Positions 1 to 64,000 of a stretch of 64,000 bases of DNA are shown here, in pieces. The DNA comes from Pseudomonadota bacterium (GTDB lineage: Bacteria > Pseudomonadota > Gammaproteobacteria > Steroidobacterales > Steroidobacteraceae). The notes under the pieces are model-generated. The model saw nothing but the letters and a program-made list of their open reading frames with translations. It was not told the origin of the DNA and did no database searches. Every line of letters starts with the position of its first letter. Position 1 is the stretch's first letter. A program made the translations under genes and the position numbers. Where the stretch lies: the NCBI GenBank assembly GCA_021805865.1, contig JAJZDX010000005.1, positions 1 through 64,000 on the forward strand. Reading direction: 5' to 3'.

Positions 1-235
<235 letters not shown>

Positions 236-360
236 TAACCTCAAGCGGTCTGACCGCGAGAGGATGATGCATGGAGCCGGTGGCGGCCGCGAGGCTGTCC
301 CCCGTATGGACACATGCGAGCGCGACAAGCGTCGAAACGAAACGAACCGTATTGGAGGCG

Positions 361-388
361 CGTGCGGCCGGTGCAAGCCGGCCGCACG
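361..388 (+). repeat. Perfect hairpin in the 23S-5S spacer
   Basis: Arms CGTGCGGCCGG and CCGGCCGCACG (11 bp, perfect) enclose a 6-nt loop, 15 nt before the 5S gene. No T-run follows, so it is unlikely to terminate transcription. It may be an rRNA processing structure; that role is an inference. Confidence 0.6.
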
Positions 389-402
389 AACCTCAGACAG
401 CT

Positions 403-521
403 TGTCTGGCGGCCATAGCGAGCGGGAACCACCCGATCCCTTTCCGAACTCGGAAGTGAAAACGCTCTGCGCCGATGGTAGTGTGCCCTTCGGGCATGCG
501 AGAGTAGGTCACTGCCAGGCT
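403..521 (+). rRNA. rrf: 5S ribosomal RNA
   Basis: This 119-nt gene starts TGTCTGGCGGCCATAGCG and ends CACTGCCAGGCT, so the 5' and 3' ends pair as the 5S terminal helix. The internal CCGAACTCGGAAGTGAAA and GCGCCGATGGTAGT blocks are diagnostic of bacterial 5S rRNA. It is the last gene of the rrn operon and is followed directly by a strong rho-independent terminator. Confidence 0.96.
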
Positions 522-531
522 TTGATCCGCG

Positions 532-563
532 AAAGCCCCCGGGGTCATCCCCGGGGGCTTTTT
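532..563 (+). terminator. Rho-independent terminator of the rrn operon
   Basis: A 13-bp perfect stem (AAAGCCCCCGGGG with CCCCGGGGGCTTT) around a TCAT loop runs into a TTTTT tract at 559-563. It lies 11 nt after 5S rRNA and ends the ribosomal RNA transcript. Confidence 0.95.
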
Positions 564-751
564 GCCATCTGGCACTGAGGCGCCTTCGTCGCGTCCTGCT
601 TCTCACGGCTCCGGGCAGCGTCTGCCGAGGCCCTCTTGTGCGGGGAGGTGCCCGCGGAGCGCCGCGGGCTGGCTTGTCTTCGTGTTGCGCACGGCCCGAT
701 CTCGATGTGCCGGCGCCTCCGGTGCCTGCCGCGACGTGAGAGAATTCCCTC

Positions 752-1735
752 ATGAGCAGCGATTTCCCCGGGCAGGCTTTGGCCGCGGCGCGGCCCGGCG
801 CCGGCCGCCAGTGTGCCGGCGCGGTGCTCATGGTGCGGCCCGCGGCCTTCGCCTACAACCCGGAGACTGCGACCACGAATGCCTTCCAGCGCCCGCCGCG
901 GCCCGCGGACGAGGCTTCGAGCCTTGGCGCACGCGCGGAGTTCGACGGCCTGGCGGCCGCGTTGGCGGCCAAGGGGATCAGGGTTTGCGTGCTGGAGGAC
1001 ACGCCGCGGCCGCCGAAACCGGATGCGGTATTTCCCAACAACTGGATCAGCTTCCATGCGGACGGGACGGTGGTGCTGTACCCGTTGCAGGCAGAGAGCC
1101 GGCGCCAGGAGCGCCGCGCGGCGGCCATCGAAGCCGTGACCGAGCGCCTGGGATACCGGTTGAAGCGTGTGATCGACCTGACTTGGCATGAGGCGCACCG
1201 GCGCCACCTCGAGGGTACCGGGAGCCTCGTGCTCGACCATCTTGCCCGAATCGCCTACGCCTGCCTTTCGCCGCGGACCGATGAGCAGGTGCTTGCCGAG
1301 TGGGCGGGCGAGCTGGGCTACCGGCCTGTCCCCTTCCGCGCCGCGGACCGCTCCGGAGCGCCGCTCTACCACACCAACGTGTTGATGTGCATCGGGGAGC
1401 GGGTCGTCGTCGTCGGGCTCGATGCGATCGCTGCCGCCGATCGTGACCGCGTGCTTGCGCAGCTGCGCGAAGGGGGGCGTGAAGTGATCGAGATCGGCCA
1501 CTCGCAGGTCGAGCGCTTCGCCGGCAACATGCTGGAGCTCGCCTCGGGCGGCGGATCGCAAGGCGAGCGCCGGCTGCTGGTGCTGTCCGAAGCGGCCCGG
1601 CGTGCACTGCACGAGGAGACGTTTCAGCGTCTCGCCGCGTGCACGGATGAGGTGCTGGTGGCGCCGGTGCCGACGATCGAGCGCCTCGGCGGCGGCAGCG
1701 TGCGTTGTATGTTGGCAGAGGTCTTTCTTCCATGA
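752..1735 (+). CDS. Citrulline hydrolase-like amidinotransferase-fold protein (CtlX family)
   Basis: Protein of 327 residues of the amidinotransferase / arginine-deiminase fold, closest in pattern to CtlX citrulline-utilization hydrolases. Family landmarks are visible: FPNNWISFH near residue 95, HLEGTGSLVLDH near 150, HTNVLM near 210 and FAGNMLEL near 257. The nucleophilic Cys lies in GGSVRCMLAEVF at the C-terminus. Such enzymes remove the ureido or guanidino group of free arginine-like substrates; the real substrate cannot be read from the sequence. A shorter start at 830 (MVRPAAFAYN) would match homolog N-termini better, but 752 is kept as the first ATG. The stop overlaps the plsY start (ATGA), so the two are probably co-transcribed. 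Confidence 0.85.
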   Translation: MSSDFPGQALAAARPGAGRQCAGAVLMVRPAAFAYNPETATTNAFQRPPRPADEASSLGARAEFDGLAAALAAKGIRVCVLEDTPRPPKPDAVFPNNWISFHADGTVVLYPLQAESRRQERRAAAIEAVTERLGYRLKRVIDLTWHEAHRRHLEGTGSLVLDHLARIAYACLSPRTDEQVLAEWAGELGYRPVPFRAADRSGAPLYHTNVLMCIGERVVVVGLDAIAAADRDRVLAQLREGGREVIEIGHSQVERFAGNMLELASGGGSQGERRLLVLSEAARRALHEETFQRLAACTDEVLVAPVPTIERLGGGSVRCMLAEVFLP

Positions 1736-2382
1736 TCGCGCTCATCCTCAAGGCGGCGCTCGCCTACCTGCTCGGATCGGTCGTCGGGAGCCTGCTCGTC
1801 GGACGGTTGCGCGGAGGTGTCGACATCCGCAGGCTCGGCAGCGGCAACGCCGGCGGTACCAATGCGCTGCGCACGCAGGGCAAGGCATTCGCCTTCTGGG
1901 TGATGCTCATCGACATCGGCAAGGGTGTGCTCGCCGCCGGGCCGCTGGCGGCGGCGGCCCTTCCGGGGCTGGCCGCAACGCCTCAATGGCGCGCATGGAC
2001 CGTCGCTGCGTGCGGGGTCGCGGTGATCCTCGGACACGTCTATCCGGTGTGGTACGGGTTCAAGGGGGGCAAAGGGGTCGCGACGCTGATCGGTGCTGTG
2101 CTGGGAGCATCGCCTGCGCTGCTGCTGCCGATGCTCGCGGTGTGGCTCATGACCGCAGTGCTCAGCGGCTATGTGGGGCTCGCATCCATGCTGGGCGCGC
2201 TGGCGTTCGCCGCCGCCGCGGCCGTCGACAGGCACGCCGGCCGGCCGCTGCTGCCGTTCGCCCTCTTCAGCGCCGTGCTCATCGTGTTCACGCATCGTTC
2301 CAACATCGCGCGCATGCTCGCCGGCACCGAACCGCGCGCACGGCGGCTGTGGCTCCTGGGAGCGCGGGCGAGGTCCCCTTAA
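1732..2382 (+). CDS. plsY: Acyl-phosphate:glycerol-3-phosphate acyltransferase
   Basis: PlsY is an inner-membrane enzyme that moves an acyl chain from acyl-phosphate (made by PlsX) to glycerol-3-phosphate, the first step of phospholipid synthesis. The 216-residue product is strongly hydrophobic with five or more membrane segments. It keeps the three active-site motifs GSGNAGGTNALR (near residue 36), GHVYPVWYGFKGGKGVAT (near 100) and HRSNIARMLAGTE (near 185). The start is the ATG at 1732 inside the previous gene's stop, because MIALILKAALAYLLGS is a typical PlsY start. The stop is 1 nt from birA, suggesting an operon with birA and coaX. Confidence 0.95.
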   Translation: MIALILKAALAYLLGSVVGSLLVGRLRGGVDIRRLGSGNAGGTNALRTQGKAFAFWVMLIDIGKGVLAAGPLAAAALPGLAATPQWRAWTVAACGVAVILGHVYPVWYGFKGGKGVATLIGAVLGASPALLLPMLAVWLMTAVLSGYVGLASMLGALAFAAAAAVDRHAGRPLLPFALFSAVLIVFTHRSNIARMLAGTEPRARRLWLLGARARSP

Positions 2383-2383
2383 G

Positions 2384-3439
2384 ATGGCCGCCCGGGAGAG
2401 ACGTACCGCCCGCGCGGACGCGGGCGAGCAACCGCTTGCGGCGCAGGTGTTCGCGCAACTGGCCGACGGCCGCTTCCATTCCGGTGAGGCGTTGGCGCAG
2501 GCGCTGGGCGTCAGCCGCAGCGCCATCTGGAAGGCGGTGCGCGCGCTGCGCGCGCTCGGTGCGACACTGCATGCCGTGCCCAACCGGGGCTATCGTCTTC
2601 GTTCCGGTGATCATTCTGAGCCGGGCTTCGGTAGCGAGGTGCTGGATGCCGGGCGTATCACGTCGCTGCTGCCGGCATCCGCGCGCGCGAGCGTACGCGG
2701 CGTGGAGACGACCTGGATGGTGGATTCCACCAACAGCGTACTGTTGAGGAGGCCCAATCCGCCCCTGGGCCTGTGCGAGGTGTTCCTCGCCGAATACCAG
2801 AGCGCCGGGCGTGGCCGGCGCGGCCGCTCCTGGCTGGCTCCGCCCGGCGGGGCGATCTGCCTGTCGCTCAACTGGAGCTTTCGCGAGGTGCCGCCGGACC
2901 TCGGGGCGCTGGGGCTCGCGGTCGGCGTTTGCGTGCTGCGCGCTTTGCGCGGGGCGGGTCTGGAGCGCGCGAGCCTGAAATGGCCCAACGACATCCTGGT
3001 GGAGGGGCGCAAGCTCGGCGGCATCCTGATCGAGCTGCGAGCCGAGTCGGGCGGACCGGCCACCGTCGTCGTTGGGATTGGCCTCAATGTTGCGCTGGGC
3101 GAGACGCTTCTCGCCCAGATCGAGCATACGGGCATACCCGCCACCGACCTCGTCGCCTCCGGTGTGAGGCAGCTCTCGCGCAATACGCTCGCGGCCGCGC
3201 TCACGGGCACGGTGGTGGAAGGGTTGAAGCGATTCGAGGGCGAGGCCATGCGGCCCTTTATCGAGGAGTGGCGAGCAGCCGATGCCCTGCAGGGCATGCA
3301 GATCGAGGTGCGCACGGCCGCGGGCAACGTGTGCGGCTGGGCCAAGGGCATCGACCTGCACGGCGCCCTGGTTGTCGAGACGCCGCACGGGCTGCGGCGC
3401 TTCATCTCCGGTGAGGTTACGGTAAGGCCGGTGCAATGA
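2384..3439 (+). CDS. birA: Bifunctional biotin ligase / biotin operon repressor
   Basis: BirA activates biotin as biotinyl-AMP and attaches it to the acetyl-CoA carboxylase carrier protein; group II enzymes also repress biotin genes. The 351-residue product has an N-terminal winged HTH (residues ~20-72, with GVSRSAIWKAVRAL). The ligase domain carries the adenylate loop GRGRRGR at 142-148 and KWPNDI near 205, and a small C-terminal SH3-like domain ends the protein. The HTH suggests that it also regulates transcription. It starts 1 nt after plsY and overlaps coaX by 4 nt. birA-coaX adjacency is standard in gammaproteobacteria. Confidence 0.96.
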   Translation: MAARERRTARADAGEQPLAAQVFAQLADGRFHSGEALAQALGVSRSAIWKAVRALRALGATLHAVPNRGYRLRSGDHSEPGFGSEVLDAGRITSLLPASARASVRGVETTWMVDSTNSVLLRRPNPPLGLCEVFLAEYQSAGRGRRGRSWLAPPGGAICLSLNWSFREVPPDLGALGLAVGVCVLRALRGAGLERASLKWPNDILVEGRKLGGILIELRAESGGPATVVVGIGLNVALGETLLAQIEHTGIPATDLVASGVRQLSRNTLAAALTGTVVEGLKRFEGEAMRPFIEEWRAADALQGMQIEVRTAAGNVCGWAKGIDLHGALVVETPHGLRRFISGEVTVRPVQ

Positions 3440-4191
3440 ATGTGCTGCTGGTCGACATCGGCAACACGCGCATCAAGTGGGCGACTCTCACGGATGCTGA
3501 CCTTGGCCGGGCTCGAGCGGCAAGCCACGCCGGCCTGGGGCCGCGGGATTTCGAGAAGATCGCCGGCTCAGCGCGCAACCTGGGGCGCATCCTCGTCTCC
3601 AGTGTCGCCTCGCCCGAGATCAACGACGCACTCGCGCTCGCCGCCCGCCGGACAGAAGCGCCTGCGCCGGAGTTCGTTGCGACGCGGCGCCGCGCGTGCG
3701 GGGTGACCGTGGCGTATGTTGAGCCATGGCGGCTGGGAGTAGACCGCTTCCTGGCGATGATCGGTGCGCACGAGCGTTTCGGGCGTCCCGTGTGCGTCGT
3801 CGGCGTTGGTACCGCGATGACGATCGACTTGCTCGATGCCGATGGCCGCCACCGCGGAGGGGCGATCATCCCGGCGCCGCCGCTGATGGTGTCGAGCCTG
3901 CTCGAAGGCACCAGCGGCATTCGCCAGCGCGCCCGAGGCGGCACAGACGGCCGGGGCCCCGCATTGTTCGCACGCTCCACCCGCGCGGGGGTGGAGCAGG
4001 GGGCGCGGTTTGCCGCCGCGACCACGGTGGACCGGGCCGTCAGTGAGGCCCGCGCTCTGCTAGGCCGGACGCCACGGGCCGTCCTGACGGGCGGAGGCGC
4101 CTCCGGCCTTCAACCGCTCATTCGCGCTTCGAGCATCCTGGTGCCTGACCTGGTGCTGCAGGGTCTGGCGGTGTGGGCCAAAAGGGGATGA
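3436..4191 (+). CDS. coaX: Type III pantothenate kinase
   Basis: CoaX phosphorylates pantothenate, the first step of coenzyme A synthesis, in the cytoplasm. It belongs to the ASKHA fold and needs a monovalent cation. The 251-residue product opens with the phosphate-binding DIGNTRIKWA. It also has VGVGTAMTIDLLDADG near residue 130, and GGAIIPAPPLMVSSLLEGTSGI around 143-165. Length is normal for the family. It overlaps birA by 4 nt (ATGA), so the pair is translationally coupled. Confidence 0.95.
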   Translation: MNVLLVDIGNTRIKWATLTDADLGRARAASHAGLGPRDFEKIAGSARNLGRILVSSVASPEINDALALAARRTEAPAPEFVATRRRACGVTVAYVEPWRLGVDRFLAMIGAHERFGRPVCVVGVGTAMTIDLLDADGRHRGGAIIPAPPLMVSSLLEGTSGIRQRARGGTDGRGPALFARSTRAGVEQGARFAAATTVDRAVSEARALLGRTPRAVLTGGGASGLQPLIRASSILVPDLVLQGLAVWAKRG

Positions 4192-4243
4192 AAATCGATC
4201 CAGTCCCCGCGGACCCGCGAGGGCATTCGGAGGCTTCCTGACC

Positions 4244-5071
4244 GTGCGCACCGCATTCCTCGCTCTGCTGCTCGTCAACCTGATGTTCCTGGCCTGGGCC
4301 GAATGGATCGACGTGCGTGTATCACCGCCCAACGCGATCGCGGGCCTGCCGCGCTTGCGGCTGGCTGAGCACGCGCGCCCGAGCGATGCGGCTTCCTCCT
4401 CCACGCCGGCATCCGGTGTGTCTGCCGCGACAGGCGATGGGGAGCCGGGTGCGGAAGGAGCCGGGGACGGCCCCGCATCGGCCCGGCTCACGGAGGCGCC
4501 ACAAGCTGTGAGTGCGGCGCTCGCCGCGCAATGCGTATCGGTCGGACCGTTCGACAGCACCACCGACGCCACGCAGGCCTTACAGCAGCTGGGTGGCCAG
4601 AGCCTCTCGCCGAGGCAGCGTGTCGCACAGAGCCGGCCCACGCGCTGGTACTGGGTTTACCTGCCGAGCCCGGGCAGCGCCTCGCGGGCGAACCAGCTGT
4701 TGCAGCGGCTGAGGGCAGACGGCATCGATGGGGCGCAGCCCATGAGCGCGAACGGCAAGCGGCCGATCTCGCTCGGCATGTTCCAGGATCCGCAGCTCGC
4801 GGCCCGCCAGCAGCAATTGGCGCAGCACAAGGGTTTCCACCCCGTCCTGGCTGATCGTCTGGTCTCCCAGCCGGTCTACTGGCTGGATCTCTGGGTGCCC
4901 GGGGGCGCGCAGGCGCTGCCGCTCGAGGCGCTGAAGACCGGTGCGGGGTCGAACATCGGGACGGAGCCCTGCCCGGCCGGCGAGACCCCGCCCTGGCGTG
5001 TGCCCCAGGAGGCTTCTCCCGGTCTGCCCGCCCCCCGGGCCTCGGTCAGCGCCGCGCCGCCGAGTCCGTAG
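4244..5071 (+). CDS. SPOR-domain membrane protein
   Basis: Protein of 275 residues with one N-terminal membrane segment (FLALLLVNLMFLAWAEW). A low-complexity Ala/Ser/Pro/Gly linker follows (~35-90), then a SPOR-like region (~98-205) containing CVSVGPF, YWVYLPS and SLGMF, and finally a Pro-rich tail. SPOR domains bind peptidoglycan lacking stem peptides at the division septum. A SPOR-domain gene at this place, between coaX and a tRNA operon, is common in gammaproteobacteria. The GTG start at 4244 begins the membrane segment directly; the gap from coaX is 52 nt. Confidence 0.85.
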   Translation: MRTAFLALLLVNLMFLAWAEWIDVRVSPPNAIAGLPRLRLAEHARPSDAASSSTPASGVSAATGDGEPGAEGAGDGPASARLTEAPQAVSAALAAQCVSVGPFDSTTDATQALQQLGGQSLSPRQRVAQSRPTRWYWVYLPSPGSASRANQLLQRLRADGIDGAQPMSANGKRPISLGMFQDPQLAARQQQLAQHKGFHPVLADRLVSQPVYWLDLWVPGGAQALPLEALKTGAGSNIGTEPCPAGETPPWRVPQEASPGLPAPRASVSAAPPSP

Positions 5072-5170
5072 AATTCTTGCGGATCCGGTGCTGCTTGCGT
5101 TACCCACTCACCGGAACCTCGCCGACACCGGTACAATCGGCGCCCGTTTCGCACGGGGGCAGCCTTCTGG

Positions 5171-5245
5171 GCCGGCTTAGCTCAGCGGTAGAGCAGCGGT
5201 TTTGTAAACCGTTGGTCGGGGGTTCAAGTCCCTCAGCCGGCACCA
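5171..5245 (+). tRNA. thrU: tRNA-Thr (anticodon UGU)
   Basis: A 75-nt cloverleaf: acceptor GCCGGCT pairs with AGCCGGC and CCA is encoded. The D arm is AGCTCAGCGGTAGAGC, the anticodon loop TTTGTAA gives anticodon TGT (codon ACA), and the T arm GGGGGTTCAAGTCCCTC is canonical. A TACAAT box at 5132-5137 could be the -10 element of its promoter. In E. coli the same tRNA (thrU) follows birA and coaA and leads thrU-tyrU-glyT-thrT-tufB. Here the partner tRNAs and tuf do not follow; an integrase does. Confidence 0.97.
5205..5245 (+). other. Probable attachment site (att) in the tRNA-Thr 3' half
   Basis: The anticodon-to-CCA half of tRNA-Thr is intact and an integrase gene starts 148 nt downstream in the same direction, the usual arrangement at the left end of a tRNA-borne island. 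GC content drops sharply just after the CCA (CTCCAATATTATCAATAG), marking imported DNA. No second copy of this tRNA segment was found in the window, so the other end of the element is not located. Confidence 0.6.
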
Positions 5246-5300
5246 ACTAACTCCAATATTATCAATAGAATAGCACTCAAGCAAGAGCGCGCCGCATTTC

Positions 5301-5319
5301 CTGGCACACTTCTGGCACA
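5301..5319 (+). repeat. Tandem direct repeat CTGGCACA near att
   Basis: CTGGCACA occurs at 5301-5308 and again at 5312-5319, an 11-bp period (one helical turn), in the AT-rich stretch between tRNA and integrase. Arm-type binding sites of tyrosine integrases often look like this. The role is inferred from place and spacing only. Confidence 0.4.
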
Positions 5320-5392
5320 ATTGATTGCCAATTCCAGGGTTATAGTTGCATCAAGGCGTGCGCCCTTGTGCGCCGCGACACGAGGATGGGCG

Positions 5393-6523
5393 ATGGCGAC
5401 AATCCGGGAGCGCGCCAAAGTCGATGGCACACGCGCTTTCCACGTCCAGGTTCGCATGGCGGGATTTCCAGCGCGCACGGCAAGCTTTCCGACGAAGCGC
5501 CAAGCCGAGCGCTGGGCAAAGACGATCGAGGCCGAGATGATCGAAGGGCGGCACTTCCGCTCGGTTGAGGCGCGCCGCCGGACGCTTGCTGAGGCGATCG
5601 ACCGCTACCTCGATCACGAGGCTCCAAAGCTACGAGATGGCCGCATGCACAGGTCCACATTGCCCTGGTGGCGGGAGAAGCTCGGGCGCTTCAAGCTTTG
5701 TGAAATCACGCCCGCGCTCATCGCCGAATATCGCAACAAGCTCGCCGCGGAAACGTACCGGCGAGCCCGGCCCGGCGCGAAGCACTCATCGCTGAACGCC
5801 GGTGAACAGGCGCGCGAATTCAAGCGCAAACCAAACACGGTCAACAACTACCTCGTGTCCATCGGCCGCGTTTTCAGCGTCGCCCGTCGGGAATGGCACT
5901 GGATCACGCATAACCCCATGGAGGGAGTCGCCAAGCTCTCCGCCGGTCCCGGGCGCGTGCGCTACCTATCCGAAGACGAGCGCCAACGGCTGCTGACCGA
6001 GACGGCCAAAAACCAGCAGCTCCACACCCTGGCCGTCCTGGCGCTCTCAACCGCCGCTCGGGCGGGCGAGCTCATGAACCTGAGCTGGCGCGATGTGGAT
6101 CTGAAGGACGGCCGCGTCCTGCTGCGCGAGACCAAGAACACGCAGCCGCGGGCGATATGGGTCCACTACGAGGCTCTCCGATTGCTGAAGGAGTACGGCA
6201 AGATTCGCCGGCTCGATGACGACCATGTATTCCTGGGTGCCACGCCCGGAACCCGCTATGACTATCACACGCCATTCAAAGCCGCGTGCGCCGCCGCCGG
6301 CGTGGCCGACTTCCGCTTTCATGACCTTCGACACTCCGCTGCCACCTACCTCGCCCGGGAGGGAGCGACGGAACAGCAGCTGAAGGCCATCGGCGGATGG
6401 AAGTCCAATGTCGTCAGCCGCTACGTGCACCTGGCCGCCGAAGACGCAAAGGCCGTTCTTGAGCGGATGAACGCCAAGATCCTCGGCAGTGACGTGAATC
6501 GAGGGGGGCTGTCACAGGAATGA
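5393..6523 (+). CDS. Tyrosine-type site-specific integrase of the island
   Basis: Integrase of 376 residues that would catalyse insertion and excision of the island at the adjacent tRNA-Thr. An N-terminal arm-binding part (1-60) is followed by a core-binding SAM-like region (~65-175) and a catalytic domain (~188-360). The full catalytic set is visible: R223 in TAARAGEL, K248 in the beta-hairpin, H310 and R313 in HDLRH, W336 and nucleophile Y344 in SRYVHL. The protein therefore looks active. The start at 5393 is preceded by GAGGA at good spacing and gives MATIRERAKVDG. Longer upstream starts enter the att region and are unlikely. Confidence 0.93.
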   Translation: MATIRERAKVDGTRAFHVQVRMAGFPARTASFPTKRQAERWAKTIEAEMIEGRHFRSVEARRRTLAEAIDRYLDHEAPKLRDGRMHRSTLPWWREKLGRFKLCEITPALIAEYRNKLAAETYRRARPGAKHSSLNAGEQAREFKRKPNTVNNYLVSIGRVFSVARREWHWITHNPMEGVAKLSAGPGRVRYLSEDERQRLLTETAKNQQLHTLAVLALSTAARAGELMNLSWRDVDLKDGRVLLRETKNTQPRAIWVHYEALRLLKEYGKIRRLDDDHVFLGATPGTRYDYHTPFKAACAAAGVADFRFHDLRHSAATYLAREGATEQQLKAIGGWKSNVVSRYVHLAAEDAKAVLERMNAKILGSDVNRGGLSQE

Positions 6524-6850
6524 GTCATCATGACCCAGCATCTGCGGAACGCGTTCATTGCCCTCTCCGGAGCGGAAGTCGCGGCGTTGATGCCGCGGAG
6601 GAAGTGACGTTCTCATGGACGTCAGATTGCTCGTCCATCGCTCCACGCAGTCTTGTAACCAACACGTGTGAGTCGTAGGCTTTGCGTCCTTGAAACGCTG
6701 CACGATAGCGGGCCGCGTATTGTGGCTGCGAGTCACGGACGAGTACGCCCGAGCGCTATTTGGGACGAGGCGCGCGGTTAACCTGGGGTGGAACTACTGC
6801 AGTGACCCGATGCAAATGTGGAGTGTCCAGAAGATCACCGGGAGCGCAGC
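6524..6850. other. Intergenic stretch inside the island, no gene seen
   Basis: 327 bp between the integrase and the RhuM-Fic gene. Short open frames exist on both strands but none shows a recognisable domain, signal or ribosome site. It may hold the promoter of the next gene. Confidence 0.5.
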
Positions 6851-7855
6851 ATGACTCGTGAGACACCGAGCGGCGAGGTTATCGTCTACGAGACCCCCGA
6901 CGGGGGGGTGCGCGTAGAGGTTCGGCTGGACCGCGATACGGTATGGCTCGCGCAGCGCCAGATGGCGGATTTGTTCGATACGTCGACGGACAATATCAGC
7001 CTACACCTGAAAAATATCTTTGCCGACAAGGAATTAAAGGAGAGCGCAACTACCGAGGATTTCTCGGTGGTTCAAGCCGAGGGGGGGCGGCGAGTCCGGC
7101 GCCAAGTCAAGTACTTCAGCCTGGACGCCGTTATCTCGGTCGGCTATCGGGTGAATTCCCGTCGCGCGGTGCGGTTTCGCCAGTGGGCGACCGCAACGCT
7201 CCGCGAGCACTTGGTGCAGGGCTACACCGTAAATCGCCAGCGCCTCGAGCAGAACGCGCGCGAGCTGGAATCCGCCCTTGCCCTGGTGCGCAAGGCGGCC
7301 TCTGGCGAGGCACTGACCGGGGATCAGGGTCGCGGCCTGGTGGATATCATTGCCCGTTACACGCAGACCTTTCTGCTGCTGCAACGCTATGACAAGGGGC
7401 TGCTGGTCGAGCCTGAAGGTGTGCCCGGCGGAAAACTCCCGAAAGTGATTGAAGCGCGTCGGGCCATCGGCGAGCTCAAGATGGATCTGATGGCGCGCGG
7501 CGAGGTGACCGACCTGTTCGGGCGCGAGCGCGACGACGGACTCGCCGCCCTGCTCGGGAATCTGGATCAGACCGTGTTCGGCGCACCAGCTTATCCGACC
7601 GTCGAATCGAAAGCCGCGCACCTGCTGTATTTCGTGATCAAGAATCATCCCTTCTCCGACGGAAACAAGCGCATCGGCTCATTCTTGTTCATCGAATTCC
7701 TGCATCGAAACGACTGCCTGGTGCGCCGGGGCCAACCGGTGGTCAATGATGTCGGATTGGCTGCACTGGCCCTGCTGGTGGCCGAGTCGTCGCCCAAAGA
7801 CAAGGACGTGATGATCCGGCTCGTGATGAACATGTTGGTCGATACTGCGGCATAA
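6851..7855 (+). CDS. RhuM-family protein with C-terminal Fic/Doc domain
   Basis: 334 residues. The N-terminal part (~5-125) is the RhuM / virulence-protein module, with VWLAQRQMADLFDTS, SLHLKNIF and KYFSLDAVISVGYRV. A helical linker follows, then a Fic/Doc domain with active-site loop HPFSDGNKR at residues 266-274. This is the Doc-like form with Lys where AMP-transferring Fic proteins carry Gly-Arg; Doc uses that form to phosphorylate EF-Tu. A nucleotide- or phosphate-transferring toxin or regulator is plausible, but the target is unknown. No separate antitoxin is visible next to it. The ATG at 6851 is chosen because GGAG lies just upstream; a GTG at 6818 is less likely. The gene converges on the primase-helicase gene. 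Confidence 0.88.
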   Translation: MTRETPSGEVIVYETPDGGVRVEVRLDRDTVWLAQRQMADLFDTSTDNISLHLKNIFADKELKESATTEDFSVVQAEGGRRVRRQVKYFSLDAVISVGYRVNSRRAVRFRQWATATLREHLVQGYTVNRQRLEQNARELESALALVRKAASGEALTGDQGRGLVDIIARYTQTFLLLQRYDKGLLVEPEGVPGGKLPKVIEARRAIGELKMDLMARGEVTDLFGRERDDGLAALLGNLDQTVFGAPAYPTVESKAAHLLYFVIKNHPFSDGNKRIGSFLFIEFLHRNDCLVRRGQPVVNDVGLAALALLVAESSPKDKDVMIRLVMNMLVDTAA

Positions 7856-7956
7856 ACCGAACTTCGGGATCGTCGCCGGCGAGGCCGCGCAGCAGGTTCG
7901 CGAGACGCTTGAGCGCGAACGGGGATATCTCGTCCGATAACGTATGGGAATCCCAT

Positions 7957-10785
7957 TCAAGGCGAATCGGAATCCAGCCGTCGGCGGGCGCGTTCGATCG
8001 CGCCCATGATGGTGTCGAGCACCCGATCCAGTGCTTTGCCGACGTCCTCGGCGAGAAAGCGAAGCACCAGATAACCGTTCTGTTGCAGCAACTGGTCCTT
8101 GCGTCGGTCATGGCGGTACGTATCGGTGTCCGAGAGACGCGCGGTGCGATCCAACTCGATCGCCAGGCGCGCATCGGCGCAGAGCAAGGCAACCTCGAGG
8201 GTGCCGGCAGCATCGAGCGTAATAGGTAGCCTCGCGTTGATGCGAAAACGCCCCCGGGTCTCGGGCAGGGTCTCGAGGCGCCGGAAGAGGAAGGTCTCGA
8301 TGTTGCGTGTGCGGTCGACGTTTTCGGTATCCTCGGGAGCTCGTGTCGTCTGGAGGAAGAGACTGGCGAGAGGCGTATCCACCCCATCGCGAACGAGCCG
8401 CTGGATGCTGCCCGCGTAGTCCCGTTTCCAGAGCGGGTCCGAGGGCAGGGCGACCTCCGCGGGCCAACCGTCAATCGCGCTGGCCGGCAACAGGATCGTG
8501 TAGCCGAGGGCCCCGTAGCCCTGGCATCGCCGGTTGAACATCCGGGCCAGCATCGGCACGCCGAGATCGGCATAGTCATAGATCCGCACTTCACGCTTCC
8601 CGTCATGCAGTCGATGCAGTCTCCCGGCGTATTGCGCGACCGTCCCTCGCCAGGACACCGGGAGCGTCAGGAAGAGCGTGTCGAGACGCGCATCGTCGAA
8701 TCCCTCTCCGATGTGCTTGCCGGTCGCCATCACCACGCGCGCCTCCTTGGCGGGAATCGAGGCGAGATGTTCCCTCACCGCCTGCCGCTGCTTCTTGCCC
8801 ATTCCGGCCCGCAGGACGATGAGGTGGCGCACATGGGGGGATAGAGCCTGCGCCAGGCGATCGAGATGATCGTTGCGCTCGGTCAGCACGAGCGGTGAGC
8901 GTCCCGCTTGCACGGATTCGATGACATCGTCGCTGATACGGCGTGTCCGCGCTTCATCCTCGACCAATGCCTGATAGAGCGCTTGGAATTCGAGCCGCTT
9001 GTCCGCCTCCGGGGGCCTCAATGATCGGAACGCGGTGGGTTGTACGAACACGGTGTGCCTGAACGGGCGAGTGGCGGCCTGAGCGCGCGCATTGACGCGG
9101 TAGCGGATCGGTCCGCACTGCATGAAGACGATTGGATGGTGGCCGTCCTTGCGCGTGACCGTGGCGGAAAGGCCGACGACGAATCGGGCCTTGGCTTCAC
9201 GGGCAACCTTCTCGAAGCTCTTCGCCGAGAGGTGATGACATTCGTCGACGATGAGCTGTCCGTAGCCAGCTACACAGTCGTCGACCACGCCCTTGCGGAA
9301 GAGGGTCTGGATCATGGCTACGTCCAGGAGCCCATTGGATCGTCGCCGGCCACCGCCGATCCGGCCGATGTCTTGGGCAGGCACGTCGAGAAAGGCAGAG
9401 AGCCGCTCGACCCACTGATCGAGCAGCGCCTCGCGGTGGACGAGCACCAGCGTGCTGACCGCGCGCTGGGCGATCAGCCAGGCGCCAATGACTGTTTTGC
9501 CGAAGGCCGTGGTGGCCGCCAGCACTCCCGTATCGTGCGCCAGCAGGGCGCGGGCGGCCGCCTTCTGTTCGGGCCGTAACTGCCCTTGAAAGGTGACATT
9601 CAGCGGCTGGCCGCGGCTGCGCTCGTCCCGCACCGTTGCGCCAATGCCCAGGTCATCGAGCAGCCGATGAATGTCTTCGAGGCAGCCTCTCGGAAGGCCG
9701 ATGTGATGCGGATGGTCTTCGGCGCACGCCACGATGCGCGACTTGCCGTAGGTCGACAGACGCATCGCTTGTGCCCGGTAGAACTCGGGATTCTGGAACG
9801 CCGCCAGGCGCAGCAGGCGGTTTCGTAGGCCGGGCTGCAGCCCCTCCTTGGCGATGTAGATCTGGTTGCCGAGCACCAGCTCCAGGGTTTGCGGCAACTC
9901 GCCCGTGATGGGCGGAGCTCTCAGCTGTCGCGAGGGCGGTGCGGTCCAAGGCTCGCCGTCATCCTCTTCCGGCGGCAGTCGTACCCCCAAGACTCGCCCC
10001 CGGCGCTCGGCGTCCCGGACAATCTCCTCGGCTTGCCGTCGCGCTACTCTGCGCACGGTGGCCAGGAAAGACCACTGGTCCGGCCAGGGCTCGAGCGCCT
10101 CGTCGAGAAAGACGCTGTTCGCATGTTGACGAGCCGCCTTCTGCAACGGAAGGGCGATCAGGTTGCCGAAGCCTCCCTGAGGCATCGTATCCTGATTCGG
10201 AAAGAGCCGGTCGTAGGAGTCCAGGCCCACATGGGGCCGCCGCTCCATGGTTTCGGTCAATACATGCGAGGCGAGCCGGCGCACGAGCGAGGCCGGCAGG
10301 GGCTCGTCGAAGAACAGCCACAGATGAGCGCCGTTTCCGGATCGAGACCGCTCGAGGGCGGCGGGAAGAGTCAGCCGACGGCAGGCTTCGAGACAGGCTG
10401 CTGCATCCTCACGCCAGCCGCCCTTGTCGAAATCGACGGCCACGAACCAACAGCTATCGTCGGGCAACAGAGGATAGAGCCCGGCGACGAAGGACTTGCC
10501 CTCGCCGTCCTCACCCGACAGATGCCGGCGGATGACTTCGTCAGTGACCGGCAGAAATCGACGGTGCGGGCACTCGGCGCACGCGATCCGCGGCTTCTCG
10601 CAGACCCCACGCACCCACTCGTTGGCGCAGGCCGGCGCGTAGCCGGTTTTGCCGCTCTTGCGACTCTCGAAGCGTCGTGCATACACATCCTCTCGGCCGC
10701 GGAACAGCGATCGGAACAGGCGAATCTTCTCCTCTACCGGGGCATGGTGATCGACGCGCAAAGCCCGCTCCGTCGAATCGCTCAC
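7957..10785 (-). CDS. Archaeo-eukaryotic primase - SF2 helicase - PD-(D/E)XK nuclease fusion (TOTE-type conflict protein)
   Basis: 942 residues with four parts in order. A Cys4 zinc site comes first (C53, C62, C69, C72). An archaeo-eukaryotic primase-like domain (~100-245) has the metal pair D118/D120 in VAVDFDK, GAHLW near 154 and GNLIALPLQ near 210. A superfamily-2 helicase has TAFGKT at 426-431, DECH at 514-517, SAT, and the arginine-finger motif AQYAGRLHR. The C-terminal domain (~860-935) resembles DUF559-type nucleases, with D871 and E877-x-D879 in ARLAIELD followed by GYLVLRF. Databases label the primase-helicase part as TOTE conflict system. The predicted job is sensing and cleaving invading nucleic acid. 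Its start overlaps the stop of the PIF1-like gene by 4 nt, so the two form one operon. Confidence 0.88.
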   Translation of the reverse strand: MSDSTERALRVDHHAPVEEKIRLFRSLFRGREDVYARRFESRKSGKTGYAPACANEWVRGVCEKPRIACAECPHRRFLPVTDEVIRRHLSGEDGEGKSFVAGLYPLLPDDSCWFVAVDFDKGGWREDAAACLEACRRLTLPAALERSRSGNGAHLWLFFDEPLPASLVRRLASHVLTETMERRPHVGLDSYDRLFPNQDTMPQGGFGNLIALPLQKAARQHANSVFLDEALEPWPDQWSFLATVRRVARRQAEEIVRDAERRGRVLGVRLPPEEDDGEPWTAPPSRQLRAPPITGELPQTLELVLGNQIYIAKEGLQPGLRNRLLRLAAFQNPEFYRAQAMRLSTYGKSRIVACAEDHPHHIGLPRGCLEDIHRLLDDLGIGATVRDERSRGQPLNVTFQGQLRPEQKAAARALLAHDTGVLAATTAFGKTVIGAWLIAQRAVSTLVLVHREALLDQWVERLSAFLDVPAQDIGRIGGGRRRSNGLLDVAMIQTLFRKGVVDDCVAGYGQLIVDECHHLSAKSFEKVAREAKARFVVGLSATVTRKDGHHPIVFMQCGPIRYRVNARAQAATRPFRHTVFVQPTAFRSLRPPEADKRLEFQALYQALVEDEARTRRISDDVIESVQAGRSPLVLTERNDHLDRLAQALSPHVRHLIVLRAGMGKKQRQAVREHLASIPAKEARVVMATGKHIGEGFDDARLDTLFLTLPVSWRGTVAQYAGRLHRLHDGKREVRIYDYADLGVPMLARMFNRRCQGYGALGYTILLPASAIDGWPAEVALPSDPLWKRDYAGSIQRLVRDGVDTPLASLFLQTTRAPEDTENVDRTRNIETFLFRRLETLPETRGRFRINARLPITLDAAGTLEVALLCADARLAIELDRTARLSDTDTYRHDRRKDQLLQQNGYLVLRFLAEDVGKALDRVLDTIMGAIERARRRLDSDSP

Positions 10786-12989
10786 GCACGCTTCCTGTCG
10801 GCTGCTGCACGGATCCGTGACCAGTGGGCCACGATCATGCGCAGGTCGTTGTAATCGAAGTGGTCGCCCGTGCCACTGCGGATCGCCGTCAGGCTCGCGT
10901 CCTCGTGTGTCTCGAGGAAAGTCATGACCGCGCTGATCATGTCGGCGGGAAGCACCTCATGGACCTCGATCTCGCCGCTTACGATCAAGCGAGCGAGGTG
11001 GCTCTTGATCGTACCCACGGTGAGACTGCGAAGCGCGGCGATCTCCCCGGGCGTCTTGCGCGCGCAATGCAGGCGAAGCGTTTCCCGGACACTCGCCCCC
11101 CTTTCCATGCGACCTCGGCTTGCGGCGGTGGCCGGGTCGGTCTCCGCGCTGCGCTCTGGTCCTTGCCGCCTATGGAGGGGAGTACCGCTGTAGAGGCTTC
11201 GATCGAGGAGTTGCGCGCCGTATAACGCCTCGATCTTGTGCCAGCAGGCTCGCTCGAGGGCCTCCACGTGAGCGAGGTAGCGCTTGAGCTTCTTCTTGCC
11301 GCGGAGCGCGCCGATGTGCTGACGCGCCGGTGCGAGGATCTCCAGGGCGAGCCGCCCGGTGAAGTATTCGATGGCCTTTCCGCACCGCTCCGCGAGCACT
11401 GGGAGGCCGTTCGCCACGCCGCCGGCCTCTTCGGTCAGGCGGCACAGCTGGCGTCGGAATTTCTCCGCCGTTTCTTCGATCTCCGTCACCCCTTGCGCGA
11501 TGCGGTGCTGCAGCGCGACGGTCGCCCCTGTATCCGGGAGGCTCGCGGTGGCGGTGATCCGCTGCCGCCATTCGCCCAGGTGAGCCGACAGTCCCGAGAA
11601 GGAGAACAGCCGCCGCAGGAGATGACCAGCGTACTCGGCCTTTTCCGTCTCGAGCACGCGCAGCAGCCCCTCCGCGGCGTGATGCGAAGCGCTGAACGCA
11701 TCGATGCGCGGGTCCTCGCGTAAGGCGGCGGGGGTGATCAGCGAGCGCAGAATCATCCCCTCTAGCGAGCGGCAACGGCTGAGCGCCACGTACACCTGTC
11801 CTGCGGCGAACGAGCGTCCGGCATCCACGACCACCTTGTCCAAGGTCAGTCCCTGGCTCTTGTGGATGGTGATGGCCCAGGCGAGTCGCAGCGGGTACTG
11901 GCTGAAGGTGCCGAGGAGCTTTCTCTCGACCTTGCCGGTGTCTTCGTCGAGCCCGTAGCCGATGTTCTCCCAGATTTCCTGATGCAGCGTGTAGTCCGCT
12001 CCGGAGTCGCGGAACGCGACTGTGATCTCGGCGCCACGGATCCGCCTCACGATGGCGAGCTTGCCGTTGTAGTAGGCCCCTCCCTCGGTGTCGTTGCGGA
12101 TGAACATGACCTGTGCGCCGACTTTGATCTCGAGTACTCGATCGCAGGGATAGAGCGCTTCCGGGAATTCACCGTCGATCTCGGCCGCAAAGGCATGCAC
12201 TCTGTCGGGGAGCGAAGAGAGCGCCGACGCGTTGACGCTGTCGGCCTGGTGGTTGTGGGTGGTCAGGAGGACAAAGCCCGGCTCCTGCGGCTTGAAGTGC
12301 GGGTCGTAACGCTCCCGAAGCAGCCGCTCGTCGTGCGGATCGAGCCGGCGATGTCGGATGTGCTCGAGGAGCGAGAGAAAGCGCGCATCGCGCTGACGAT
12401 AGACCGTCTGCAGCTCGATGCGCGCCGCATCCAGCTTAGGCCACACGAGAGCGTCGAAGAAGTAGGGACTGCGGTAGTAGTGCTCCAGGACAGCCCATTC
12501 GGCTTCCCTCGCCACTGGCGGCAGCTGATGGATGTCCCCGATGAGGACCACCTGCACATCGCCGAACGGCTGTCGGATGCCTCGCACTTTGCGCAACGTG
12601 AGGTCGATCGCATCGAGGGTATCGCAGCGCACCATGCTGATCTCGTCGATGATGAGCAGGTCGAGTTCGCGAAGCACTCGCAGCTTCTCCGCGCGCAGGC
12701 GCAGATTCTCAGTCAGCAGCCGGCGGTTCGTGGCGATGCCGCGATCCACGGGATCATCGGTCGGCACGAAGCAGGTGAGTGGCAGGCCGAACATGGAATG
12801 CAGGGTGACACCGCCCGCGTTGACTGCCGCGACGCCGGTGGGCGCCACGACCACGATGTTTTTCTGAGGGGCCTGCACGAGCTTGCGCAACAAGGTCGTC
12901 TTGCCGGTGCCGGCCCGCCCGGTCACGAAGCAGTGTTTGCGGGTGTGCAGGGCGAACTGCTCGGCCAGCTCGAATTCGAGGTTGCTCAT
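10782..12989 (-). CDS. PIF1-like SF1 helicase with C-terminal helix-turn-helix
   Basis: 735 residues. The N-terminal two thirds is a PIF1/RecD2-like 5'-3' DNA helicase: Walker A GRAGTGKT at 24-31, Walker B IIDEIS around 113-118, GDIHQLPPV, the UvrD-type motif TIHKSQGLTLDKVVVD and YVALSRCR. A helical middle region follows. A C-terminal helix-turn-helix (~633-675, with TPGEIAALRSLTVGTIKSHL) resembles the HTH at the end of some RecQ and YpbB-like proteins. The start is the ATG at 12989, just before the helicase fold; an open frame runs 109 codons further upstream but that part looks non-coding. It is the first gene of the operon with the primase-helicase-nuclease and is divergent from the SNF2 gene. 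Confidence 0.88.
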   Translation of the reverse strand: MSNLEFELAEQFALHTRKHCFVTGRAGTGKTTLLRKLVQAPQKNIVVVAPTGVAAVNAGGVTLHSMFGLPLTCFVPTDDPVDRGIATNRRLLTENLRLRAEKLRVLRELDLLIIDEISMVRCDTLDAIDLTLRKVRGIRQPFGDVQVVLIGDIHQLPPVAREAEWAVLEHYYRSPYFFDALVWPKLDAARIELQTVYRQRDARFLSLLEHIRHRRLDPHDERLLRERYDPHFKPQEPGFVLLTTHNHQADSVNASALSSLPDRVHAFAAEIDGEFPEALYPCDRVLEIKVGAQVMFIRNDTEGGAYYNGKLAIVRRIRGAEITVAFRDSGADYTLHQEIWENIGYGLDEDTGKVERKLLGTFSQYPLRLAWAITIHKSQGLTLDKVVVDAGRSFAAGQVYVALSRCRSLEGMILRSLITPAALREDPRIDAFSASHHAAEGLLRVLETEKAEYAGHLLRRLFSFSGLSAHLGEWRQRITATASLPDTGATVALQHRIAQGVTEIEETAEKFRRQLCRLTEEAGGVANGLPVLAERCGKAIEYFTGRLALEILAPARQHIGALRGKKKLKRYLAHVEALERACWHKIEALYGAQLLDRSLYSGTPLHRRQGPERSAETDPATAASRGRMERGASVRETLRLHCARKTPGEIAALRSLTVGTIKSHLARLIVSGEIEVHEVLPADMISAVMTFLETHEDASLTAIRSGTGDHFDYNDLRMIVAHWSRIRAAADRKRA

Positions 12990-13162
12990 GGGGATTCCGT
13001 CACAGGGTGCGCGGGCAAAGGGAGCCGCGATCGCCATTCCTCGATGCCGGCCAGCGCTCGCCCCTGGTGCGATTCTATATCTGTTTTCGGGTCGTCCCCG
13101 CGCCATGGGGCCGGGCAAACGGATACTATGGGCGCTCCCCAAATTCAGAGGCGCGGTTGGCA
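12990..13162. promoter_or_regulatory. Divergent promoter region of the helicase module
   Basis: The 173-bp gap between the PIF1-like gene (leftward) and the SNF2 gene (rightward) must carry the promoters of both arms. Clear -35/-10 pairs or inverted operators could not be picked out by eye; the region holds TTCTATATCTG near 13073, which may be part of a promoter. Confidence 0.45.
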
Positions 13163-15751
13163 ATGGCGAGTAATGCGGATTCGCGGGCGCGACACCGACG
13201 TCGCTCCCACCAGGCGGCGCGAGGTCCCAAGCTCTCTCACTTGCGTCGCCCAAGTGGCATGGCGGTCGAGGAATGGCAGCGGGGTCTGCGGCGCCAATTC
13301 GGCCGCACGCAGCCATTCAAGTGGAAGAACCTCGGCACCGAGCCCATCTTTTCCGAGTTCGCGGTGGAGAATCCCCAGAGCGGCAGCCGCTACCGAGTGG
13401 CGATCCGCGGAGTCCGGCCTGGGGAGAACTTCTGCTCCTGTCCGGACTTCTCCACCAACGATCTCGGCACTTGCAAGCACATCGAGTTCGTTCTCGCCCG
13501 TCTCGAGCGTAAGCGGGGCGGCCAGCGGGCGCTCGCGCGGGGGTTCAAGCCCCGCTACAGCGAGGTCTACCTGCAGTATGGCGCGGAGCGGCATGTGTGG
13601 TTTCGCGCGGGCCTCGATTGTCCGCCGCCGCTGACGCGGCGCGCGGCACGACTGTTTCGCGGGCCTCCCGCTGGAGTGCTGCCCGCCGGGCAGAGGAACG
13701 CACTGGAGAGCTTCCTCGCGGAAGCCCGGCGTCGTGACCACGAAGTGCGCTGCTACGAGGACGTGCTCGGCCTCATCGCGCAGATCCGCGATGCGGAGGA
13801 GCGGCGACGGATCATCGACAGTGCCTATCCCGAGGGTAGCGCGAGTCCCGCTCTGCGCAAGCTATTGAAGGCCGAGCTCTATCCCTACCAGGCGGATGGC
13901 GCGCTGTTCGCTGTCCGGGCCGGCCGCTGTTTGATTGGGGACGAGATGGGTCTCGGCAAGACCATCCAGGCGATCGCGGCGGCGGAGCTCTTTGCGCGGC
14001 ACTTCGGCGCCGAGCGGGTGCTCATCGTCTGTCCGACCTCGCTGAAGCACCAGTGGCAGCGGGAATTCGCCCGCTTCACGGATCGGCGGTGCCAGGTCAT
14101 CGGCGGCTTGCGCGCCTCGCGGGAGGCACAGTACGCAGAGCAGTCCTTTTGCAAGATCACCAACTACGATGTCCTGTCGAAGGATCTCGATCTCATCGGA
14201 CGCTGGTCGCCGGATGTCGTCGTCGTCGACGAGGCGCAGCGGGTCAAGAACTGGAGCACGGTCGCCGCGCGCGCCTTGAAGCGCATCGAGACGCCGTACG
14301 CCATCGTGCTGACCGGTACGCCGCTTGAGAATCGGCTCGAAGAGCTCGTCTCCATCGTGCAATTCGTGGATCGCTATCGCCTGGGTCCCACGTGGCGGCT
14401 GCGTCATGAGCACCAGACCGTGGATGAGGCAGGCCGCGTCATCGGCTACCGCGGACTCGATCGCATTGGCAAGACGCTGGAGCCCGTCCTGCTGCGCCGT
14501 CGCAAGGCCGAGGTGCTCTCGCAGCTTCCGCCGCGGATGGACAAGACTCTCTTCGTCGAGATGACTCAGGAGCAAATGCGTCACCACGAGGAGAATGCGG
14601 AGACGGTCGATCGTATCGTGAGCCGCTGGCGCAAGACCGGATTTCTCTCGGACGCCGACCAGCGCCGCCTCACCTGTGCGCTGCAGAACATGAGGATGTC
14701 CTGCAACAGCACGTATCTTCTCGACAAACGTACCGATTACGGCGCGAAGACCGACGAGCTCGCAACGATTCTCGAGGAGCTCTTCGAGCGTCCCGAGGCC
14801 AAGGCCGTGGTTTTCAGCTCCTGGATCGCGACTCACGAGCTCATCATCCGTCGACTGAAGAGAAGGCGCTGGGGTCACGTGCTCTTCCATGGCGGCGTAC
14901 CGAGTACGCAGCGGGGCGCTCTGGTCGACCGCTTCCGCGAGGATCCCGACTGTCGGGTGTTCCTGTCGACGGACGCAGGTGGCGTGGGCCTCAATCTGCA
15001 GGATGCCGCTTCCACGGTCATCAACATGGATCTGCCGTGGAACCCCGCCGTGCTCGAGCAGCGCATCGGCCGGGTCCACCGCCTGGGACAGGCGCATGGC
15101 GTCAATGTTGTCAACTTCGTGGCCGAGGGAACGATCGAGCAGCGGATGCTCTCGCTGCTCGCCTTCAAGAAGTCGCTCTTTGCGGGCGTACTGGATGGCG
15201 GCGACAGCGAGGTCTTCCTCGGTGGGACGCGGCTGTCGAAGTTCATGGAGAGCGTGGAGGCGGTTACCCGGATCGCCAGTGCCGAAGCTCCGCCGACACC
15301 AGTACCCGAGGCGTTCTCTGGACGGCGCAAGAGCCAACCGGGCAGCACTGCGCACTCCGACGCCGATGCCGCCGCCTCGAGACCCTCCAATACGCTGGCT
15401 CCTGCAGTCGAGGGACAGGCCGTCGCGGCAACTCTGGGCACGAACGGGGCTCCCCCGGGGGCATCGGCCTCGGAACGCCTGACCGGGGAACCAGAGCCCG
15501 GGGCAACCCCGGGGCCGGCGCAAAATCCGTGGACGCCGCTGCTCCAAGCCGGTCTCGAACTCGCTCAGGTACTGTCGGCGGCTTCGAATGGGAGCTCCGT
15601 CGCGGCGCCGGCGTCAAGCGCAATGTCTTCATGGGTCGAGAAAGACACGCGGACCGGGCGCCAATACCTCAGACTTCCCCTTCCGGACCCGGGATCGGTG
15701 CAGGCACTCGCCACGGCCCTCTCGAAGCTCATGGAAAGCATTGCGAGATGA
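13163..15751 (+). CDS. SWIM zinc finger - SNF2-family ATPase
   Basis: 862 residues. A basic N-terminus is followed by a SWIM zinc finger (C91, C93, C104, H106 in FCSCPDF...GTCKH). The SNF2/RapA-type ATPase has DEMGLGKT near 260, DEAQ box VVDEAQRVKNW near 356 and TGTPLENR. A second RecA-like lobe contains STDAGGVGLNLQ and QRIGRVHRLGQ. A ~200-residue Pro/Ala/Gly-rich, disordered-looking C-terminus ends the protein. SNF2 enzymes translocate on double-stranded DNA and remodel protein-DNA complexes; several bacterial ones act in phage defence. ATG 13163 is preferred over longer frames, and a start at 13259 is also possible. It is divergent from the two helicase genes. Confidence 0.88.
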   Translation: MASNADSRARHRRRSHQAARGPKLSHLRRPSGMAVEEWQRGLRRQFGRTQPFKWKNLGTEPIFSEFAVENPQSGSRYRVAIRGVRPGENFCSCPDFSTNDLGTCKHIEFVLARLERKRGGQRALARGFKPRYSEVYLQYGAERHVWFRAGLDCPPPLTRRAARLFRGPPAGVLPAGQRNALESFLAEARRRDHEVRCYEDVLGLIAQIRDAEERRRIIDSAYPEGSASPALRKLLKAELYPYQADGALFAVRAGRCLIGDEMGLGKTIQAIAAAELFARHFGAERVLIVCPTSLKHQWQREFARFTDRRCQVIGGLRASREAQYAEQSFCKITNYDVLSKDLDLIGRWSPDVVVVDEAQRVKNWSTVAARALKRIETPYAIVLTGTPLENRLEELVSIVQFVDRYRLGPTWRLRHEHQTVDEAGRVIGYRGLDRIGKTLEPVLLRRRKAEVLSQLPPRMDKTLFVEMTQEQMRHHEENAETVDRIVSRWRKTGFLSDADQRRLTCALQNMRMSCNSTYLLDKRTDYGAKTDELATILEELFERPEAKAVVFSSWIATHELIIRRLKRRRWGHVLFHGGVPSTQRGALVDRFREDPDCRVFLSTDAGGVGLNLQDAASTVINMDLPWNPAVLEQRIGRVHRLGQAHGVNVVNFVAEGTIEQRMLSLLAFKKSLFAGVLDGGDSEVFLGGTRLSKFMESVEAVTRIASAEAPPTPVPEAFSGRRKSQPGSTAHSDADAAASRPSNTLAPAVEGQAVAATLGTNGAPPGASASERLTGEPEPGATPGPAQNPWTPLLQAGLELAQVLSAASNGSSVAAPASSAMSSWVEKDTRTGRQYLRLPLPDPGSVQALATALSKLMESIAR

Positions 15752-16055
15752 TCTCGGATGTAAGGCCGCTGGGGTGAGTCCACTGGCCTGCTCATCCACG
15801 CATCGGGCGTTCGCCGCTTCGCTACAGCTACCGCAGCCCGTACGCGAGGCGCAACGCGATTCGTTGGAGTACGTCGACCAGCTTGTCGTCATTGAGGGCG
15901 CGGTGAAATTGTGGTTCCTTGGGCAACGCTCCCTGCGCGCGCTCGTTCAGTACGACCGCGCGGGCGTGCCCGTTCCTCGATGAGCGGTATTGGAAGCCTT
16001 GAACGTCTGGATAGGCTTTTCACACCACTGACGGGGGGCGGCGCTTCCGGGCGGT
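15752..16055. other. Gap at the distal side of the helicase module
   Basis: 304 bp. The only coding-like signal is on the minus strand at about 15835-15950, a short frame reading KEPQFHRALNDDKLVDVLQR and ending at a stop; an in-frame stop and an apparent frameshift cut it off upstream. It may be the tail of a lost gene, but the family was not recognised. Confidence 0.35.
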
Positions 16056-16337
16056 GTGCACGTGGTCGCGCTCGGTTTCGGCAAGGCGGCGCCGGGACGG
16101 CGCTATCCGGCGCTGTATGCGCTCGCGCGGCAGCGACATTTTCTCGCGATCTGGCGCTCGGTGGATATCGGCCGACTCTGGCAGCGGCTGAACGGCAGGC
16201 GTCACGTGTACGGCCAGCGCCTCAGCTGCGTCACCGGTGACCCCCGCATCTTCGGGCGTGTCTATGTCGGGACCAATGGTCGCGGCATCCTCTACGGCGA
16301 TCCGCGCAGACCGAGAGCGCCGCGTACGCTCAGATGA
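16056..16337 (+). pseudogene. C-terminal fragment of a GH74-type xyloglucanase
   Basis: The frame encodes FGKAAPGRRYPALY and, 50 residues on, TGDPRIFGRVYVGTNGRG followed by ILYGDP. These are the closing signatures of family 74 beta-propeller glucanases, which cleave xyloglucan. An intact enzyme has roughly 700-800 residues; here only the last ~85 remain and nothing upstream continues the fold. The middle has lost the usual repeat sequence, so there has been further decay. It marks a broken end where other DNA was replaced. Confidence 0.65.
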
Positions 16338-16560
16338 GCGGCTCTGCGCCGCGAAATCGGCAGTAGTCGATGCGGTCGAGGCCGTCTTCGCCGCGGCAGA
16401 GGATGCCAGTGAACGTGTGCTGCCGGTGCCGATCCTCCGGCAGGTATTCGCGCCGCGCCATCCGCGTCTGGCCGGTTGTCTCGTCGATGCCGCTGAATGT
16501 CAGGATCGGGAACGCGACGTGCGCGACGATGCGCTGAGCAATACAGATCATCGTGGCCAT
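16330..16560 (-). pseudogene. Coding-like remnant of unknown family
   Basis: A 76-codon frame with protein-like composition (starts MATMICIAQRIVAHVAFPIL, contains RREYLPEDRHRQHTFTG and ends FRGAEPLI). It lacks a clear ribosome site, and plausible upstream coding sequence continues in the same frame without a start. It reads as the C-terminal piece of a larger gene. The family was not recognised. Confidence 0.3.
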
Positions 16561-16623
16561 GAGCCGCGCGGATCCCTGCGGGATCGTCTCCGTCCCCCAT
16601 GAGTCCGGGCTGCATCCGCTACG

Positions 16624-17520
16624 CTATCCTTTGCGATAGCGCAGGGTGTCGACGATCAGCGCAAAGGCAGGCGATGACTGTCGGCGGCTGGGAAAGTAGA
16701 GATGGTAACCCGGCCAGGGCGGGGACCACTCCTGGAGCACCCACACGAGTTGGCCCTTTGAAAGATAAGGCCGCGCGAGATCCTCCGGAATGTAGGCGAG
16801 GCCATACCCATCGAGGGCCGCATCGCGAACCTGGAAGATGCTGTTGAAGGTGAGTTGCCCATCGACGCGGACTTTCAGCTCTCGGCCGTCGCGCTCGAAA
16901 TCCCATGCCCATAAGCCGCCGTAGGTCGGCAAGCGCAGATTGATGCATGAGTGCGCCACCAGATCCTGTGGCGTCTTGGGGATTGCGTGTGTGGCGAAAT
17001 AAGACTTCGTGCCGACCACGGCGAAGCGAACGTCGGGGCTGATCCGGATCGACACCATGTCCTTGGCGACCTGCTCGCCCAGGCGCACGCCGGCGTCGTA
17101 CTGCTGAGCGGCAATATCGATCAGGCCGCCTTCGGCGTTGATCTCGAGCTTCACATCCGGATGTCGCGCCAGGACCCCGGCGAGCTTCGGCCACAGGATG
17201 GTCGTCGCGGAATGATCTCCGGCCGTGATGCGGATTGTTCCGGCGGGCTTGCGTCGAAGGTCATTGAGGGCTGCAAGCTCCGCCTCGACCTCCTCGAAAC
17301 GGGGGCCGACGGTGCGCAGGAGCCGCTCGCCCGCCTCGGTCGGTGAGACGCTGCGTGTCGTGCGCGTCAGCAGTCGAATGCCGAGCCGCTCCTCGAGCCC
17401 CCGCATCGAGTGACTCAGTGCCGAGGGGGAGACGCCAAGCTGTGCTGCGGCCCGGGTAAAGCTCCTGTTGCGGGCGACCGCCAGGAACGCCTGGAGGTCG
17501 TTGAAGTTCTCGCGCGCCAT
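16624..17520 (-). CDS. LysR-family transcriptional regulator
   Basis: 298 residues. The N-terminal winged HTH (residues 5-65) has SFTRAAAQLGVSPSALSHSM, and a periplasmic-binding-protein-like effector domain fills ~92-295. The sequence resembles the YafC/DmlR-like subgroup that controls neighbouring oxidoreductases. It is divergent from the Zn-alcohol dehydrogenase gene, with a dyad directly upstream of its own start, so it very likely controls itself and the ADH-AKR genes. The inducer is unknown. Confidence 0.93.
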   Translation of the reverse strand: MARENFNDLQAFLAVARNRSFTRAAAQLGVSPSALSHSMRGLEERLGIRLLTRTTRSVSPTEAGERLLRTVGPRFEEVEAELAALNDLRRKPAGTIRITAGDHSATTILWPKLAGVLARHPDVKLEINAEGGLIDIAAQQYDAGVRLGEQVAKDMVSIRISPDVRFAVVGTKSYFATHAIPKTPQDLVAHSCINLRLPTYGGLWAWDFERDGRELKVRVDGQLTFNSIFQVRDAALDGYGLAYIPEDLARPYLSKGQLVWVLQEWSPPWPGYHLYFPSRRQSSPAFALIVDTLRYRKG

Positions 17521-17523
17521 TCA

Positions 17524-17536
17524 TGAGAGTTTCTCA
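17524..17536. promoter_or_regulatory. Probable LysR operator (TGAGA-N3-TCTCA)
   Basis: The perfect dyad TGAGA GTT TCTCA lies 3 nt upstream of the lysR start codon and 86 nt from the divergent ADH start. It fits the T-N11-A pattern of LysR boxes. Its position over the lysR leader suggests autorepression. Binding is inferred. Confidence 0.55.
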
Positions 17537-17621
17537 CAATTCCATGCGAATTCCACCCACTAATCCTTTTGCCGCCGAGGCCGTACATTGGCTGCCGGCA
17601 ACGACACCGAGGTAGACCACC

Positions 17622-20786
<3,165 letters not shown>

Positions 20787-20991
20787 ACCCGATGCCTGCC
20801 AACGCCGCCGATGCTGGGCGGGTGATTTGATTTGATACCGCCCCCGACACCACCATTGCCATGGCGTGACGCCGTGCGCACAACGCCGGCCGCTTCACTC
20901 ACGGCCATCGCCCTCGGGGCTATCTCGATGGCATGGCTGTTGAGTGCATGGAGCGCGCAACCGACGAAAATCATCTAGCCGGGAGAAGTCG

Positions 20992-21315
20992 ATGAGTACC
21001 GAAGCAAAGACCCACGCTGGTCCTTACGCGGATATTGCCCCCGCGCTGAATGACTACACCCAGAACGTTCTGTTCGGGCGGGTGTGGGAAGGCGGCGCTC
21101 TTTCCAAGCGCGAAAGAAGCCTCATTACCGTGGCTGCGCTGGTGGCGTTGTACCGCACCAACGAGCTACCGTTCCATCTGAAATTTGCCCTTCAGAACGG
21201 AGTGACCCCCGAGGAACTCATCGAGCTCATCACGCACCTGGCGTTTTACGCAGGATGGCCTGCCGCCAATACCGCCGTCGAGATCGCCCGTAAGGTCTTT
21301 GGCCAAGTCGCTTGA
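20992..21315 (+). CDS. Carboxymuconolactone decarboxylase family protein
   Basis: 107 residues of the CMD/AhpD-like all-helical family. The core ERSLITVAALVALYRTNEL and ITHLAFYAGWPAANTAVEIA match CMD proteins that often travel with aldo/keto reductases and LysR regulators. The typical AhpD Cys-x-x-Cys pair is absent, so peroxidase chemistry is unlikely. A GGGAGAAG ribosome site precedes ATG 20992. The 205 bp upstream hold no full gene, only a short hydrophobic frame near 20873-20979 that may be a signal-peptide relic. Confidence 0.88.
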   Translation: MSTEAKTHAGPYADIAPALNDYTQNVLFGRVWEGGALSKRERSLITVAALVALYRTNELPFHLKFALQNGVTPEELIELITHLAFYAGWPAANTAVEIARKVFGQVA

Positions 21316-21381
21316 GTTCGTGATTTGTCCTGTCGCACGCCATCGTGAAGCTGTGGTCCAGAAAAAAACACAAAACAGAGG

Positions 21382-21520
21382 CTCGCCGATCGCGTTGCGA
21401 ACGGCATGATCGATGCTCTTCGCCATGGCGAGGAGTCCGTATCCGTTGCTTTCGAGGAGATCAGCTCGGGCCGGCGCGCGAGGAGTGCATGCGGCGGATT
21501 TGCGCGGCCCGGCGAACGGG
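21382..21520 (+). pseudogene. Decayed tautomerase (4-oxalocrotonate tautomerase-like)
   Basis: One frame reads LADRVANGMIDALRHGEESV followed by SVAFEEI, the classic middle of small tautomerases. Another frame then reads VHAADLRGPANG, where the family has VYxPDI. The N-terminal catalytic Pro region is missing and at least one frameshift separates the pieces. Tautomerases commonly follow CMD and AKR genes in such clusters, which supports the reading. Not functional. Confidence 0.5.
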
Positions 21521-22142
21521 AAAGCGTCCTCCGCCATCGGAGATTGCGCCGTGGACCTGGGTGGCAGTGAACAGTTGGTCGGGGGATTTTCGCCTGTGGG
21601 ACTTTGCGGGGACTCTGTGGCGCTCCGTAGTGCTTCGTCGTGACAGCCGCAGCGGGCGTTCCGCGGTGGCGGGTGAGAAAGTACCACGTAAAGCAAACGT
21701 AAGATTATGCTCTTCCTGACATGGAGGGGGAGGCGCGCTTGCGCCTCGTCCCATCGCGCCACTTTGTCCTTGCCGGCGAGGCCTGCGCGCGGTGTGGGTC
21801 CTTGACTCGGGCAAGCCCGCCTTCCGGCCGCTGAGCGGCGCCGGACGGTGTTGATCGCACCGTCCGGCGCCTGACCAACAGTCGCTACTGGAGGTGGTTG
21901 ACAATGGCGCATGCACAGTCTTTGCCGGTCTCAACGCGGGCACACGGCGCCGCGGCGCACGATTTCCGCCGGATATCGGCTCAAGGGCCGGCGATCACAC
22001 CGCTCACGGCGTCCCACGGACATCTTGGCCAAGAAGCTGAAACCACCCGGTCCCGCTTCGTCGCGGTCGGTGCTGATGCCGGCATGCGCATTCATGTGGA
22101 AAGAGGAATGCGCGGGCAGCCGGCAGGTCTCGATTTGCCACA
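21521..22142. other. Gap with one strong hairpin, no assignable gene
   Basis: About 620 bp between the tautomerase relic and tetR. Open frames occur on both strands, one with GGAGGT ahead of an ATG at 21904, but that frame runs into the opposite strand of tetR and shows no known domain. Apart from the hairpin at 21838-21870 nothing functional was recognised. Confidence 0.45.
21838..21870 (+). repeat. Perfect 13-bp inverted repeat
   Basis: Arms GCGCCGGACGGTG and CACCGTCCGGCGC enclose a 7-nt loop. No T-run follows on either strand. It could be a factor-independent pause or a remnant of a mobile element end. It lies ~20 nt upstream of a GGAGGT-ATG pair at 21890-21906. Confidence 0.6.
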
Positions 22143-22733
22143 TCAGGTTGGTTTTTCCGGCTGTGAGCCTGCGATGAGGATGTCTACCAGCCTCTTCGCG
22201 CTTTGCTGCCAGTCGGAACCGGAGCCAACAAGCGAAACGCCGATCATCGCTCGCAGCAGATCGGAGGCGTCCGCGTCCCGGCGTATATCGCCGCTCGCTT
22301 TCGCGCGCTGGACCAGTGACTGCATTGCGCCGTGTATCGAGCTGCGGGAGCTCTCATAGAGCCTCGAAGGGCCTCCTACGACGCTGTTGAGAGCGGGTGC
22401 GATGATGTGCTTTGCGGCAATGTAATCGACGAGCAACAGCATCCACGCGCGAAGAGCCTCGATCGGTGGCATCGCGGCCGCGAACCGGCCCTCCGCAGCG
22501 GCCAGCTTTTCCACGTCACTGCGATAAACCGCCTCGATGAGCGCGTCCCGCGTCGGGAAATGACGATATAGGGTTCCCGCTCCGACGCCGGCCTGCTTGG
22601 CAATCTCGTCCAGGCTGGCCTCGGCGCCGTGGCGGGTGAAGGCGGCCTTCGCGGTTTCGAGAATGCGCTCGCGGTTCCGCTGTGCGTCTCGGCGCGGCTT
22701 GCGCGGTGCGGCTTGTGCCGATCTCTTGATCAT
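22143..22733 (-). CDS. TetR-family transcriptional repressor
   Basis: 196 residues. The N-terminal TetR HTH (residues ~18-65) contains RILETAKAAF and AKQAGVGAGTLYRHFPTRDAL, and the C-terminal ligand domain resembles the SbtR-like group. It is divergent from two SDR genes. The 122-bp gap holds two copies of the same dyad (GGAGA-N3-TCTCC), so it most likely represses itself and the SDR genes until an unknown ligand binds. Confidence 0.93.
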   Translation of the reverse strand: MIKRSAQAAPRKPRRDAQRNRERILETAKAAFTRHGAEASLDEIAKQAGVGAGTLYRHFPTRDALIEAVYRSDVEKLAAAEGRFAAAMPPIEALRAWMLLLVDYIAAKHIIAPALNSVVGGPSRLYESSRSSIHGAMQSLVQRAKASGDIRRDADASDLLRAMIGVSLVGSGSDWQQSAKRLVDILIAGSQPEKPT

Positions 22734-22744
22734 GTACGAAACTC

Positions 22745-22794
22745 TTGTAAACGGAGAGCGTCTCCGTTAAGATCACATTTCGGAGATATTCTCC
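22745..22794 (+). promoter_or_regulatory. Divergent promoter with two TetR operators
   Basis: TTGTAA (22745-22750), 17 bp, then TAAGAT (22768-22773) form a sigma70-like promoter towards the SDR gene. Operator 1, AACGGAGA-GCG-TCTCCGTT at 22750-22768, fills the spacer. Operator 2, GGAGA-TAT-TCTCC at 22782-22794, covers the expected transcription start. Centres are 29 bp apart, close to three helical turns. Confidence 0.65.
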
Positions 22795-22855
22795 ACTTTA
22801 GTCGAGTCCATGACGGCTCGCAATTCAATCAGGCAGGACATCCCAGGAGATAGCC

Positions 22856-23743
22856 ATGCGTATTTTTGTGACCGGCGCGACCGGATTCATCGGTTCCGCC
22901 GTCGTGAGAGAGCTGATCGGCGCGGGCCATCAGGTCGTCGGATTGACCCGCTCGGATAGCGGCGCACAGGCCCTGGACGCTGCGGGGGCCGAGCCGCATC
23001 GAGGCGATCTGGAAGATCTGGAGAGCCTGCGCAGCGGAGCGGCCAAGTCCGATGCCGTCATTCATACCGCCTTCCGGCACGACTGGTCGAGGTTCGCGGA
23101 GAGCTGCGAGTGGGACAAGCGCGCAATCGAAACCATCGGCGCCGTCCTCGAGGGCTCCCGCCGTCCCTTCCTCGTGAGCGCCGGGGTGGGGGTGGCCGAG
23201 GGCCGCGCAGCCACCGAGGACGATCCGCCGTTTCCCGTGTCTGCCGCATTCCCCCGCGCATCGGAGGCGGCGGCGATGGCACTCGCCGCGCGCGGCGTTC
23301 ATGCCTCGGTGATGCGCCTGCCGCAGGTGCATGACACGGTGAAGCAGGGCCTGGTCACCTACCTGGTTCAGATCGCACGGGACAAGGGCGTATCGGCTTA
23401 CGTGGGCGATGGCGATAACCGCTGGCCCGCTGCGCATATTTCAGACGTAGCCCGTCTCTACCGGTTGGCGGTGGAACAAGGCTCGGCGGGAGCTAGATAT
23501 CACGCCGTTGCGGAAAACGGCGTGCCGGCCAAAGACATCGCCAAGGCTGTCGGCAGCGGGCTGAAGATACCTGTCATTTCCATAACGCCGGAACAGGCAA
23601 AAGAGCACTTCGGCTTCCTCGGATTCTTCGTAGGAAGAGACGGTCACGTATCCAGCGCAAAGACCCGGGTAAAGCTGGGCTGGAATCCAACCGGTTCTTC
23701 GCTGCTCGCCGATCTCGCAAACATGCGTTACACACAGGACTGA
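22856..23743 (+). CDS. NAD(P)-dependent extended SDR / epimerase-like oxidoreductase
   Basis: 295 residues. The N-terminal Rossmann fold has VTGATGFIGSAVV at residues 5-17. The family resembles atypical/extended SDRs annotated as NAD-dependent epimerases or YwnB/NmrA-like reductases. The usual YxxxK is not evident: the expected place near 130-140 reads FPRASEAAAMAL, so the catalytic Tyr and Lys seem to be missing. Substrate unknown. It is controlled by the divergent TetR operators and followed 40 nt later by a classical SDR. Confidence 0.88.
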   Translation: MRIFVTGATGFIGSAVVRELIGAGHQVVGLTRSDSGAQALDAAGAEPHRGDLEDLESLRSGAAKSDAVIHTAFRHDWSRFAESCEWDKRAIETIGAVLEGSRRPFLVSAGVGVAEGRAATEDDPPFPVSAAFPRASEAAAMALAARGVHASVMRLPQVHDTVKQGLVTYLVQIARDKGVSAYVGDGDNRWPAAHISDVARLYRLAVEQGSAGARYHAVAENGVPAKDIAKAVGSGLKIPVISITPEQAKEHFGFLGFFVGRDGHVSSAKTRVKLGWNPTGSSLLADLANMRYTQD

Positions 23744-23783
23744 ACCATTCACTGCACACGCTCAATACTCGAGAGGAATTGCT

Positions 23784-24671
23784 ATGAAGAAGACATGGCT
23801 CATCACGGGCGCTTCCCGCGGTTTCGGCCGCATCTGGGCGCGGGCCGCACTGGAGCGCGGCGATCAGGTGGCCGTTACCGCACGCAGATTGGCAGACGTG
23901 ACCGATTTCAGAGCGCGCTTCGGCGATGCGGCCCTGCCGCTTGCGCTTGACGTAACAAACGCAGAGCAGGTGCAGCAGGCGGTTCAGGAAGCCTATGCGC
24001 ACTTCGGCAGGATGGACGTACTCGTCAACAACGCCGGTACGAGCCTGTTCGCAGCTACGGAAGAGGCGAGCGACGAGCAGATCCGCGGCCTGTTCGACGC
24101 AAATTACCTTGGCATGGTCCGCGTCATCCGTGCAGCCCTGCCTCTGCTGCGCAAGCAGGGCTCGGGTCACATTCTCGGTGTCTCCAGCGGCCTCGGGATT
24201 ACCGCGTTGCCGCTCATCGGTTTCTACTGTGCCACGAAATGGGCCGTGGAAGCGCTGCATGAATCGCTGGCGCAGGAGGTGAAGGCATTCGGTATCAAGG
24301 TCACACTGGTTGAGCCGGGGGCCTATGCAACCGAATTCGGCAAGTCAGCACAACTCGCCGGGTCTCTCGAACCGTACACCGAGTTCCGAAAGGAATTTCT
24401 GGCGCGACTCGCCACCCTGGAACGCGGTGACCCGGAGGCGACGGCCGAGGCCGTCCTGAAACTGGTGGACACGAATGATCCGCCGTTACGACTCGGTCTG
24501 GGCAACTCGATTCTGCCCAGGGCGCGCGCCGCCTATGCAGAGCGCCTCGCGACGTGGGAAGCCTGGGAGGGCGTCATGAATGCTGCGATGGGCGAGCCGA
24601 AGAGGACCGTCGAACCGTGGGTTCAGCAGTTGATCCACGAAGCTACGGATCAGGCATCAAGAGGGGTCTGA
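23784..24671 (+). CDS. Classical short-chain dehydrogenase/reductase
   Basis: 295 residues. Cofactor site TGASRGFGR at ~8-16, NNAG near 83, catalytic Ser in VSSGLG near 135, and YCATK near 150 giving the Tyr-x3-Lys pair. A long C-terminal extension (~250-295) is typical of the SDR group that reduces aldehydes or ketones next to TetR regulators. AGAGGAATT precedes the ATG. It is probably co-transcribed with the preceding SDR. Confidence 0.92.
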   Translation: MKKTWLITGASRGFGRIWARAALERGDQVAVTARRLADVTDFRARFGDAALPLALDVTNAEQVQQAVQEAYAHFGRMDVLVNNAGTSLFAATEEASDEQIRGLFDANYLGMVRVIRAALPLLRKQGSGHILGVSSGLGITALPLIGFYCATKWAVEALHESLAQEVKAFGIKVTLVEPGAYATEFGKSAQLAGSLEPYTEFRKEFLARLATLERGDPEATAEAVLKLVDTNDPPLRLGLGNSILPRARAAYAERLATWEAWEGVMNAAMGEPKRTVEPWVQQLIHEATDQASRGV

Positions 24672-24710
24672 CTGGAGCATCGGGGAATTGCTGTTGGCGG
24701 GCAGGTCACC

Positions 24711-25118
24711 ATGGGAACCAGGTTCATGCTCCGCTCGAGCATCCCGCTGATCGTCGCCGCCGGCCTGAGTTTCGCCACGACGGCCAGTGCAGCCAACAGG
24801 TTGACGCCGGTGACCCTGAACGCCGACCCCGTGCTCACCACGGTCGTCGGTCGTACGAATTTCGGTGCGCCGATCACGGTGACTACGACAACGGCAACCG
24901 TCAGCTACGCCAACCTTGACCTGGCAGCTCGCGCGGGAGCCGCCGTACTCATCCAGCCGGTCAAGGCGACCGCATGGGCTGCCGGTGAGCGTCTTACCGC
25001 CAGGTCACCGACCAACCTGCCGCAGACGCTGGCCTGCGCACGCAAAGCCGTGATTGGCGCACTGAAAGAGGCCCGTCTGGCGGTCGCCGTGGCCGACGCG
25101 CTTGGCGGAAAAAGCTGA
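24711..25118 (+). CDS. UrcA-family secreted protein
   Basis: 135 residues with a signal peptide (LRSSIPLIVAAGLSFATTASA). The UrcA core follows: VSYANLDLAARAGAAVLIQ and a C-terminal CARKAVIGALKEARLAVA. UrcA proteins are short exported proteins of unknown function, abundant in Sphingomonads and Xanthomonadales relatives. The usual N-terminal disulfide partner seems absent; one Cys (in LACARKAV) remains. It follows the SDR by 39 nt and converges on the large BNR gene. Confidence 0.8.
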   Translation: MGTRFMLRSSIPLIVAAGLSFATTASAANRLTPVTLNADPVLTTVVGRTNFGAPITVTTTTATVSYANLDLAARAGAAVLIQPVKATAWAAGERLTARSPTNLPQTLACARKAVIGALKEARLAVAVADALGGKS

Positions 25119-25233
25119 GCCCCGGTGGCGCATCGGCCAAGAAAGATTCCGCGTCCCAAGTGCGCGTACATCGTCTAGACAGCTGACGCTGAAAACGGGT
25201 GCCCCGCTTCTTAGGCGGTGGCGGCCCGCCCGG

Positions 25234-28200
25234 TCAGAGCAAGCGCTCGCCGGCCGCGGTGGCGGCCCGAAGTCGGGCTTCACCCGTCTTCGCTTCGCCC
25301 TGCAGCTTGTGGAATGCGGCAATCTGCGCCGGATCCGGTGCCCGGTAGTCAAGCCCGATGCCCGATTGCAGATAAGCGAGGAAACTCCGCAAGCGCATGT
25401 TGTGCATCACGTCCCCCTCGCTCGAACGCACGTGACGCTGCACGACTCCGTGAACGGCGGCATGCAGCGCCTGGATCGCGGGGGCCGCCGCGGACGCATC
25501 GACCTCGTGCGCGGCGACTGCCTTGAGGAGACGCCGGCGCAGCAGGATAGCCGCATTGATATCCTGATCCAGCACATTCACGGTGTGGTGCAGGGCTAGC
25601 TGCAGCGCCAAATGCTGCTTCAGGATCGCCGGGGTCGTGTGCAGGCGAGGGTCGAGGTCCACTTGGAACGTCTGCTGGTAAGAGTGATCGCCATAGCGCA
25701 GAACGACCGTGTACCGGCCCGGATTGACCAGCGGCCCGATCGCCGCCCCCGTCATGCCGTCCGTGTATTCAGGCGGCTCCCACCCGATCACATTGGTGGC
25801 ACTTGCATAGCGCAGATTCCACTGGAAGCGGTTCATGCCCGGCGATATCGCGGTCAACTTTCTCTTGGCGATCCGCTCCGCCTGGGAGGGCAAAAGGTTG
25901 TCGCGGATCGTGGCGGGCAGCTTCTTTGTGTGCTTGGTCCTCAGATGCAGCGTGTAGTGCTGGATGCTGCTGCCCTGCGCGTCGAGAAATTCCAGGCTGA
26001 CGGGCGTCGCACCCCGGTAGTTCGCGGGGATATGGAAGAACACGGTGGCGCCAAAGGGCGGATTCTTGCCGACGCGCCCGCGACGTTCGGCCTCGCGGCT
26101 CTGGCCGTACGCCCGTGTCAGCCATGCCGTTTCGGGCGCGTACAAAGACACCGCGCCGGCCGCCGGCTGGACCTCATGCGACATCTGCTCGAGCAGCGCG
26201 AGGTTGTCGAGGATCCAGAACGAACGGCCGTGGGTCGCCGCCACCACTTCGCCTTCCCGGGTGGCGATGGCCAGGTCGCGCACCTGCGCGTGCGCGAGGT
26301 TGACGCCGAGAGGTGACCAGAGCGCCCCGCCGTCGAGACTGACGTATACCGTGTCTGCGGTGCCGAGGAACAGCAGCGAGGCGTCACCCGGATCCTGCTT
26401 CACCACGAACACGTACTGGTCGTCCGGCAGGCCATGGGTGAGAGCCGACCAATGTTTGCCGTAATCCGTCGTCTTGAAGACGTACGGCCGGTAGTCATCC
26501 CACATGTAGCGCGAGGCGGTCAGGTAGGCCGTGCCCGCCGCAACATGCGAGGGCTCTATGGAGGTGATGGTGGTCCATTCCCTCAATTGCGGCGGTGTCA
26601 CCAAGTGCCAATGCTTGCCGCCATCGGTGGTGACATGGACCAGGCCGTCCTGGGAGCCCGCCCAGATCACCTGCCCGTTCACGCGCGAGACCGCGAGGGC
26701 CGAGATATCCGGGAATACCTCGGCGCCGGTCTGATCCAGGTCGATCGGGCCGCCGGTCGGCCCCTCGGTCGCCGGATCATTGCGTGTCAGATCCGGGCTG
26801 ATCACCTTCCATGTGTCGCCGCCGTCAAAACTGACCATGACGTACTGGGAAGCGAGGAACAGCTCCTTCGGATTGTCCGGCGAGAAGAAGATCGGATGGG
26901 TCCAGCCGAAGCGGTACCTCATCCGCGCCGAATCCCCGCCGTCGCGGTAGATGGGCGAAGGGCTCACCGATTGGCGCACACCGGTCAGCCGGTTGTAGCG
27001 CTGCATGATCGTGTAGTAGTCGCTCCCGTAGGTCACATGGCGGCTCCCCGGCTTCGGGGCGACGAACGAGCTCTCGCCGAGCGCCACCGAATGCCACGCA
27101 GACACGGGTATCGCGCCGCCCGGCATCGCGCTCGGACCCTCGAAGGAGCCCTCGTCCTGCTGCGCGCCGAACACGTCGAACGGAAACTCGCTGTCGATCG
27201 CGACATGATAGAACTGGCCGGTCGGCTGGTTGTGCTCGGTGCTCCAGGTCTTGCCGCCGTCGGTCGACACCGTGGCGCCGCCGTCGTTGCCTTCCAGCAG
27301 AATCTTCGAATTGTTCGGGTTGATCCACACGATGTGATTGTCACCGTGGGGGGTGTGGAGCTCGGAGAAGACCTTGCCGCCGTCGCGCGAGACCCACAGC
27401 GCGTCCACGTTGGGGGCATACACGGTGTCGGGGTTCCTCGGGTCGGTGTAGATGGTCGTGTAATAGAAGGGGCGTTGACGCAGGCTCCAGCTGCGGTTCA
27501 CGCGCTTCCAGGTCCGGCCGCCGTTGGCGGACCGGAATACGCCGCCGTGCTTCGCCTCGATGATGGCATAGACGATGTTCGGATTGCTGGCGGCGATGGA
27601 GACGCCGATGCGGCCGAGGAGGCCGCGCGGCAAGCCGGGATTGCGCGAGATGTTGCTCCAGTGCGCGCCGCCGTCGGTGCTTCTGTACAGCCCGCTGGCC
27701 GGTCCGCCATCGATCAGCTTCCACGGCAGCCGCCGCGCCTGCCACATGGCCGCGTACAGCACCTGAGGGTTGCGCGGATCGATGACCACGTCGATGGCGC
27801 CCGTTTGGGCGTTGACGTACAGCACCTTGCGCCAGGTCTTGCCGCCGTCGGTGGATTTGAATACACCGCGCTCGGCATTCGGCTTGAATACGTGTCCCAT
27901 GGAGGCGATGTACACGACATCCGGATTCCGCGGATCGATGGCAATTGCGCTCGTGGTGCGGGTGTCGCGCAATCCGGCGTATTGCCAGGTCTTGCCCGCG
28001 TCCGTGGATTTGAATACACCGTCGCCGGTGACCATGTCTCCGCGGATGTCCGCCTCGCCGGTGCCGACATAGAGGACATCGGCATTTGAGGGAGCGACCG
28101 CGAGCGCCCCGACGCTGTCGCTTGCCGATTTCCACTTGTCGCGGGTGATGTTGTGCCAGCGGATACCGTAATCGGTGCTCTTCCACACTCCGCCGTCGAC

Positions 28201-28419
28201 GGCGCCCATATAGAAGAGATCCGGGTTGCCCGGCACGCCGGCTACCGCGACCACCCGCCCGCCGATGTATGGTCCGATACAGCGCCATGTGAGCTTGCCG
28301 TTCAGAAACCTCTGCAGCGGCGCCGCATGCGTCGTGAACGGCAGACTGAAGAGCGCCGCAAACGCCACTGCCAGGCGCCTGCCACGGATGAGCCGCGTAT
28401 CGGGACGGACGTTGGACAT
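25234..28419 (-). CDS. Large secreted BNR/sortilin-type beta-propeller protein (copy 1)
   Basis: 1,061 residues with a signal peptide (LAVAFAALFSLPFTTHA). Two beta-propeller blocks are built of BNR/VPS10-like repeats with the pattern KSTDGGKTW, e.g. VFKSTDAGKTW, VFKSTDGGKTW and LYRSTDGGAHW. A C-terminal region (~780-1061) begins with a fold containing SLYAPETAWLTR and MNRFQWNLRYA, and ends in helices. Similar proteins are annotated as glycosyl hydrolase or WD40/YVTN/BNR-like, but no catalytic residues are proven; the role is probably binding or hydrolysis of an extracellular polymer. A close paralog lies at 51003-54197. It is monocistronic on the minus strand. Confidence 0.88.
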   Translation of the reverse strand: MSNVRPDTRLIRGRRLAVAFAALFSLPFTTHAAPLQRFLNGKLTWRCIGPYIGGRVVAVAGVPGNPDLFYMGAVDGGVWKSTDYGIRWHNITRDKWKSASDSVGALAVAPSNADVLYVGTGEADIRGDMVTGDGVFKSTDAGKTWQYAGLRDTRTTSAIAIDPRNPDVVYIASMGHVFKPNAERGVFKSTDGGKTWRKVLYVNAQTGAIDVVIDPRNPQVLYAAMWQARRLPWKLIDGGPASGLYRSTDGGAHWSNISRNPGLPRGLLGRIGVSIAASNPNIVYAIIEAKHGGVFRSANGGRTWKRVNRSWSLRQRPFYYTTIYTDPRNPDTVYAPNVDALWVSRDGGKVFSELHTPHGDNHIVWINPNNSKILLEGNDGGATVSTDGGKTWSTEHNQPTGQFYHVAIDSEFPFDVFGAQQDEGSFEGPSAMPGGAIPVSAWHSVALGESSFVAPKPGSRHVTYGSDYYTIMQRYNRLTGVRQSVSPSPIYRDGGDSARMRYRFGWTHPIFFSPDNPKELFLASQYVMVSFDGGDTWKVISPDLTRNDPATEGPTGGPIDLDQTGAEVFPDISALAVSRVNGQVIWAGSQDGLVHVTTDGGKHWHLVTPPQLREWTTITSIEPSHVAAGTAYLTASRYMWDDYRPYVFKTTDYGKHWSALTHGLPDDQYVFVVKQDPGDASLLFLGTADTVYVSLDGGALWSPLGVNLAHAQVRDLAIATREGEVVAATHGRSFWILDNLALLEQMSHEVQPAAGAVSLYAPETAWLTRAYGQSREAERRGRVGKNPPFGATVFFHIPANYRGATPVSLEFLDAQGSSIQHYTLHLRTKHTKKLPATIRDNLLPSQAERIAKRKLTAISPGMNRFQWNLRYASATNVIGWEPPEYTDGMTGAAIGPLVNPGRYTVVLRYGDHSYQQTFQVDLDPRLHTTPAILKQHLALQLALHHTVNVLDQDINAAILLRRRLLKAVAAHEVDASAAAPAIQALHAAVHGVVQRHVRSSEGDVMHNMRLRSFLAYLQSGIGLDYRAPDPAQIAAFHKLQGEAKTGEARLRAATAAGERLL

Positions 28420-28804
28420 TCAAGCTCCCCTTCTCGTCGCTGGCGCACGGAACGCAGGACGATATGTATCGCGCGAGCTTAACCGAGGACGAATCAACGC
28501 TGCAACGAATGCCCTCGCCGTGAGAGTCGTGAAACACCTCGCCCGCGCCGCCCCTCGGCCGCGCGATCTGGAACGCGAGCGGGCATTTCCGCCGCAGCGC
28601 TCCGCATTGGCCGCGCTGCCGCCCGCGGCTCATCGGCGCCAAGAGTCGTGCAGGGGGGATGAGCAGGACCCTCTTGCCATACCGAAAGACTATGAGATCC
28701 CAGAATTCCATGCTGCTGAGGAATTCGTTGGCAGCGGCAGAGGCCGCTTCTGGAGCCGGCGCACCTGCCTTCCGGGCTCCAGTGCGCCTTGCGCTTGAAT
28801 TTCA
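28420..28804. other. Upstream region of the BNR gene, no gene seen
   Basis: 385 bp between the BNR start and the ClC remnant. It should hold the BNR promoter (minus strand). Frames on both strands show no recognisable domain. Confidence 0.45.
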
Positions 28805-29452
28805 TCTGCCCAGACGGGAAGGTGGCTGAAGCGCAACGGGGAGGATTGTCGGGCGCTGCTCGCGGCCGGTGCCGGAGCGGGACTTGCAATCGCATTCAAC
28901 GCACCTATCGCGTGCGCGGTCTTCGTGCTCGCAGAGCGTATCGAGCACTTTGAGGCTCGAACCACGATCGCGGTGCTTTCCGCGTCCGCTGTGGCGATCT
29001 CGGTCGAGCGATTGATTCTCGGCGATCAGCCGGATTTCGTCGTTCGCCCCCTGGCATCGTGCACGACCGCTCTCCCTGCTGATCGGGGTCTGTGCCGGCT
29101 TCGCGGGGATCTTGTACAACTGGACGCTGCTGTGGGGTTTGAAGATCGCGGACCGCTTTGTGCCGGTTGAGCTGCGCGCCGCAGCGGTGGGGGCGGCGGT
29201 AGCCGTTGTCGCGTGGTTCGCACCCGCGATGGTGGGCGGGGCGATGCGCGCACCCAGTAGGCGCTCGACGGGGTGGGCCTGCTCGCGATGCTGCCCTTTG
29301 CTTATCTGTTGCGGCTCGGTCTGATTTCCGGCTCTTATGCCGTGCGAACGTCCGGCGGGCTGTGCGCGCCCCTGCTCGCTCTGGGAGCCGTGCTTGGTCT
29401 ATGGTTCGGAAAGCTCTGCGCGCTCGCCCTTGCCGCAAACGGAGGCCTGAGC
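28805..29452 (+). pseudogene. Broken ClC-type chloride channel / transporter
   Basis: Three consecutive pieces of a ClC protein can be read in shifting frames. The first has LLAAGAGAGLAIAFNAPIAC and ISVERLILGDQPDFVV (to ~29050). The second, starting near 29072, has LLIGVCAGFAGILYN and VELRAAAVGAAVAVVAWFAP (to ~29235). After another shift and an in-frame TAG near 29260 come LLAMLPFAYLLRLGLISGS and TSGGLCAPLLALGAVLGL. Intact homologs have over 400 residues; here both ends are lost too. The selectivity residue context GREGP is not present. Not functional. Confidence 0.75.
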
Positions 29453-29475
29453 GTGCCCTGCGATCTCCGCTGCGG

Positions 29476-29976
29476 TCACAGCTGTCGATACATCACGAAC
29501 GCATCGACATGGCCGGTCGAGGGGTGTTTGAAAGCGCCCGGCAGACGGCCGACGATCTCGAATCCCAGCGACTGCCAGAGCCTCACGGCGCGCTCATTCG
29601 TGCTGACGACGAAATTGAACTGCATGGCTCGATAGCCCTTCGACCGCGCATGCTCCAGCGAGTGCTCGCACATGCGACGCGCGATTCCTCGGCCGGTCGC
29701 CCCCGCCTTCGTCATGTAGCCGCAATTGCAGACATGGGCGCCGCCGCCGGCCTGATTCGGGCGCATGTAATAGGTGCCGACCACGACACCCTCCTCTTCG
29801 GCGACGAATGTCTCTTTGTCGGGGGCCATCCAGTAGGCCAGGGATTCGGCTTCACACATGTCTGCCTCGAGCGCGTAGGTCGCGCCCGCGCGAATGGTCG
29901 GGAGGATGATGGCGGCGATCGCTCCGGCGTCCCGTGGCTCCGCCTTTCGAATATGGAGCATGCCCGAGCCGGTCAT
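29476..29976 (-). CDS. GNAT-family N-acetyltransferase
   Basis: 166 residues with the GNAT fold: substrate-side start MLHIRKAEPRDAGAIAAI, acetyl-CoA pyrophosphate loop KAGATGRGIARRMCEHSLEH near 98-117, and the C-terminal NFVVSTNERAVRLWQSLGF. Substrate unknown. The start at 29976 overlaps the stop of the nucleotidyltransferase gene (ATGA), so the genes are coupled; the in-frame start at 30000 is less likely. Confidence 0.88.
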   Translation of the reverse strand: MTGSGMLHIRKAEPRDAGAIAAIILPTIRAGATYALEADMCEAESLAYWMAPDKETFVAEEEGVVVGTYYMRPNQAGGGAHVCNCGYMTKAGATGRGIARRMCEHSLEHARSKGYRAMQFNFVVSTNERAVRLWQSLGFEIVGRLPGAFKHPSTGHVDAFVMYRQL

Positions 29977-30599
29977 GATCCCGGCCAGGCCTTGCGCCAC
30001 ACCTCGATCGCAAGGAAGTCTTCCGGCGTATCAAGATCGAACGCCGCGCTTTCCATCGGCACGCGCACGACACGCTCGGTGTGGTGCTTGAGAAGCGTCC
30101 GGGCACCGACGTCGCCCCTGAGCTGGCTGAGATCGCTGAAGAGAAAAGAAGGAAAGATCGCCGGCACCCCGATCGTCGCCCCGTACTGGGCGGCGGCGAT
30201 CGAGTGCGGCTGCCGCCGCCACGCTCCGGCCAGCCTGCCCAGATCCTCCGCCGTCACCGCGGCCTGATCGGCCAGAACCAACATGGCGCCGGCGCACGAG
30301 GAGGGCAGCCGCGCGATCCCGGCGCGGATCGAGCTGGCAAGCCCCTCCCGCCAGCCGCGATTGATCACCACAGAGACCGGTGAGTGCTGAAGCATGGGCG
30401 TGAGCTGTGCCGCGTTCGCGCCGAGGACCACGAGCGCGCCTTGCCCCACGTTCTCGACGACGCGGCCGATTACCGCGCTCAGCAGAGGCTGATCCGCGAT
30501 GCGCGCCAGCTGTTTCGGCGAGCCGAAGCGGCTCGAGGCGCCGGCCGCCAGGATGATGGCGTACAGCCCTTGCGGTGCGAGTGCACTTTCGTCGCTCAT
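29973..30599 (-). CDS. MobA/MocA-like nucleotidyltransferase
   Basis: 208 residues. The nucleotide-binding signature ILAAGASSRFGSPKQL at ~16-31 and the metal-binding LADQAAVTAEDL near 110 are those of the MobA-like NTP transferase family, which includes the molybdenum cofactor cytidylyltransferase MocA. MocA adds CMP to molybdopterin for xanthine-dehydrogenase-type enzymes. The neighbouring XdhC gene supports that role. It overlaps the GNAT gene by 4 nt. Confidence 0.88.
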   Translation of the reverse strand: MSDESALAPQGLYAIILAAGASSRFGSPKQLARIADQPLLSAVIGRVVENVGQGALVVLGANAAQLTPMLQHSPVSVVINRGWREGLASSIRAGIARLPSSCAGAMLVLADQAAVTAEDLGRLAGAWRRQPHSIAAAQYGATIGVPAIFPSFLFSDLSQLRGDVGARTLLKHHTERVVRVPMESAAFDLDTPEDFLAIEVWRKAWPGS

Positions 30600-30687
30600 G
30601 AGCCGCTCGCCGCATCGCGCACGGCGGTGCGCCCCGCGGCTTGCATCTGCCCGATGCTGATCCGTGATTGGGGCATTCGCCTCTCGC

Positions 30688-31797
30688 TCATGGACGAACC
30701 GTTCTCTCGCGCTGCGGTGCGCCCCATAGGAACGCGTGAATCTCCGCGACGATTGCGAGCGCTATCGATTCCGGTGTCCGGCCGCCCAGGTCAAAGCCCA
30801 CCGGCGCCCGCAGCCGCCCGCTCAGCGTCTCGGCCTGAGGTCCCAGCTCGCCGAGCAGCTTGTCCCGGCGTGCGGGCGGCCCGAGGAGTCCGATGTACCG
30901 AGGTGCCGGACTCTGCGCCAGGGTCCGCAGATACTCGAGATCGGAGGGCAGGTGGTGACTCATCACGACCGCGGCCGAGAAGCCGCCGAGATCCACCGCA
31001 TGCGCAAGCGCCTCCGGACGGGACAGCACGACGCGCTCGGCCAAGGGAAAATGCGATGGGTCCGCATAGGCGGGCCGGTGATCGACCAGGGTCACCTTCC
31101 AATGCTGGCGTGCGGCGAAGTCCGCCACCGGCAGGGCGTCCGGTCCGGCGCCGAGCAGCAGCAGCCTGGGAGGCAGCGACAGAGGCAGAAGGAAAAGCCT
31201 CCAAACCGGGGCCGAATCCTCGACCCAGCCGACTGCGGCGGTCTCGCGCGCCGAATCCAAAGCGGTGGCGACACTCGGAACGGTCAGCCGGGCCTTCGCC
31301 CGCCGGGAGAGCGATCGGGGTAGCGGTTGAGGACTGGTGGGGCCGGGCAGCACAAGCGCGCCGACGGGAAGCTCTGCGTCGGCCGACTCCGTGACGATAC
31401 CCACGGCAGCCGGTGAATGTGCGGCGAGTGCCGAGGCGAGGTGTGCCAGCGGCTCCCACTGCTCCTCGGGTCCGGCGCGCAGCAGCAGAATGCGCATCGC
31501 CCCCTCGCAGCCGAGACCGAGGCCCCAGACGAGATCCCGCTCGTCCCGCAGGTCGTAGGTGACGAAGCGGGCGCGCCCGGTCTCGATCACCTCGCGCGCG
31601 TGCTCCGCGAGGTCGCCTTCGAGGCAGCCGCCGGAGAGCAGCCCTGCATACTCGCCGCTTTGGGCGATCAGCAGCAGCGCGCCAGGCTTGCGATAGGTCG
31701 AGCCGGCGGTGTGGACGAGTACCCCGAGCGCGAGCGCGCGACCAGCGGCCCGCTCGCGCTCGAGCAGCGGAAGCAGAGGACCCAGGGATGATTCCAT
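30688..31797 (-). CDS. XdhC/CoxI-family molybdoenzyme maturation factor
   Basis: 369 residues. The N-terminal CoxI-type domain contains GSTYRKPGALLLIAQSGEYA and LSGGCLEGDL. The C-terminal Rossmann-like XdhC domain contains LLLLGAGPDALPVADF, MSHHLPSDLEYL, IGLLGPPARRDKL and GGRTPESIALAI. XdhC proteins bind molybdenum cofactor and help sulfurate and insert it into xanthine dehydrogenase-family enzymes. It is followed 88 nt later by the MocA-like gene. No molybdoenzyme subunit lies in this window, so the client is elsewhere. Confidence 0.93.
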   Translation of the reverse strand: MESSLGPLLPLLERERAAGRALALGVLVHTAGSTYRKPGALLLIAQSGEYAGLLSGGCLEGDLAEHAREVIETGRARFVTYDLRDERDLVWGLGLGCEGAMRILLLRAGPEEQWEPLAHLASALAAHSPAAVGIVTESADAELPVGALVLPGPTSPQPLPRSLSRRAKARLTVPSVATALDSARETAAVGWVEDSAPVWRLFLLPLSLPPRLLLLGAGPDALPVADFAARQHWKVTLVDHRPAYADPSHFPLAERVVLSRPEALAHAVDLGGFSAAVVMSHHLPSDLEYLRTLAQSPAPRYIGLLGPPARRDKLLGELGPQAETLSGRLRAPVGFDLGGRTPESIALAIVAEIHAFLWGAPQRERTVRP

Positions 31798-32434
31798 TTC
31801 TGCCCATTATGCGATGCATCGGCGGGTGGCGGGCAACTTCGAGCGGCGGGCTTGCTCAATTTCATCTGCTCATTCGCCGGAGCTATCGTCTCCTGCGCCG
31901 TCTTCGCCGCATGCCAGAACGGGACCACCCGGGCCCATGCGAAGCCCGTCGGTGCGCTGCCAGGGGTGCCCCGGCATGATGAGCGCACTGCGGCAGCATG
32001 GGCTCTCGATGTCGCTGGCGGTGGACGCGATCGACCGGATGGGCGACATCAGCGACCGGGTGCGATTCGGTTGCGTGCCGGCGCTCGCCATCTGGATATC
32101 GCCCAGGCCGAGGCCGGTGACCGACGTGGCGGGCGTTCATTGAGCCCGCCCGCCTCGCTTGAAGAGGCGCGCAACCGAAGTCTGCGTCGGTCCGAGGTCG
32201 CTTGGCGCCCGGCGGACCTGTCGCGCCGAAGCGTCATCCCGCCCCTTCGAGAGAGATCGGATGCTCCCATACGGGCGGTCTGTGCGACGCCGGAACGATC
32301 CAGCCGGCCGGGATTCCTCTTGTGAAACGCAGCTTCTACCAATGATGCGTTGCCGCCACCAAGTTTGACCCATAGATTATACCGGGTGACGAAGTGTCAT
32401 TGCGTTGATGCAACAGGATCGGAAGGAGAATTTG
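31798..32434. other. Gap upstream of the outer-membrane protein gene
   Basis: About 640 bp. Short frames are present (for example one starting MSALRQHGLSMSLAVDAIDR near 31980 on the plus strand), but no domain, homology or consistent coding signal was recognised. The last ~80 bp are AT-richer and probably hold the promoter of the next gene. Confidence 0.4.
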
Positions 32435-33067
32435 ATGAACGCTAGAATCACCACGCTGGGACTTGCCATGCTGGCTGCCGCCGCGGTGCAGAGCGCGCCT
32501 GCGCTCGCCCAGATCCGTCCCGGTACGCAGGACGTGCAGATTTACGCCGGTGAGCTATCCGGAGACCGCTTGACGAATACGCGCTTGTCCGGGCGGTTCC
32601 CCTTGCTCGACGACAATCCCACCTTCGGTGGACGGTATACCTACGATTTCGCGCGCCAGTGGGGCGTGCAGCTCTCCGCGGGATACAGCCCGGGCCGCGC
32701 CGCCGATGTCGCCGGCGGGGACAGCAACCTCGGGCTCACGACGACGGATCTCGATGTGCTCTGGTACGTCGCACCAGGGCTCGATCTCGGTGGGCACACG
32801 CTCTTGCCGTACACGCAGCTCGGTGTCGGCTATGCCTGGGCCCATCTCGATCACCCGCTGACGGGCATGGTCGGGGCGACCCCGGTGACGCTCCGGGGCA
32901 GCAATGGATATACGGCCAACATCGGGTTCGGCGTGAGGTACTACGTGATGCACAGCCTCTTCGTGGACTTCGACGCCCGGTACCGCTATCTCAGCAGACT
33001 CGTCAACCGTCACGGAAAGGGATTGAACACCGCGGAGACCACGCTCAGCCTCGGATATCAATTCTAG
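32435..33067 (+). CDS. OmpW-like outer-membrane beta-barrel protein
   Basis: 210 residues. A signal peptide (LGLAMLAAAAVQSAPALAQ) is followed by alternating beta-strand sequence typical of small eight-stranded barrels: GGRYTYDFARQWGVQLSAGYS, TLLPYTQLGVGYAWAH, IGFGVRYYVMHSLFVDFDAR. It ends TTLSLGYQF with the C-terminal Phe that BamA recognises. OmpW-type barrels pass small hydrophobic compounds. A strong AGGAGA site precedes ATG 32435. Confidence 0.82.
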   Translation: MNARITTLGLAMLAAAAVQSAPALAQIRPGTQDVQIYAGELSGDRLTNTRLSGRFPLLDDNPTFGGRYTYDFARQWGVQLSAGYSPGRAADVAGGDSNLGLTTTDLDVLWYVAPGLDLGGHTLLPYTQLGVGYAWAHLDHPLTGMVGATPVTLRGSNGYTANIGFGVRYYVMHSLFVDFDARYRYLSRLVNRHGKGLNTAETTLSLGYQF

Positions 33068-33137
33068 CGACCGCTGTGGTGGGCCGGCGGGGTGCAGGGA
33101 AGGGCGCCGCCGGCTCTTGGATTGGGGAGTTGCGGCA

Positions 33138-33419
33138 ATGAGCGAAGCTTTGTCCTCGAGAGCGCCATTGTGGGTGAATGCTGCCCGGCCCTGGCATCCG
33201 CCCGTACCCGCGGGCCTGGCGCTGTACGAGGCGCTTCGCTTGCGAAAATCGTCGCTGTCGCTGGAAGAGAGTGCGGCCCGGCCCCGCGGTGCCGTCTGCC
33301 GTGCGCTGCGCAAGACCTTGCCGTACGAGGCGCTCCCCGCTGCTTCGCGCGCTGCACCTTCCGCCCGACCGGCGGCGCTTGTTCCGCACATCGGGCATAA
33401 AACGATCGCACTCCGATGA
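33138..33419 (+). CDS. Hypothetical small protein, doubtful
   Basis: 93 codons from an ATG with GGGGAG 12 nt upstream, ending in TGA. The product starts MSEALSSRAPLWVNAARPWH and is rich in Ala, Arg and Leu, with no signal peptide, membrane segment or known domain. It lies 70 nt after the OmpW-like gene. It may be a chance frame in GC-rich DNA. Confidence 0.25.
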   Translation: MSEALSSRAPLWVNAARPWHPPVPAGLALYEALRLRKSSLSLEESAARPRGAVCRALRKTLPYEALPAASRAAPSARPAALVPHIGHKTIALR

Positions 33420-33470
33420 TGCCCGAGGCTCTGGGCGAGCGGCCCGGACCGCCCCCTCCCGGGGCGGACC

Positions 33471-33547
33471 AATGTTCTGCCGTGCTGTACTCGCCGCCCT
33501 CGAATCCGGACAATGTTCCGCCGCAGACGCGGGAGAATGTCCCATTC
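33471..33547 (+). repeat. Repeated AATGTTCYGCCG motif upstream of the PrnB-like gene
   Basis: AATGTTCTGCCG at 33471, AATGTTCCGCCG at 33512 and a diverged copy inside the dyad GAATG-TCC-CATTC at 33535-33547. All lie within 100 bp of the next start codon. Repeats of this kind often form an operator array; the binder is unknown. Confidence 0.45.
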
Positions 33548-33570
33548 GGCGGCGTACACGGTGGCGGCTC

Positions 33571-34746
33571 ATGAGCGGCAAAGCGGAAGCATTCGAGCAC
33601 TGGATCCGGACCTCTTTCGTCCAGATCAACACCGAGCTCGAGAACCTGTACTTCTCGCGGACCAACCGGATGGAGGTGATGGGGCACGGAGAGCCTCTGA
33701 AGCGAGCGTTGCGGGAGGAAGGGCATGCCTTCGTGGAGGCGCTGCTGGCCGAGGGCAATACGGGCGAGGGCTTTCAGAGCGCCTTCGGCGTATTGGGCAA
33801 CGTCGGCATGTACCTTGCGGCTCTGCGTCGTCATGAGCTCACCAATCCCGCGCGCGAAGAGCGCTCGCCATTCCCCGAGGCCTCGGCGCTCGCGCTGCAT
33901 GTCGGCGCATCTCTCGGGATTGCGCCGAGATTCGCGACCAGCCATCTCGCCACCCACAACCGGGCACGGGAGGGGGTCCGCAAGAGCTTCACCAGCCTGC
34001 GTGACGAGTTTCTCTTCATCGATGAGAATACTCGCGCCATTCTCTCGTTGCAGCTCGCGGCGAACGCGTTGACCAGCGTCGTTCACCTGGGCGTCTCCAG
34101 TCCCGTCGCGGACGTGATGTTCGAAGCAGCCAAGAGGTCGCTGGAGGAGGTGATCCGCTGCAACTCGCGGCTGATCGAGCGGTTGGATGTCGAGCGCTTC
34201 TTTTACTCCGTGCGGCCGTATTACAAGCCCTACCGGGTTGGCCGGCAGGAGTATCGCGGTGCCAACGCGGGTGATTTCTCCGGCATCAACGAGCTCGATC
34301 TGCTGCTCGGCCTGTGCCGCGCCAACGATCCCTATTACGCGCAGCTGCTGGTCGACAAGATGCTCTTCATGCTGCCGGCGGATCAGGCGCGGCTGCGCGA
34401 TTGCATGACGTTCAAGAGCCTGCTCGATGAGCTGCTCGCCCTCCTGAGCGGGCATCGCCGCGCCGACTGGTTCATGCGCAGCGCCCGCGCGTACCTCGAG
34501 GTATGCGATCTGTTCGGGCGCTACGCGGCGCAGCACCATGACGGTCTGGTCAGACGCTTCATCGTCGAGCCGGTGTCCCGTCTCGATGCGCAGGACCTGC
34601 AGGGCATCACCGCCAGCGGACCGCCGCTGCCGGTGCTGCTGCGCTCGCTGGAAGTGCTCCGCGACATGCGTACGGCTGCGCCTCGGGCGGATGGAGCCAC
34701 GCGTGCCGGCGACATTGCCCGTCTGCGGGACGCGGTGGCCGAGTAA
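33571..34746 (+). CDS. PrnB-like haem protein (DUF1864; IDO/TDO-fold)
   Basis: 391 residues. The segment RPYYKPYRVGRQEYRG at 215-230 aligns with RPFYEPIRVGGQSYLG of PrnB, the pyrrolnitrin enzyme that rearranges 7-chlorotryptophan and shares the fold of tryptophan and indoleamine 2,3-dioxygenases (PrnB sequence recalled, not searched). The haem-ligand histidine of PrnB falls at QHHDG (H322/H323) by manual alignment. Nearly all of the protein looks alpha-helical, as expected. Substrate unknown; a tryptophan-like amino acid is a fair guess. The start is ATG 33571; upstream frame extension looks non-coding. No halogenase or other prn genes are nearby. It heads a region with TetR, bicupin, TonB, permease and PLP genes. 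Confidence 0.7.
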   Translation: MSGKAEAFEHWIRTSFVQINTELENLYFSRTNRMEVMGHGEPLKRALREEGHAFVEALLAEGNTGEGFQSAFGVLGNVGMYLAALRRHELTNPAREERSPFPEASALALHVGASLGIAPRFATSHLATHNRAREGVRKSFTSLRDEFLFIDENTRAILSLQLAANALTSVVHLGVSSPVADVMFEAAKRSLEEVIRCNSRLIERLDVERFFYSVRPYYKPYRVGRQEYRGANAGDFSGINELDLLLGLCRANDPYYAQLLVDKMLFMLPADQARLRDCMTFKSLLDELLALLSGHRRADWFMRSARAYLEVCDLFGRYAAQHHDGLVRRFIVEPVSRLDAQDLQGITASGPPLPVLLRSLEVLRDMRTAAPRADGATRAGDIARLRDAVAE

Positions 34747-34811
34747 CGACGCCCAGGGGTCCTGTCCGGACGGCCGATCGGGGGGGGGGTCGGTGCTCTT
34801 GCGCCACCCGG

Positions 34812-35009
34812 ATGACATTCGGCTGCGCCAAAGGTCGCCTCCGCGGCGCCTTGCCCGCTCGCATCCACGAAGCGGCCGGCGCCGTTTGGGCGACCGATGG
34901 CCGGATTCGGGCGGCCTTCGCCTTTTCCATCAAGCGGCACCCGCTCACCGGGATCGACATCATCATGGATCGGGCGCCTGTCGCGGACCTTGACCTGAAG
35001 GTCGATTGA
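34812..35009 (+). pseudogene. C-terminal SnoaL-like remnant of an ECF sigma factor
   Basis: The frame ends with ATDGRIRAAFAFSIKRHPLTGIDIIMD then APVADLDLKVD, the closing pattern of the SnoaL-like domain at the end of SigJ-type ECF sigma factors. Only ~50 residues remain and no sigma region 2 or 4 is found upstream. Probably non-functional. Confidence 0.45.
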
Positions 35010-35096
35010 CGTGCCGCGCCATAGCGATGGGTCCGCCCGCCCGCGCACCGGCGCCCGCTGGCCGTCCGGGGGCGGGTGTGGTACCTTGACTTTTGC

Positions 35097-35109
35097 TTTA
35101 AGTATTAAA
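35097..35109. promoter_or_regulatory. AT-rich dyad upstream of tetR (TTTAA-GTA-TTAAA)
   Basis: A perfect 13-bp dyad ~103 bp before the tetR start, just after TTGACT at 35086-35091, in otherwise GC-rich DNA. It is a candidate promoter plus TetR operator. Inferred only. Confidence 0.4.
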
Positions 35110-35211
35110 TAATTCCACGGCAAGCGGTCGCGCCTGAGGGGGTCTGGGTGCGGCCCGCGCAACCCGCCGTCGGGCACGAGGGGCATAGTCTGACTTCGCG
35201 AGTGGACGCTC

Positions 35212-35928
35212 ATGGCCACGCGATCGACGCAACAGCGTATTCTTCAATCCGCCCTCGAGCTGTTCAATGCCGAAGGCACCGCGACGGTGTCGGCGAGCCG
35301 CATCGCCGAGCGCTGCGGCATCAGCAAGGGCAACCTGCAGTATCACTTTCCCAACAAGCGGGACGTGATCTTCGCGCTCTTCCAAAGCGCAGTCGATGAG
35401 ATGAACGCGGGCTGGTACCGGGATCACCTGGCGCCGACCCTCGATCACATGGTGGCAATGTTCGTCCGCCAGCTTCAGCTGATCGTCAAGTATCGGTTCT
35501 TCTATCGCGAGCTCGCCGGCCTGCTGCGTCAGGACCCCGAGCTGCGCCGCCGCTACGCCGAGAACCGGGAACGGCGGCTGCGGGTCATCGAGCAGTTCAT
35601 GCGCGCGCTTGCCCATCGCGGCCTCATGCGTCTGCCGTCCGATCCCCGGCGTCTGCGCTCGATCATCGAGGTCACGTGGATCCTCTCGGAGAACTGGGTG
35701 AATTACACCGAATGTCAGGAACGCGAGCTCTGCGCCGAGACCATCCAGGAAGGCTATCACGGCATTCTCGAGGTGCTGCGCCCGTGTCTTTGCGACGACC
35801 CCCAACGCATCACCCAGCAGTCCTCCTGCGCCATCGAGCAGATGATGCCGCAGCCTGCCGCCGAGCAACCCTGGCGCACTGAGCCCGATCCGGCTTTGCC
35901 TGCGCGCACATTAGGCCTGCCAGCCTAA
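35212..35928 (+). CDS. TetR/AcrR-family regulator of the amino-acid cluster
   Basis: 238 residues. HTH at ~5-55 (RILQSALELF, RIAERCGISKGNLQYHFPNK), a helical ligand domain with YRFFYRELAGLLRQDPELRRRY, and a Pro-rich tail of ~40 residues. It precedes the CDGSH-bicupin gene by 45 nt on the same strand and is the best candidate controller of the cluster from the PrnB-like gene to the PLP enzymes. The ligand is unknown. Confidence 0.92.
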   Translation: MATRSTQQRILQSALELFNAEGTATVSASRIAERCGISKGNLQYHFPNKRDVIFALFQSAVDEMNAGWYRDHLAPTLDHMVAMFVRQLQLIVKYRFFYRELAGLLRQDPELRRRYAENRERRLRVIEQFMRALAHRGLMRLPSDPRRLRSIIEVTWILSENWVNYTECQERELCAETIQEGYHGILEVLRPCLCDDPQRITQQSSCAIEQMMPQPAAEQPWRTEPDPALPARTLGLPA

Positions 35929-35973
35929 AGCGCATCTGTACAAGGGCGGAGTCGTTGGCGACAGTATCGCGCC

Positions 35974-37029
35974 ATGGACTCGCCCGTCGTCGCCCAACCC
36001 AAACCGTACCTCGTCACGCTGGAGCGTGGCCGCGCGTACTTCTGGTGCGCCTGCGGGCGATCGGGTCGGCAGCCGTTTTGCGACGGTTCCCACAAGGATA
36101 CGGGCATCGAGCCGCGCCGCTTCGTCGCTGCCCGCACCGAAGAGGTGCTGCTCTGCGGCTGCAAACACACACGCGGCGGCCCGTTCTGCGACGGCGCGCA
36201 TACCAATCTGCCCGGCGGCTCGCCACTCGATGATCCGGACAGCCCCGCCAATCGAGCGATCCCGCTCGTGACGGAGACGGACGGCCCGCGGCGCTGGCTC
36301 GACGGCGGCTGCTTCCTCATCCGCCCGGAGGCGGCTCCGAAAGCCTGTTGCGGCAGTCTGCGCCACTGCCGCATCGTCGGAACCGAGCTCGGCGCACGCC
36401 ACCAGACCCAGTTCCTGCTCGAGGCAGAGGGCGGCACACCACCGGTGTCGGTCGGAGTCAGCGAAGCGATCCTGCTCGTGAGCTCGGGCCGCGGCGAGCT
36501 CGTCCTCTCGGGGCGCACCTTCCCGGTCCAGGCGAGGGATGGGGTGTATCTGCGTCCCCGAGAGACGCTCGAGCTCGTGCCGAGTCCCGGCGAGTCGCTC
36601 AAGGTTTTCCTGCTGGCCTCGCCCCCCGCCGCGCTCGAGTGGCCGGCCGGCAGGAGCGATCATTTCGACGGCAGGTTCCCGCAGCGAGTGGTGGCGGTCG
36701 ATCCGGCGCAGCGCACCGGCATGGGGCCGCGCTTCTTTCAGATACTGGTCGACAAGCGAGTCGGATCGGGTGTGGCCACCCAGTTCATCGGCCACATCCC
36801 TCGCTCGAAAGCCGCTCCGCACCGGCACCTCTATGAGGAGACGCTCATCGTGCTCTCGGGCCGCGGCTGCATGTGGACCGAGACGCGCAAGGCGGCGGTC
36901 GCCGAAGGCGATGTGATCTTTCTGCCGCGCAAGCAACTGCATTCCCTCGAGGCGACTTGTGCCGAGGGCCTGTCCGTCGTCGGGGTCATCTGCCCGGGAG
37001 ACAATCCCAGCATCAACTATTACGACTGA
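35974..37029 (+). CDS. Double-CDGSH iron-sulfur domain fused to a bicupin
   Basis: 351 residues. Two CDGSH sites stand at the N-terminus: C25, C27, C36, H40 and C61, C63, C72, H76, each able to hold a [2Fe-2S] cluster. Two cupin folds follow. The first (~125-215) lacks metal-binding histidines. The second (~270-350) has PHRHLYEET and QLHSLE, giving a His-x-His, Glu, His metal site. The second cupin is the probable catalytic or sensing site, with the Fe-S centres passing electrons. The arrangement resembles non-haem iron dioxygenases with a built-in electron-transfer module. It stands between TetR and the TonB receptor. Confidence 0.8.
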   Translation: MDSPVVAQPKPYLVTLERGRAYFWCACGRSGRQPFCDGSHKDTGIEPRRFVAARTEEVLLCGCKHTRGGPFCDGAHTNLPGGSPLDDPDSPANRAIPLVTETDGPRRWLDGGCFLIRPEAAPKACCGSLRHCRIVGTELGARHQTQFLLEAEGGTPPVSVGVSEAILLVSSGRGELVLSGRTFPVQARDGVYLRPRETLELVPSPGESLKVFLLASPPAALEWPAGRSDHFDGRFPQRVVAVDPAQRTGMGPRFFQILVDKRVGSGVATQFIGHIPRSKAAPHRHLYEETLIVLSGRGCMWTETRKAAVAEGDVIFLPRKQLHSLEATCAEGLSVVGVICPGDNPSINYYD

Positions 37030-37073
37030 AGCTGACTTCGACCCATACAAGAATTATCCACGGGGGTTCAATC

Positions 37074-39461
37074 GTGTCGACATCCGTCCGGAGCCCAATT
37101 GCCTCATTGGTGTCCTCGATCATCGCGCTGGCGGCCCTCGGGGTGCAGCCGGCCGAGGCGCGCGTTTCCATCAACGCCACCGCGCCCACCGGCAGCGCAA
37201 TCGACGGCAATTCCGTTGTCCGAACCGGTGAGCTGAGCGAAGTCGTGGTCACCGCAACGAAGCTCGGCGCCGCGGACGTCATCGACGTGCCGGCGTCCAT
37301 CCAGGCCATCACCGGCGCTACCCTGCAGCGCGAGGACGCCTCGGGCATCATGAGCATCGCCGGCCAGATTCCCGGTCTCGCGGTGCAAACCCTCGGGCCG
37401 GGCGACCGCAGATACATCATCCGCGGCATCGCCTCCACCGGCTCATCGACCGTAGGCGTCTATTATGGCCAGGCGGTAATCACCCAGGGCAACGGCGACG
37501 ACGGCGGTGGCTTTCAGCCCGACATCCGTCTCTATGACATGAACCGCATCGAGGTGCTGCGCGGCCCGCAGGGAACGCTCTATGGCGCGAACTCGATGAG
37601 CGGCACCATCCGCTTCATACCAAATAAGCCGAAGCTCGACCGCACCTATGGGTACGTGACGCTCGAGGGATCGAATACCCAGCACGGCGGTAACAATTAC
37701 AACCTGAACGGCATGGTCAATCTGCCGATCGTGGACAATGTCCTGGCGCTGCGTTTGGTCGGCTGGAAGCTCTACGACAGCGGCTACGTCAATCAGATTC
37801 GCGTCGGCAGCGGCGTGACGGCGCTCGTCAACGGTGTTGCCGTTCCCGTGCAGCCGCTTGGGTTTCTCAAGGGCGTCAACTACGAAAAAGTCGGCGGCGG
37901 ACGGGCAATCCTTCGCTACCGTCCGAACCGCAACCTGACCGTCGACCTCAATTACACCGCCCAGAGCGGCAGCTCCGGCGGCTCGTCACGCTGGACTCCG
38001 CCGGGCGTGACGGCGTTCTCCGGCGGCACGATAGAGTCGGTCACCGGCTGCGATCTCTGCAATACGGACGTGACGCAGAGTCCGTGGACGGACAGTCTGA
38101 AGGTCTACGGGCTGACGGTCCGGTGGCGGACGCATCTCGGAAAATTGACCGCGACCACCAACCAGTTCAACCGCAACACCGGGTTCACCTTCGACTCAAC
38201 GCCGATCCTCGCATCCTTCGCCGTGCCGGTGCCGGCCGAGACCCTCGAGCCCCGCGAGCGCAAATCGAATTCGACGGAAGTGCGCTTCGCCACCACGCTC
38301 GACTCGCCGGTGAATTTCGTGGTCGGGGTGTTTCGCCAGCAAACCAGCATGAATCTCGCCGTGGACGTCATTACGACCAACGCCCTCGGCCTGGTCACCG
38401 GTCCGTTCAGCAGCGCGAACAGCGCCGACGCCTTGAGCTATCCGGGCGTGGGCGACACGTTCTTCGGGCGCACCGATCACCGCGAGACCGAGCAGTGGGC
38501 GGGCTACGGTCAAGGCACCTGGAAGATCACCCATCGGTGGACCGCCGTCGCCGGCGCCCGCTACTTCACGGAGAGTCTCACCGGCTTCCAGGTGCAGACG
38601 CACCCGTTCGGCGGTTTCCCGCCGGGCACCCCGAGCGACGTGCCGGTCTTCGACCCCAATGAGTCTTTCAACAAGGTCACCTGGATGGGGAATCTCAGCT
38701 ACAAATTCGGACCCGCGGCGCTGCTGTACGCCACCGTCGCGACCGGATTCCGCGGCGGCGGCCTCAATGCGCTCAGCGAGCCGTTCGAGCCCGTGCCGAA
38801 GGCCTATGCGCCCGATTCGCTCACCAATTACGAGCTCGGTCTGAAGGGAAGCCTGTTGAGCGGCTACCTCCAGTACCAGCTCGACGGATACCTGATTCAC
38901 TGGAACAACATTCAGGTGCAGTTGACCACCCCCGACGGAGCGTTCGTGTACCAGGGCAATGCCGGCACGGCCGAGGTGAAAGGCGCGGAATTCCAGGTCA
39001 AGGCGCGACCGGTGCGCTACCTCACCGCTTCGTTCGCCGGGTCCTATCAGGACGCCTACCTCACGCAAGGCGCGACCGCGCTGCAAAAGCAGCTCAATCC
39101 CACTCTGGGCGTGACCGGCGATAAGATTCCGAACGTGCCGGACTTCCAGTGCAACGTGATGCTCGATTACACGCGCCCGCTCCTCCGGAACTGGATTGGC
39201 ACTCTGGGGATGAACCTGAGCTACCGCGGCGCCGTGAACTCCTACTTCTCCTCCAATCCCTTCAACCTGCCACTGAAGGCCTATACGTTGACGAGCCTGC
39301 GGGCCGGGATCATACATCGCCGCTGGTCGGTGACGCTGTTCGCGCACAACGTGACCAACGAGCGTGCGCAGGTGTCGGCCATCAATTCGACCCAGGACCC
39401 GCATGCACTGCTGACGGTCCAGCCCCGTACCGTGGGGATCACCGTAACGCTGCGCTTCTGA
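37074..39461 (+). CDS. TonB-dependent outer-membrane receptor
   Basis: 795 residues. A signal peptide (SLVSSIIALAALGVQPAEA) is followed by a TonB-box-like SEVVVTATK. The plug domain (~40-170) has PASIQAITGATLQREDASG and VLRGPQGTLYGANSMSGTI, and a 22-strand barrel ends in VGITVTLRF with terminal Phe. It takes up a bulky or scarce substrate across the outer membrane with TonB energy. Position between the bicupin and an amino-acid permease suggests it imports the cluster's substrate. The GTG at 37074 is chosen because it gives the signal peptide and has CGGGGG upstream. Confidence 0.92.
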   Translation: MSTSVRSPIASLVSSIIALAALGVQPAEARVSINATAPTGSAIDGNSVVRTGELSEVVVTATKLGAADVIDVPASIQAITGATLQREDASGIMSIAGQIPGLAVQTLGPGDRRYIIRGIASTGSSTVGVYYGQAVITQGNGDDGGGFQPDIRLYDMNRIEVLRGPQGTLYGANSMSGTIRFIPNKPKLDRTYGYVTLEGSNTQHGGNNYNLNGMVNLPIVDNVLALRLVGWKLYDSGYVNQIRVGSGVTALVNGVAVPVQPLGFLKGVNYEKVGGGRAILRYRPNRNLTVDLNYTAQSGSSGGSSRWTPPGVTAFSGGTIESVTGCDLCNTDVTQSPWTDSLKVYGLTVRWRTHLGKLTATTNQFNRNTGFTFDSTPILASFAVPVPAETLEPRERKSNSTEVRFATTLDSPVNFVVGVFRQQTSMNLAVDVITTNALGLVTGPFSSANSADALSYPGVGDTFFGRTDHRETEQWAGYGQGTWKITHRWTAVAGARYFTESLTGFQVQTHPFGGFPPGTPSDVPVFDPNESFNKVTWMGNLSYKFGPAALLYATVATGFRGGGLNALSEPFEPVPKAYAPDSLTNYELGLKGSLLSGYLQYQLDGYLIHWNNIQVQLTTPDGAFVYQGNAGTAEVKGAEFQVKARPVRYLTASFAGSYQDAYLTQGATALQKQLNPTLGVTGDKIPNVPDFQCNVMLDYTRPLLRNWIGTLGMNLSYRGAVNSYFSSNPFNLPLKAYTLTSLRAGIIHRRWSVTLFAHNVTNERAQVSAINSTQDPHALLTVQPRTVGITVTLRF

Positions 39462-39467
39462 GGGCCC

Positions 39468-40865
39468 GTGGACAATCCAAGCCAGGAGGTTCTCGGTGAG
39501 CGCGAAGGCGGCTTGCACCGCGGGCTGAGCAAGGCCCAGGTGGTGATGATCGGCCTCGGCGGCGCGATCGGCACAGGGCTGTTCATGGGCAGCGGGCTCG
39601 CGGTGGGCTACGCGGGTCCGGCGGTGATCGTGAGCTATATCCTTGCCGGTTTCGTTGCGCTGGTGATGGTCCTGAGCCTGTCGGAAATGGCGGTCGTGCA
39701 CCCGACCGCCGGTTCCTTCGGCATCTACGCCGAGACTTACCTCAATCGCTGGTCGGGCTTCGTGGTCCGGTACACATACTGGATCTCGCAGGTCATTGCC
39801 ATCGGCGGCGAGGCCGTCGCGGCCGGTCTGTACATGCGGTACTGGTTTCCGGGCGTGCCGGTATGGACGTGGGCGCTGGGGTTCTGTCTGGTGATGCTGT
39901 ATTTCAACTCCCGCTCCGTGGGCAATTTCGGGACCCTGGAGTCCTGGCTCGCATTGATCAAGGTGGTGGCGATCGTCCTGTTTATCCTCCTCGGCGCCGC
40001 GGCTATCGCCGGGATCGGCCGGCCGGCCGTCGGGTTGCACAACCTGGCGGGCCTGCAGGGCGGTTTCCTGCCCAAGGGGATCGGCGGACTGTGGATGGCG
40101 GTAACGGTGGGCATCTTCTCGTTCAACGGCATCGAGGTCATCGCGGTCACCTCGGGCGAGACGAAGGATCCCAAAGTGGCCATTCCCGCGGCGCTGCGTA
40201 CCATGGGGCTGCGGCTGTTCCTGTTCTACGTGCTGGCGATGACCGTGATCGTCGCCGCCATACCGTGGACCGATACCGGGGTTGCAGTCGTCGCGCAGAG
40301 CCCGTTCGTCACGGTGTTCCAGCATTCCGGCATCCGCGATGCCGCCGGCATCATGAATTTCGTGGTGATCAGCGCCGCGCTGTCGAGCATGAACACCAAC
40401 GTATACCTGTGCGCGCGCATGCTGTTCTCGCTCGCCCGCGGCGGATATGCGCCCCGCCGGCTCGGTATGCTCTCAAGGCGCGGCAGTCCGGTCCCGGCGA
40501 TTGTCACCTCCGGCGCCTGCGTGCTGATCTCCGCGGCGGTATCGGCGTTTACGCCGAACGCGTACGCTGACTTGTTCGGTGTGGCGCTGTTCGCGGCAAT
40601 CCTGGTGTGGATGTTCATTCTCGTCTGTCACCTGAGCTTCCGGCGCCGCAATGCCCTGGTCAATCTGCCGGTCCGCACGCCGCTGTTTCCCTGGATGCAG
40701 TATGCGGGGCTCACCATGCTCGGCGCGATCCTCGTCACCATGGCGTTCATGCCGGCGCTCGATCTGTCTTGGGTATACGGCGTGCCTTGGGTGATCTTCA
40801 TCTCGATCGCGTATTTCGTATGGCGCGCTCGCGCGGCATGCTCCGCTGCGCAGGCGCAGGCCTGA
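39468..40865 (+). CDS. APC-superfamily amino-acid permease (AAT type)
   Basis: 465 residues with 12 predicted membrane helices. GLSKAQVVMIGLGGAIGTGL at 18-37 is the helix-1 substrate-binding motif of the amino-acid transporter family, whose members include the GABA, lysine and aromatic amino-acid permeases. SLSEMAVVHPTAGSFGIYAE marks the end of helix 2. It imports an amino acid in symport with protons. The GTG start is 6 nt after the TonB receptor stop, so the genes are tightly coupled. The partner PLP enzymes follow within 54 nt. Confidence 0.93.
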   Translation: MDNPSQEVLGEREGGLHRGLSKAQVVMIGLGGAIGTGLFMGSGLAVGYAGPAVIVSYILAGFVALVMVLSLSEMAVVHPTAGSFGIYAETYLNRWSGFVVRYTYWISQVIAIGGEAVAAGLYMRYWFPGVPVWTWALGFCLVMLYFNSRSVGNFGTLESWLALIKVVAIVLFILLGAAAIAGIGRPAVGLHNLAGLQGGFLPKGIGGLWMAVTVGIFSFNGIEVIAVTSGETKDPKVAIPAALRTMGLRLFLFYVLAMTVIVAAIPWTDTGVAVVAQSPFVTVFQHSGIRDAAGIMNFVVISAALSSMNTNVYLCARMLFSLARGGYAPRRLGMLSRRGSPVPAIVTSGACVLISAAVSAFTPNAYADLFGVALFAAILVWMFILVCHLSFRRRNALVNLPVRTPLFPWMQYAGLTMLGAILVTMAFMPALDLSWVYGVPWVIFISIAYFVWRARAACSAAQAQA

Positions 40866-40918
40866 GCAGCCGCCACGCGACCCACTCGACATGAACGGAT
40901 AGTCCGACGAGGCAAAGA

Positions 40919-42073
40919 ATGAGAACTGACTTTGCGGTGCTGCGCCGCAGATTCCCGGTGCTCGAGCACAAGATCTACCTGAACAGCGGCTCATACTGCG
41001 CGCTCGCGGAAAGCGTGCGCGATGCGATCATTGCCTACATGGACGATCGTCTCGCGGTCGGAGCGAACTGGGACGTGTGGATCACCAAAAACGAGTCGGT
41101 GCGCGCGCTGATGGCTCAGGTGCTCGGGGTGACGGCCGAGGAGATCGCGGTGACCGCATCGGCTTCGGCGGGCATCAATGCCCTGGCCAGTGCCTTCGAC
41201 TATACCGGGGCGCGTGACAAGATCGTGGTCAGCGACTTCGAGTTTCCGACCAGCGCCCAGATCTGGCATGCGCAGGAGCGCCGCGGGGCGCGCGTGGTGC
41301 ACGTGCCCCGCGCCGCCGATGGCTATATCCCCCTCGAGCACTTCGAGCGCCTGATCGACGAGCGCACCGGTCTGGTCGCGGTGACGCACGTATGCTTTCG
41401 CAATGGCGCTCGCCTCGACATTCCTGGCATCGTCCGTCTGGCACACGCCAAGGGCGCGCGGGTTCTGCTCGATACCTATCAGGCGGTCGGTGCGCTTGCG
41501 GTGGATGCGCGCACCCTCGACGTCGACTTCATGGTCGGCGGCATGCTCAAGTATCTGCTCGGTACGGCAGGCATCGGCTTTCTTTACGTGCGTAAACCGC
41601 TGATCGAGGCACTGGTGCCGGGCAATTCCGGCTGGTTTGCCCAGCAGGACATTGCCGCCATGGATATTACCGCCAACCGACCGTCGGCGAGTGCCCGTCG
41701 CTTCGAGGCGGGCACACCACCGGTCGTGAACTGCTACGCGGCCGAGGCGGGTCTGAAGATCATCGTGGAGGCGGATCCTGTCCAGATCGAGGCGCGCGTG
41801 CGGGCGCTGACGCGCCGCTGCATGGATCGGTTGCGCGAGATCGGGTGGCCGGCGGCGACGCCGCTCGAGGATGGGCGACGCGGCCCGATGGTGGCCGTGC
41901 CTTCGCGCGATGCGCCGGCTCTGTTCGCACAGCTCATGCAGCAGAACATCGTCACCTCCTTCCGGGACAACAACATTCGGGCGACGTGTCATTTTTACAA
42001 CACCGACGAGGACATGGACCGGTTCGTGTCGGCTCTCGCGGGCCATCGAGACCGATTCGCTCCCGAAGACTGA
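40919..42073 (+). CDS. Class V aminotransferase-fold PLP enzyme 1 (kynureninase/IPN-epimerase-like)
   Basis: 384 residues of PLP fold type I, class V. The PLP-pocket Asp lies in LLDTYQAVGAL near 186 and the Schiff-base Lys is K211 in MVGGMLKYLLGTAG. RRFEAGTPPVVNCYA near 263-277 is typical of the family. Relatives are kynureninase, isopenicillin N epimerase-like and cysteine desulfurase-like proteins; no persulfide Cys loop is evident, so a C-C or C-N lyase or epimerase is more likely. GAGG stands 8 nt before the ATG. It is followed by a second enzyme of the same class. Confidence 0.88.
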   Translation: MRTDFAVLRRRFPVLEHKIYLNSGSYCALAESVRDAIIAYMDDRLAVGANWDVWITKNESVRALMAQVLGVTAEEIAVTASASAGINALASAFDYTGARDKIVVSDFEFPTSAQIWHAQERRGARVVHVPRAADGYIPLEHFERLIDERTGLVAVTHVCFRNGARLDIPGIVRLAHAKGARVLLDTYQAVGALAVDARTLDVDFMVGGMLKYLLGTAGIGFLYVRKPLIEALVPGNSGWFAQQDIAAMDITANRPSASARRFEAGTPPVVNCYAAEAGLKIIVEADPVQIEARVRALTRRCMDRLREIGWPAATPLEDGRRGPMVAVPSRDAPALFAQLMQQNIVTSFRDNNIRATCHFYNTDEDMDRFVSALAGHRDRFAPED

Positions 42074-42127
42074 GCGGCCGGAGCGCCCACGGCCCGCGGC
42101 GTCGAATCGGCCGAGAAGAGCTTAAGC

Positions 42128-43399
42128 ATGACAACTCATCCAAGTGACCGACGCGCTTTTCCCGTCGACGCGTTGCGCGCACAATTTCCCGCGCTGCACC
42201 GCGCGGGCAAGTTCGTGTTCTTCGACAATGCTGCCGGCGCGCAGGTGCCGCAGCGGGCCATCGATGCGGTGAACCGCCATCTGCTCGAGCACAATGTGCA
42301 GCGCGGCGGCCGCTACCGGCAAAGCATGGCCGTGGACCAGACGATCGCGCGCGCCCGTGAGAGCGTTGCGGCCCTGGTCAATGCCCGGCGCGGCGAAGAG
42401 ATCGCCTTCGGCATGAATGCCACTTCGTTCATCCGCCAGGTGAGCCTGGCGGTCGGGCAGATGCTCGGCGAGCGTGAGGAAATCATCGTGACCGACCTCG
42501 ACCACGAGGCAAACGTGGCGACCTGGCTGGCACTTCAGCGCACGGGGGCCGTCATACGCTGGTGGCGTGCGCGGGAGGACGGCCGGCTGTATCCGGACGA
42601 TTTGCGTCCGCTGCTCGGAGCGCGTACCCGCCTGGTCGCATGCACGCTTGCTTCGAATGCCATCGGCAGCATCGTCGACGTCCGCAGCGCCGCCGACCTG
42701 ACGCATGCGGCGGGCGGTGAGCTGTTTGTCGACGCCGTTCACTATGGGCCGCATGGTCCGATCGACGTGCAGACGCTCGGATGCGATTACCTCGTCTGTT
42801 CCGGCTACAAGATCTTCTCGCCGCACATGGGTTTTCTATGGGGGCGGTATGCGGCTCTGCGCGCGCTGCCGACGTTCCGTGAGGAGTTCATTCCGGACGA
42901 GCCGCCGGGAAAACTGGAAGCCGGCACGTTCATCTACGAGAACGTGGCCGGCATGGCCGCCGCCGTCGAATATCTCGCCGCACTCGGTCGCCGGCTCGGC
43001 GGACGGGATGGCGATATCGATCCGGAGACTCTGCGCGGGGATTGCCGCGAGGCGATGCTCGGTATCGAGGCCTATGAGCGCACCCTGTCAGCGGCACTGC
43101 TCGAGCGGCTGAAGGCGCTGGGCGCGCAGGTCTATGGGATCGCGGATCCCGCGCGGGCTCACGAGCGTGTCCCCACCGTGTGCTTCAACCTTCCGGGCCG
43201 CTCCCCGGCGCAGGTGGCCGCGGCGGCAGCGGCGGCCGATATCGGTATCCGCGACGGGCACATGTACGCCCCGCGGCTGATGCGGCGCCTGGGATTGCCG
43301 GCCGATACGGGGGCCGTGCGCGTTTCGCTTGCGCACTACAACACACATGCGGAAATCGACAGGCTCGCTCAGGTGCTCGGGCGGCTGCGTGCGCGCTGA
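42128..43399 (+). CDS. Class V aminotransferase-fold PLP enzyme 2 (cysteine desulfurase-like)
   Basis: 423 residues, class V PLP fold, about as divergent from enzyme 1 as two families. [18 protein letters not shown] near 90, [11 protein letters not shown] near 122, [14 protein letters not shown] near 204 and the Schiff-base Lys K228 in [12 protein letters not shown]. It matches the cysteine desulfurase-like / aminotransferase V (SufS-related) group that lacks a clear cysteine-loop nucleophile. Substrate unknown. It ends 17 nt from the convergent cyclase gene. Confidence 0.88.
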
Positions 43400-43416
43400 C
43401 CGGGGCCGGTCGCTGC

Positions 43417-44376
43417 TCAGCTCAGCACCCCATCCGGTCCGCGCCGGAGGCGGTGGCGGTGGGTCGGCAGTGGCGCGCCCGGCTCCTCGGCGAGGGTTAC
43501 GCCGTGCGGCCACTGTGGCGGAGCGATGGCGATGTAGCGGGCAAACCCGCCGGTGCCGCCGGCGAATTTCGCGAAGCCAATGGTGATGAGCGCGCCGCTT
43601 TCGGGAACCTGGTCGAGATTGGCGACGCCTTCGGCCTGCGCGAAGTTGTGCTCGAGCAGCCAGGTCTCAGCGAGAAATCTCGGCGCCGTATTGTCGGTGT
43701 CCAGCGGCTCGTGTCCGTGCATCAGGATGTGCCGCTTCAGATGTAGGAATTTCAGGGTCGCCAGCTCCACCCCGGGGAAGGGCTGGCGCGTGAAGCGGCG
43801 CGGGTGATCATGCCACATCTTGTACCAGTCGGAGCGGAACATCACCACCGAGCCGGTTGGGATCCGCCCGTGACGGCGCTCCCAGGACTGCACGTCGCTC
43901 ACCTTGGCTTGATACCCCGGATCGGCCCGCACCTGCGCCGCACAATCGATCACCACCAGAGGGCGCAGCGACACGGTGGGCGGGATGTCACTGATCGTCG
44001 CCCCGTGCTCATTCATGTGCGCCGGAGGCCCGTACTGCGTACCGATGTGGTCCATCGGCAGATCGTAGGCGGTGATCGCCGCGCCCACGGTCGAGTAGGT
44101 GAACGGCTCGCCCTTGCGCACGAGTCCGGGAACGCTCACGCCGGCCACCGCCGCGCCCACGGTGAAATCCTTGAAACCCTCGCCAAGCGGGCATCCGGGC
44201 GCGAGCGCGTGAGTGAGGTCGATGTACTTGGCTCGCTTGAGCATCGAGTCGTAGAACCCCCAGAGCGAGGCCCCGCCCGGGCCGGGCTGCGCGGCGAGCG
44301 CGGCCGGGACTCCGGCCAGCGCCAGCGCTGAACCCAACATATTTCGTCTGGAGATCGTACGCGGCTTTTCTGACAT
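43417..44376 (-). CDS. Exported cyclase-family hydrolase (kynurenine-formamidase-like), variant metal site
   Basis: 319 residues with a twin-arginine signal (TISRRNMLGSALALAGVPAALA), so it is probably exported folded to the periplasm. The cyclase fold follows. Canonical members carry H-x-G-T-H-x-D-x-P-x-H; here residues 110-120 read HIGTQYGPPAH, keeping the first and last His but with Gln and Gly in the middle. Family members hydrolyse N-formylkynurenine or other cyclic or formyl amides. Beside a PrnB-like (TDO/IDO-fold) protein and kynureninase-like enzymes, a formamidase step is suggestive. ATG 44376 gives the Tat signal; a longer frame upstream does not. Confidence 0.85.
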   Translation of the reverse strand: MSEKPRTISRRNMLGSALALAGVPAALAAQPGPGGASLWGFYDSMLKRAKYIDLTHALAPGCPLGEGFKDFTVGAAVAGVSVPGLVRKGEPFTYSTVGAAITAYDLPMDHIGTQYGPPAHMNEHGATISDIPPTVSLRPLVVIDCAAQVRADPGYQAKVSDVQSWERRHGRIPTGSVVMFRSDWYKMWHDHPRRFTRQPFPGVELATLKFLHLKRHILMHGHEPLDTDNTAPRFLAETWLLEHNFAQAEGVANLDQVPESGALITIGFAKFAGGTGGFARYIAIAPPQWPHGVTLAEEPGAPLPTHRHRLRRGPDGVLS

Positions 44377-44574
44377 GACGGATGAGGTTCCGTGTTGGCG
44401 ATGAATGTGACTCAATCCTAACAGCAACCCGGAGGTGGTGTCATGCGAAACGTCCCGCGGTGCATGCCGCGCGAGGCGGGCGGGCGCCTGTCTTTGCGGA
44501 AATCACCGGCCAGTTGCCCCGCATCGCCGTCGCCCGGTACAATCGCAGCTGTCCGGCGGTGTCATGGAGTGCGC

Positions 44575-44907
44575 ATGATCGCGCGCAGTGAGCCGTCAAA
44601 ATCCGGGAGGCGGATCGCAGCATCCGATCGAGCTTTGGTTACTGCCATAATCATGATCAATGTCGAGCCGTCACGCACCGCCTCGGTCGCCGAGACCCTC
44701 GGCGAAATGCGCGGCATAACCGAGGTTTACTCGGTGGCCGGAAATTTCGATCTGGTCGCCATCGTGCGCGTGAAGGAAAACGAGGCACTCGCGGATCTGG
44801 TGACGCAGCGTGTCCGCGGCATCGAGGGCGTGACGCGCACCGAAACGCTGATTGCCTTCCGAGCCTATTCCCGCTACGACCTGGCGAGCCTGTTCAGCCT
44901 CGACTGA
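44575..44907 (+). CDS. RAM-domain-only Lrp/AsnC-like protein
   Basis: 110 residues, mostly an AsnC ligand-binding (RAM) domain: ITEVYSVAGNFDLVAIVRVK, VTQRVRGIEGVTRTETLIAF, AYSRYDLASLFSLD. No DNA-binding HTH is present. Stand-alone RAM proteins bind amino acids and may tune other Lrp members. ATG 44575 with TGGAG upstream is used; homologs usually start at MVTAI..., which fits an in-frame TTG at 44635, so the first 20 residues may not be translated. It is divergent from the cyclase gene. Confidence 0.8.
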   Translation: MIARSEPSKSGRRIAASDRALVTAIIMINVEPSRTASVAETLGEMRGITEVYSVAGNFDLVAIVRVKENEALADLVTQRVRGIEGVTRTETLIAFRAYSRYDLASLFSLD

Positions 44908-44931
44908 GCGGCTGCGGCTGAGCGGCGGTTG

Positions 44932-45516
44932 TCAGGCCGGGGCGACCTCAAAGCCAGGATCCACCTCGGCCGCCCAGGCGAGCAGGCCGCCCTCGAGATG
45001 CGCCGCGCAGTCGACCCCTGCGCGAAGCGCGATTGCGCAGGCGGCGAGGCTCCGCCCGCCGCTGCGGCACACGAAAATCGCGGGGCGCTCGCCGGTGAGC
45101 TCCGCCAGCCTGCGCTCGGGCTCCCCCAGCGGGATGTCGCGCGCCCCCTCGAGATGCCGGGCCTCGAACTCGCGCCGCTCGCGGACATCGATCAACACCG
45201 GCGCGTGGCCGGGCGTCAGCCAGAACACCCGCTCCACGGGGCGCGCTTCCTCGCCGTCGCCCGCCTTGCGAAAGGCGGGCGGCTGGGAGGCTTCCCGCCA
45301 GGCTCGGCCACGATCGGTCGAGCGGAACACCGTCGGGCCAGGATGTCCGGCCTTGGCGGCCATCAGCAGAACCCGGGGCTCGCGCGGGTCCTGGATGATG
45401 TGATGAACGATGTGCCCCAGGAACCGCGGCCCGCAGAGCGTCCAGCTTCGCCCACGGGTGTCCGGCCGCAGCGTGAAGGCACCTTTGCGGGTGCCGATCC
45501 AGAGCGTCGTGGCCAT
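44932..45516 (-). CDS. Chimeric protein: truncated BNR/sialidase-like N-terminus fused to a rhodanese domain
   Basis: 194 residues. Residues 1-~103 (MATTLWIGTRKGAFTL, DPREPRVLLMAAKAGHPGPT, VFRSTDRGRAWREA) match the first blades of BNR/exo-sialidase-like propellers, which normally run to 350-400 residues. Residues ~106-194 are a complete-looking rhodanese sulfurtransferase domain with catalytic C150 in CRSGGRS. The join comes at TPGHA|PVLIDV in mid-propeller, as if a deletion fused two genes. It follows the DDAH-like gene by 47 nt. Whether the rhodanese part folds and works is uncertain. Confidence 0.75.
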   Translation of the reverse strand: MATTLWIGTRKGAFTLRPDTRGRSWTLCGPRFLGHIVHHIIQDPREPRVLLMAAKAGHPGPTVFRSTDRGRAWREASQPPAFRKAGDGEEARPVERVFWLTPGHAPVLIDVRERREFEARHLEGARDIPLGEPERRLAELTGERPAIFVCRSGGRSLAACAIALRAGVDCAAHLEGGLLAWAAEVDPGFEVAPA

Positions 45517-45563
45517 GGCCCGCAGCATTGGACCGTCGCGGCCGCCGGCGCCTCCGTTTCCGC

Positions 45564-46349
45564 CTACTCGGAAAACAACAGGCTGCAGCAGGTGACTCCG
45601 CCTTCCGCCTTTTCCGTTTCCGACATGTCGAGAGTGTGCACACGGATCCCGTACCGTCGCAGACGCTCCGCGGTCCGGGGATGGGAAGCCGGGTAGATCG
45701 CGCAGTTTCCGATCATGACGGCATTGGCGCCGAAGGGCTCGGCTGCATCCACCTCGATGAAATGCACGCCGGCGAAGCTCTTGCGGTCTGCCCACTGCGG
45801 ATTGATCAGCAGCGTATCGTCGGAGATGCGCGTGACCGCGCTCTTCAGGTGCAGGCAGCCGTGTACCGCCACGGGCTGCACACGGTAGCCCAGGGGCGGG
45901 AGCAGGGCGCTCAGCTGCTCGAGGGCCCCGCGATTGCTGCGGCTCGAGACCCCGATGTACAGCGTTCGATCCACGCGCAACACATCACCGCCGTCCAGCG
46001 TTCCGGGGGGTTCGATGCGGACGAGCTTTCGGTACCTTGCGAGCACGCCGGCGACGGATGATGTCTCCGCTCGGCGCGATTCGGCGCCGGGCCGGGTGAT
46101 GACTGCGAACTCATCAAGAACGATGGCGGTGTCTTCAACGAACACGGAGTCAGGAAGCTCCGGCTCCTCGGGAAGGGTTTCGACGCGGCAGCCGAGCGCG
46201 CGCAGCGCCTGCTCGTAGGCATGGTGCTGTTTCCTCGCCCGGCCGATGTCGATGGGTGCGCGCTGCAGGTGAGTCAGCTCGCAGCGTTCCATGGCCGGAC
46301 TGACCTGTCTCGTCACGGCAATGCGCACGCCGTCCGGCGGTTCGGGCAT
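45564..46349 (-). CDS. Dimethylarginine dimethylaminohydrolase-like enzyme
   Basis: 261 residues, arginine-deiminase / DDAH fold. CELTHLQRAPIDIGRARKQH, PDSVFVEDTAIVLDE near 66, TLDGGDVL near 118, the catalytic His in GCLHLKSAVT near 164 and a C-terminal GGVTCCSLLF with the nucleophilic Cys. DDAH hydrolyses methylated arginine to citrulline and methylamines. Another amidinohydrolase-fold gene (CtlX-like) lies near the start of the window. It is divergent from an APC permease 88 bp away, a likely uptake partner. Confidence 0.92.
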   Translation of the reverse strand: MPEPPDGVRIAVTRQVSPAMERCELTHLQRAPIDIGRARKQHHAYEQALRALGCRVETLPEEPELPDSVFVEDTAIVLDEFAVITRPGAESRRAETSSVAGVLARYRKLVRIEPPGTLDGGDVLRVDRTLYIGVSSRSNRGALEQLSALLPPLGYRVQPVAVHGCLHLKSAVTRISDDTLLINPQWADRKSFAGVHFIEVDAAEPFGANAVMIGNCAIYPASHPRTAERLRRYGIRVHTLDMSETEKAEGGVTCCSLLFSE

Positions 46350-46437
46350 GGGAGCTCCGCGTCTGCACCGTACTCATCGGCGAGGATATCAGGTAGTGTA
46401 CGCGCTCCGAAACCGCCGGGACCAGAAGAAGCCGCTC

Positions 46438-47748
46438 ATGCAAACCGGTGCAGAACCCCGTCGCAGTCTCGGCCTCGCCACCACCACCTCGATGGTGATC
46501 GGTAACATGGTCGGCTCCGGGGTGTTCCTGCTGCCCGCTTCGCTCGCGTTGTACGGTATCTACAGCCTGTGGGGCTGGCTGTTCAGCGCCGCCGGCGCGC
46601 TGGTGCTGGCCTGGGTGTTCAGCAGTCTGTCGCGGCGCGCGCCCCGGGCGGGAGGGCCCTATGCCTACCCGCGGGAGGCCTTCGGCGATTTCGCGGGCTT
46701 TCTCATCGCCTGGATGTATTGGATCAGCATCGCGGCATCGATCGCGGCCATCGCCGTGGCGTTTGCGAGCTACCTGACAGCTCTCGTGCCGGCGCTCGGT
46801 GCCCGTCCGCTTGCCGGGGCGGGCGCCGCGCTCGGGGCCAGCTGGCTGCTGACCGGAGTCAACGTCTGGGGCGTGCGCGCGGCCGGGCGGGTGCAGCTCG
46901 TCACGGTGATCCTTAAGCTCTCCCCGCTCCTGGCGCTCGGGCTGTTCGGGATCTTCTACTTCAACCCGCACATGCTCGCCTCGGGCCACGGCGGGCGCCC
47001 GCCGCTGTCGGCGCTCAATTCGAGCGCGGCGCTCACCATGTGGGCATTCGTGGGCCTCGAGTGCGCGACGGTCCCGGCCGACCGCGTGAAGGACCCGCAG
47101 AAGACCATTCCCCGTGCGACCCTGCTCGGCACCGGCATCGCGGCCGCTTTCTATATCCTGTGCACCATGGCAGTGATGGGCGTGACTCCGGCCGCCTCGC
47201 TGGCGCATTCCAATGCGCCGTTCGCCGAAGCGGCGAGAATCCTTTGGGGCGGCTGGGCGGGCAATCTCATCGCGCTCGCCGCCGTCATCTCCTGCTTCGG
47301 TGCGCTCAACGGCTGGATCCTGATGGCGGGGCAGTTCCCCCGGGCGGTGGCGGCGGATAATCTGTTTCCGCGGGTCTTCGCCCGGGAACTCTCCCGCGGC
47401 ACGCCGGCCTTGGGTCTGGTGTTCTCGAGCCTCATCGCCACGCTCCTGATCCTGATGAACTACAGCCACGGACTGGTGGGTATGTTCAATGTCATTATCC
47501 TGATCGCGACGTTCTTCACGCTGGTGCCTTACATGTTGTGCTCCCTGGCGGAAGTGCTGCTCAGCCGCGGCGAGAAACGGCACGCCCACAGCGTGCTGCT
47601 GGCATCCCTCGCCTTTCTGTTCGCGCTCTGGGCCGCTGCGGGCACCGGCAGGGATTCGCTCTACTGGGGAACGCTGGTGATGCTGGCCGGGCTGCCGATC
47701 TATGTCTGGCAGAAGCGCGATCAGTCCCCCCGATCGGTCGGCCGCTAG
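46438..47748 (+). CDS. APC-family amino-acid/polyamine transporter (antiporter-like)
   Basis: 436 residues with 12 membrane helices. VIGNMVGSGVFLLPASLA at ~20-37 is the helix-1 motif of the APA group (basic amino-acid/polyamine antiporters such as AdiC and CadB). GPYAYPREAFGDFAGFL follows, and MWAFVGLECATVPADRVKDP marks helix 6, with Glu in place of the usual charge-binding position. Its neighbour is a DDAH-like enzyme, so an arginine-type substrate is likely but not shown. ATG 46438 is used; an upstream frame from 46291 lies inside the DDAH gene. Confidence 0.92.
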   Translation: MQTGAEPRRSLGLATTTSMVIGNMVGSGVFLLPASLALYGIYSLWGWLFSAAGALVLAWVFSSLSRRAPRAGGPYAYPREAFGDFAGFLIAWMYWISIAASIAAIAVAFASYLTALVPALGARPLAGAGAALGASWLLTGVNVWGVRAAGRVQLVTVILKLSPLLALGLFGIFYFNPHMLASGHGGRPPLSALNSSAALTMWAFVGLECATVPADRVKDPQKTIPRATLLGTGIAAAFYILCTMAVMGVTPAASLAHSNAPFAEAARILWGGWAGNLIALAAVISCFGALNGWILMAGQFPRAVAADNLFPRVFARELSRGTPALGLVFSSLIATLLILMNYSHGLVGMFNVIILIATFFTLVPYMLCSLAEVLLSRGEKRHAHSVLLASLAFLFALWAAAGTGRDSLYWGTLVMLAGLPIYVWQKRDQSPRSVGR

Positions 47749-48012
47749 ATTCGAATCGTCCCCCGGGCACGGTCCGGCGGGAAACCGCTGCCTCGGGGCG
47801 GATCCTCCCGCCAGTGGCATCACGGCTGTGCCGCAACCGCAGGCCCCCGCCGCGAATCGGCGGCCTTGGCGGATCCGCGGGCGGCACGGATGTGAAGTAC
47901 CGCAAAGAATCCGCGGCGCAGGAACCCGGTCGAAGAGCCGTTCAGCCGCCAGTCAGCCGGCTCGGGAGAAACTTCACCCTGCGGCTCGATGCCGCACGAG
48001 GGGAGGAACCTC

Positions 48013-48462
48013 ATGAAACGCACCATCATCGCGGCCCTGACTTTCTCGCTGCTTGCGGGCCCGCTGGCGCTCGCCGACCCGCCCTCCTGGGCCGGCCATG
48101 GGCGCGAAGGCGATCATCACGAATGGCGGCACGAGGATCACGGCCGTCGCGACCATGGCTGGCATCACGAGGAGCGCCGGCGCTGGCGTCGTGACGATGA
48201 CCGTGGAGAGCACCGCGGCCGGGAGCGGTTCGATGCGGATCGATACCGGCCACCGCCGGGCTACTACTACCGCATCTGGGCTCGAGGGCAGCGCCTGCCC
48301 ATCGCGTACCGGGCGCCGCAGTACATCGTTCCCGATGCGCTCATCTACCATCTGGCACCCCCGCCGCCCGGGTACTGCTGGGTCCGTGTCGCCAACAGAG
48401 CGGTGTTGGCGGCTGTCGCCACCGGTGTCATCCTCGAGGTCGTAAACGGCGCATTCCATTGA
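48013..48462 (+). CDS. RcnB-family periplasmic protein
   Basis: 149 residues. A signal peptide (IIAALTFSLLAGPLALA) is followed by a His/Arg/Asp/Glu-rich stretch (GREGDHHEWRHEDHGRRDHG) and an RcnB-like end (PPPGYYYRIWARGQRLPIAY, PPPPGYCWVRV). RcnB adjusts nickel and cobalt export in E. coli; the family is wider and metal binding here is only suggested by the histidines. Ribosome site GGGAGGAA. Confidence 0.85.
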   Translation: MKRTIIAALTFSLLAGPLALADPPSWAGHGREGDHHEWRHEDHGRRDHGWHHEERRRWRRDDDRGEHRGRERFDADRYRPPPGYYYRIWARGQRLPIAYRAPQYIVPDALIYHLAPPPPGYCWVRVANRAVLAAVATGVILEVVNGAFH

Positions 48463-48477
48463 TCGTCCGGTCGTGAA

Positions 48478-48500
48478 GGCCGCGGGGAGGGCCCGCGGCC
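48478..48500 (+). terminator. GC-rich hairpin after the RcnB gene
   Basis: 9-bp perfect stem GGCCGCGGG / CCCGCGGCC with a 5-nt loop, 15 nt after the stop codon. No T-run follows, so it would be a non-canonical terminator or an mRNA end stabiliser. Confidence 0.4.
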
Positions 48501-48629
48501 TGCGGCCCGCGGGGGCGGTGACGTCGCCCGCCAGGGCGGCCGCGTGCAACCATAAACACCTGACAGTGCCGCCCGAAGCCGCTCCGCGCGAAGCGGTGCG
48601 GGCGCCCTCGAGGCCAGAAATGCCTCGCT

Positions 48630-49403
48630 TCAGTCGCGGGTCTTCAATCGCAAGCTTTCCCAGCTCGCGTCCGCAATCCACCCGCCATCGACCGGCAGGC
48701 TGACGCCGTTCACGAACGCGCTGCGCTCGCTGTCGGCGAGGAACGCGATCGCCTCCGCCACGTCCTGCGGACGGGCAAAGCGGCCCATGGGAACCCGATT
48801 GATGATGTCGACGTCGGAGTACGCGCCGCTGCCCTGGTCGCTCACATCCATCTCGGTCTTGATCCAGCCGGGGCAGACGGCGTTGACCCGCACCCCGCGA
48901 CCACCCCATTCCGCCGCGAGCGTCCGGGTGAGTCCGATCAAGCCATGTTTGGAGGCGTTGTAGGCGCTGCGCTGGCCAATGCCGGCAAGCCCCGCAATCG
49001 AGGCGACATTGACGATGCTGCCGCGGCGGCACCCGAGCATCTGCAGCCCAAGCGCCTTCGACAGCAAAAACGGGCCGAGCAGGTTCACGTCGAGCACGCG
49101 CCGCCAATCGGCCGCGGTCGTCTGTTCGGCCGGACGAATCAGACTGACGCCGGCGTTGTTCACGAGGGCTTCGGCCGGACCGTCGTTGGCTTCGACCCAG
49201 GAGGCGACCTCCGCCGCGAACGCCTCCGAGGCAACATCGCCGCAGAGGGCGTCCGCCGTCGCGCCTTCGGCGCGAAGCTTCGCCAGCACCGTTCCCGGAT
49301 CCTGCCGATCGAGCAGCAGCAATCGAAATCCGCGCCTCGCAAGAAGGGCGCTCGTGCACAGGCCGAGGCCCTGCGCCGCGCCGGTGACCACGGCGAGTTT
49401 CAT
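48630..49403 (-). CDS. Short-chain dehydrogenase/reductase
   Basis: 257 residues. TGAAQGLGLCTS at 7-18, NNAG near 84, catalytic Ser in NVASIAG near 136, YNASK near 150 (Tyr-x3-Lys), and the closing VNGVSLPVDGGW. Sequence resembles sugar or 3-oxoacyl dehydrogenase members. Substrate not assigned. It is alone on the minus strand between the RcnB and YSC84-like genes. Confidence 0.92.
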   Translation of the reverse strand: MKLAVVTGAAQGLGLCTSALLARRGFRLLLLDRQDPGTVLAKLRAEGATADALCGDVASEAFAAEVASWVEANDGPAEALVNNAGVSLIRPAEQTTAADWRRVLDVNLLGPFLLSKALGLQMLGCRRGSIVNVASIAGLAGIGQRSAYNASKHGLIGLTRTLAAEWGGRGVRVNAVCPGWIKTEMDVSDQGSGAYSDVDIINRVPMGRFARPQDVAEAIAFLADSERSAFVNGVSLPVDGGWIADASWESLRLKTRD

Positions 49404-49617
49404 CGGTGTCTCTACCTCTGATGGAGCGTGGTAATGGCGGCAGTCTAGCAGCGTGCGGCGCATCGGACCTCATGGCGGCTGCGCCGTGCAGCCGCCAGCG
49501 GGGGGCGAGCCGGATGGAGGCTGTGCCCAAGCTGGAACCTGAGGCCGCCCGGCGCCGCCAAGCGGGCCGGTCCCGGTTGCGCGATAATGGCGCCTTCTTT
49601 CACTGGAGGTCCGTTCC

Positions 49618-50187
49618 ATGAAGGCAGTCAACTGGCGAAGCCTCGCGTGCCTCGGACTGGTACTGGTCGCCCCGGTCGCGCTCGCCGATCGTTACACCGA
49701 CACGATCGCCTTGTTCAGACATGCGGGCCCGGCCGCGGAGTTTTTCAAGATCAGCTACGGCTATGCCGTCTTCCCGACGATCGGTAAAGGCGGATTCGTC
49801 GTCGGCGCGGCCCATGGCGAGGGCCGGGTCTTCCGCCAGGGCCGCTACATCGGCAATACTTCGATGACCCAGGTCAGTTTCGGCTTTCAGTTCGGCGGTC
49901 AGGCCTACAGCGAGATGGTGTTCTTTCAGGATCAGGCTGCGCTCAAGCGCTTCGAGTCCGGCAAATTCTCGTTGAGCGCGGACGTCAATGCCGTGGCGCT
50001 TACGGCCTCGGCCTCCGCGAGCGCGGGAACCGCGGGCACGGAGGCGGGGGCGAGCGGCACCGAATCGCATGCAATAGCGACCGGCCACTACCAGAGCGGG
50101 GTGGCCGTCTTCACGATCGCCAAGGGCGGCCTGATGTATCAGGCCGCAGTGGCCGGGCAGAAATTCTCGTTCACGCCGGTGCGGTGA
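49618..50187 (+). CDS. YSC84-like lipid-binding domain protein, exported
   Basis: 189 residues. Signal peptide (LACLGLVLVAPVALA), then the YSC84/SYLF-like pattern with FFKISYGYAVFPTIGKGGFV, GAAHGEGRVFRQGRYIGNTS, TQVSFGFQFGGQAYSEMVFF and SLSADVNAVALTASASAS. SYLF domains bind phosphoinositides in eukaryotes; bacterial roles are unknown. Good AGG site (CTGGAGG) before ATG 49618. Confidence 0.88.
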   Translation: MKAVNWRSLACLGLVLVAPVALADRYTDTIALFRHAGPAAEFFKISYGYAVFPTIGKGGFVVGAAHGEGRVFRQGRYIGNTSMTQVSFGFQFGGQAYSEMVFFQDQAALKRFESGKFSLSADVNAVALTASASASAGTAGTEAGASGTESHAIATGHYQSGVAVFTIAKGGLMYQAAVAGQKFSFTPVR

Positions 50188-50284
50188 CTGACGTCGATGC
50201 GCTGAAGCCCGTGGACGCATCGCGACTGGGCTTGCGCTGCGGCCGACGTGATCTGCTCGATTCGTGCGGATGACGTCCGCCGGC

Positions 50285-50686
50285 TCAGCGATCGAATTGG
50301 CCCCGTCCCTCGGGGTAGCCCTTCTCCCACTCCTGCCCGTTGAACGGTGTGGCCGTCACCGCCTCGATCGTGCCCGGGTCCAGGCAGCGTACGTTGACGC
50401 TGTAGCCGTCCGGGTGGGACCGCGGCACGTAAAACGACTTGATGCCGCACACCGAGCAGAACAGGTGCTTCGCGGTGCCGGTGTTGAAGGTGTAGGTCGT
50501 CAGCGCTTCCTGGCCCGAAAGCAGCTTGAAGTGCTCGGCCCGCACGAGCAGGTGCAGCAGGCCTCCTTTGCTGCAGATCGAGCAATTGCATTCCGTCGCA
50601 CGGATCCGCGCCGGGGCGAGGACTTCGAAGCGCACGCGGCCGCAGTGGCAGCCGCCGCGATGGGTCATCAAAGTCTCGATCGGCAT
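50285..50686 (-). CDS. GFA-family zinc protein (glutathione-dependent formaldehyde-activating type)
   Basis: 133 residues with the Mss4-like fold of GFA proteins. Zinc ligands: CHCG near 16, ECNCSICSKGG near 35 and LFCSVCGIKSFY near 74. The family includes S-(hydroxymethyl)glutathione synthase, but most members are uncharacterised. ATG 50686 has AGGA at suitable spacing; ATG 50668 (MTHRGGCHCG) is also possible. No regulator alongside. Confidence 0.88.
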   Translation of the reverse strand: MPIETLMTHRGGCHCGRVRFEVLAPARIRATECNCSICSKGGLLHLLVRAEHFKLLSGQEALTTYTFNTGTAKHLFCSVCGIKSFYVPRSHPDGYSVNVRCLDPGTIEAVTATPFNGQEWEKGYPEGRGQFDR

Positions 50687-51002
50687 AGGCATTCCTGGGG
50701 ATTTCCCGCAGTATAGCCGGCATGGATATCCTTGGCCGCCGGCATCGGGCGCGAGCGCGGCGAGCGCCCGAGCAGGATGCGAGGGCTCGGGCCCAGCCGC
50801 CGGAGGCGGCCGGCGCGATACACCCCTGCCGGGCAACGACTCACCGCGGCAGGGGCTCGGCTTGCCGTGCGGGACTGGCGCGGGACGAGAAAAAAGTCCG
50901 GCCACCCGGTAGATTTACCCGTTTGTCGCGGGGGGCCGGCTGCGGCTCGATCGTCCCCGCGCGGCGCTCCTGAACCCGTCCGTACCTCGTGGGAGGCTAC
51001 CG
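50687..51002. other. Intergenic region between GFA gene and BNR copy 2
   Basis: 316 bp with divergent genes on both sides, so it holds the promoters of the GFA gene and of BNR copy 2. GTGGGAGG directly ahead of GTG 51003 is a strong ribosome site. No other element was identified. Confidence 0.5.
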
Positions 51003-54197
<3,195 letters not shown>

Positions 54198-54564
54198 TCC
54201 GGGTGTGCCGGGCCCGGTGCAAGGGTCCGGCGCGCTCCTGCGCGGCGCCGCAACAGGAGCGCGGTTCGCGCCTGGTCGTCGGGCGCGTCATCGATCCGGT
54301 GAGCTCGAAGTCTTCCTTGCCCACGCCGCACAAGGGGCAGCGCCAGCTGTCAGGAATGTCCTCGAAGCCGGTGCCCGGTGGAATGCCTGCCTCCGGAAGT
54401 CCCAGCGCCTCCTCGTAGATCCAGCCGCAGATCCTGCAGATCCATATCCTGAGCCCGGCTCCGCAGGCTGCATCTGCGCCCTGGACACGGCCGCGCGCGA
54501 GCGACCCTGGCGACTCATCAGGAAAGGAGGAGTCAAAAGAGGGTACAGGATCGTCGTTCAACAT

Positions 54565-55021
54565 GAATCCGGCCAGAATGGGCGCGGCGGCGCGCCGCCC
54601 TCGTGAATTGTTTCGGCGCTCATCCGGGCGCGCTGCCCCTTGCAGACCACGACGCTCTCTGTGTGCCGCCCTGAGCACGGGCCGAGTCACGAAGACTCGA
54701 TGCGTGGATATTGGAGCGCAGATTCGCACCGAAAGCGATTCCCCGGCTCGCAAAGCTGAATTGTCCGCCGGGTACTTCTGCAGGCCGCGATTCGCCGCCA
54801 GCCTGAGAGAATCGGTCTCGCGGCGACCACGCGCACGACACACCGTCCCGGCCTTCCAGCCCCGGCGCCACCCCGGTTTCGCAAAGCTCAATTGCGCGCG
54901 GTGTCGTTCCAGGATCCATCGACCGATCCTATATTGACCTCGATGCTGGTGGCTGCCGCACCGATTTCGGCGCTGATCGGCGTAAGTCGCCCCGAACGGG
55001 CGCCCTGTATTGGAGACTGCC
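54565..55021. other. Promoter region of the bicupin gene
   Basis: 457 bp without a supported gene. TCGCAAAGCTGAATTG at 54748-54763 recurs with one mismatch (TCGCAAAGCTCAATTG) at 54879-54894, 131 bp apart, a possible operator pair. TTGGAGAC precedes the bicupin ATG. Confidence 0.45.
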
Positions 55022-55966
55022 ATGCTGGACACACTTGCCGTCGGCGCTCGACTCGCGTGCGAGGACGTGACGCGCGAAGCGGAATATTTCGAATACACTT
55101 CCTCGGCCAACCCGATCGGCGCCAAGCTGATCACGAGGGTTCCCTATCGGTCGTTCCTCGCGTCCCTTTACGACAGCGGCGCGACGCGCGTCGTGCCCCT
55201 GGATCTGTCTGCGGAGCTGCGCTGCCAGGGGCCCGCCACGGGTCCGGGACTGCTCGCAAGCTTCGTGCGCATCGTCCGTGGAGAGTACGTCACGTTGCGC
55301 CCCAACGCGACCTCCCAGGTGTTCTATGCCTTCGACGGCTCGGGCACCGTTCAACAGGGCGAGACCATGCTCCCGTTCGCTAAGGGCGATTTTTTCGCGC
55401 TTCCCGGCGGCGCCGAAGCCGTCCTCACCGCTGATGAGACGGCGCGCCTCTATAACGTCAACGACGAGCCCCTGCTGAGCTACCTCGGTGTAACGCTCGG
55501 CAAGCCGCGTTTCTCGCCTACCCTGTATCCGGCCGAGCGGGCGCGGAATGAGCTCCTGAAGGTTGCGAGCGCTCCGGGCGCCGCCGGGCGGAACCGGGTC
55601 AGCATCCTGTTCGGCAACACGAATTTCCCGCAGACTCGTACGGTGACCCACTCGATGTGGGCCATGTTCGGCCTCATCAAGCCGCACTCCATGCAGAAGC
55701 CGCACCGTCATCAATCGATCGCGCTCGACTTCATCTCCGAATGCAAGCCGGGCTGCTACACACTGGTCGGTACCGAGCTCGACGGGAAGGGAAACATCGT
55801 CAATCCGGAGCGCGTCGACTGGTCACCCGGCATGGCGTTCGTCACGCCTCCGGGGCACTGGCATGCCCACTGCAATGAGTCCGGTGCAAATGGCTATCTG
55901 ATCCCGTTCCAGGACGCGGGATTGCATACCTATCTGCGATCGCTGGACATCCGGTTCGCGCGGTAG
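55022..55966 (+). CDS. Bicupin protein, dioxygenase-like
   Basis: 314 residues with two cupin barrels. The first (~75-150) contains FYAFDGSGTVQQGETMLPFA and GDFFALPGG but no His-x-His. The second (~200-300) has PHRHQSIALDF near 218 and PPGHWHAHCNESGANGYL near 278, giving a His-rich metal site. Relatives include gentisate 1,2-dioxygenase-like and other ring-cleavage cupins; the substrate is unknown. A divergent or downstream LysR (56218) is a likely partner. ATG 55022 has GGAG at good spacing. Confidence 0.82.
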   Translation: MLDTLAVGARLACEDVTREAEYFEYTSSANPIGAKLITRVPYRSFLASLYDSGATRVVPLDLSAELRCQGPATGPGLLASFVRIVRGEYVTLRPNATSQVFYAFDGSGTVQQGETMLPFAKGDFFALPGGAEAVLTADETARLYNVNDEPLLSYLGVTLGKPRFSPTLYPAERARNELLKVASAPGAAGRNRVSILFGNTNFPQTRTVTHSMWAMFGLIKPHSMQKPHRHQSIALDFISECKPGCYTLVGTELDGKGNIVNPERVDWSPGMAFVTPPGHWHAHCNESGANGYLIPFQDAGLHTYLRSLDIRFAR

Positions 55967-56217
55967 GCGCAATGAGTGACGGCGTGGCGCTAACAGTACG
56001 CGCCCGCCGGGCGACGTCGGCCGTGTGGAGGTGCTTGGCCGGAGACTCGACTTCGTCGAGGCGATGCCCGACACACCGTGAATCCGGAGGGCCGCGCAAG
56101 GCCGTCTACGCGGCATGGCGGCCATGATAAAGTCCTCGCGCCCAATCATTATCGGACCGGCGGCGAGGATGCGCGCCGCCGGCCGAGACGACGCTCAGGT
56201 GGTGCGACGAGCAGACG

Positions 56218-57144
56218 GTGGACTACTTTTCCGCGATCCGCGCCTTTCTTGATGCCGCCGATCTTGGCAGCTTCAGCAAGGCCGCCGAGAAAATCGAGGT
56301 CAAAACCTCCACGGTATCGCGCTACATCGACGAGCTGGAACGCGCCCTTGGAATCGCGCTTTTCAACCGCTCGACGCGCGGACTCGTCCTGACGGAAGGG
56401 GGGCGTGTGTTTCGAGAGCACGCCCTCGTCGTCATCAGGGATCTCGATGAGGCCTGCGCGGTCGCCTCGGCGCTCAACAAGTCTCCCCAGGGCGTGCTGC
56501 GCGTGACGATGCCGACGTCCTTCGGGCGCCGGCATGTCATACCACACCTGCCTGCGTTCCTGGATGAATATCCCAAGATTGATGTCGATGCGGTGGTCAC
56601 CGACGAGGTCCTCAACATCATTGATTCGCGGATTGACCTCGCCGTGAGGATAGGCGCGCTCCCGGATTCACAGCTCATGGCGCGCCAGCTCGCCGAGCAT
56701 CGCAGGATCGTGTGCGCAAGTCCGGACTATGTGGCCGAGAACGGCATGCCGGGCTCGCCCGCCGATCTGGCCGGGCACGCGGCGATCAGGTTCGCCTTGA
56801 AGACCGACGACAAGTGGCTTCTCGTCAACGCATCGCACCCTGATCGGTCCGAGAAGGTCACGGTGCAACTGAGCGGGCGGGTGCGCATCAACGATACGGA
56901 TGCGATGCAGGAGATGACGATTGCCGGTCGGGGGATAGCGTTGCTGCCTACCTGGGCAGTCGGTCGTGCGCTTCGCGAGAGGAAGCTCGTGCGGCTTTTG
57001 CCGGACTGGGAGGCACGGCCCACGCGCGCCGTGCCGGCCGTCTGGGGCGTGTATCCGCCCAAGAAGACGGTCGCTTCCAAGGTACGCGCTTTCCTCGATT
57101 TCTACGCGAAGCTGTACTCGCGCAAGGACTACTGGGAGAGCTGA
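56218..57144 (+). CDS. LysR-family transcriptional regulator
   Basis: 308 residues. HTH at ~3-62 (AFLDAADLGSFSKAAEKIEV, TVSRYIDELERALGIALF) and an effector domain with VRVTMPTSFG, DLAVRIGAL and GRGIALLPTWAVGRAL. It resembles the GcvA/DmlR-like subgroup. GTG 56218 is taken as start. It lies 251 bp after the bicupin gene on the same strand; that gap shows no other gene. Confidence 0.93.
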   Translation: MDYFSAIRAFLDAADLGSFSKAAEKIEVKTSTVSRYIDELERALGIALFNRSTRGLVLTEGGRVFREHALVVIRDLDEACAVASALNKSPQGVLRVTMPTSFGRRHVIPHLPAFLDEYPKIDVDAVVTDEVLNIIDSRIDLAVRIGALPDSQLMARQLAEHRRIVCASPDYVAENGMPGSPADLAGHAAIRFALKTDDKWLLVNASHPDRSEKVTVQLSGRVRINDTDAMQEMTIAGRGIALLPTWAVGRALRERKLVRLLPDWEARPTRAVPAVWGVYPPKKTVASKVRAFLDFYAKLYSRKDYWES

Positions 57145-57419
57145 GGCCCCGATTGGGCAGTGCGCGGCCCTTCCGTCTTTCCAGCGGTCATTTGTCTCGG
57201 AGGACATTCCGGCGGCGCATGATGGCTGATGCCGTCCCCAGCGGCACCCGAGGCCGCGCGACATGCTGCCGTCAGCGCCGCAACGGCGTTACATCGAAGA
57301 CGGCGGAGGCGATTGCCTCCGTCCGGCCCGTGCAAAGGGTGGTGCCCGTCGGACGCCGACGGTGAGCCCGCGGCGAAGGGCTCCGGGATCCCGGCGACGC
57401 TCCAGGGCCGCAGCGGGCG

Positions 57420-58379
57420 CTAGAGCCTCAGCTCCCAGTTCTGGCCCAGTAGGTCCCGGCCGAAGGAGTGGTGCCGCTCCTCTTTGACCAGGCGGAAACC
57501 CTCGGCCTGATAAATGTGCCGCGCCGAGGCCAGCACGTCGTTGGTCCATAGCGTGAGCGTCTCGTATCCTTTCTCACGCGCGCTCGCGATGCACTCCCGC
57601 ACCAGTCGCCGGCCGATGCCGAGTCCACGCGCGCTCGGCTCGACGTAGAGAAGGCGCAGCTTGGCGATGCGCCCGGACTCTCTCACCAGGAAGATGGACC
57701 CGACAACGGCGCCGCCCTGCTCCGCCACCCAAGCGTTCTCGGTGTTCGGGTCGAAATGCCGGACGAAGTGGGCGAGGATCTCGGCCACCAGTGCCTCGTA
57801 TGTCGCATCCCAGCCATACTCCTCGGCATACAGCACTCCCTGGCGGTGGATGATCCAGCCGATGTCCCCGACCCGCAGCGCACGCAGGTGATAATCCGCC
57901 TGTGCTGTCACGGGACTCAGCCGCCGCCGCACGGTGCTCATGGCGGCAAGCAGCTCGCTGACTTGGGCGGGTGAGAGTCCCTCGATCAGGGAGGCGACCG
58001 CTTCGCTCGAGGCCTGATCGAGCTTTTTGAACAAGCGTATGCCCCCTTCGGTCAGGCTCAGGGGTCGCTGGCGTGCGTCATGCTCGCCCCGACCGCGATT
58101 CAGATGGTGCTGCCGCTCGAGTTTGCTCAGCAGCCGGCTGAGGTACCCCGGATCGAGCGACAACTCACCGGCAATCTCCGTGGCCGTCGAGGTTGTGCGC
58201 CGGGCGAGCTCGTAGAGCACGCGGACCTCGGTCAGCGTGAACGGACTGCCCAGGAATCGCTGATTCAGCAGCCCGAACTGACGGGTATAGAATCGGTTGA
58301 AGTCACGGATGGTGTCGATCGCCTCCGCGGTCTCCACCGGCTTCGGCGTGCCGGCCACGGCGTTCTCGATTACAGCCAT
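57420..58379 (-). CDS. MarR - GNAT fusion protein
   Basis: 319 residues. Residues ~25-150 form a MarR winged HTH (FTLTEVRVLYELARR, AGELSLDPGYLSRLLSKLE, RPLSLTEGG). Residues ~165-319 form a GNAT acetyltransferase (LRLLYVEPSARGLGIGRRLV, YQAEGFRLVKEE). Such fusions occur in Actinobacteria and Proteobacteria; the acetyl acceptor is unknown. A perfect palindrome covers the -35 box of its promoter, so it very probably represses itself. The start has almost no leader (see the promoter entry). Confidence 0.93.
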   Translation of the reverse strand: MAVIENAVAGTPKPVETAEAIDTIRDFNRFYTRQFGLLNQRFLGSPFTLTEVRVLYELARRTTSTATEIAGELSLDPGYLSRLLSKLERQHHLNRGRGEHDARQRPLSLTEGGIRLFKKLDQASSEAVASLIEGLSPAQVSELLAAMSTVRRRLSPVTAQADYHLRALRVGDIGWIIHRQGVLYAEEYGWDATYEALVAEILAHFVRHFDPNTENAWVAEQGGAVVGSIFLVRESGRIAKLRLLYVEPSARGLGIGRRLVRECIASAREKGYETLTLWTNDVLASARHIYQAEGFRLVKEERHHSFGRDLLGQNWELRL

Positions 58380-58385
58380 GGCATG

Positions 58386-58418
58386 AGTATTCGGCAGTTA
58401 GTTGACTTAGTCAACTAA
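58386..58418 (-). promoter_or_regulatory. Palindrome-overlapped promoter of the MarR-GNAT gene
   Basis: On the minus strand TTGACT (58414-58409), 17 bp, AATACT (58391-58386). The 9-bp arms TTAGTTGAC and GTCAACTAA with a 3-nt centre (58398-58418) cover the -35 box. The -10 box ends 6 nt before the ATG at 58379, so transcription would start about at the A of the ATG (leaderless mRNA). Confidence 0.65.
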
Positions 58419-58528
58419 ATGGGTATTCCACGGCGGATCGTAAAGCATGGGCTCGACCCGCGCCGTGGGCTGCTCCGAGCAGATGACCGGGGCGATCCCG
58501 CGAGGCGAGGGCCGGTGCCGGACATGCA

Positions 58529-59065
58529 CTACTCTGCCCAGAGCGTCCTCTGCCCGGACGGATCCTCTCCCGCGCCAGGCAGTGCGTGCTCGAGCGCAAG
58601 CAGCGCCCGCTTGATCGGCAGGCCGCCGCCGAAGCCGGTGAGCGAGCCGTTCGCGCCGATCACGCGGTGGCAGGGCACGACGATCGGCAGGGGATTGGCG
58701 CCGTTCGCGAGTCCCACTGCGCGCGAGCCACGCGGATTGCCGATGCGATGCGCCAATTCGCCGTAGCTGATCGTCTCACCGAAGGGAATGGTGGCAAGGG
58801 CGCGCCAGACTCGCCGCTGGAAGTCGGTGCCGGTGGGCGCGAGCGGCAATTCGAATCTGCGGCGCCGGCCTTCGAAGTACTCGCGCAGCTGCGCGATTGC
58901 CGTCTCAAACGGTTCCCTCGATGCCGTCCAATCGTCCTCCGGGCGCATCGGATGCGGTCCGGACTGGAAACAAACGTGCGTCAGACGGAAGCCGTCCCCG
59001 GCAAGCAGCAGCTTGCCGACGGGCGTGTCGATCTCGTGCCAGTACTTCATCGCCGATGGTGTCAT
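58529..59065 (-). CDS. ogt: Methylated-DNA--[protein]-cysteine S-methyltransferase
   Basis: 178 residues. The suicide Cys lies in PIVVPCHRVIGANGSLTGFG, and ISYGELAHRIGNPRGSRAVG is the DNA-recognition helix. It removes methyl groups from O6-methylguanine in DNA. The start is ATG 59065 (MTPSAMKYWHEI) or ATG 59050; a much longer frame upstream overlaps the AlkA gene and is not used. It follows the Ada-AlkA fusion by 8 nt, so both are in one alkylation-repair operon. Confidence 0.95.
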   Translation of the reverse strand: MTPSAMKYWHEIDTPVGKLLLAGDGFRLTHVCFQSGPHPMRPEDDWTASREPFETAIAQLREYFEGRRRRFELPLAPTGTDFQRRVWRALATIPFGETISYGELAHRIGNPRGSRAVGLANGANPLPIVVPCHRVIGANGSLTGFGGGLPIKRALLALEHALPGAGEDPSGQRTLWAE

Positions 59066-59073
59066 GATTTGTG

Positions 59074-60621
59074 CTACCGAACCCGCTCTGCGTCTTGCGC
59101 GCGAGATGCGCCGTGGGCGCTCCGCGGCGTAGCCATCTTTTGCGCCCGCGGCTCGCCCGCTGCGCACCACAAATGCATCACCGCGTAGCTGCGCCACGGG
59201 CGCCAGAGCTCGCCCCGCCGTTCCATCTCCTTCGTCGACAACGGGCCCTTTCCGTTGCCCGCCATGCGCCGCAGCACCAGGTCGGCGCCCGGCAAGGCGT
59301 CCGGCTCCCCGAGCGAGCGCAGCGCGATGTACTGCGCCGTCCAATCTCCGAAGCCCGGCAGCCCCTTGAGGCTCTCCATCACCTCCCCCGCGGGGCGGTC
59401 GAACGCGATCCGTCCCTCGGCGACCGCAGTGGCCAGAGCTTTCAGCGCGATGATCCGGGCGCCGGTGAGGCCGAGGCCATCGAGATTTGCGGCCGCGAGC
59501 GCCTGCGGGGTGGGGAAGAGGTGGGTCAGGCCTTGCGTGCCTGGCGCAGCCCGGCCGGCCCGCTGCACCACTCGCGCCGCCAGGGTGCGTGCCGCCGCAA
59601 CCGTGACCTGTTGGCCCAACACGGCGCGCACAGCGCACTCGAACGGATCCCATGCCCCCGGAATGCGCAGCCCCGGACGCCGTCGCACCAGGGGGCGCAG
59701 CAGTCGGTCGGCGCCCAGCCTCTGCGCGACCTTTTCCGGGTCGGCGGACAGGTCGAACACACGGCGGGCGGCCGCGGCGATCTGGAACAGCCCGCCCGCC
59801 GGCGCCCCGTGTACGCGAAGCTCGAGCGCATTGCGCTCGAGGAGCGGTCGAATGCCGATCTGCGCATGGCCGTCGGCCGTGAGAATGAGGCGTGTGTAGC
59901 TCAGAGCATCGACGTGCTCCACGCCGGGAATTGCGCGCTGACCGAGGAATTCGCGCAGGTGGTTCCAATCGTAGGGTGGCCGGTAGGCGAGGGTGAGCCG
60001 CACCTCGCCGGCCGCGACACTGGGCGGCTGCTCGCCACGCTGTTTGCGCAGCCCGCGCGGCGGCACTCCATAGGCCTTGTGGAACGCGTCGTTGAATCGG
60101 CGCAGACTGCCGAATCCGGCCGCCAGCGCGATCTCGGTCATCGGCAGATCGCTCCCGTCGATCAGCCGCTTGGCGAAGTGCAACCGCCGGGTCTGCGCGA
60201 TAGCCAGCGGAGAGGCGCCCACGTGTCGGGTGAACAGCCGGTCTAGGTGCCGCGGCCCGAGCCCCAGGCGCGCGGCGAATTCGCTCACGGTCTGCTCATC
60301 GAGCGCCCCGTCCTGGATCAGCCGCAACGCACGTCGTACCACCGCCGAGGTGCCGGTCCATGCAGGGGTCCCGGGCGCGGCTTCCGGCCGGCAGCGCAGG
60401 CAGGGGCGAAAGCCCGCCTCGTGCGCTGCGGCCGCGCTGGCGAAATAGCGCGTGTGCCGGCTCTTGGCGCTCGCGGCGGACGGGCAGACGGGCCGGCAAT
60501 AGATGCCGGTCGAGGTGACGGCGATGAAGAACTTGCCGTCGAAGCGGGGATCCCGGCTGAGGCGCGCCCGCTCGAGCACCGACAGATCAAATGGCAACCC
60601 GCCTTCCATGGGCATGACCAT
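59074..60621 (-). CDS. Ada zinc domain - AraC HTH - AlkA DNA glycosylase fusion
   Basis: 515 residues. The Ada methyl-phosphotriester zinc domain (~20-90) holds the pairs CRPVC and CLRC (ligands around C42, C46, C73, C76). An AraC HTH (~100-190) has RLGLGPRHLDRLFTRHVGAS and EIALAAGFGSLRRFN. AlkA N-terminal and helix-hairpin-helix GPD domains (~205-490) have LPGFGDWTAQYIALRSLG, with Asp in the active-site stretch. The protein senses methylation and removes alkylated bases; the Ogt half of E. coli Ada is absent here but encoded by the next gene. Confidence 0.93.
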   Translation of the reverse strand: MVMPMEGGLPFDLSVLERARLSRDPRFDGKFFIAVTSTGIYCRPVCPSAASAKSRHTRYFASAAAAHEAGFRPCLRCRPEAAPGTPAWTGTSAVVRRALRLIQDGALDEQTVSEFAARLGLGPRHLDRLFTRHVGASPLAIAQTRRLHFAKRLIDGSDLPMTEIALAAGFGSLRRFNDAFHKAYGVPPRGLRKQRGEQPPSVAAGEVRLTLAYRPPYDWNHLREFLGQRAIPGVEHVDALSYTRLILTADGHAQIGIRPLLERNALELRVHGAPAGGLFQIAAAARRVFDLSADPEKVAQRLGADRLLRPLVRRRPGLRIPGAWDPFECAVRAVLGQQVTVAAARTLAARVVQRAGRAAPGTQGLTHLFPTPQALAAANLDGLGLTGARIIALKALATAVAEGRIAFDRPAGEVMESLKGLPGFGDWTAQYIALRSLGEPDALPGADLVLRRMAGNGKGPLSTKEMERRGELWRPWRSYAVMHLWCAAGEPRAQKMATPRSAHGASRAQDAERVR

Positions 60622-60723
60622 ACGCCGCAGGCCTCCCCGGAACCAGCCATTTTCGGACCTGGACGCGGCGCATGCCGGCGGCGGGATCTGCGCGCCGTGC
60701 GGCCCCGGAACGGAACGTCCTAC

Positions 60724-60998
60724 TCAGGGCCGGCCGGGCAATTCCCGCAGCGCAAGCCGCAGATCGTGCAGCCTCGAGGGCTTGTCGAGCGCCCGGCCCA
60801 CGTCAGGCGGGACCTCGTTGTCCGCTGTCAGGCGCTGCCCCAACCCGTCAGGAGGATCACCGCAGTGGCCGGCGAGCGAGTCTTGACTGCGGCCGCGACG
60901 CCTCGCCCGTCCACATGCGGCATACCGCGGTCGGTGAGGGCGAGCTCAAACGGCTCGTCGCGGTCGCATGCCACTGCGAGCGCATCTACAACGCCCGC
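60724..60998 (-). pseudogene. Decayed response-regulator receiver domain
   Basis: The minus strand reads FELALTDRGMPHVDGRGVAA ... ATAVILLTGWG in one frame. After a one-base shift near 60835 it continues QRLTADNEVPPDVGRALDKP then LHDLRLALRELPGRP and a stop. This is the C-terminal two thirds of a receiver domain, including the phosphorylated Asp (in LTDRGMP) and the Lys of DKP. The N-terminal part is missing; the frame merges into the end of the PilZ gene. Confidence 0.65.
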
Positions 60999-61270
60999 GC
61001 GGTGTTGTACGTCTCCATCATCAGGCCCGTGCCACCGCGCGAGACGTGCGCCACGACGGCAGTGCGCCGATGCAGCTTGGTGATGGAGCCCAGGTTGATC
61101 GCAAAAGACAGCACGACCTGCTGGCCCTTGCGTAGGCCCAGATTGTCGGTCTCGATGAAAACGCCGGTCGCGCTGAGGTTGATCGCCCGGCAGAGCTTGC
61201 GGCAGCCGCCGGGGATGCTGATATAGACGGTGGTTCGGGCACGATGCCGGGTATGCAGCCGACGTTCCAC
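60986..61270 (-). CDS. PilZ-domain protein
   Basis: 94 residues from GTG 61270. VERRLHTRHRARTTVYIS, CRAINLSATGVFIETDN and the C-terminal GTGLMMET match PilZ, a c-di-GMP binding domain; the RxxxR (RHRAR) and (D/N)xSxxG (NLSATG) signatures are present. A longer TTG start at 61396 would begin inside an inverted repeat and is less likely. The short C-terminus (NTARAL) borders the receiver remnant, so the gene may have been truncated there. Confidence 0.65.
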   Translation of the reverse strand: MERRLHTRHRARTTVYISIPGGCRKLCRAINLSATGVFIETDNLGLRKGQQVVLSFAINLGSITKLHRRTAVVAHVSRGGTGLMMETYNTARAL

Positions 61271-61368
61271 GTGGGTTCTCTGGGCGGTGGCCGGTTTAGG
61301 GTTGCTTATTTTGGAGATTATGCCCCCCTTCCGGCCGGACCAAGGTGCGATTGAACTTATCTTGATTG

Positions 61369-61394
61369 GCGGAAATCGCCGAGGCGATTTCCGC
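61369..61394. repeat. Perfect 12-bp inverted repeat
   Basis: GCGGAAATCGCC and GGCGATTTCCGC separated by GA. It lies 99 bp upstream of the PilZ start and 107 bp from the metX-like stop. No T-run. It could be an operator, a terminator part or a repeat-family unit. Confidence 0.55.
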
Positions 61395-61500
61395 AAGACC
61401 CTATACCTTTACCGCGGGCTCGGGAACACGTCGTGCTGTCCCTCTCCGGGGAGGTTGATTCCGAGAGCGCCATACCCGTCTTGTCGCTGCGGGGAGCTTC

Positions 61501-62628
61501 CTAGCCTGCGAGGAACGCGCCTATCTCGCGCCCGAAGCGCTCGATGTCGATGAGGAACGCGTCATGGCCCTCGATACAGGGCAGCGGGGCGAAACGAGTG
61601 GCGGTCCCCGCGGCCTCGAGCGCCTGGGCGAGCGAGCGCTGCTCGCCGATCGGAAACAGCAGATCCGATTCGACCCCGATCACCAGGGCGCGCTCCAGAC
61701 TCGCCCTGCGCAACACCGCCTCGGGCTCACCGTGAGCGGCGAGATCGAAGCGGTCGATCGCGCGGGACAGGTACAGGTAGCAGTTGGCGTCGAAGCCGTT
61801 GACGAAGCGGTTGGCCTGCGCCTCCATGTAGCCCTGAACGGCGAACTCCGAGGTAAACGGCGTGCGGTCCTTCAGGTCCGCACGAATGGGCTGGCGATCG
61901 AAGCGCTGCTGCCATTCGGCGGCCGAGCGATAGGTGAGCGTGCCGAGCTTGCGCGCCAAGCGCATGCCGGCGATCGGCGGCCGATCGGTGCTGTACTGAC
62001 CGTTACGCCAGTCAGGATCGGAGGTGATCGCATCGCGCTGCACGGATCGCAGTGCGATCGCGAACGGCGAAGCGGCCGCCGTTCCGGAGATGCTGACCAG
62101 GTGGCGGGCAGCGCCGGGGAACAGGGCCGCATACGCCAGCACCACCATGCCCCCCAGCGAGGGACCCATCACGGTATCCAGGCGCAGGATCCCGAACGAC
62201 CGCACGACTTCGTGGCCTGCGCGGGCGATGTCCTCGACCGACAGATCCGGGAACTCGAGCCGGTAGGGCGTCCCGGTCGCCGGATTGATCGAAGCGGGGC
62301 CGGTCGAGCCGAAGCAGCTGCCAAGCGAGTTGACGCAGATGACGAAGTACCGGTCCGTATCCACGGCGAGCCCCGGTCCGATCATTCGCTGCCACCAGCC
62401 GCTCCTCGGGTCCTCGGGCGAGGAGGCCGCATGGGCCGACGGTGAAAGACCGGTAAAGAGCAGCAGCGCGTTGTCCCGGGCCCGGTTGAGCCTGCCCCAG
62501 GTCTCGTAGGCAATCTGCCCGCCGTGCAGCGTTCCCCCCTTCCACATGGGGAAGGGATCCGGAAGCTTCACGTAGCGTCGGGCGTCCGGCTCATCGTGTT
62601 CGGTCTGCGGGGCGGGGGTGGCCATCAT
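61501..62628 (-). CDS. metX: MetX-like alpha/beta-hydrolase acyltransferase (homoserine or serine O-acyltransferase)
   Basis: 375 residues. The alpha/beta-hydrolase triad is visible: S157 in MGPSLGGM, Asp near 322 in ESDLLFP and His near 355 in EGHDAF; SLGSCFGSTGPASINPATG at ~101-119 is the family fingerprint. MetX-type enzymes acylate homoserine for methionine. In Xanthomonadales some acylate serine with succinate for cysteine instead. Here the partner gene is a cysteine synthase (11 nt apart, same operon), so serine acylation is the likelier role. Confidence 0.88.
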   Translation of the reverse strand: MMATPAPQTEHDEPDARRYVKLPDPFPMWKGGTLHGGQIAYETWGRLNRARDNALLLFTGLSPSAHAASSPEDPRSGWWQRMIGPGLAVDTDRYFVICVNSLGSCFGSTGPASINPATGTPYRLEFPDLSVEDIARAGHEVVRSFGILRLDTVMGPSLGGMVVLAYAALFPGAARHLVSISGTAAASPFAIALRSVQRDAITSDPDWRNGQYSTDRPPIAGMRLARKLGTLTYRSAAEWQQRFDRQPIRADLKDRTPFTSEFAVQGYMEAQANRFVNGFDANCYLYLSRAIDRFDLAAHGEPEAVLRRASLERALVIGVESDLLFPIGEQRSLAQALEAAGTATRFAPLPCIEGHDAFLIDIERFGREIGAFLAG

Positions 62629-62639
62629 TGCGAAGGGTC

Positions 62640-63581
62640 TCAGGGCTCCGGGTCGCCGCCTTCGGCAATGCCTTCGAACAGCGGTGTCGACAAGTAGCGC
62701 TCGCCCGTGTCCGGGAGCATGGCGAGGATGACGGAGCCAGTCTCAGCCTCGGCGGCGACCTTCAGGGCCGCCGCGAACGTTCCGCCCGAAGAAATGCCGC
62801 AGAAAATGCCCTCGCTGCGTGCCAGTGCACGGGCCGTCTCGATGGCCTCCTGGTCCGTTACGGTCACGGTGCGGTGCGCGACTTTGCGGTCGAGCACCTC
62901 GGGAACGAAATCCGGGGTCCACCCCTGGATCTTGTGGGGCGAGAAGGCCTGACCCGAGAGCAAGGCCGCGGCGGCGGGCTCGGCGGCGATGATCTGCACT
63001 TCCGGCCGGGCGAGCCGGATCATTTGACCGGCTCCGGTGAGGGTGCCGCCCGTGCCCCAGCCACTGACGAAACAGTCGAGCCGGGATCCGGCGAAGTCTT
63101 TGAGGATCTCGGGGCCGGTGGTGCTGCGGTGGTAGGCCGGATTGGCCGGGTTCTCGAACTGTCGAGGGAGGAACCAGCCGTGCTTGCGCGAGAGCTCCTC
63201 GGCTTTGCGGACCATGCCTGTGCCCCGTTCCGCCGCCGGCGTCAGCATCACGCGCGCGCCGAGCAGGCGCATGATCTTGCGCCGCTCGATCGAGAAGCTT
63301 TCGGCCATGACCGCGACGAACGGGTACCCTTTGGCCGCGCAGACCATCGCGAGTGCGATTCCGGTATTGCCCGAGGTGGCCTCGACCACCGTCTGTCCAG
63401 GCTTGAGCGTGCCTTTCTGTTCGGCATCCTCGATGACCGCGATCGCGAGGCGATCCTTGACCGAGCCCAGCGGATTGAAGAACTCGCACTTGACGTACAT
63501 CGTGACGTGGCTTGGAGCAAGCCGCCCGATGCGCACGATGGGTGTGCCGCCGATCGTGTCAAGGATGCTGTCATAGATCAC
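62640..63581 (-). CDS. cysK: Cysteine synthase (O-acylserine sulfhydrylase)
   Basis: 313 residues, PLP fold type II. Schiff-base Lys K42 in NPLGSVKDRLA, TSGNTGIAL near 70, GTGGTLTG near 178 and the C-terminal GERYLSTPLFEG. It joins sulfide to an O-acylserine to give cysteine. Family members CysK and CysM are close; CysK is favoured by the pattern but not certain. It precedes the MetX-like gene by 11 nt. rluB is divergent from it. Confidence 0.93.
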   Translation of the reverse strand: MIYDSILDTIGGTPIVRIGRLAPSHVTMYVKCEFFNPLGSVKDRLAIAVIEDAEQKGTLKPGQTVVEATSGNTGIALAMVCAAKGYPFVAVMAESFSIERRKIMRLLGARVMLTPAAERGTGMVRKAEELSRKHGWFLPRQFENPANPAYHRSTTGPEILKDFAGSRLDCFVSGWGTGGTLTGAGQMIRLARPEVQIIAAEPAAAALLSGQAFSPHKIQGWTPDFVPEVLDRKVAHRTVTVTDQEAIETARALARSEGIFCGISSGGTFAAALKVAAEAETGSVILAMLPDTGERYLSTPLFEGIAEGGDPEP

Positions 63582-63672
63582 GGGAAGTCCTCCTGCCAGG
63601 GATTCGTTCTACCCTCGCACGGGGCGGTGCCACAAACAATGGTGGGCTATCTCCTGATATCCGCGGGTTATC

Positions 63673-64000
63673 ATGGAAAGCCCCCCCAAGCGGTCCGCAC
63701 GCATGACCCGCCTGCAAAAACTACTCGCCTCCGCCGGGATCGGCTCTCGGCGCCAAGTGGAGCAGTGGATCCGCGAGGGGCGGCTCACGGTGGGCGGGCG
63801 CCTCGCGCACCTCGGTGATCGGGCCGGTGCCGGGGAGGAGATTCGCCTCGACGGTCGCCGCCTCGACCTTGAGCTTGCCCAGAGGGAACCCGAGCAGGCG
63901 CTCCTCTACTACAAGCCCATCGGCGAGGTGACCACCCGGCGTGATCCCCAGGGCCGGCCCACGGTCTTCGACCGCCTGCCCGTCCCACGGCGCGGGCGCT
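63673..64000 (+). CDS. rluB: 23S rRNA pseudouridine(2605) synthase (5' part, partial)
   Basis: The first ~109 codons are in the window; the gene runs off the right edge. An S4 domain at the start (RLQKLLASAGIGSRRQVEQW, GRLAHLGDRAGAG) and the family mark LLYYKPIGEVTTRRDPQGRP followed by TVFDRLP fit RluB. RluB makes pseudouridine in helix 93 of 23S rRNA. ATG 63673 is the first in-frame; ATG 63703 (MTRLQKLL) matches homologs better. It is divergent from cysK with a 91-bp gap. Confidence 0.93.
   Translation, partial: MESPPKRSARMTRLQKLLASAGIGSRRQVEQWIREGRLTVGGRLAHLGDRAGAGEEIRLDGRRLDLELAQREPEQALLYYKPIGEVTTRRDPQGRPTVFDRLPVPRRGR

Follow-up and report, generated by a model that had tools for sequence, protein, structure and literature searches.

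A SWIM-SNF2 ATPase Gene Family Shared by a TOTE Primase-Helicase-Nuclease Locus and Type II Wadjet Operons: A Candidate Defence Cassette in an Integrative Element of Steroidobacteraceae

Introduction

What do three adjoining genes for nucleic-acid motors do in the genome of a member of the Steroidobacteraceae, and do they do it together? The genes lie in a window of 64,000 nucleotides, the whole stretch of DNA that was analysed (contig JAJZDX010000005.1), and encode a TOTE protein, a PIF1-like helicase with a C-terminal helix-turn-helix (PIF1-HTH), and a SWIM-SNF2 ATPase. The name "TOTE conflict system" is Pfam's; in a literature search we found no paper that names TOTE conflict systems and none that measures TOTE defence activity. 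The original prediction was that of a conflict or defence module in which SNF2 scans, PIF1 signals through its HTH, and TOTE cuts. The evidence collected below retains the defence role as the best reading and discards the single obligate module. Judging from sequence and gene neighbourhood, the trio is probably a defence cassette with TOTE as DNA-cutting effector, SWIM-SNF2 as portable helper motor, and PIF1 as an optional part.

Results and Discussion

The coordinates, strands and domains that had been assigned to the three motor genes are right (Table 1). The genes for TOTE and PIF1 overlap by 4 nt (GTGA), as predicted, and the same overlap occurs in the sister genome G013. The 173-bp gap between PIF1 and SNF2 also stands, but no sigma-70-like promoter was found in it, and the idea of a shared promoter is therefore unsupported. 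The longer mechanical ORFs of PIF1 and SNF2 overlap head to head, and their starts are not likely to be the right ones. Compared with sister-species orthologues, all three genes are under purifying selection (dN/dS: TOTE 0.17–0.29, PIF1 0.27, SNF2 0.14–0.17), and their order is repeated in two other species, G013 and G029, with TOTE interrupted in the latter. These values and the conserved order indicate that the locus is more than a chance arrangement. The co-occurrence of the three proteins, proposed as a check, proved narrow: G000, G013 and G029, three species of a single genus, were the only ones in which we saw the triad.

Table 1. Features of the integrative element and its cargo in the window
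Feature	Position	Strand	Evidence or remark
tRNA-Thr (TGT), integration site	5171..5245	+	ARAGORN, Rfam
45-bp att core, element left end	5201-5245	.	recurs at right end of G013 element
Tyrosine integrase	5393..6523	+	PF00589; TTG ORF begins at 5321, ATG at 5393 is the likely start
RhuM-Fic fusion, cargo gene	6851..7855	+	PF13310, PF02661; PADLOC candidate defence family PDC-S23, 438 bits
TOTE protein, 942 aa	7957..10785	-	AEP-TOTE PF22548, ResIII, DUF559
PIF1-like helicase with C-terminal HTH_40, 735 aa	10782..12989	-	PF05970, HTH_40
Divergent intergenic region PIF1/SNF2, 173 bp	12990..13162	.	starts from gene model and homologues
SWIM-SNF2 ATPase, 862 aa	13163..15751	+	PF00176; relatives beside Wadjet II and TOTE
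RES-domain toxin gene remnant, C-terminal 63 aa	15831..16019	-	82% identical to G013 gene

The TOTE protein consists of a Cys-rich stretch (C53, C62, C69, C72), presumably zinc-binding, and a PrimPol (together residues 18–262; PF22548, 326.5 bits, cut-off 27), an XPB-like helicase that includes XPB's N-terminal part (298–767; ResIII, 74 bits), and a DUF559 nuclease (865–930; 33.1 bits, cut-off 20.6). The TOTE conflict system likewise combines AEP primase, SF2 helicase and nuclease in a single chain. It has no fixed partner in 80 family loci, whereas the window protein has PIF1-HTH and SWIM-SNF2 as its neighbours on an integrative island. The catalytic DxD residues D118 and D120 and the helicase Walker residue K430 are conserved in 100% of 75 aligned TOTE proteins, and E864, E877, D879 and K896, which we take to be the DUF559 nuclease active site, in 97–99%; the VIA-align rows cover the PrimPol and residues 274–767. 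The numbering of D118, K430 and E877 in the original prediction is correct (100, 100 and 99% conserved), and a chosen set of 42 TOTE proteins shows no variation at these three, nor at H154, D514, E515 and the other nuclease residues. CRISPR-associated PrimPol (CAPP, 7nqd) is matched below cut-off (NCBIfam, 84.6 of 200 bits); unlike CAPP, the window protein has a fused helicase and nuclease, and no CRISPR-like array or repeat family was found at 4900–18000. The NCBIfam score for XPB is likewise low (59.6 of 610), and compared with the XPB-Bax1 helicase-nuclease the nuclease is of DUF559 type, fused, and accompanied by a primase.

The PIF1 protein matches PF05970 with 93.7 bits (cut-off 25.9) and HTH_40 with 60 bits. 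Helicases of this kind are encoded in 4 of 217 genomes of the family, the window's own included, and at 1e-130 the own genome is the single match among 249 genomes of the phylum. The Walker A motif GRAGTGKT and the DEISM motif are intact in all four full-length copies, each of which is divergent to SNF2. Six hits in the order (40–43% identical) were dropped, as they cover the helicase half only and lie among ordinary genes. Six plasmid records, all Bacteroidales by genus name, match 52–70% of the PIF1 length, and viral contigs gave no PIF1 locus.

The ATPase core of SNF2 scores 148 bits against PF00176, and the SWIM domain 17.2 bits, which is under the Pfam cut-off of 19.6. The SWIM ligands C91-x-C93...C104-x-H106 are nevertheless identical in all 32 rows of a chosen alignment, window included, as are K266 and D356/E357 (counted from the ATG at 13163). 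A disordered linker (705–786) precedes a conserved C-terminal tail, the structure of which is predicted at low confidence. The best PADLOC hits, ZorD (Zorya), DrmD (DISARM), DpdE (Dpd) and BrxH (BREX), share this ATPase core. The window protein differs from them by its N-terminal SWIM domain and its own C-terminal tail, and it falls far under the NCBIfam cut-offs for ZorD (129 of 1500), DrmD (158 of 610) and DpdE (129 of 500), with no NCBIfam hit for BrxH.

The trio travels in an integrative element, with the integrase after tRNA-Thr beside birA, coaX and a SPOR gene. Copies of this integrase, 86–92% identical, occur in seven sister genomes, in six of them directly after tRNA-Thr by birA and the SPOR gene. 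An integrase together with tRNA-end direct repeats is found in G013 (L098), where 49-bp repeats (4732–4780 = 16885–16933) are spaced 12,153 bp apart and where a RES gene (PF08808) is present; in G029 (L099) the att core recurs at the right end with one mismatch. In the window, DNA homology to the sister element stops at 16018; the right end has therefore been lost here, and the left end alone remains. Between species, pS of the element genes compared (0.16–0.33) is lower than that of four flanking host genes (0.48–0.59), as expected under horizontal transfer. Since synonymous divergence of TOTE and PIF1 is smaller than that of SNF2 and the integrase, the parts of the island did not travel strictly together.

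The cargo behind this integrase is variable. Among 96 genomes surveyed, eight, the window's own among them, have an integrase of 86% identity or more, and in four of the eight (G000, G013, G022, G048) TOTE lies behind it. In G022 the RhuM-Fic position is taken by a two-gene AlbA/Schlafen-type cassette. TOTE gave no hit in the other four genomes. Two of these, from the same genus as the window, resemble it in the element and differ in the cargo: the G042 island, after tRNA-Thr with an integrase 91% identical, encodes IetA (E 3e-75) and IetS (2e-35), and the G041 island, with an integrase 86% identical and copies of the same att core as bounds, encodes a type IV methyl-directed restriction enzyme (mREase_IV, 2e-253). 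In G028 and G037 the contig ends in or after RhuM-Fic. As islands with the same integrase hold IetAS or a type IV restriction enzyme instead, defence cargo is the best reading of the trio. Known-type defence genes as alternative cargo were seen in these two sister islands only.

To see which parts belong together, we compared their neighbourhoods elsewhere. The 80 TOTE loci span several phyla, and just 29 of them have 3 kb or more of flanking sequence on each side. None encodes a PIF1 of the window kind. SNF2 is found in six, distant ones counted (close SNF2 in three), and is absent from 74; no other neighbour of TOTE is conserved. Three positions in the TOTE tree have SNF2 next to a nuclease-bearing TOTE: the window clade and loci L007 and L075. 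In these two loci the genes are co-oriented and separated by 35 and 127 nt. These scattered links need not be separate gains; they could be what losses have left of an ancient association. Starting from SNF2, 11 of 148 genomes searched carry a member of the clade, after exclusion of outgroup hits at 40–42% (G004, G040, G059 and C7 of the own genome). The partners in these 11 are TOTE (four), PIF1 (four) and Wadjet II (four), with at least one in nine; SNF2 without a recognised partner was seen in G083, G334 and G249. The combination that recurs is thus that of TOTE with SNF2, and among the single genes it is SNF2 that recurs. A plasmid origin of SNF2 was rejected, as none of 72,556 plasmid records matches at 1e-60; viral contigs gave two weak matches.

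The connection to Wadjet was found in the same genus. SNF2 genes 59–64% identical to that of the window adjoin five operons of type II Wadjet, an anti-plasmid system (JetA2-D2 in G042, G048, G010, G028 and contig C27 of the own genome, L113, where SNF2 is truncated), and in four of the five SNF2 overlaps jetD. Between two Wadjet lineages SNF2 is 74–79% identical, whereas JetB/C/D are 38–48% identical (G042 against G010: 79% and 39–46%). The SNF2 gene therefore likely moved between Wadjet lineages. A related SNF2 gene is what the window island shares with Wadjet type II; JetA2, JetB2, JetC2 and JetD2 have no match among the five genes of 5171–16019, and where Wadjet II has an SMC-Toprim complex as effector, the window island would have TOTE. 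According to a 2023 review, most Wadjet work so far concerns type I (PMC10586767). In the accessible parts of the Wadjet literature checked, including this review and a YprA preprint, we found no description of a SNF2 gene in Wadjet operons.

How the three genes relate to each other can be read in several ways. A system that needs all three proteins, with SNF2 as sensor, PIF1 as HTH-borne signal and TOTE as nuclease, would fit the purifying selection on every gene, the gene order and the overlap of 4 nt that G000 and G013 have in common, and the triad in G029. We nevertheless rejected the obligate triad, to which we give hardly any credence: in G022, all that is left of PIF1 is 25 codons in frame, flanked by TOTE with an open reading frame and by SNF2, whose frame is open over the 500 codons covered; G056 has a PIF1-SNF2 pair without adjoining TOTE; and a PIF1 of this kind is missing from all 80 TOTE loci compared. 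The same two genomes lend weight to the opposite view, in which unrelated stand-alone defence or repair genes gathered in one island without a functional link. So do the solitary SNF2 genes, the unequal synonymous divergence, and the lack of a conserved TOTE neighbour save SNF2. Mere company would hardly place the same SNF2 clade by TOTE at three places of the tree, twice in one direction at short distance, let SNF2 overlap jetD in four Wadjet operons, or keep all full-length PIF1 genes divergent to SNF2. We therefore regard a collection of passengers as unlikely, if still a serious contender.

The trio might also serve the island itself, in replication or maintenance, and TOTE would then be the primase-helicase of an excised intermediate. 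Of 72,556 plasmid records, 100 carry a TOTE relative, and 43 of these 100 are conjugative; one relative closes a TniB-TniQ operon in Sphingobium pTB1, and another adjoins a relaxase in G049 (L116). Those without the nuclease part on plasmids and in the transposon operon count against defence and would suit a mobile-element role. A few relatives come from viral contigs (seven, of which L123 extends to residue 942); annotation of the viral loci covered L123, L118 and L119. A phage origin was rejected: at 1e-20, three of 50,697 phage records match TOTE, all through the helicase part, and none matches the primase part. The plasmid rows considered (the 25 best and 40 spread over the 100 records) all end by residue 775, ahead of the nuclease that the island TOTE keeps. 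Four genomes with the same integrase gave no TOTE hit, two of their islands hold other cargo, and SNF2 accompanies Wadjet elsewhere. A replication module is thus improbable.

A conflict or defence role is the best reading because the trio occupies a cargo slot that in two sister islands holds genes matching known anti-phage systems and because SNF2 has relatives at Wadjet II operons. In such a cassette, TOTE would use its XPB-like motor to load on an invading replicon at forked or gapped DNA, the PrimPol may prime on the exposed strand, and the C-terminal nuclease would cut. SNF2 would travel on duplex DNA and give the effector access by removing or remodelling the proteins bound there. PIF1-HTH might contribute 5'-3' unwinding on the same substrate and would be dispensable.

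Conclusions

In our reading, which its changing neighbours suggest, SNF2 is a portable translocase that acts as an accessory to DNA-targeting defence systems. It is conceivable, and we propose it tentatively, that the SWIM-SNF2 family is a plug-in motor common to immune systems that target DNA and are otherwise unrelated. It would then be a fifth component of Wadjet II, exchanged among JetABCD operons that have diverged deeply, and TOTE would have recruited it independently, perhaps with the conserved C-terminal tail of SNF2 as the docking site. G022 is a natural case of PIF1 loss and shows which part is dispensable. For type II Wadjet, SNF2 is a concrete candidate accessory gene. If SNF2 is a shared helper, one exchangeable translocase would link an SMC-Toprim complex and a primase-helicase-nuclease of different chemistry, and the testable question would be what both systems need in common, for example the clearing of bound protein from DNA.

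An Integrative Element at tRNA-Thr

The three motor genes of the window, encoding a TOTE primase-helicase-nuclease, a PIF1-HTH helicase (PIF1) and a SWIM-SNF2 ATPase (SNF2), are part of an integrative element. Synteny comparison places the integrase after tRNA-Thr, among flanking genes that we take, by sequence likeness, to be birA, coaX and a SPOR-domain gene. The element of sister genome G013 has the order integrase, RhuM-Fic, TOTE, PIF1, SNF2, RES toxin (PF08808) and presumed antitoxin, and closes where the last 49 bp of the tRNA end recur at a spacing of 12,153 bp. G029 (L099) shares this right end. In G013 the repeat is immediately followed by another integrase copy, so that two elements stand in tandem at one tRNA gene. 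Since homology of the window to the sister element stops at 16018, within the RES gene, and the whole 64 kb window contains no second att repeat, the window copy lacks a right end; it is probably immobile ("stuck").

Coordinates of features in the window and in compared loci (L-numbers)
Locus	Position	Strand	Feature
Window	1-520		3' end of 23S rRNA gene, then 5S rRNA
Window	5171-5245		tRNA-Thr
Window	5393-6523	+	integrase
Window	6851-7855	+	RhuM-Fic fusion
Window	7957-10785	-	TOTE
Window	10782-12989	-	PIF1
Window	13163-15751	+	SNF2 (P0003)
Window	15275-15751		SNF2 residues 705-862
Window	15831-16019	-	RES toxin remnant
Window	17622-20786		alcohol dehydrogenase, aldo-keto reductase-like genes
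L098 (G013)	4732-4780, 16885-16933		49-bp repeats
L098 (G013)	16885-17490		second integrase copy, contig-cut
L101 (G056)	17435-19874		alcohol dehydrogenase, aldo-keto reductase-like genes
L112 (own genome, G000:C7)	5429-8041		deeper SNF2 relative (42%) in island with integrase-like gene and AbiEi/AbiEii
L113 (own genome, C27)	2793-8809		Wadjet II operon, second SNF2
L117 (G083:C82)	1570-6139		ResIII-type restriction gene, then McrC-like gene, overlapped by 4 nt by contig-cut TOTE
L146 (G566)	5041-11776		SNF2, DNA2-like helicase
L149 (Sphingobium yanoikuyae plasmid pTB1)	4793-10271		nuclease-less TOTE relative closing TniB-TniQ transposon operon, short overlaps
L153 (G041, C54)	near 14890, 8167, 5651		att cores

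Between species, pS is 0.16-0.33 for five element genes versus 0.48-0.59 for four flanking host genes, and dN/dS of the five element genes compared is 0.12-0.29, which argues for transfer after the species split with function maintained. TOTE and PIF1 (7957-12989) show a lower pS to the sister species (0.16-0.21) than integrase, RhuM-Fic and SNF2 (0.26-0.33), as if this pair had been exchanged separately from the rest of the element.

Cargo of Sister Islands

An integrase at least 86% identical to that of the window occurs in eight genomes, own included, among 96 relatives. In seven (window, L098, L102, L106, L150, L151, L152) it comes right after tRNA-Thr, and the SPOR gene and birA are found farther out. 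The eighth, G041, has a stretch without tRNA but with three att core copies in a row. In the first interval the integrase is accompanied by an AlbA cassette of two genes and by a type IV methyl-directed restriction enzyme (mREase_IV, presumably SauUSI-like); AbiEi/AbiEii occupies the second, and a RES antitoxin gene (94% identical) lies beyond the third core. Separate units bounded by cores show that defense units accrete in tandem at one site. TOTE is the cargo in four of the eight islands (G000, G013, G022, G048), IetA with IetS in G042 and mREase_IV in G041; the contig ends in or after RhuM-Fic in G028 and G037. No TOTE match at 1e-60 was found in the genomes of G042, G041, G028 and G037. 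IetAS, type IV restriction and AbiE, names assigned here by PADLOC, are established defense families. The trio is likely defense cargo as well, the strongest argument being the IetAS and type IV cargo of sister islands, two islands only.

The Trio as a Unit

The original prediction offered the three genes as a candidate module, with a plausible scheme of SNF2 scanning or remodeling invader DNA, PIF1 unwinding and signaling through its HTH and TOTE priming and cutting. The genes and their domains are as described, but parts have been lost singly, which argues against a single obligate unit. G022 retains a 25-codon in-frame remnant of the two ends of PIF1 between an open TOTE gene and an SNF2 gene that is open for all 500 codons up to the contig end. 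In G029, PIF1 and SNF2 are open and the TOTE frame is interrupted, with pieces on two contigs. G056 contains PIF1-SNF2-RES without this integrase and without adjoining TOTE; a nuclease-less TOTE relative sits on a different contig, and the closest type II Wadjet (Wadjet II) gene, jetA, is ~4 kb from SNF2, jetD 11 kb. The alcohol dehydrogenase/aldo-keto reductase pair common to the window and G056 (88% identical) lies on the SNF2 side in the former and on the PIF1 side in the latter.

Nor is PIF1 a constant partner of TOTE. Full-length orthologues occur in 4 of 217 family genomes (G000, G013, G029, G056), divergent to SNF2 in all four and beside TOTE in three. A scan of GTDB contigs found at least 567 TOTE relatives; none of the best 80 loci, from many phyla and including contigs of G022 and G029, encodes PIF1 (tblastn, 1e-10). 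A 124-residue match in L002 is antisense overlap with SNF2. By the same search SNF2 occurs at ≥55% identity in three loci (L002, which is G022; L007; L075), at 39% in one (L058) and at 31-33% in two (L015, L032), with no match in the other 74; as 3 kb flanks are present on both sides in 29 loci and on at least one side in 61, SNF2 and PIF1 counts are lower bounds. In L007 and L075, SNF2 lies downstream of TOTE on the same strand, at distances of 35 and 127 nt. A few loci have AbiE-type, Schlafen-AlbA, HsdM or McrC genes nearby. A TOTE tree of 76 rows, built by a quick method without bootstrap, separates the window clade from L007 and L075 and these two from each other; each of the three is near SNF2-less relatives, and L060, the sister of L007, has full flanks without SNF2. 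An old SNF2-TOTE link would have to include later losses and is the less simple reading; separate gains of SNF2 beside TOTE in the window clade, L007 and L075 are the simpler one.

TOTE-like genes were detected at 1e-60 in 17 of 148 relatives. The match spans the nuclease part in six (G000, G013, G022, G029, G035, G048; in pieces or fragments in G035, G048 and G029), stops at residue 734-783 in ten and is cut by the contig end in one (G083). SNF2 of the window's clade adjoins 4/6 nuclease-reaching versus 0/10 shorter genes, counts that are linked by common descent. Plasmid relatives were detected in 100 of 72,556 records; in the 25 best plus 40 spread rows none extends past residue 775.

An SNF2 Common to Wadjet II

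P0003-like proteins are encoded at 1e-60 in 14 of 148 relatives, 11 in one clade and three as a 40-42% outgroup. These 11 are found with TOTE (G000, G013, G022, G029), PIF1 (G000, G013, G029, G056) or Wadjet II (G042, G048, G010, G028), and without recognized partner in G083; the context in G011 is contig-limited (4,994 bp). Clade members in G334 and G249 likewise have no recognized partner. The own genome carries on contig C27 a Wadjet II operon, the jetD of which overlaps a truncated second SNF2 (206 aa; 59% identical to the window's SNF2, 74-78% to other Wadjet-linked SNF2). JetA2-D2 of G042 were confirmed by PADLOC, and the C and D genes by NCBIfam; at other loci, Jet genes were identified by BLAST matches to those of G042. 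The SNF2 start falls in the jetD stop codon region (ATGA in L104, L105, L113; TGATG in L107); in G028 SNF2 is placed before jetA, not behind jetD. JetD2 occurs in nine relatives, with SNF2 adjacent in five (G042, G048, G010, G028, own C27) and 4 kb away in G056; SNF2 of this kind is absent genome-wide at 1e-60 from G045, G084 and G006 (operon contig-cut). Outside the family, G347 has Wadjet without adjacent SNF2.

JetB/C/D of two Wadjet lineages are 38-48% identical versus 74-79% for SNF2 (JetA left out; the overlap of the G028-C27 pair is too small to score). In the SNF2 tree, which leaves out the C27 fragment, four Wadjet-linked copies group together (100/100) and so, in another clade, do the six nearest to the window (100/100). 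On the simplest account, one Wadjet lineage passed SNF2 to the other, where it landed at the same operon place. In G566, 844 bp separate a clade SNF2 from a DNA2-like AAA_11/AAA_12 helicase that also has PD-(D/E)XK and RNase_H_2 parts; this helicase-nuclease is possibly a third partner type. SNF2 residues 705-862 comprise a disordered linker and then a conserved C-terminal tail (W-x-E-x-D...TGR-x-YL-x-LP), common to TOTE-linked, Wadjet-linked and lone proteins, which is a candidate docking module.

Possible Mechanism and Implications

TOTE resembles a PrimPol, a fork-engaging XPB-type motor and a nuclease, a combination that would suit attacking replicating or gapped foreign DNA. The SNF2 core is like duplex-DNA translocases of the 1z63, Mot1, CSB and INO80 type and, since its partners have only DNA action in common, a general DNA-clearing or loading role would fit best. 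PIF1-HTH may be an optional component.

The observation behind the original prediction is confirmed, and its interpretation is supported in part: defense cargo is the likely reading, a fixed three-part unit is not. TOTE and Wadjet II are already known kinds of system, and the window locus is a variation on them. What is new is TOTE with extra motors on a defense-cargo island, and an exchangeable SNF2 common to Wadjet II.
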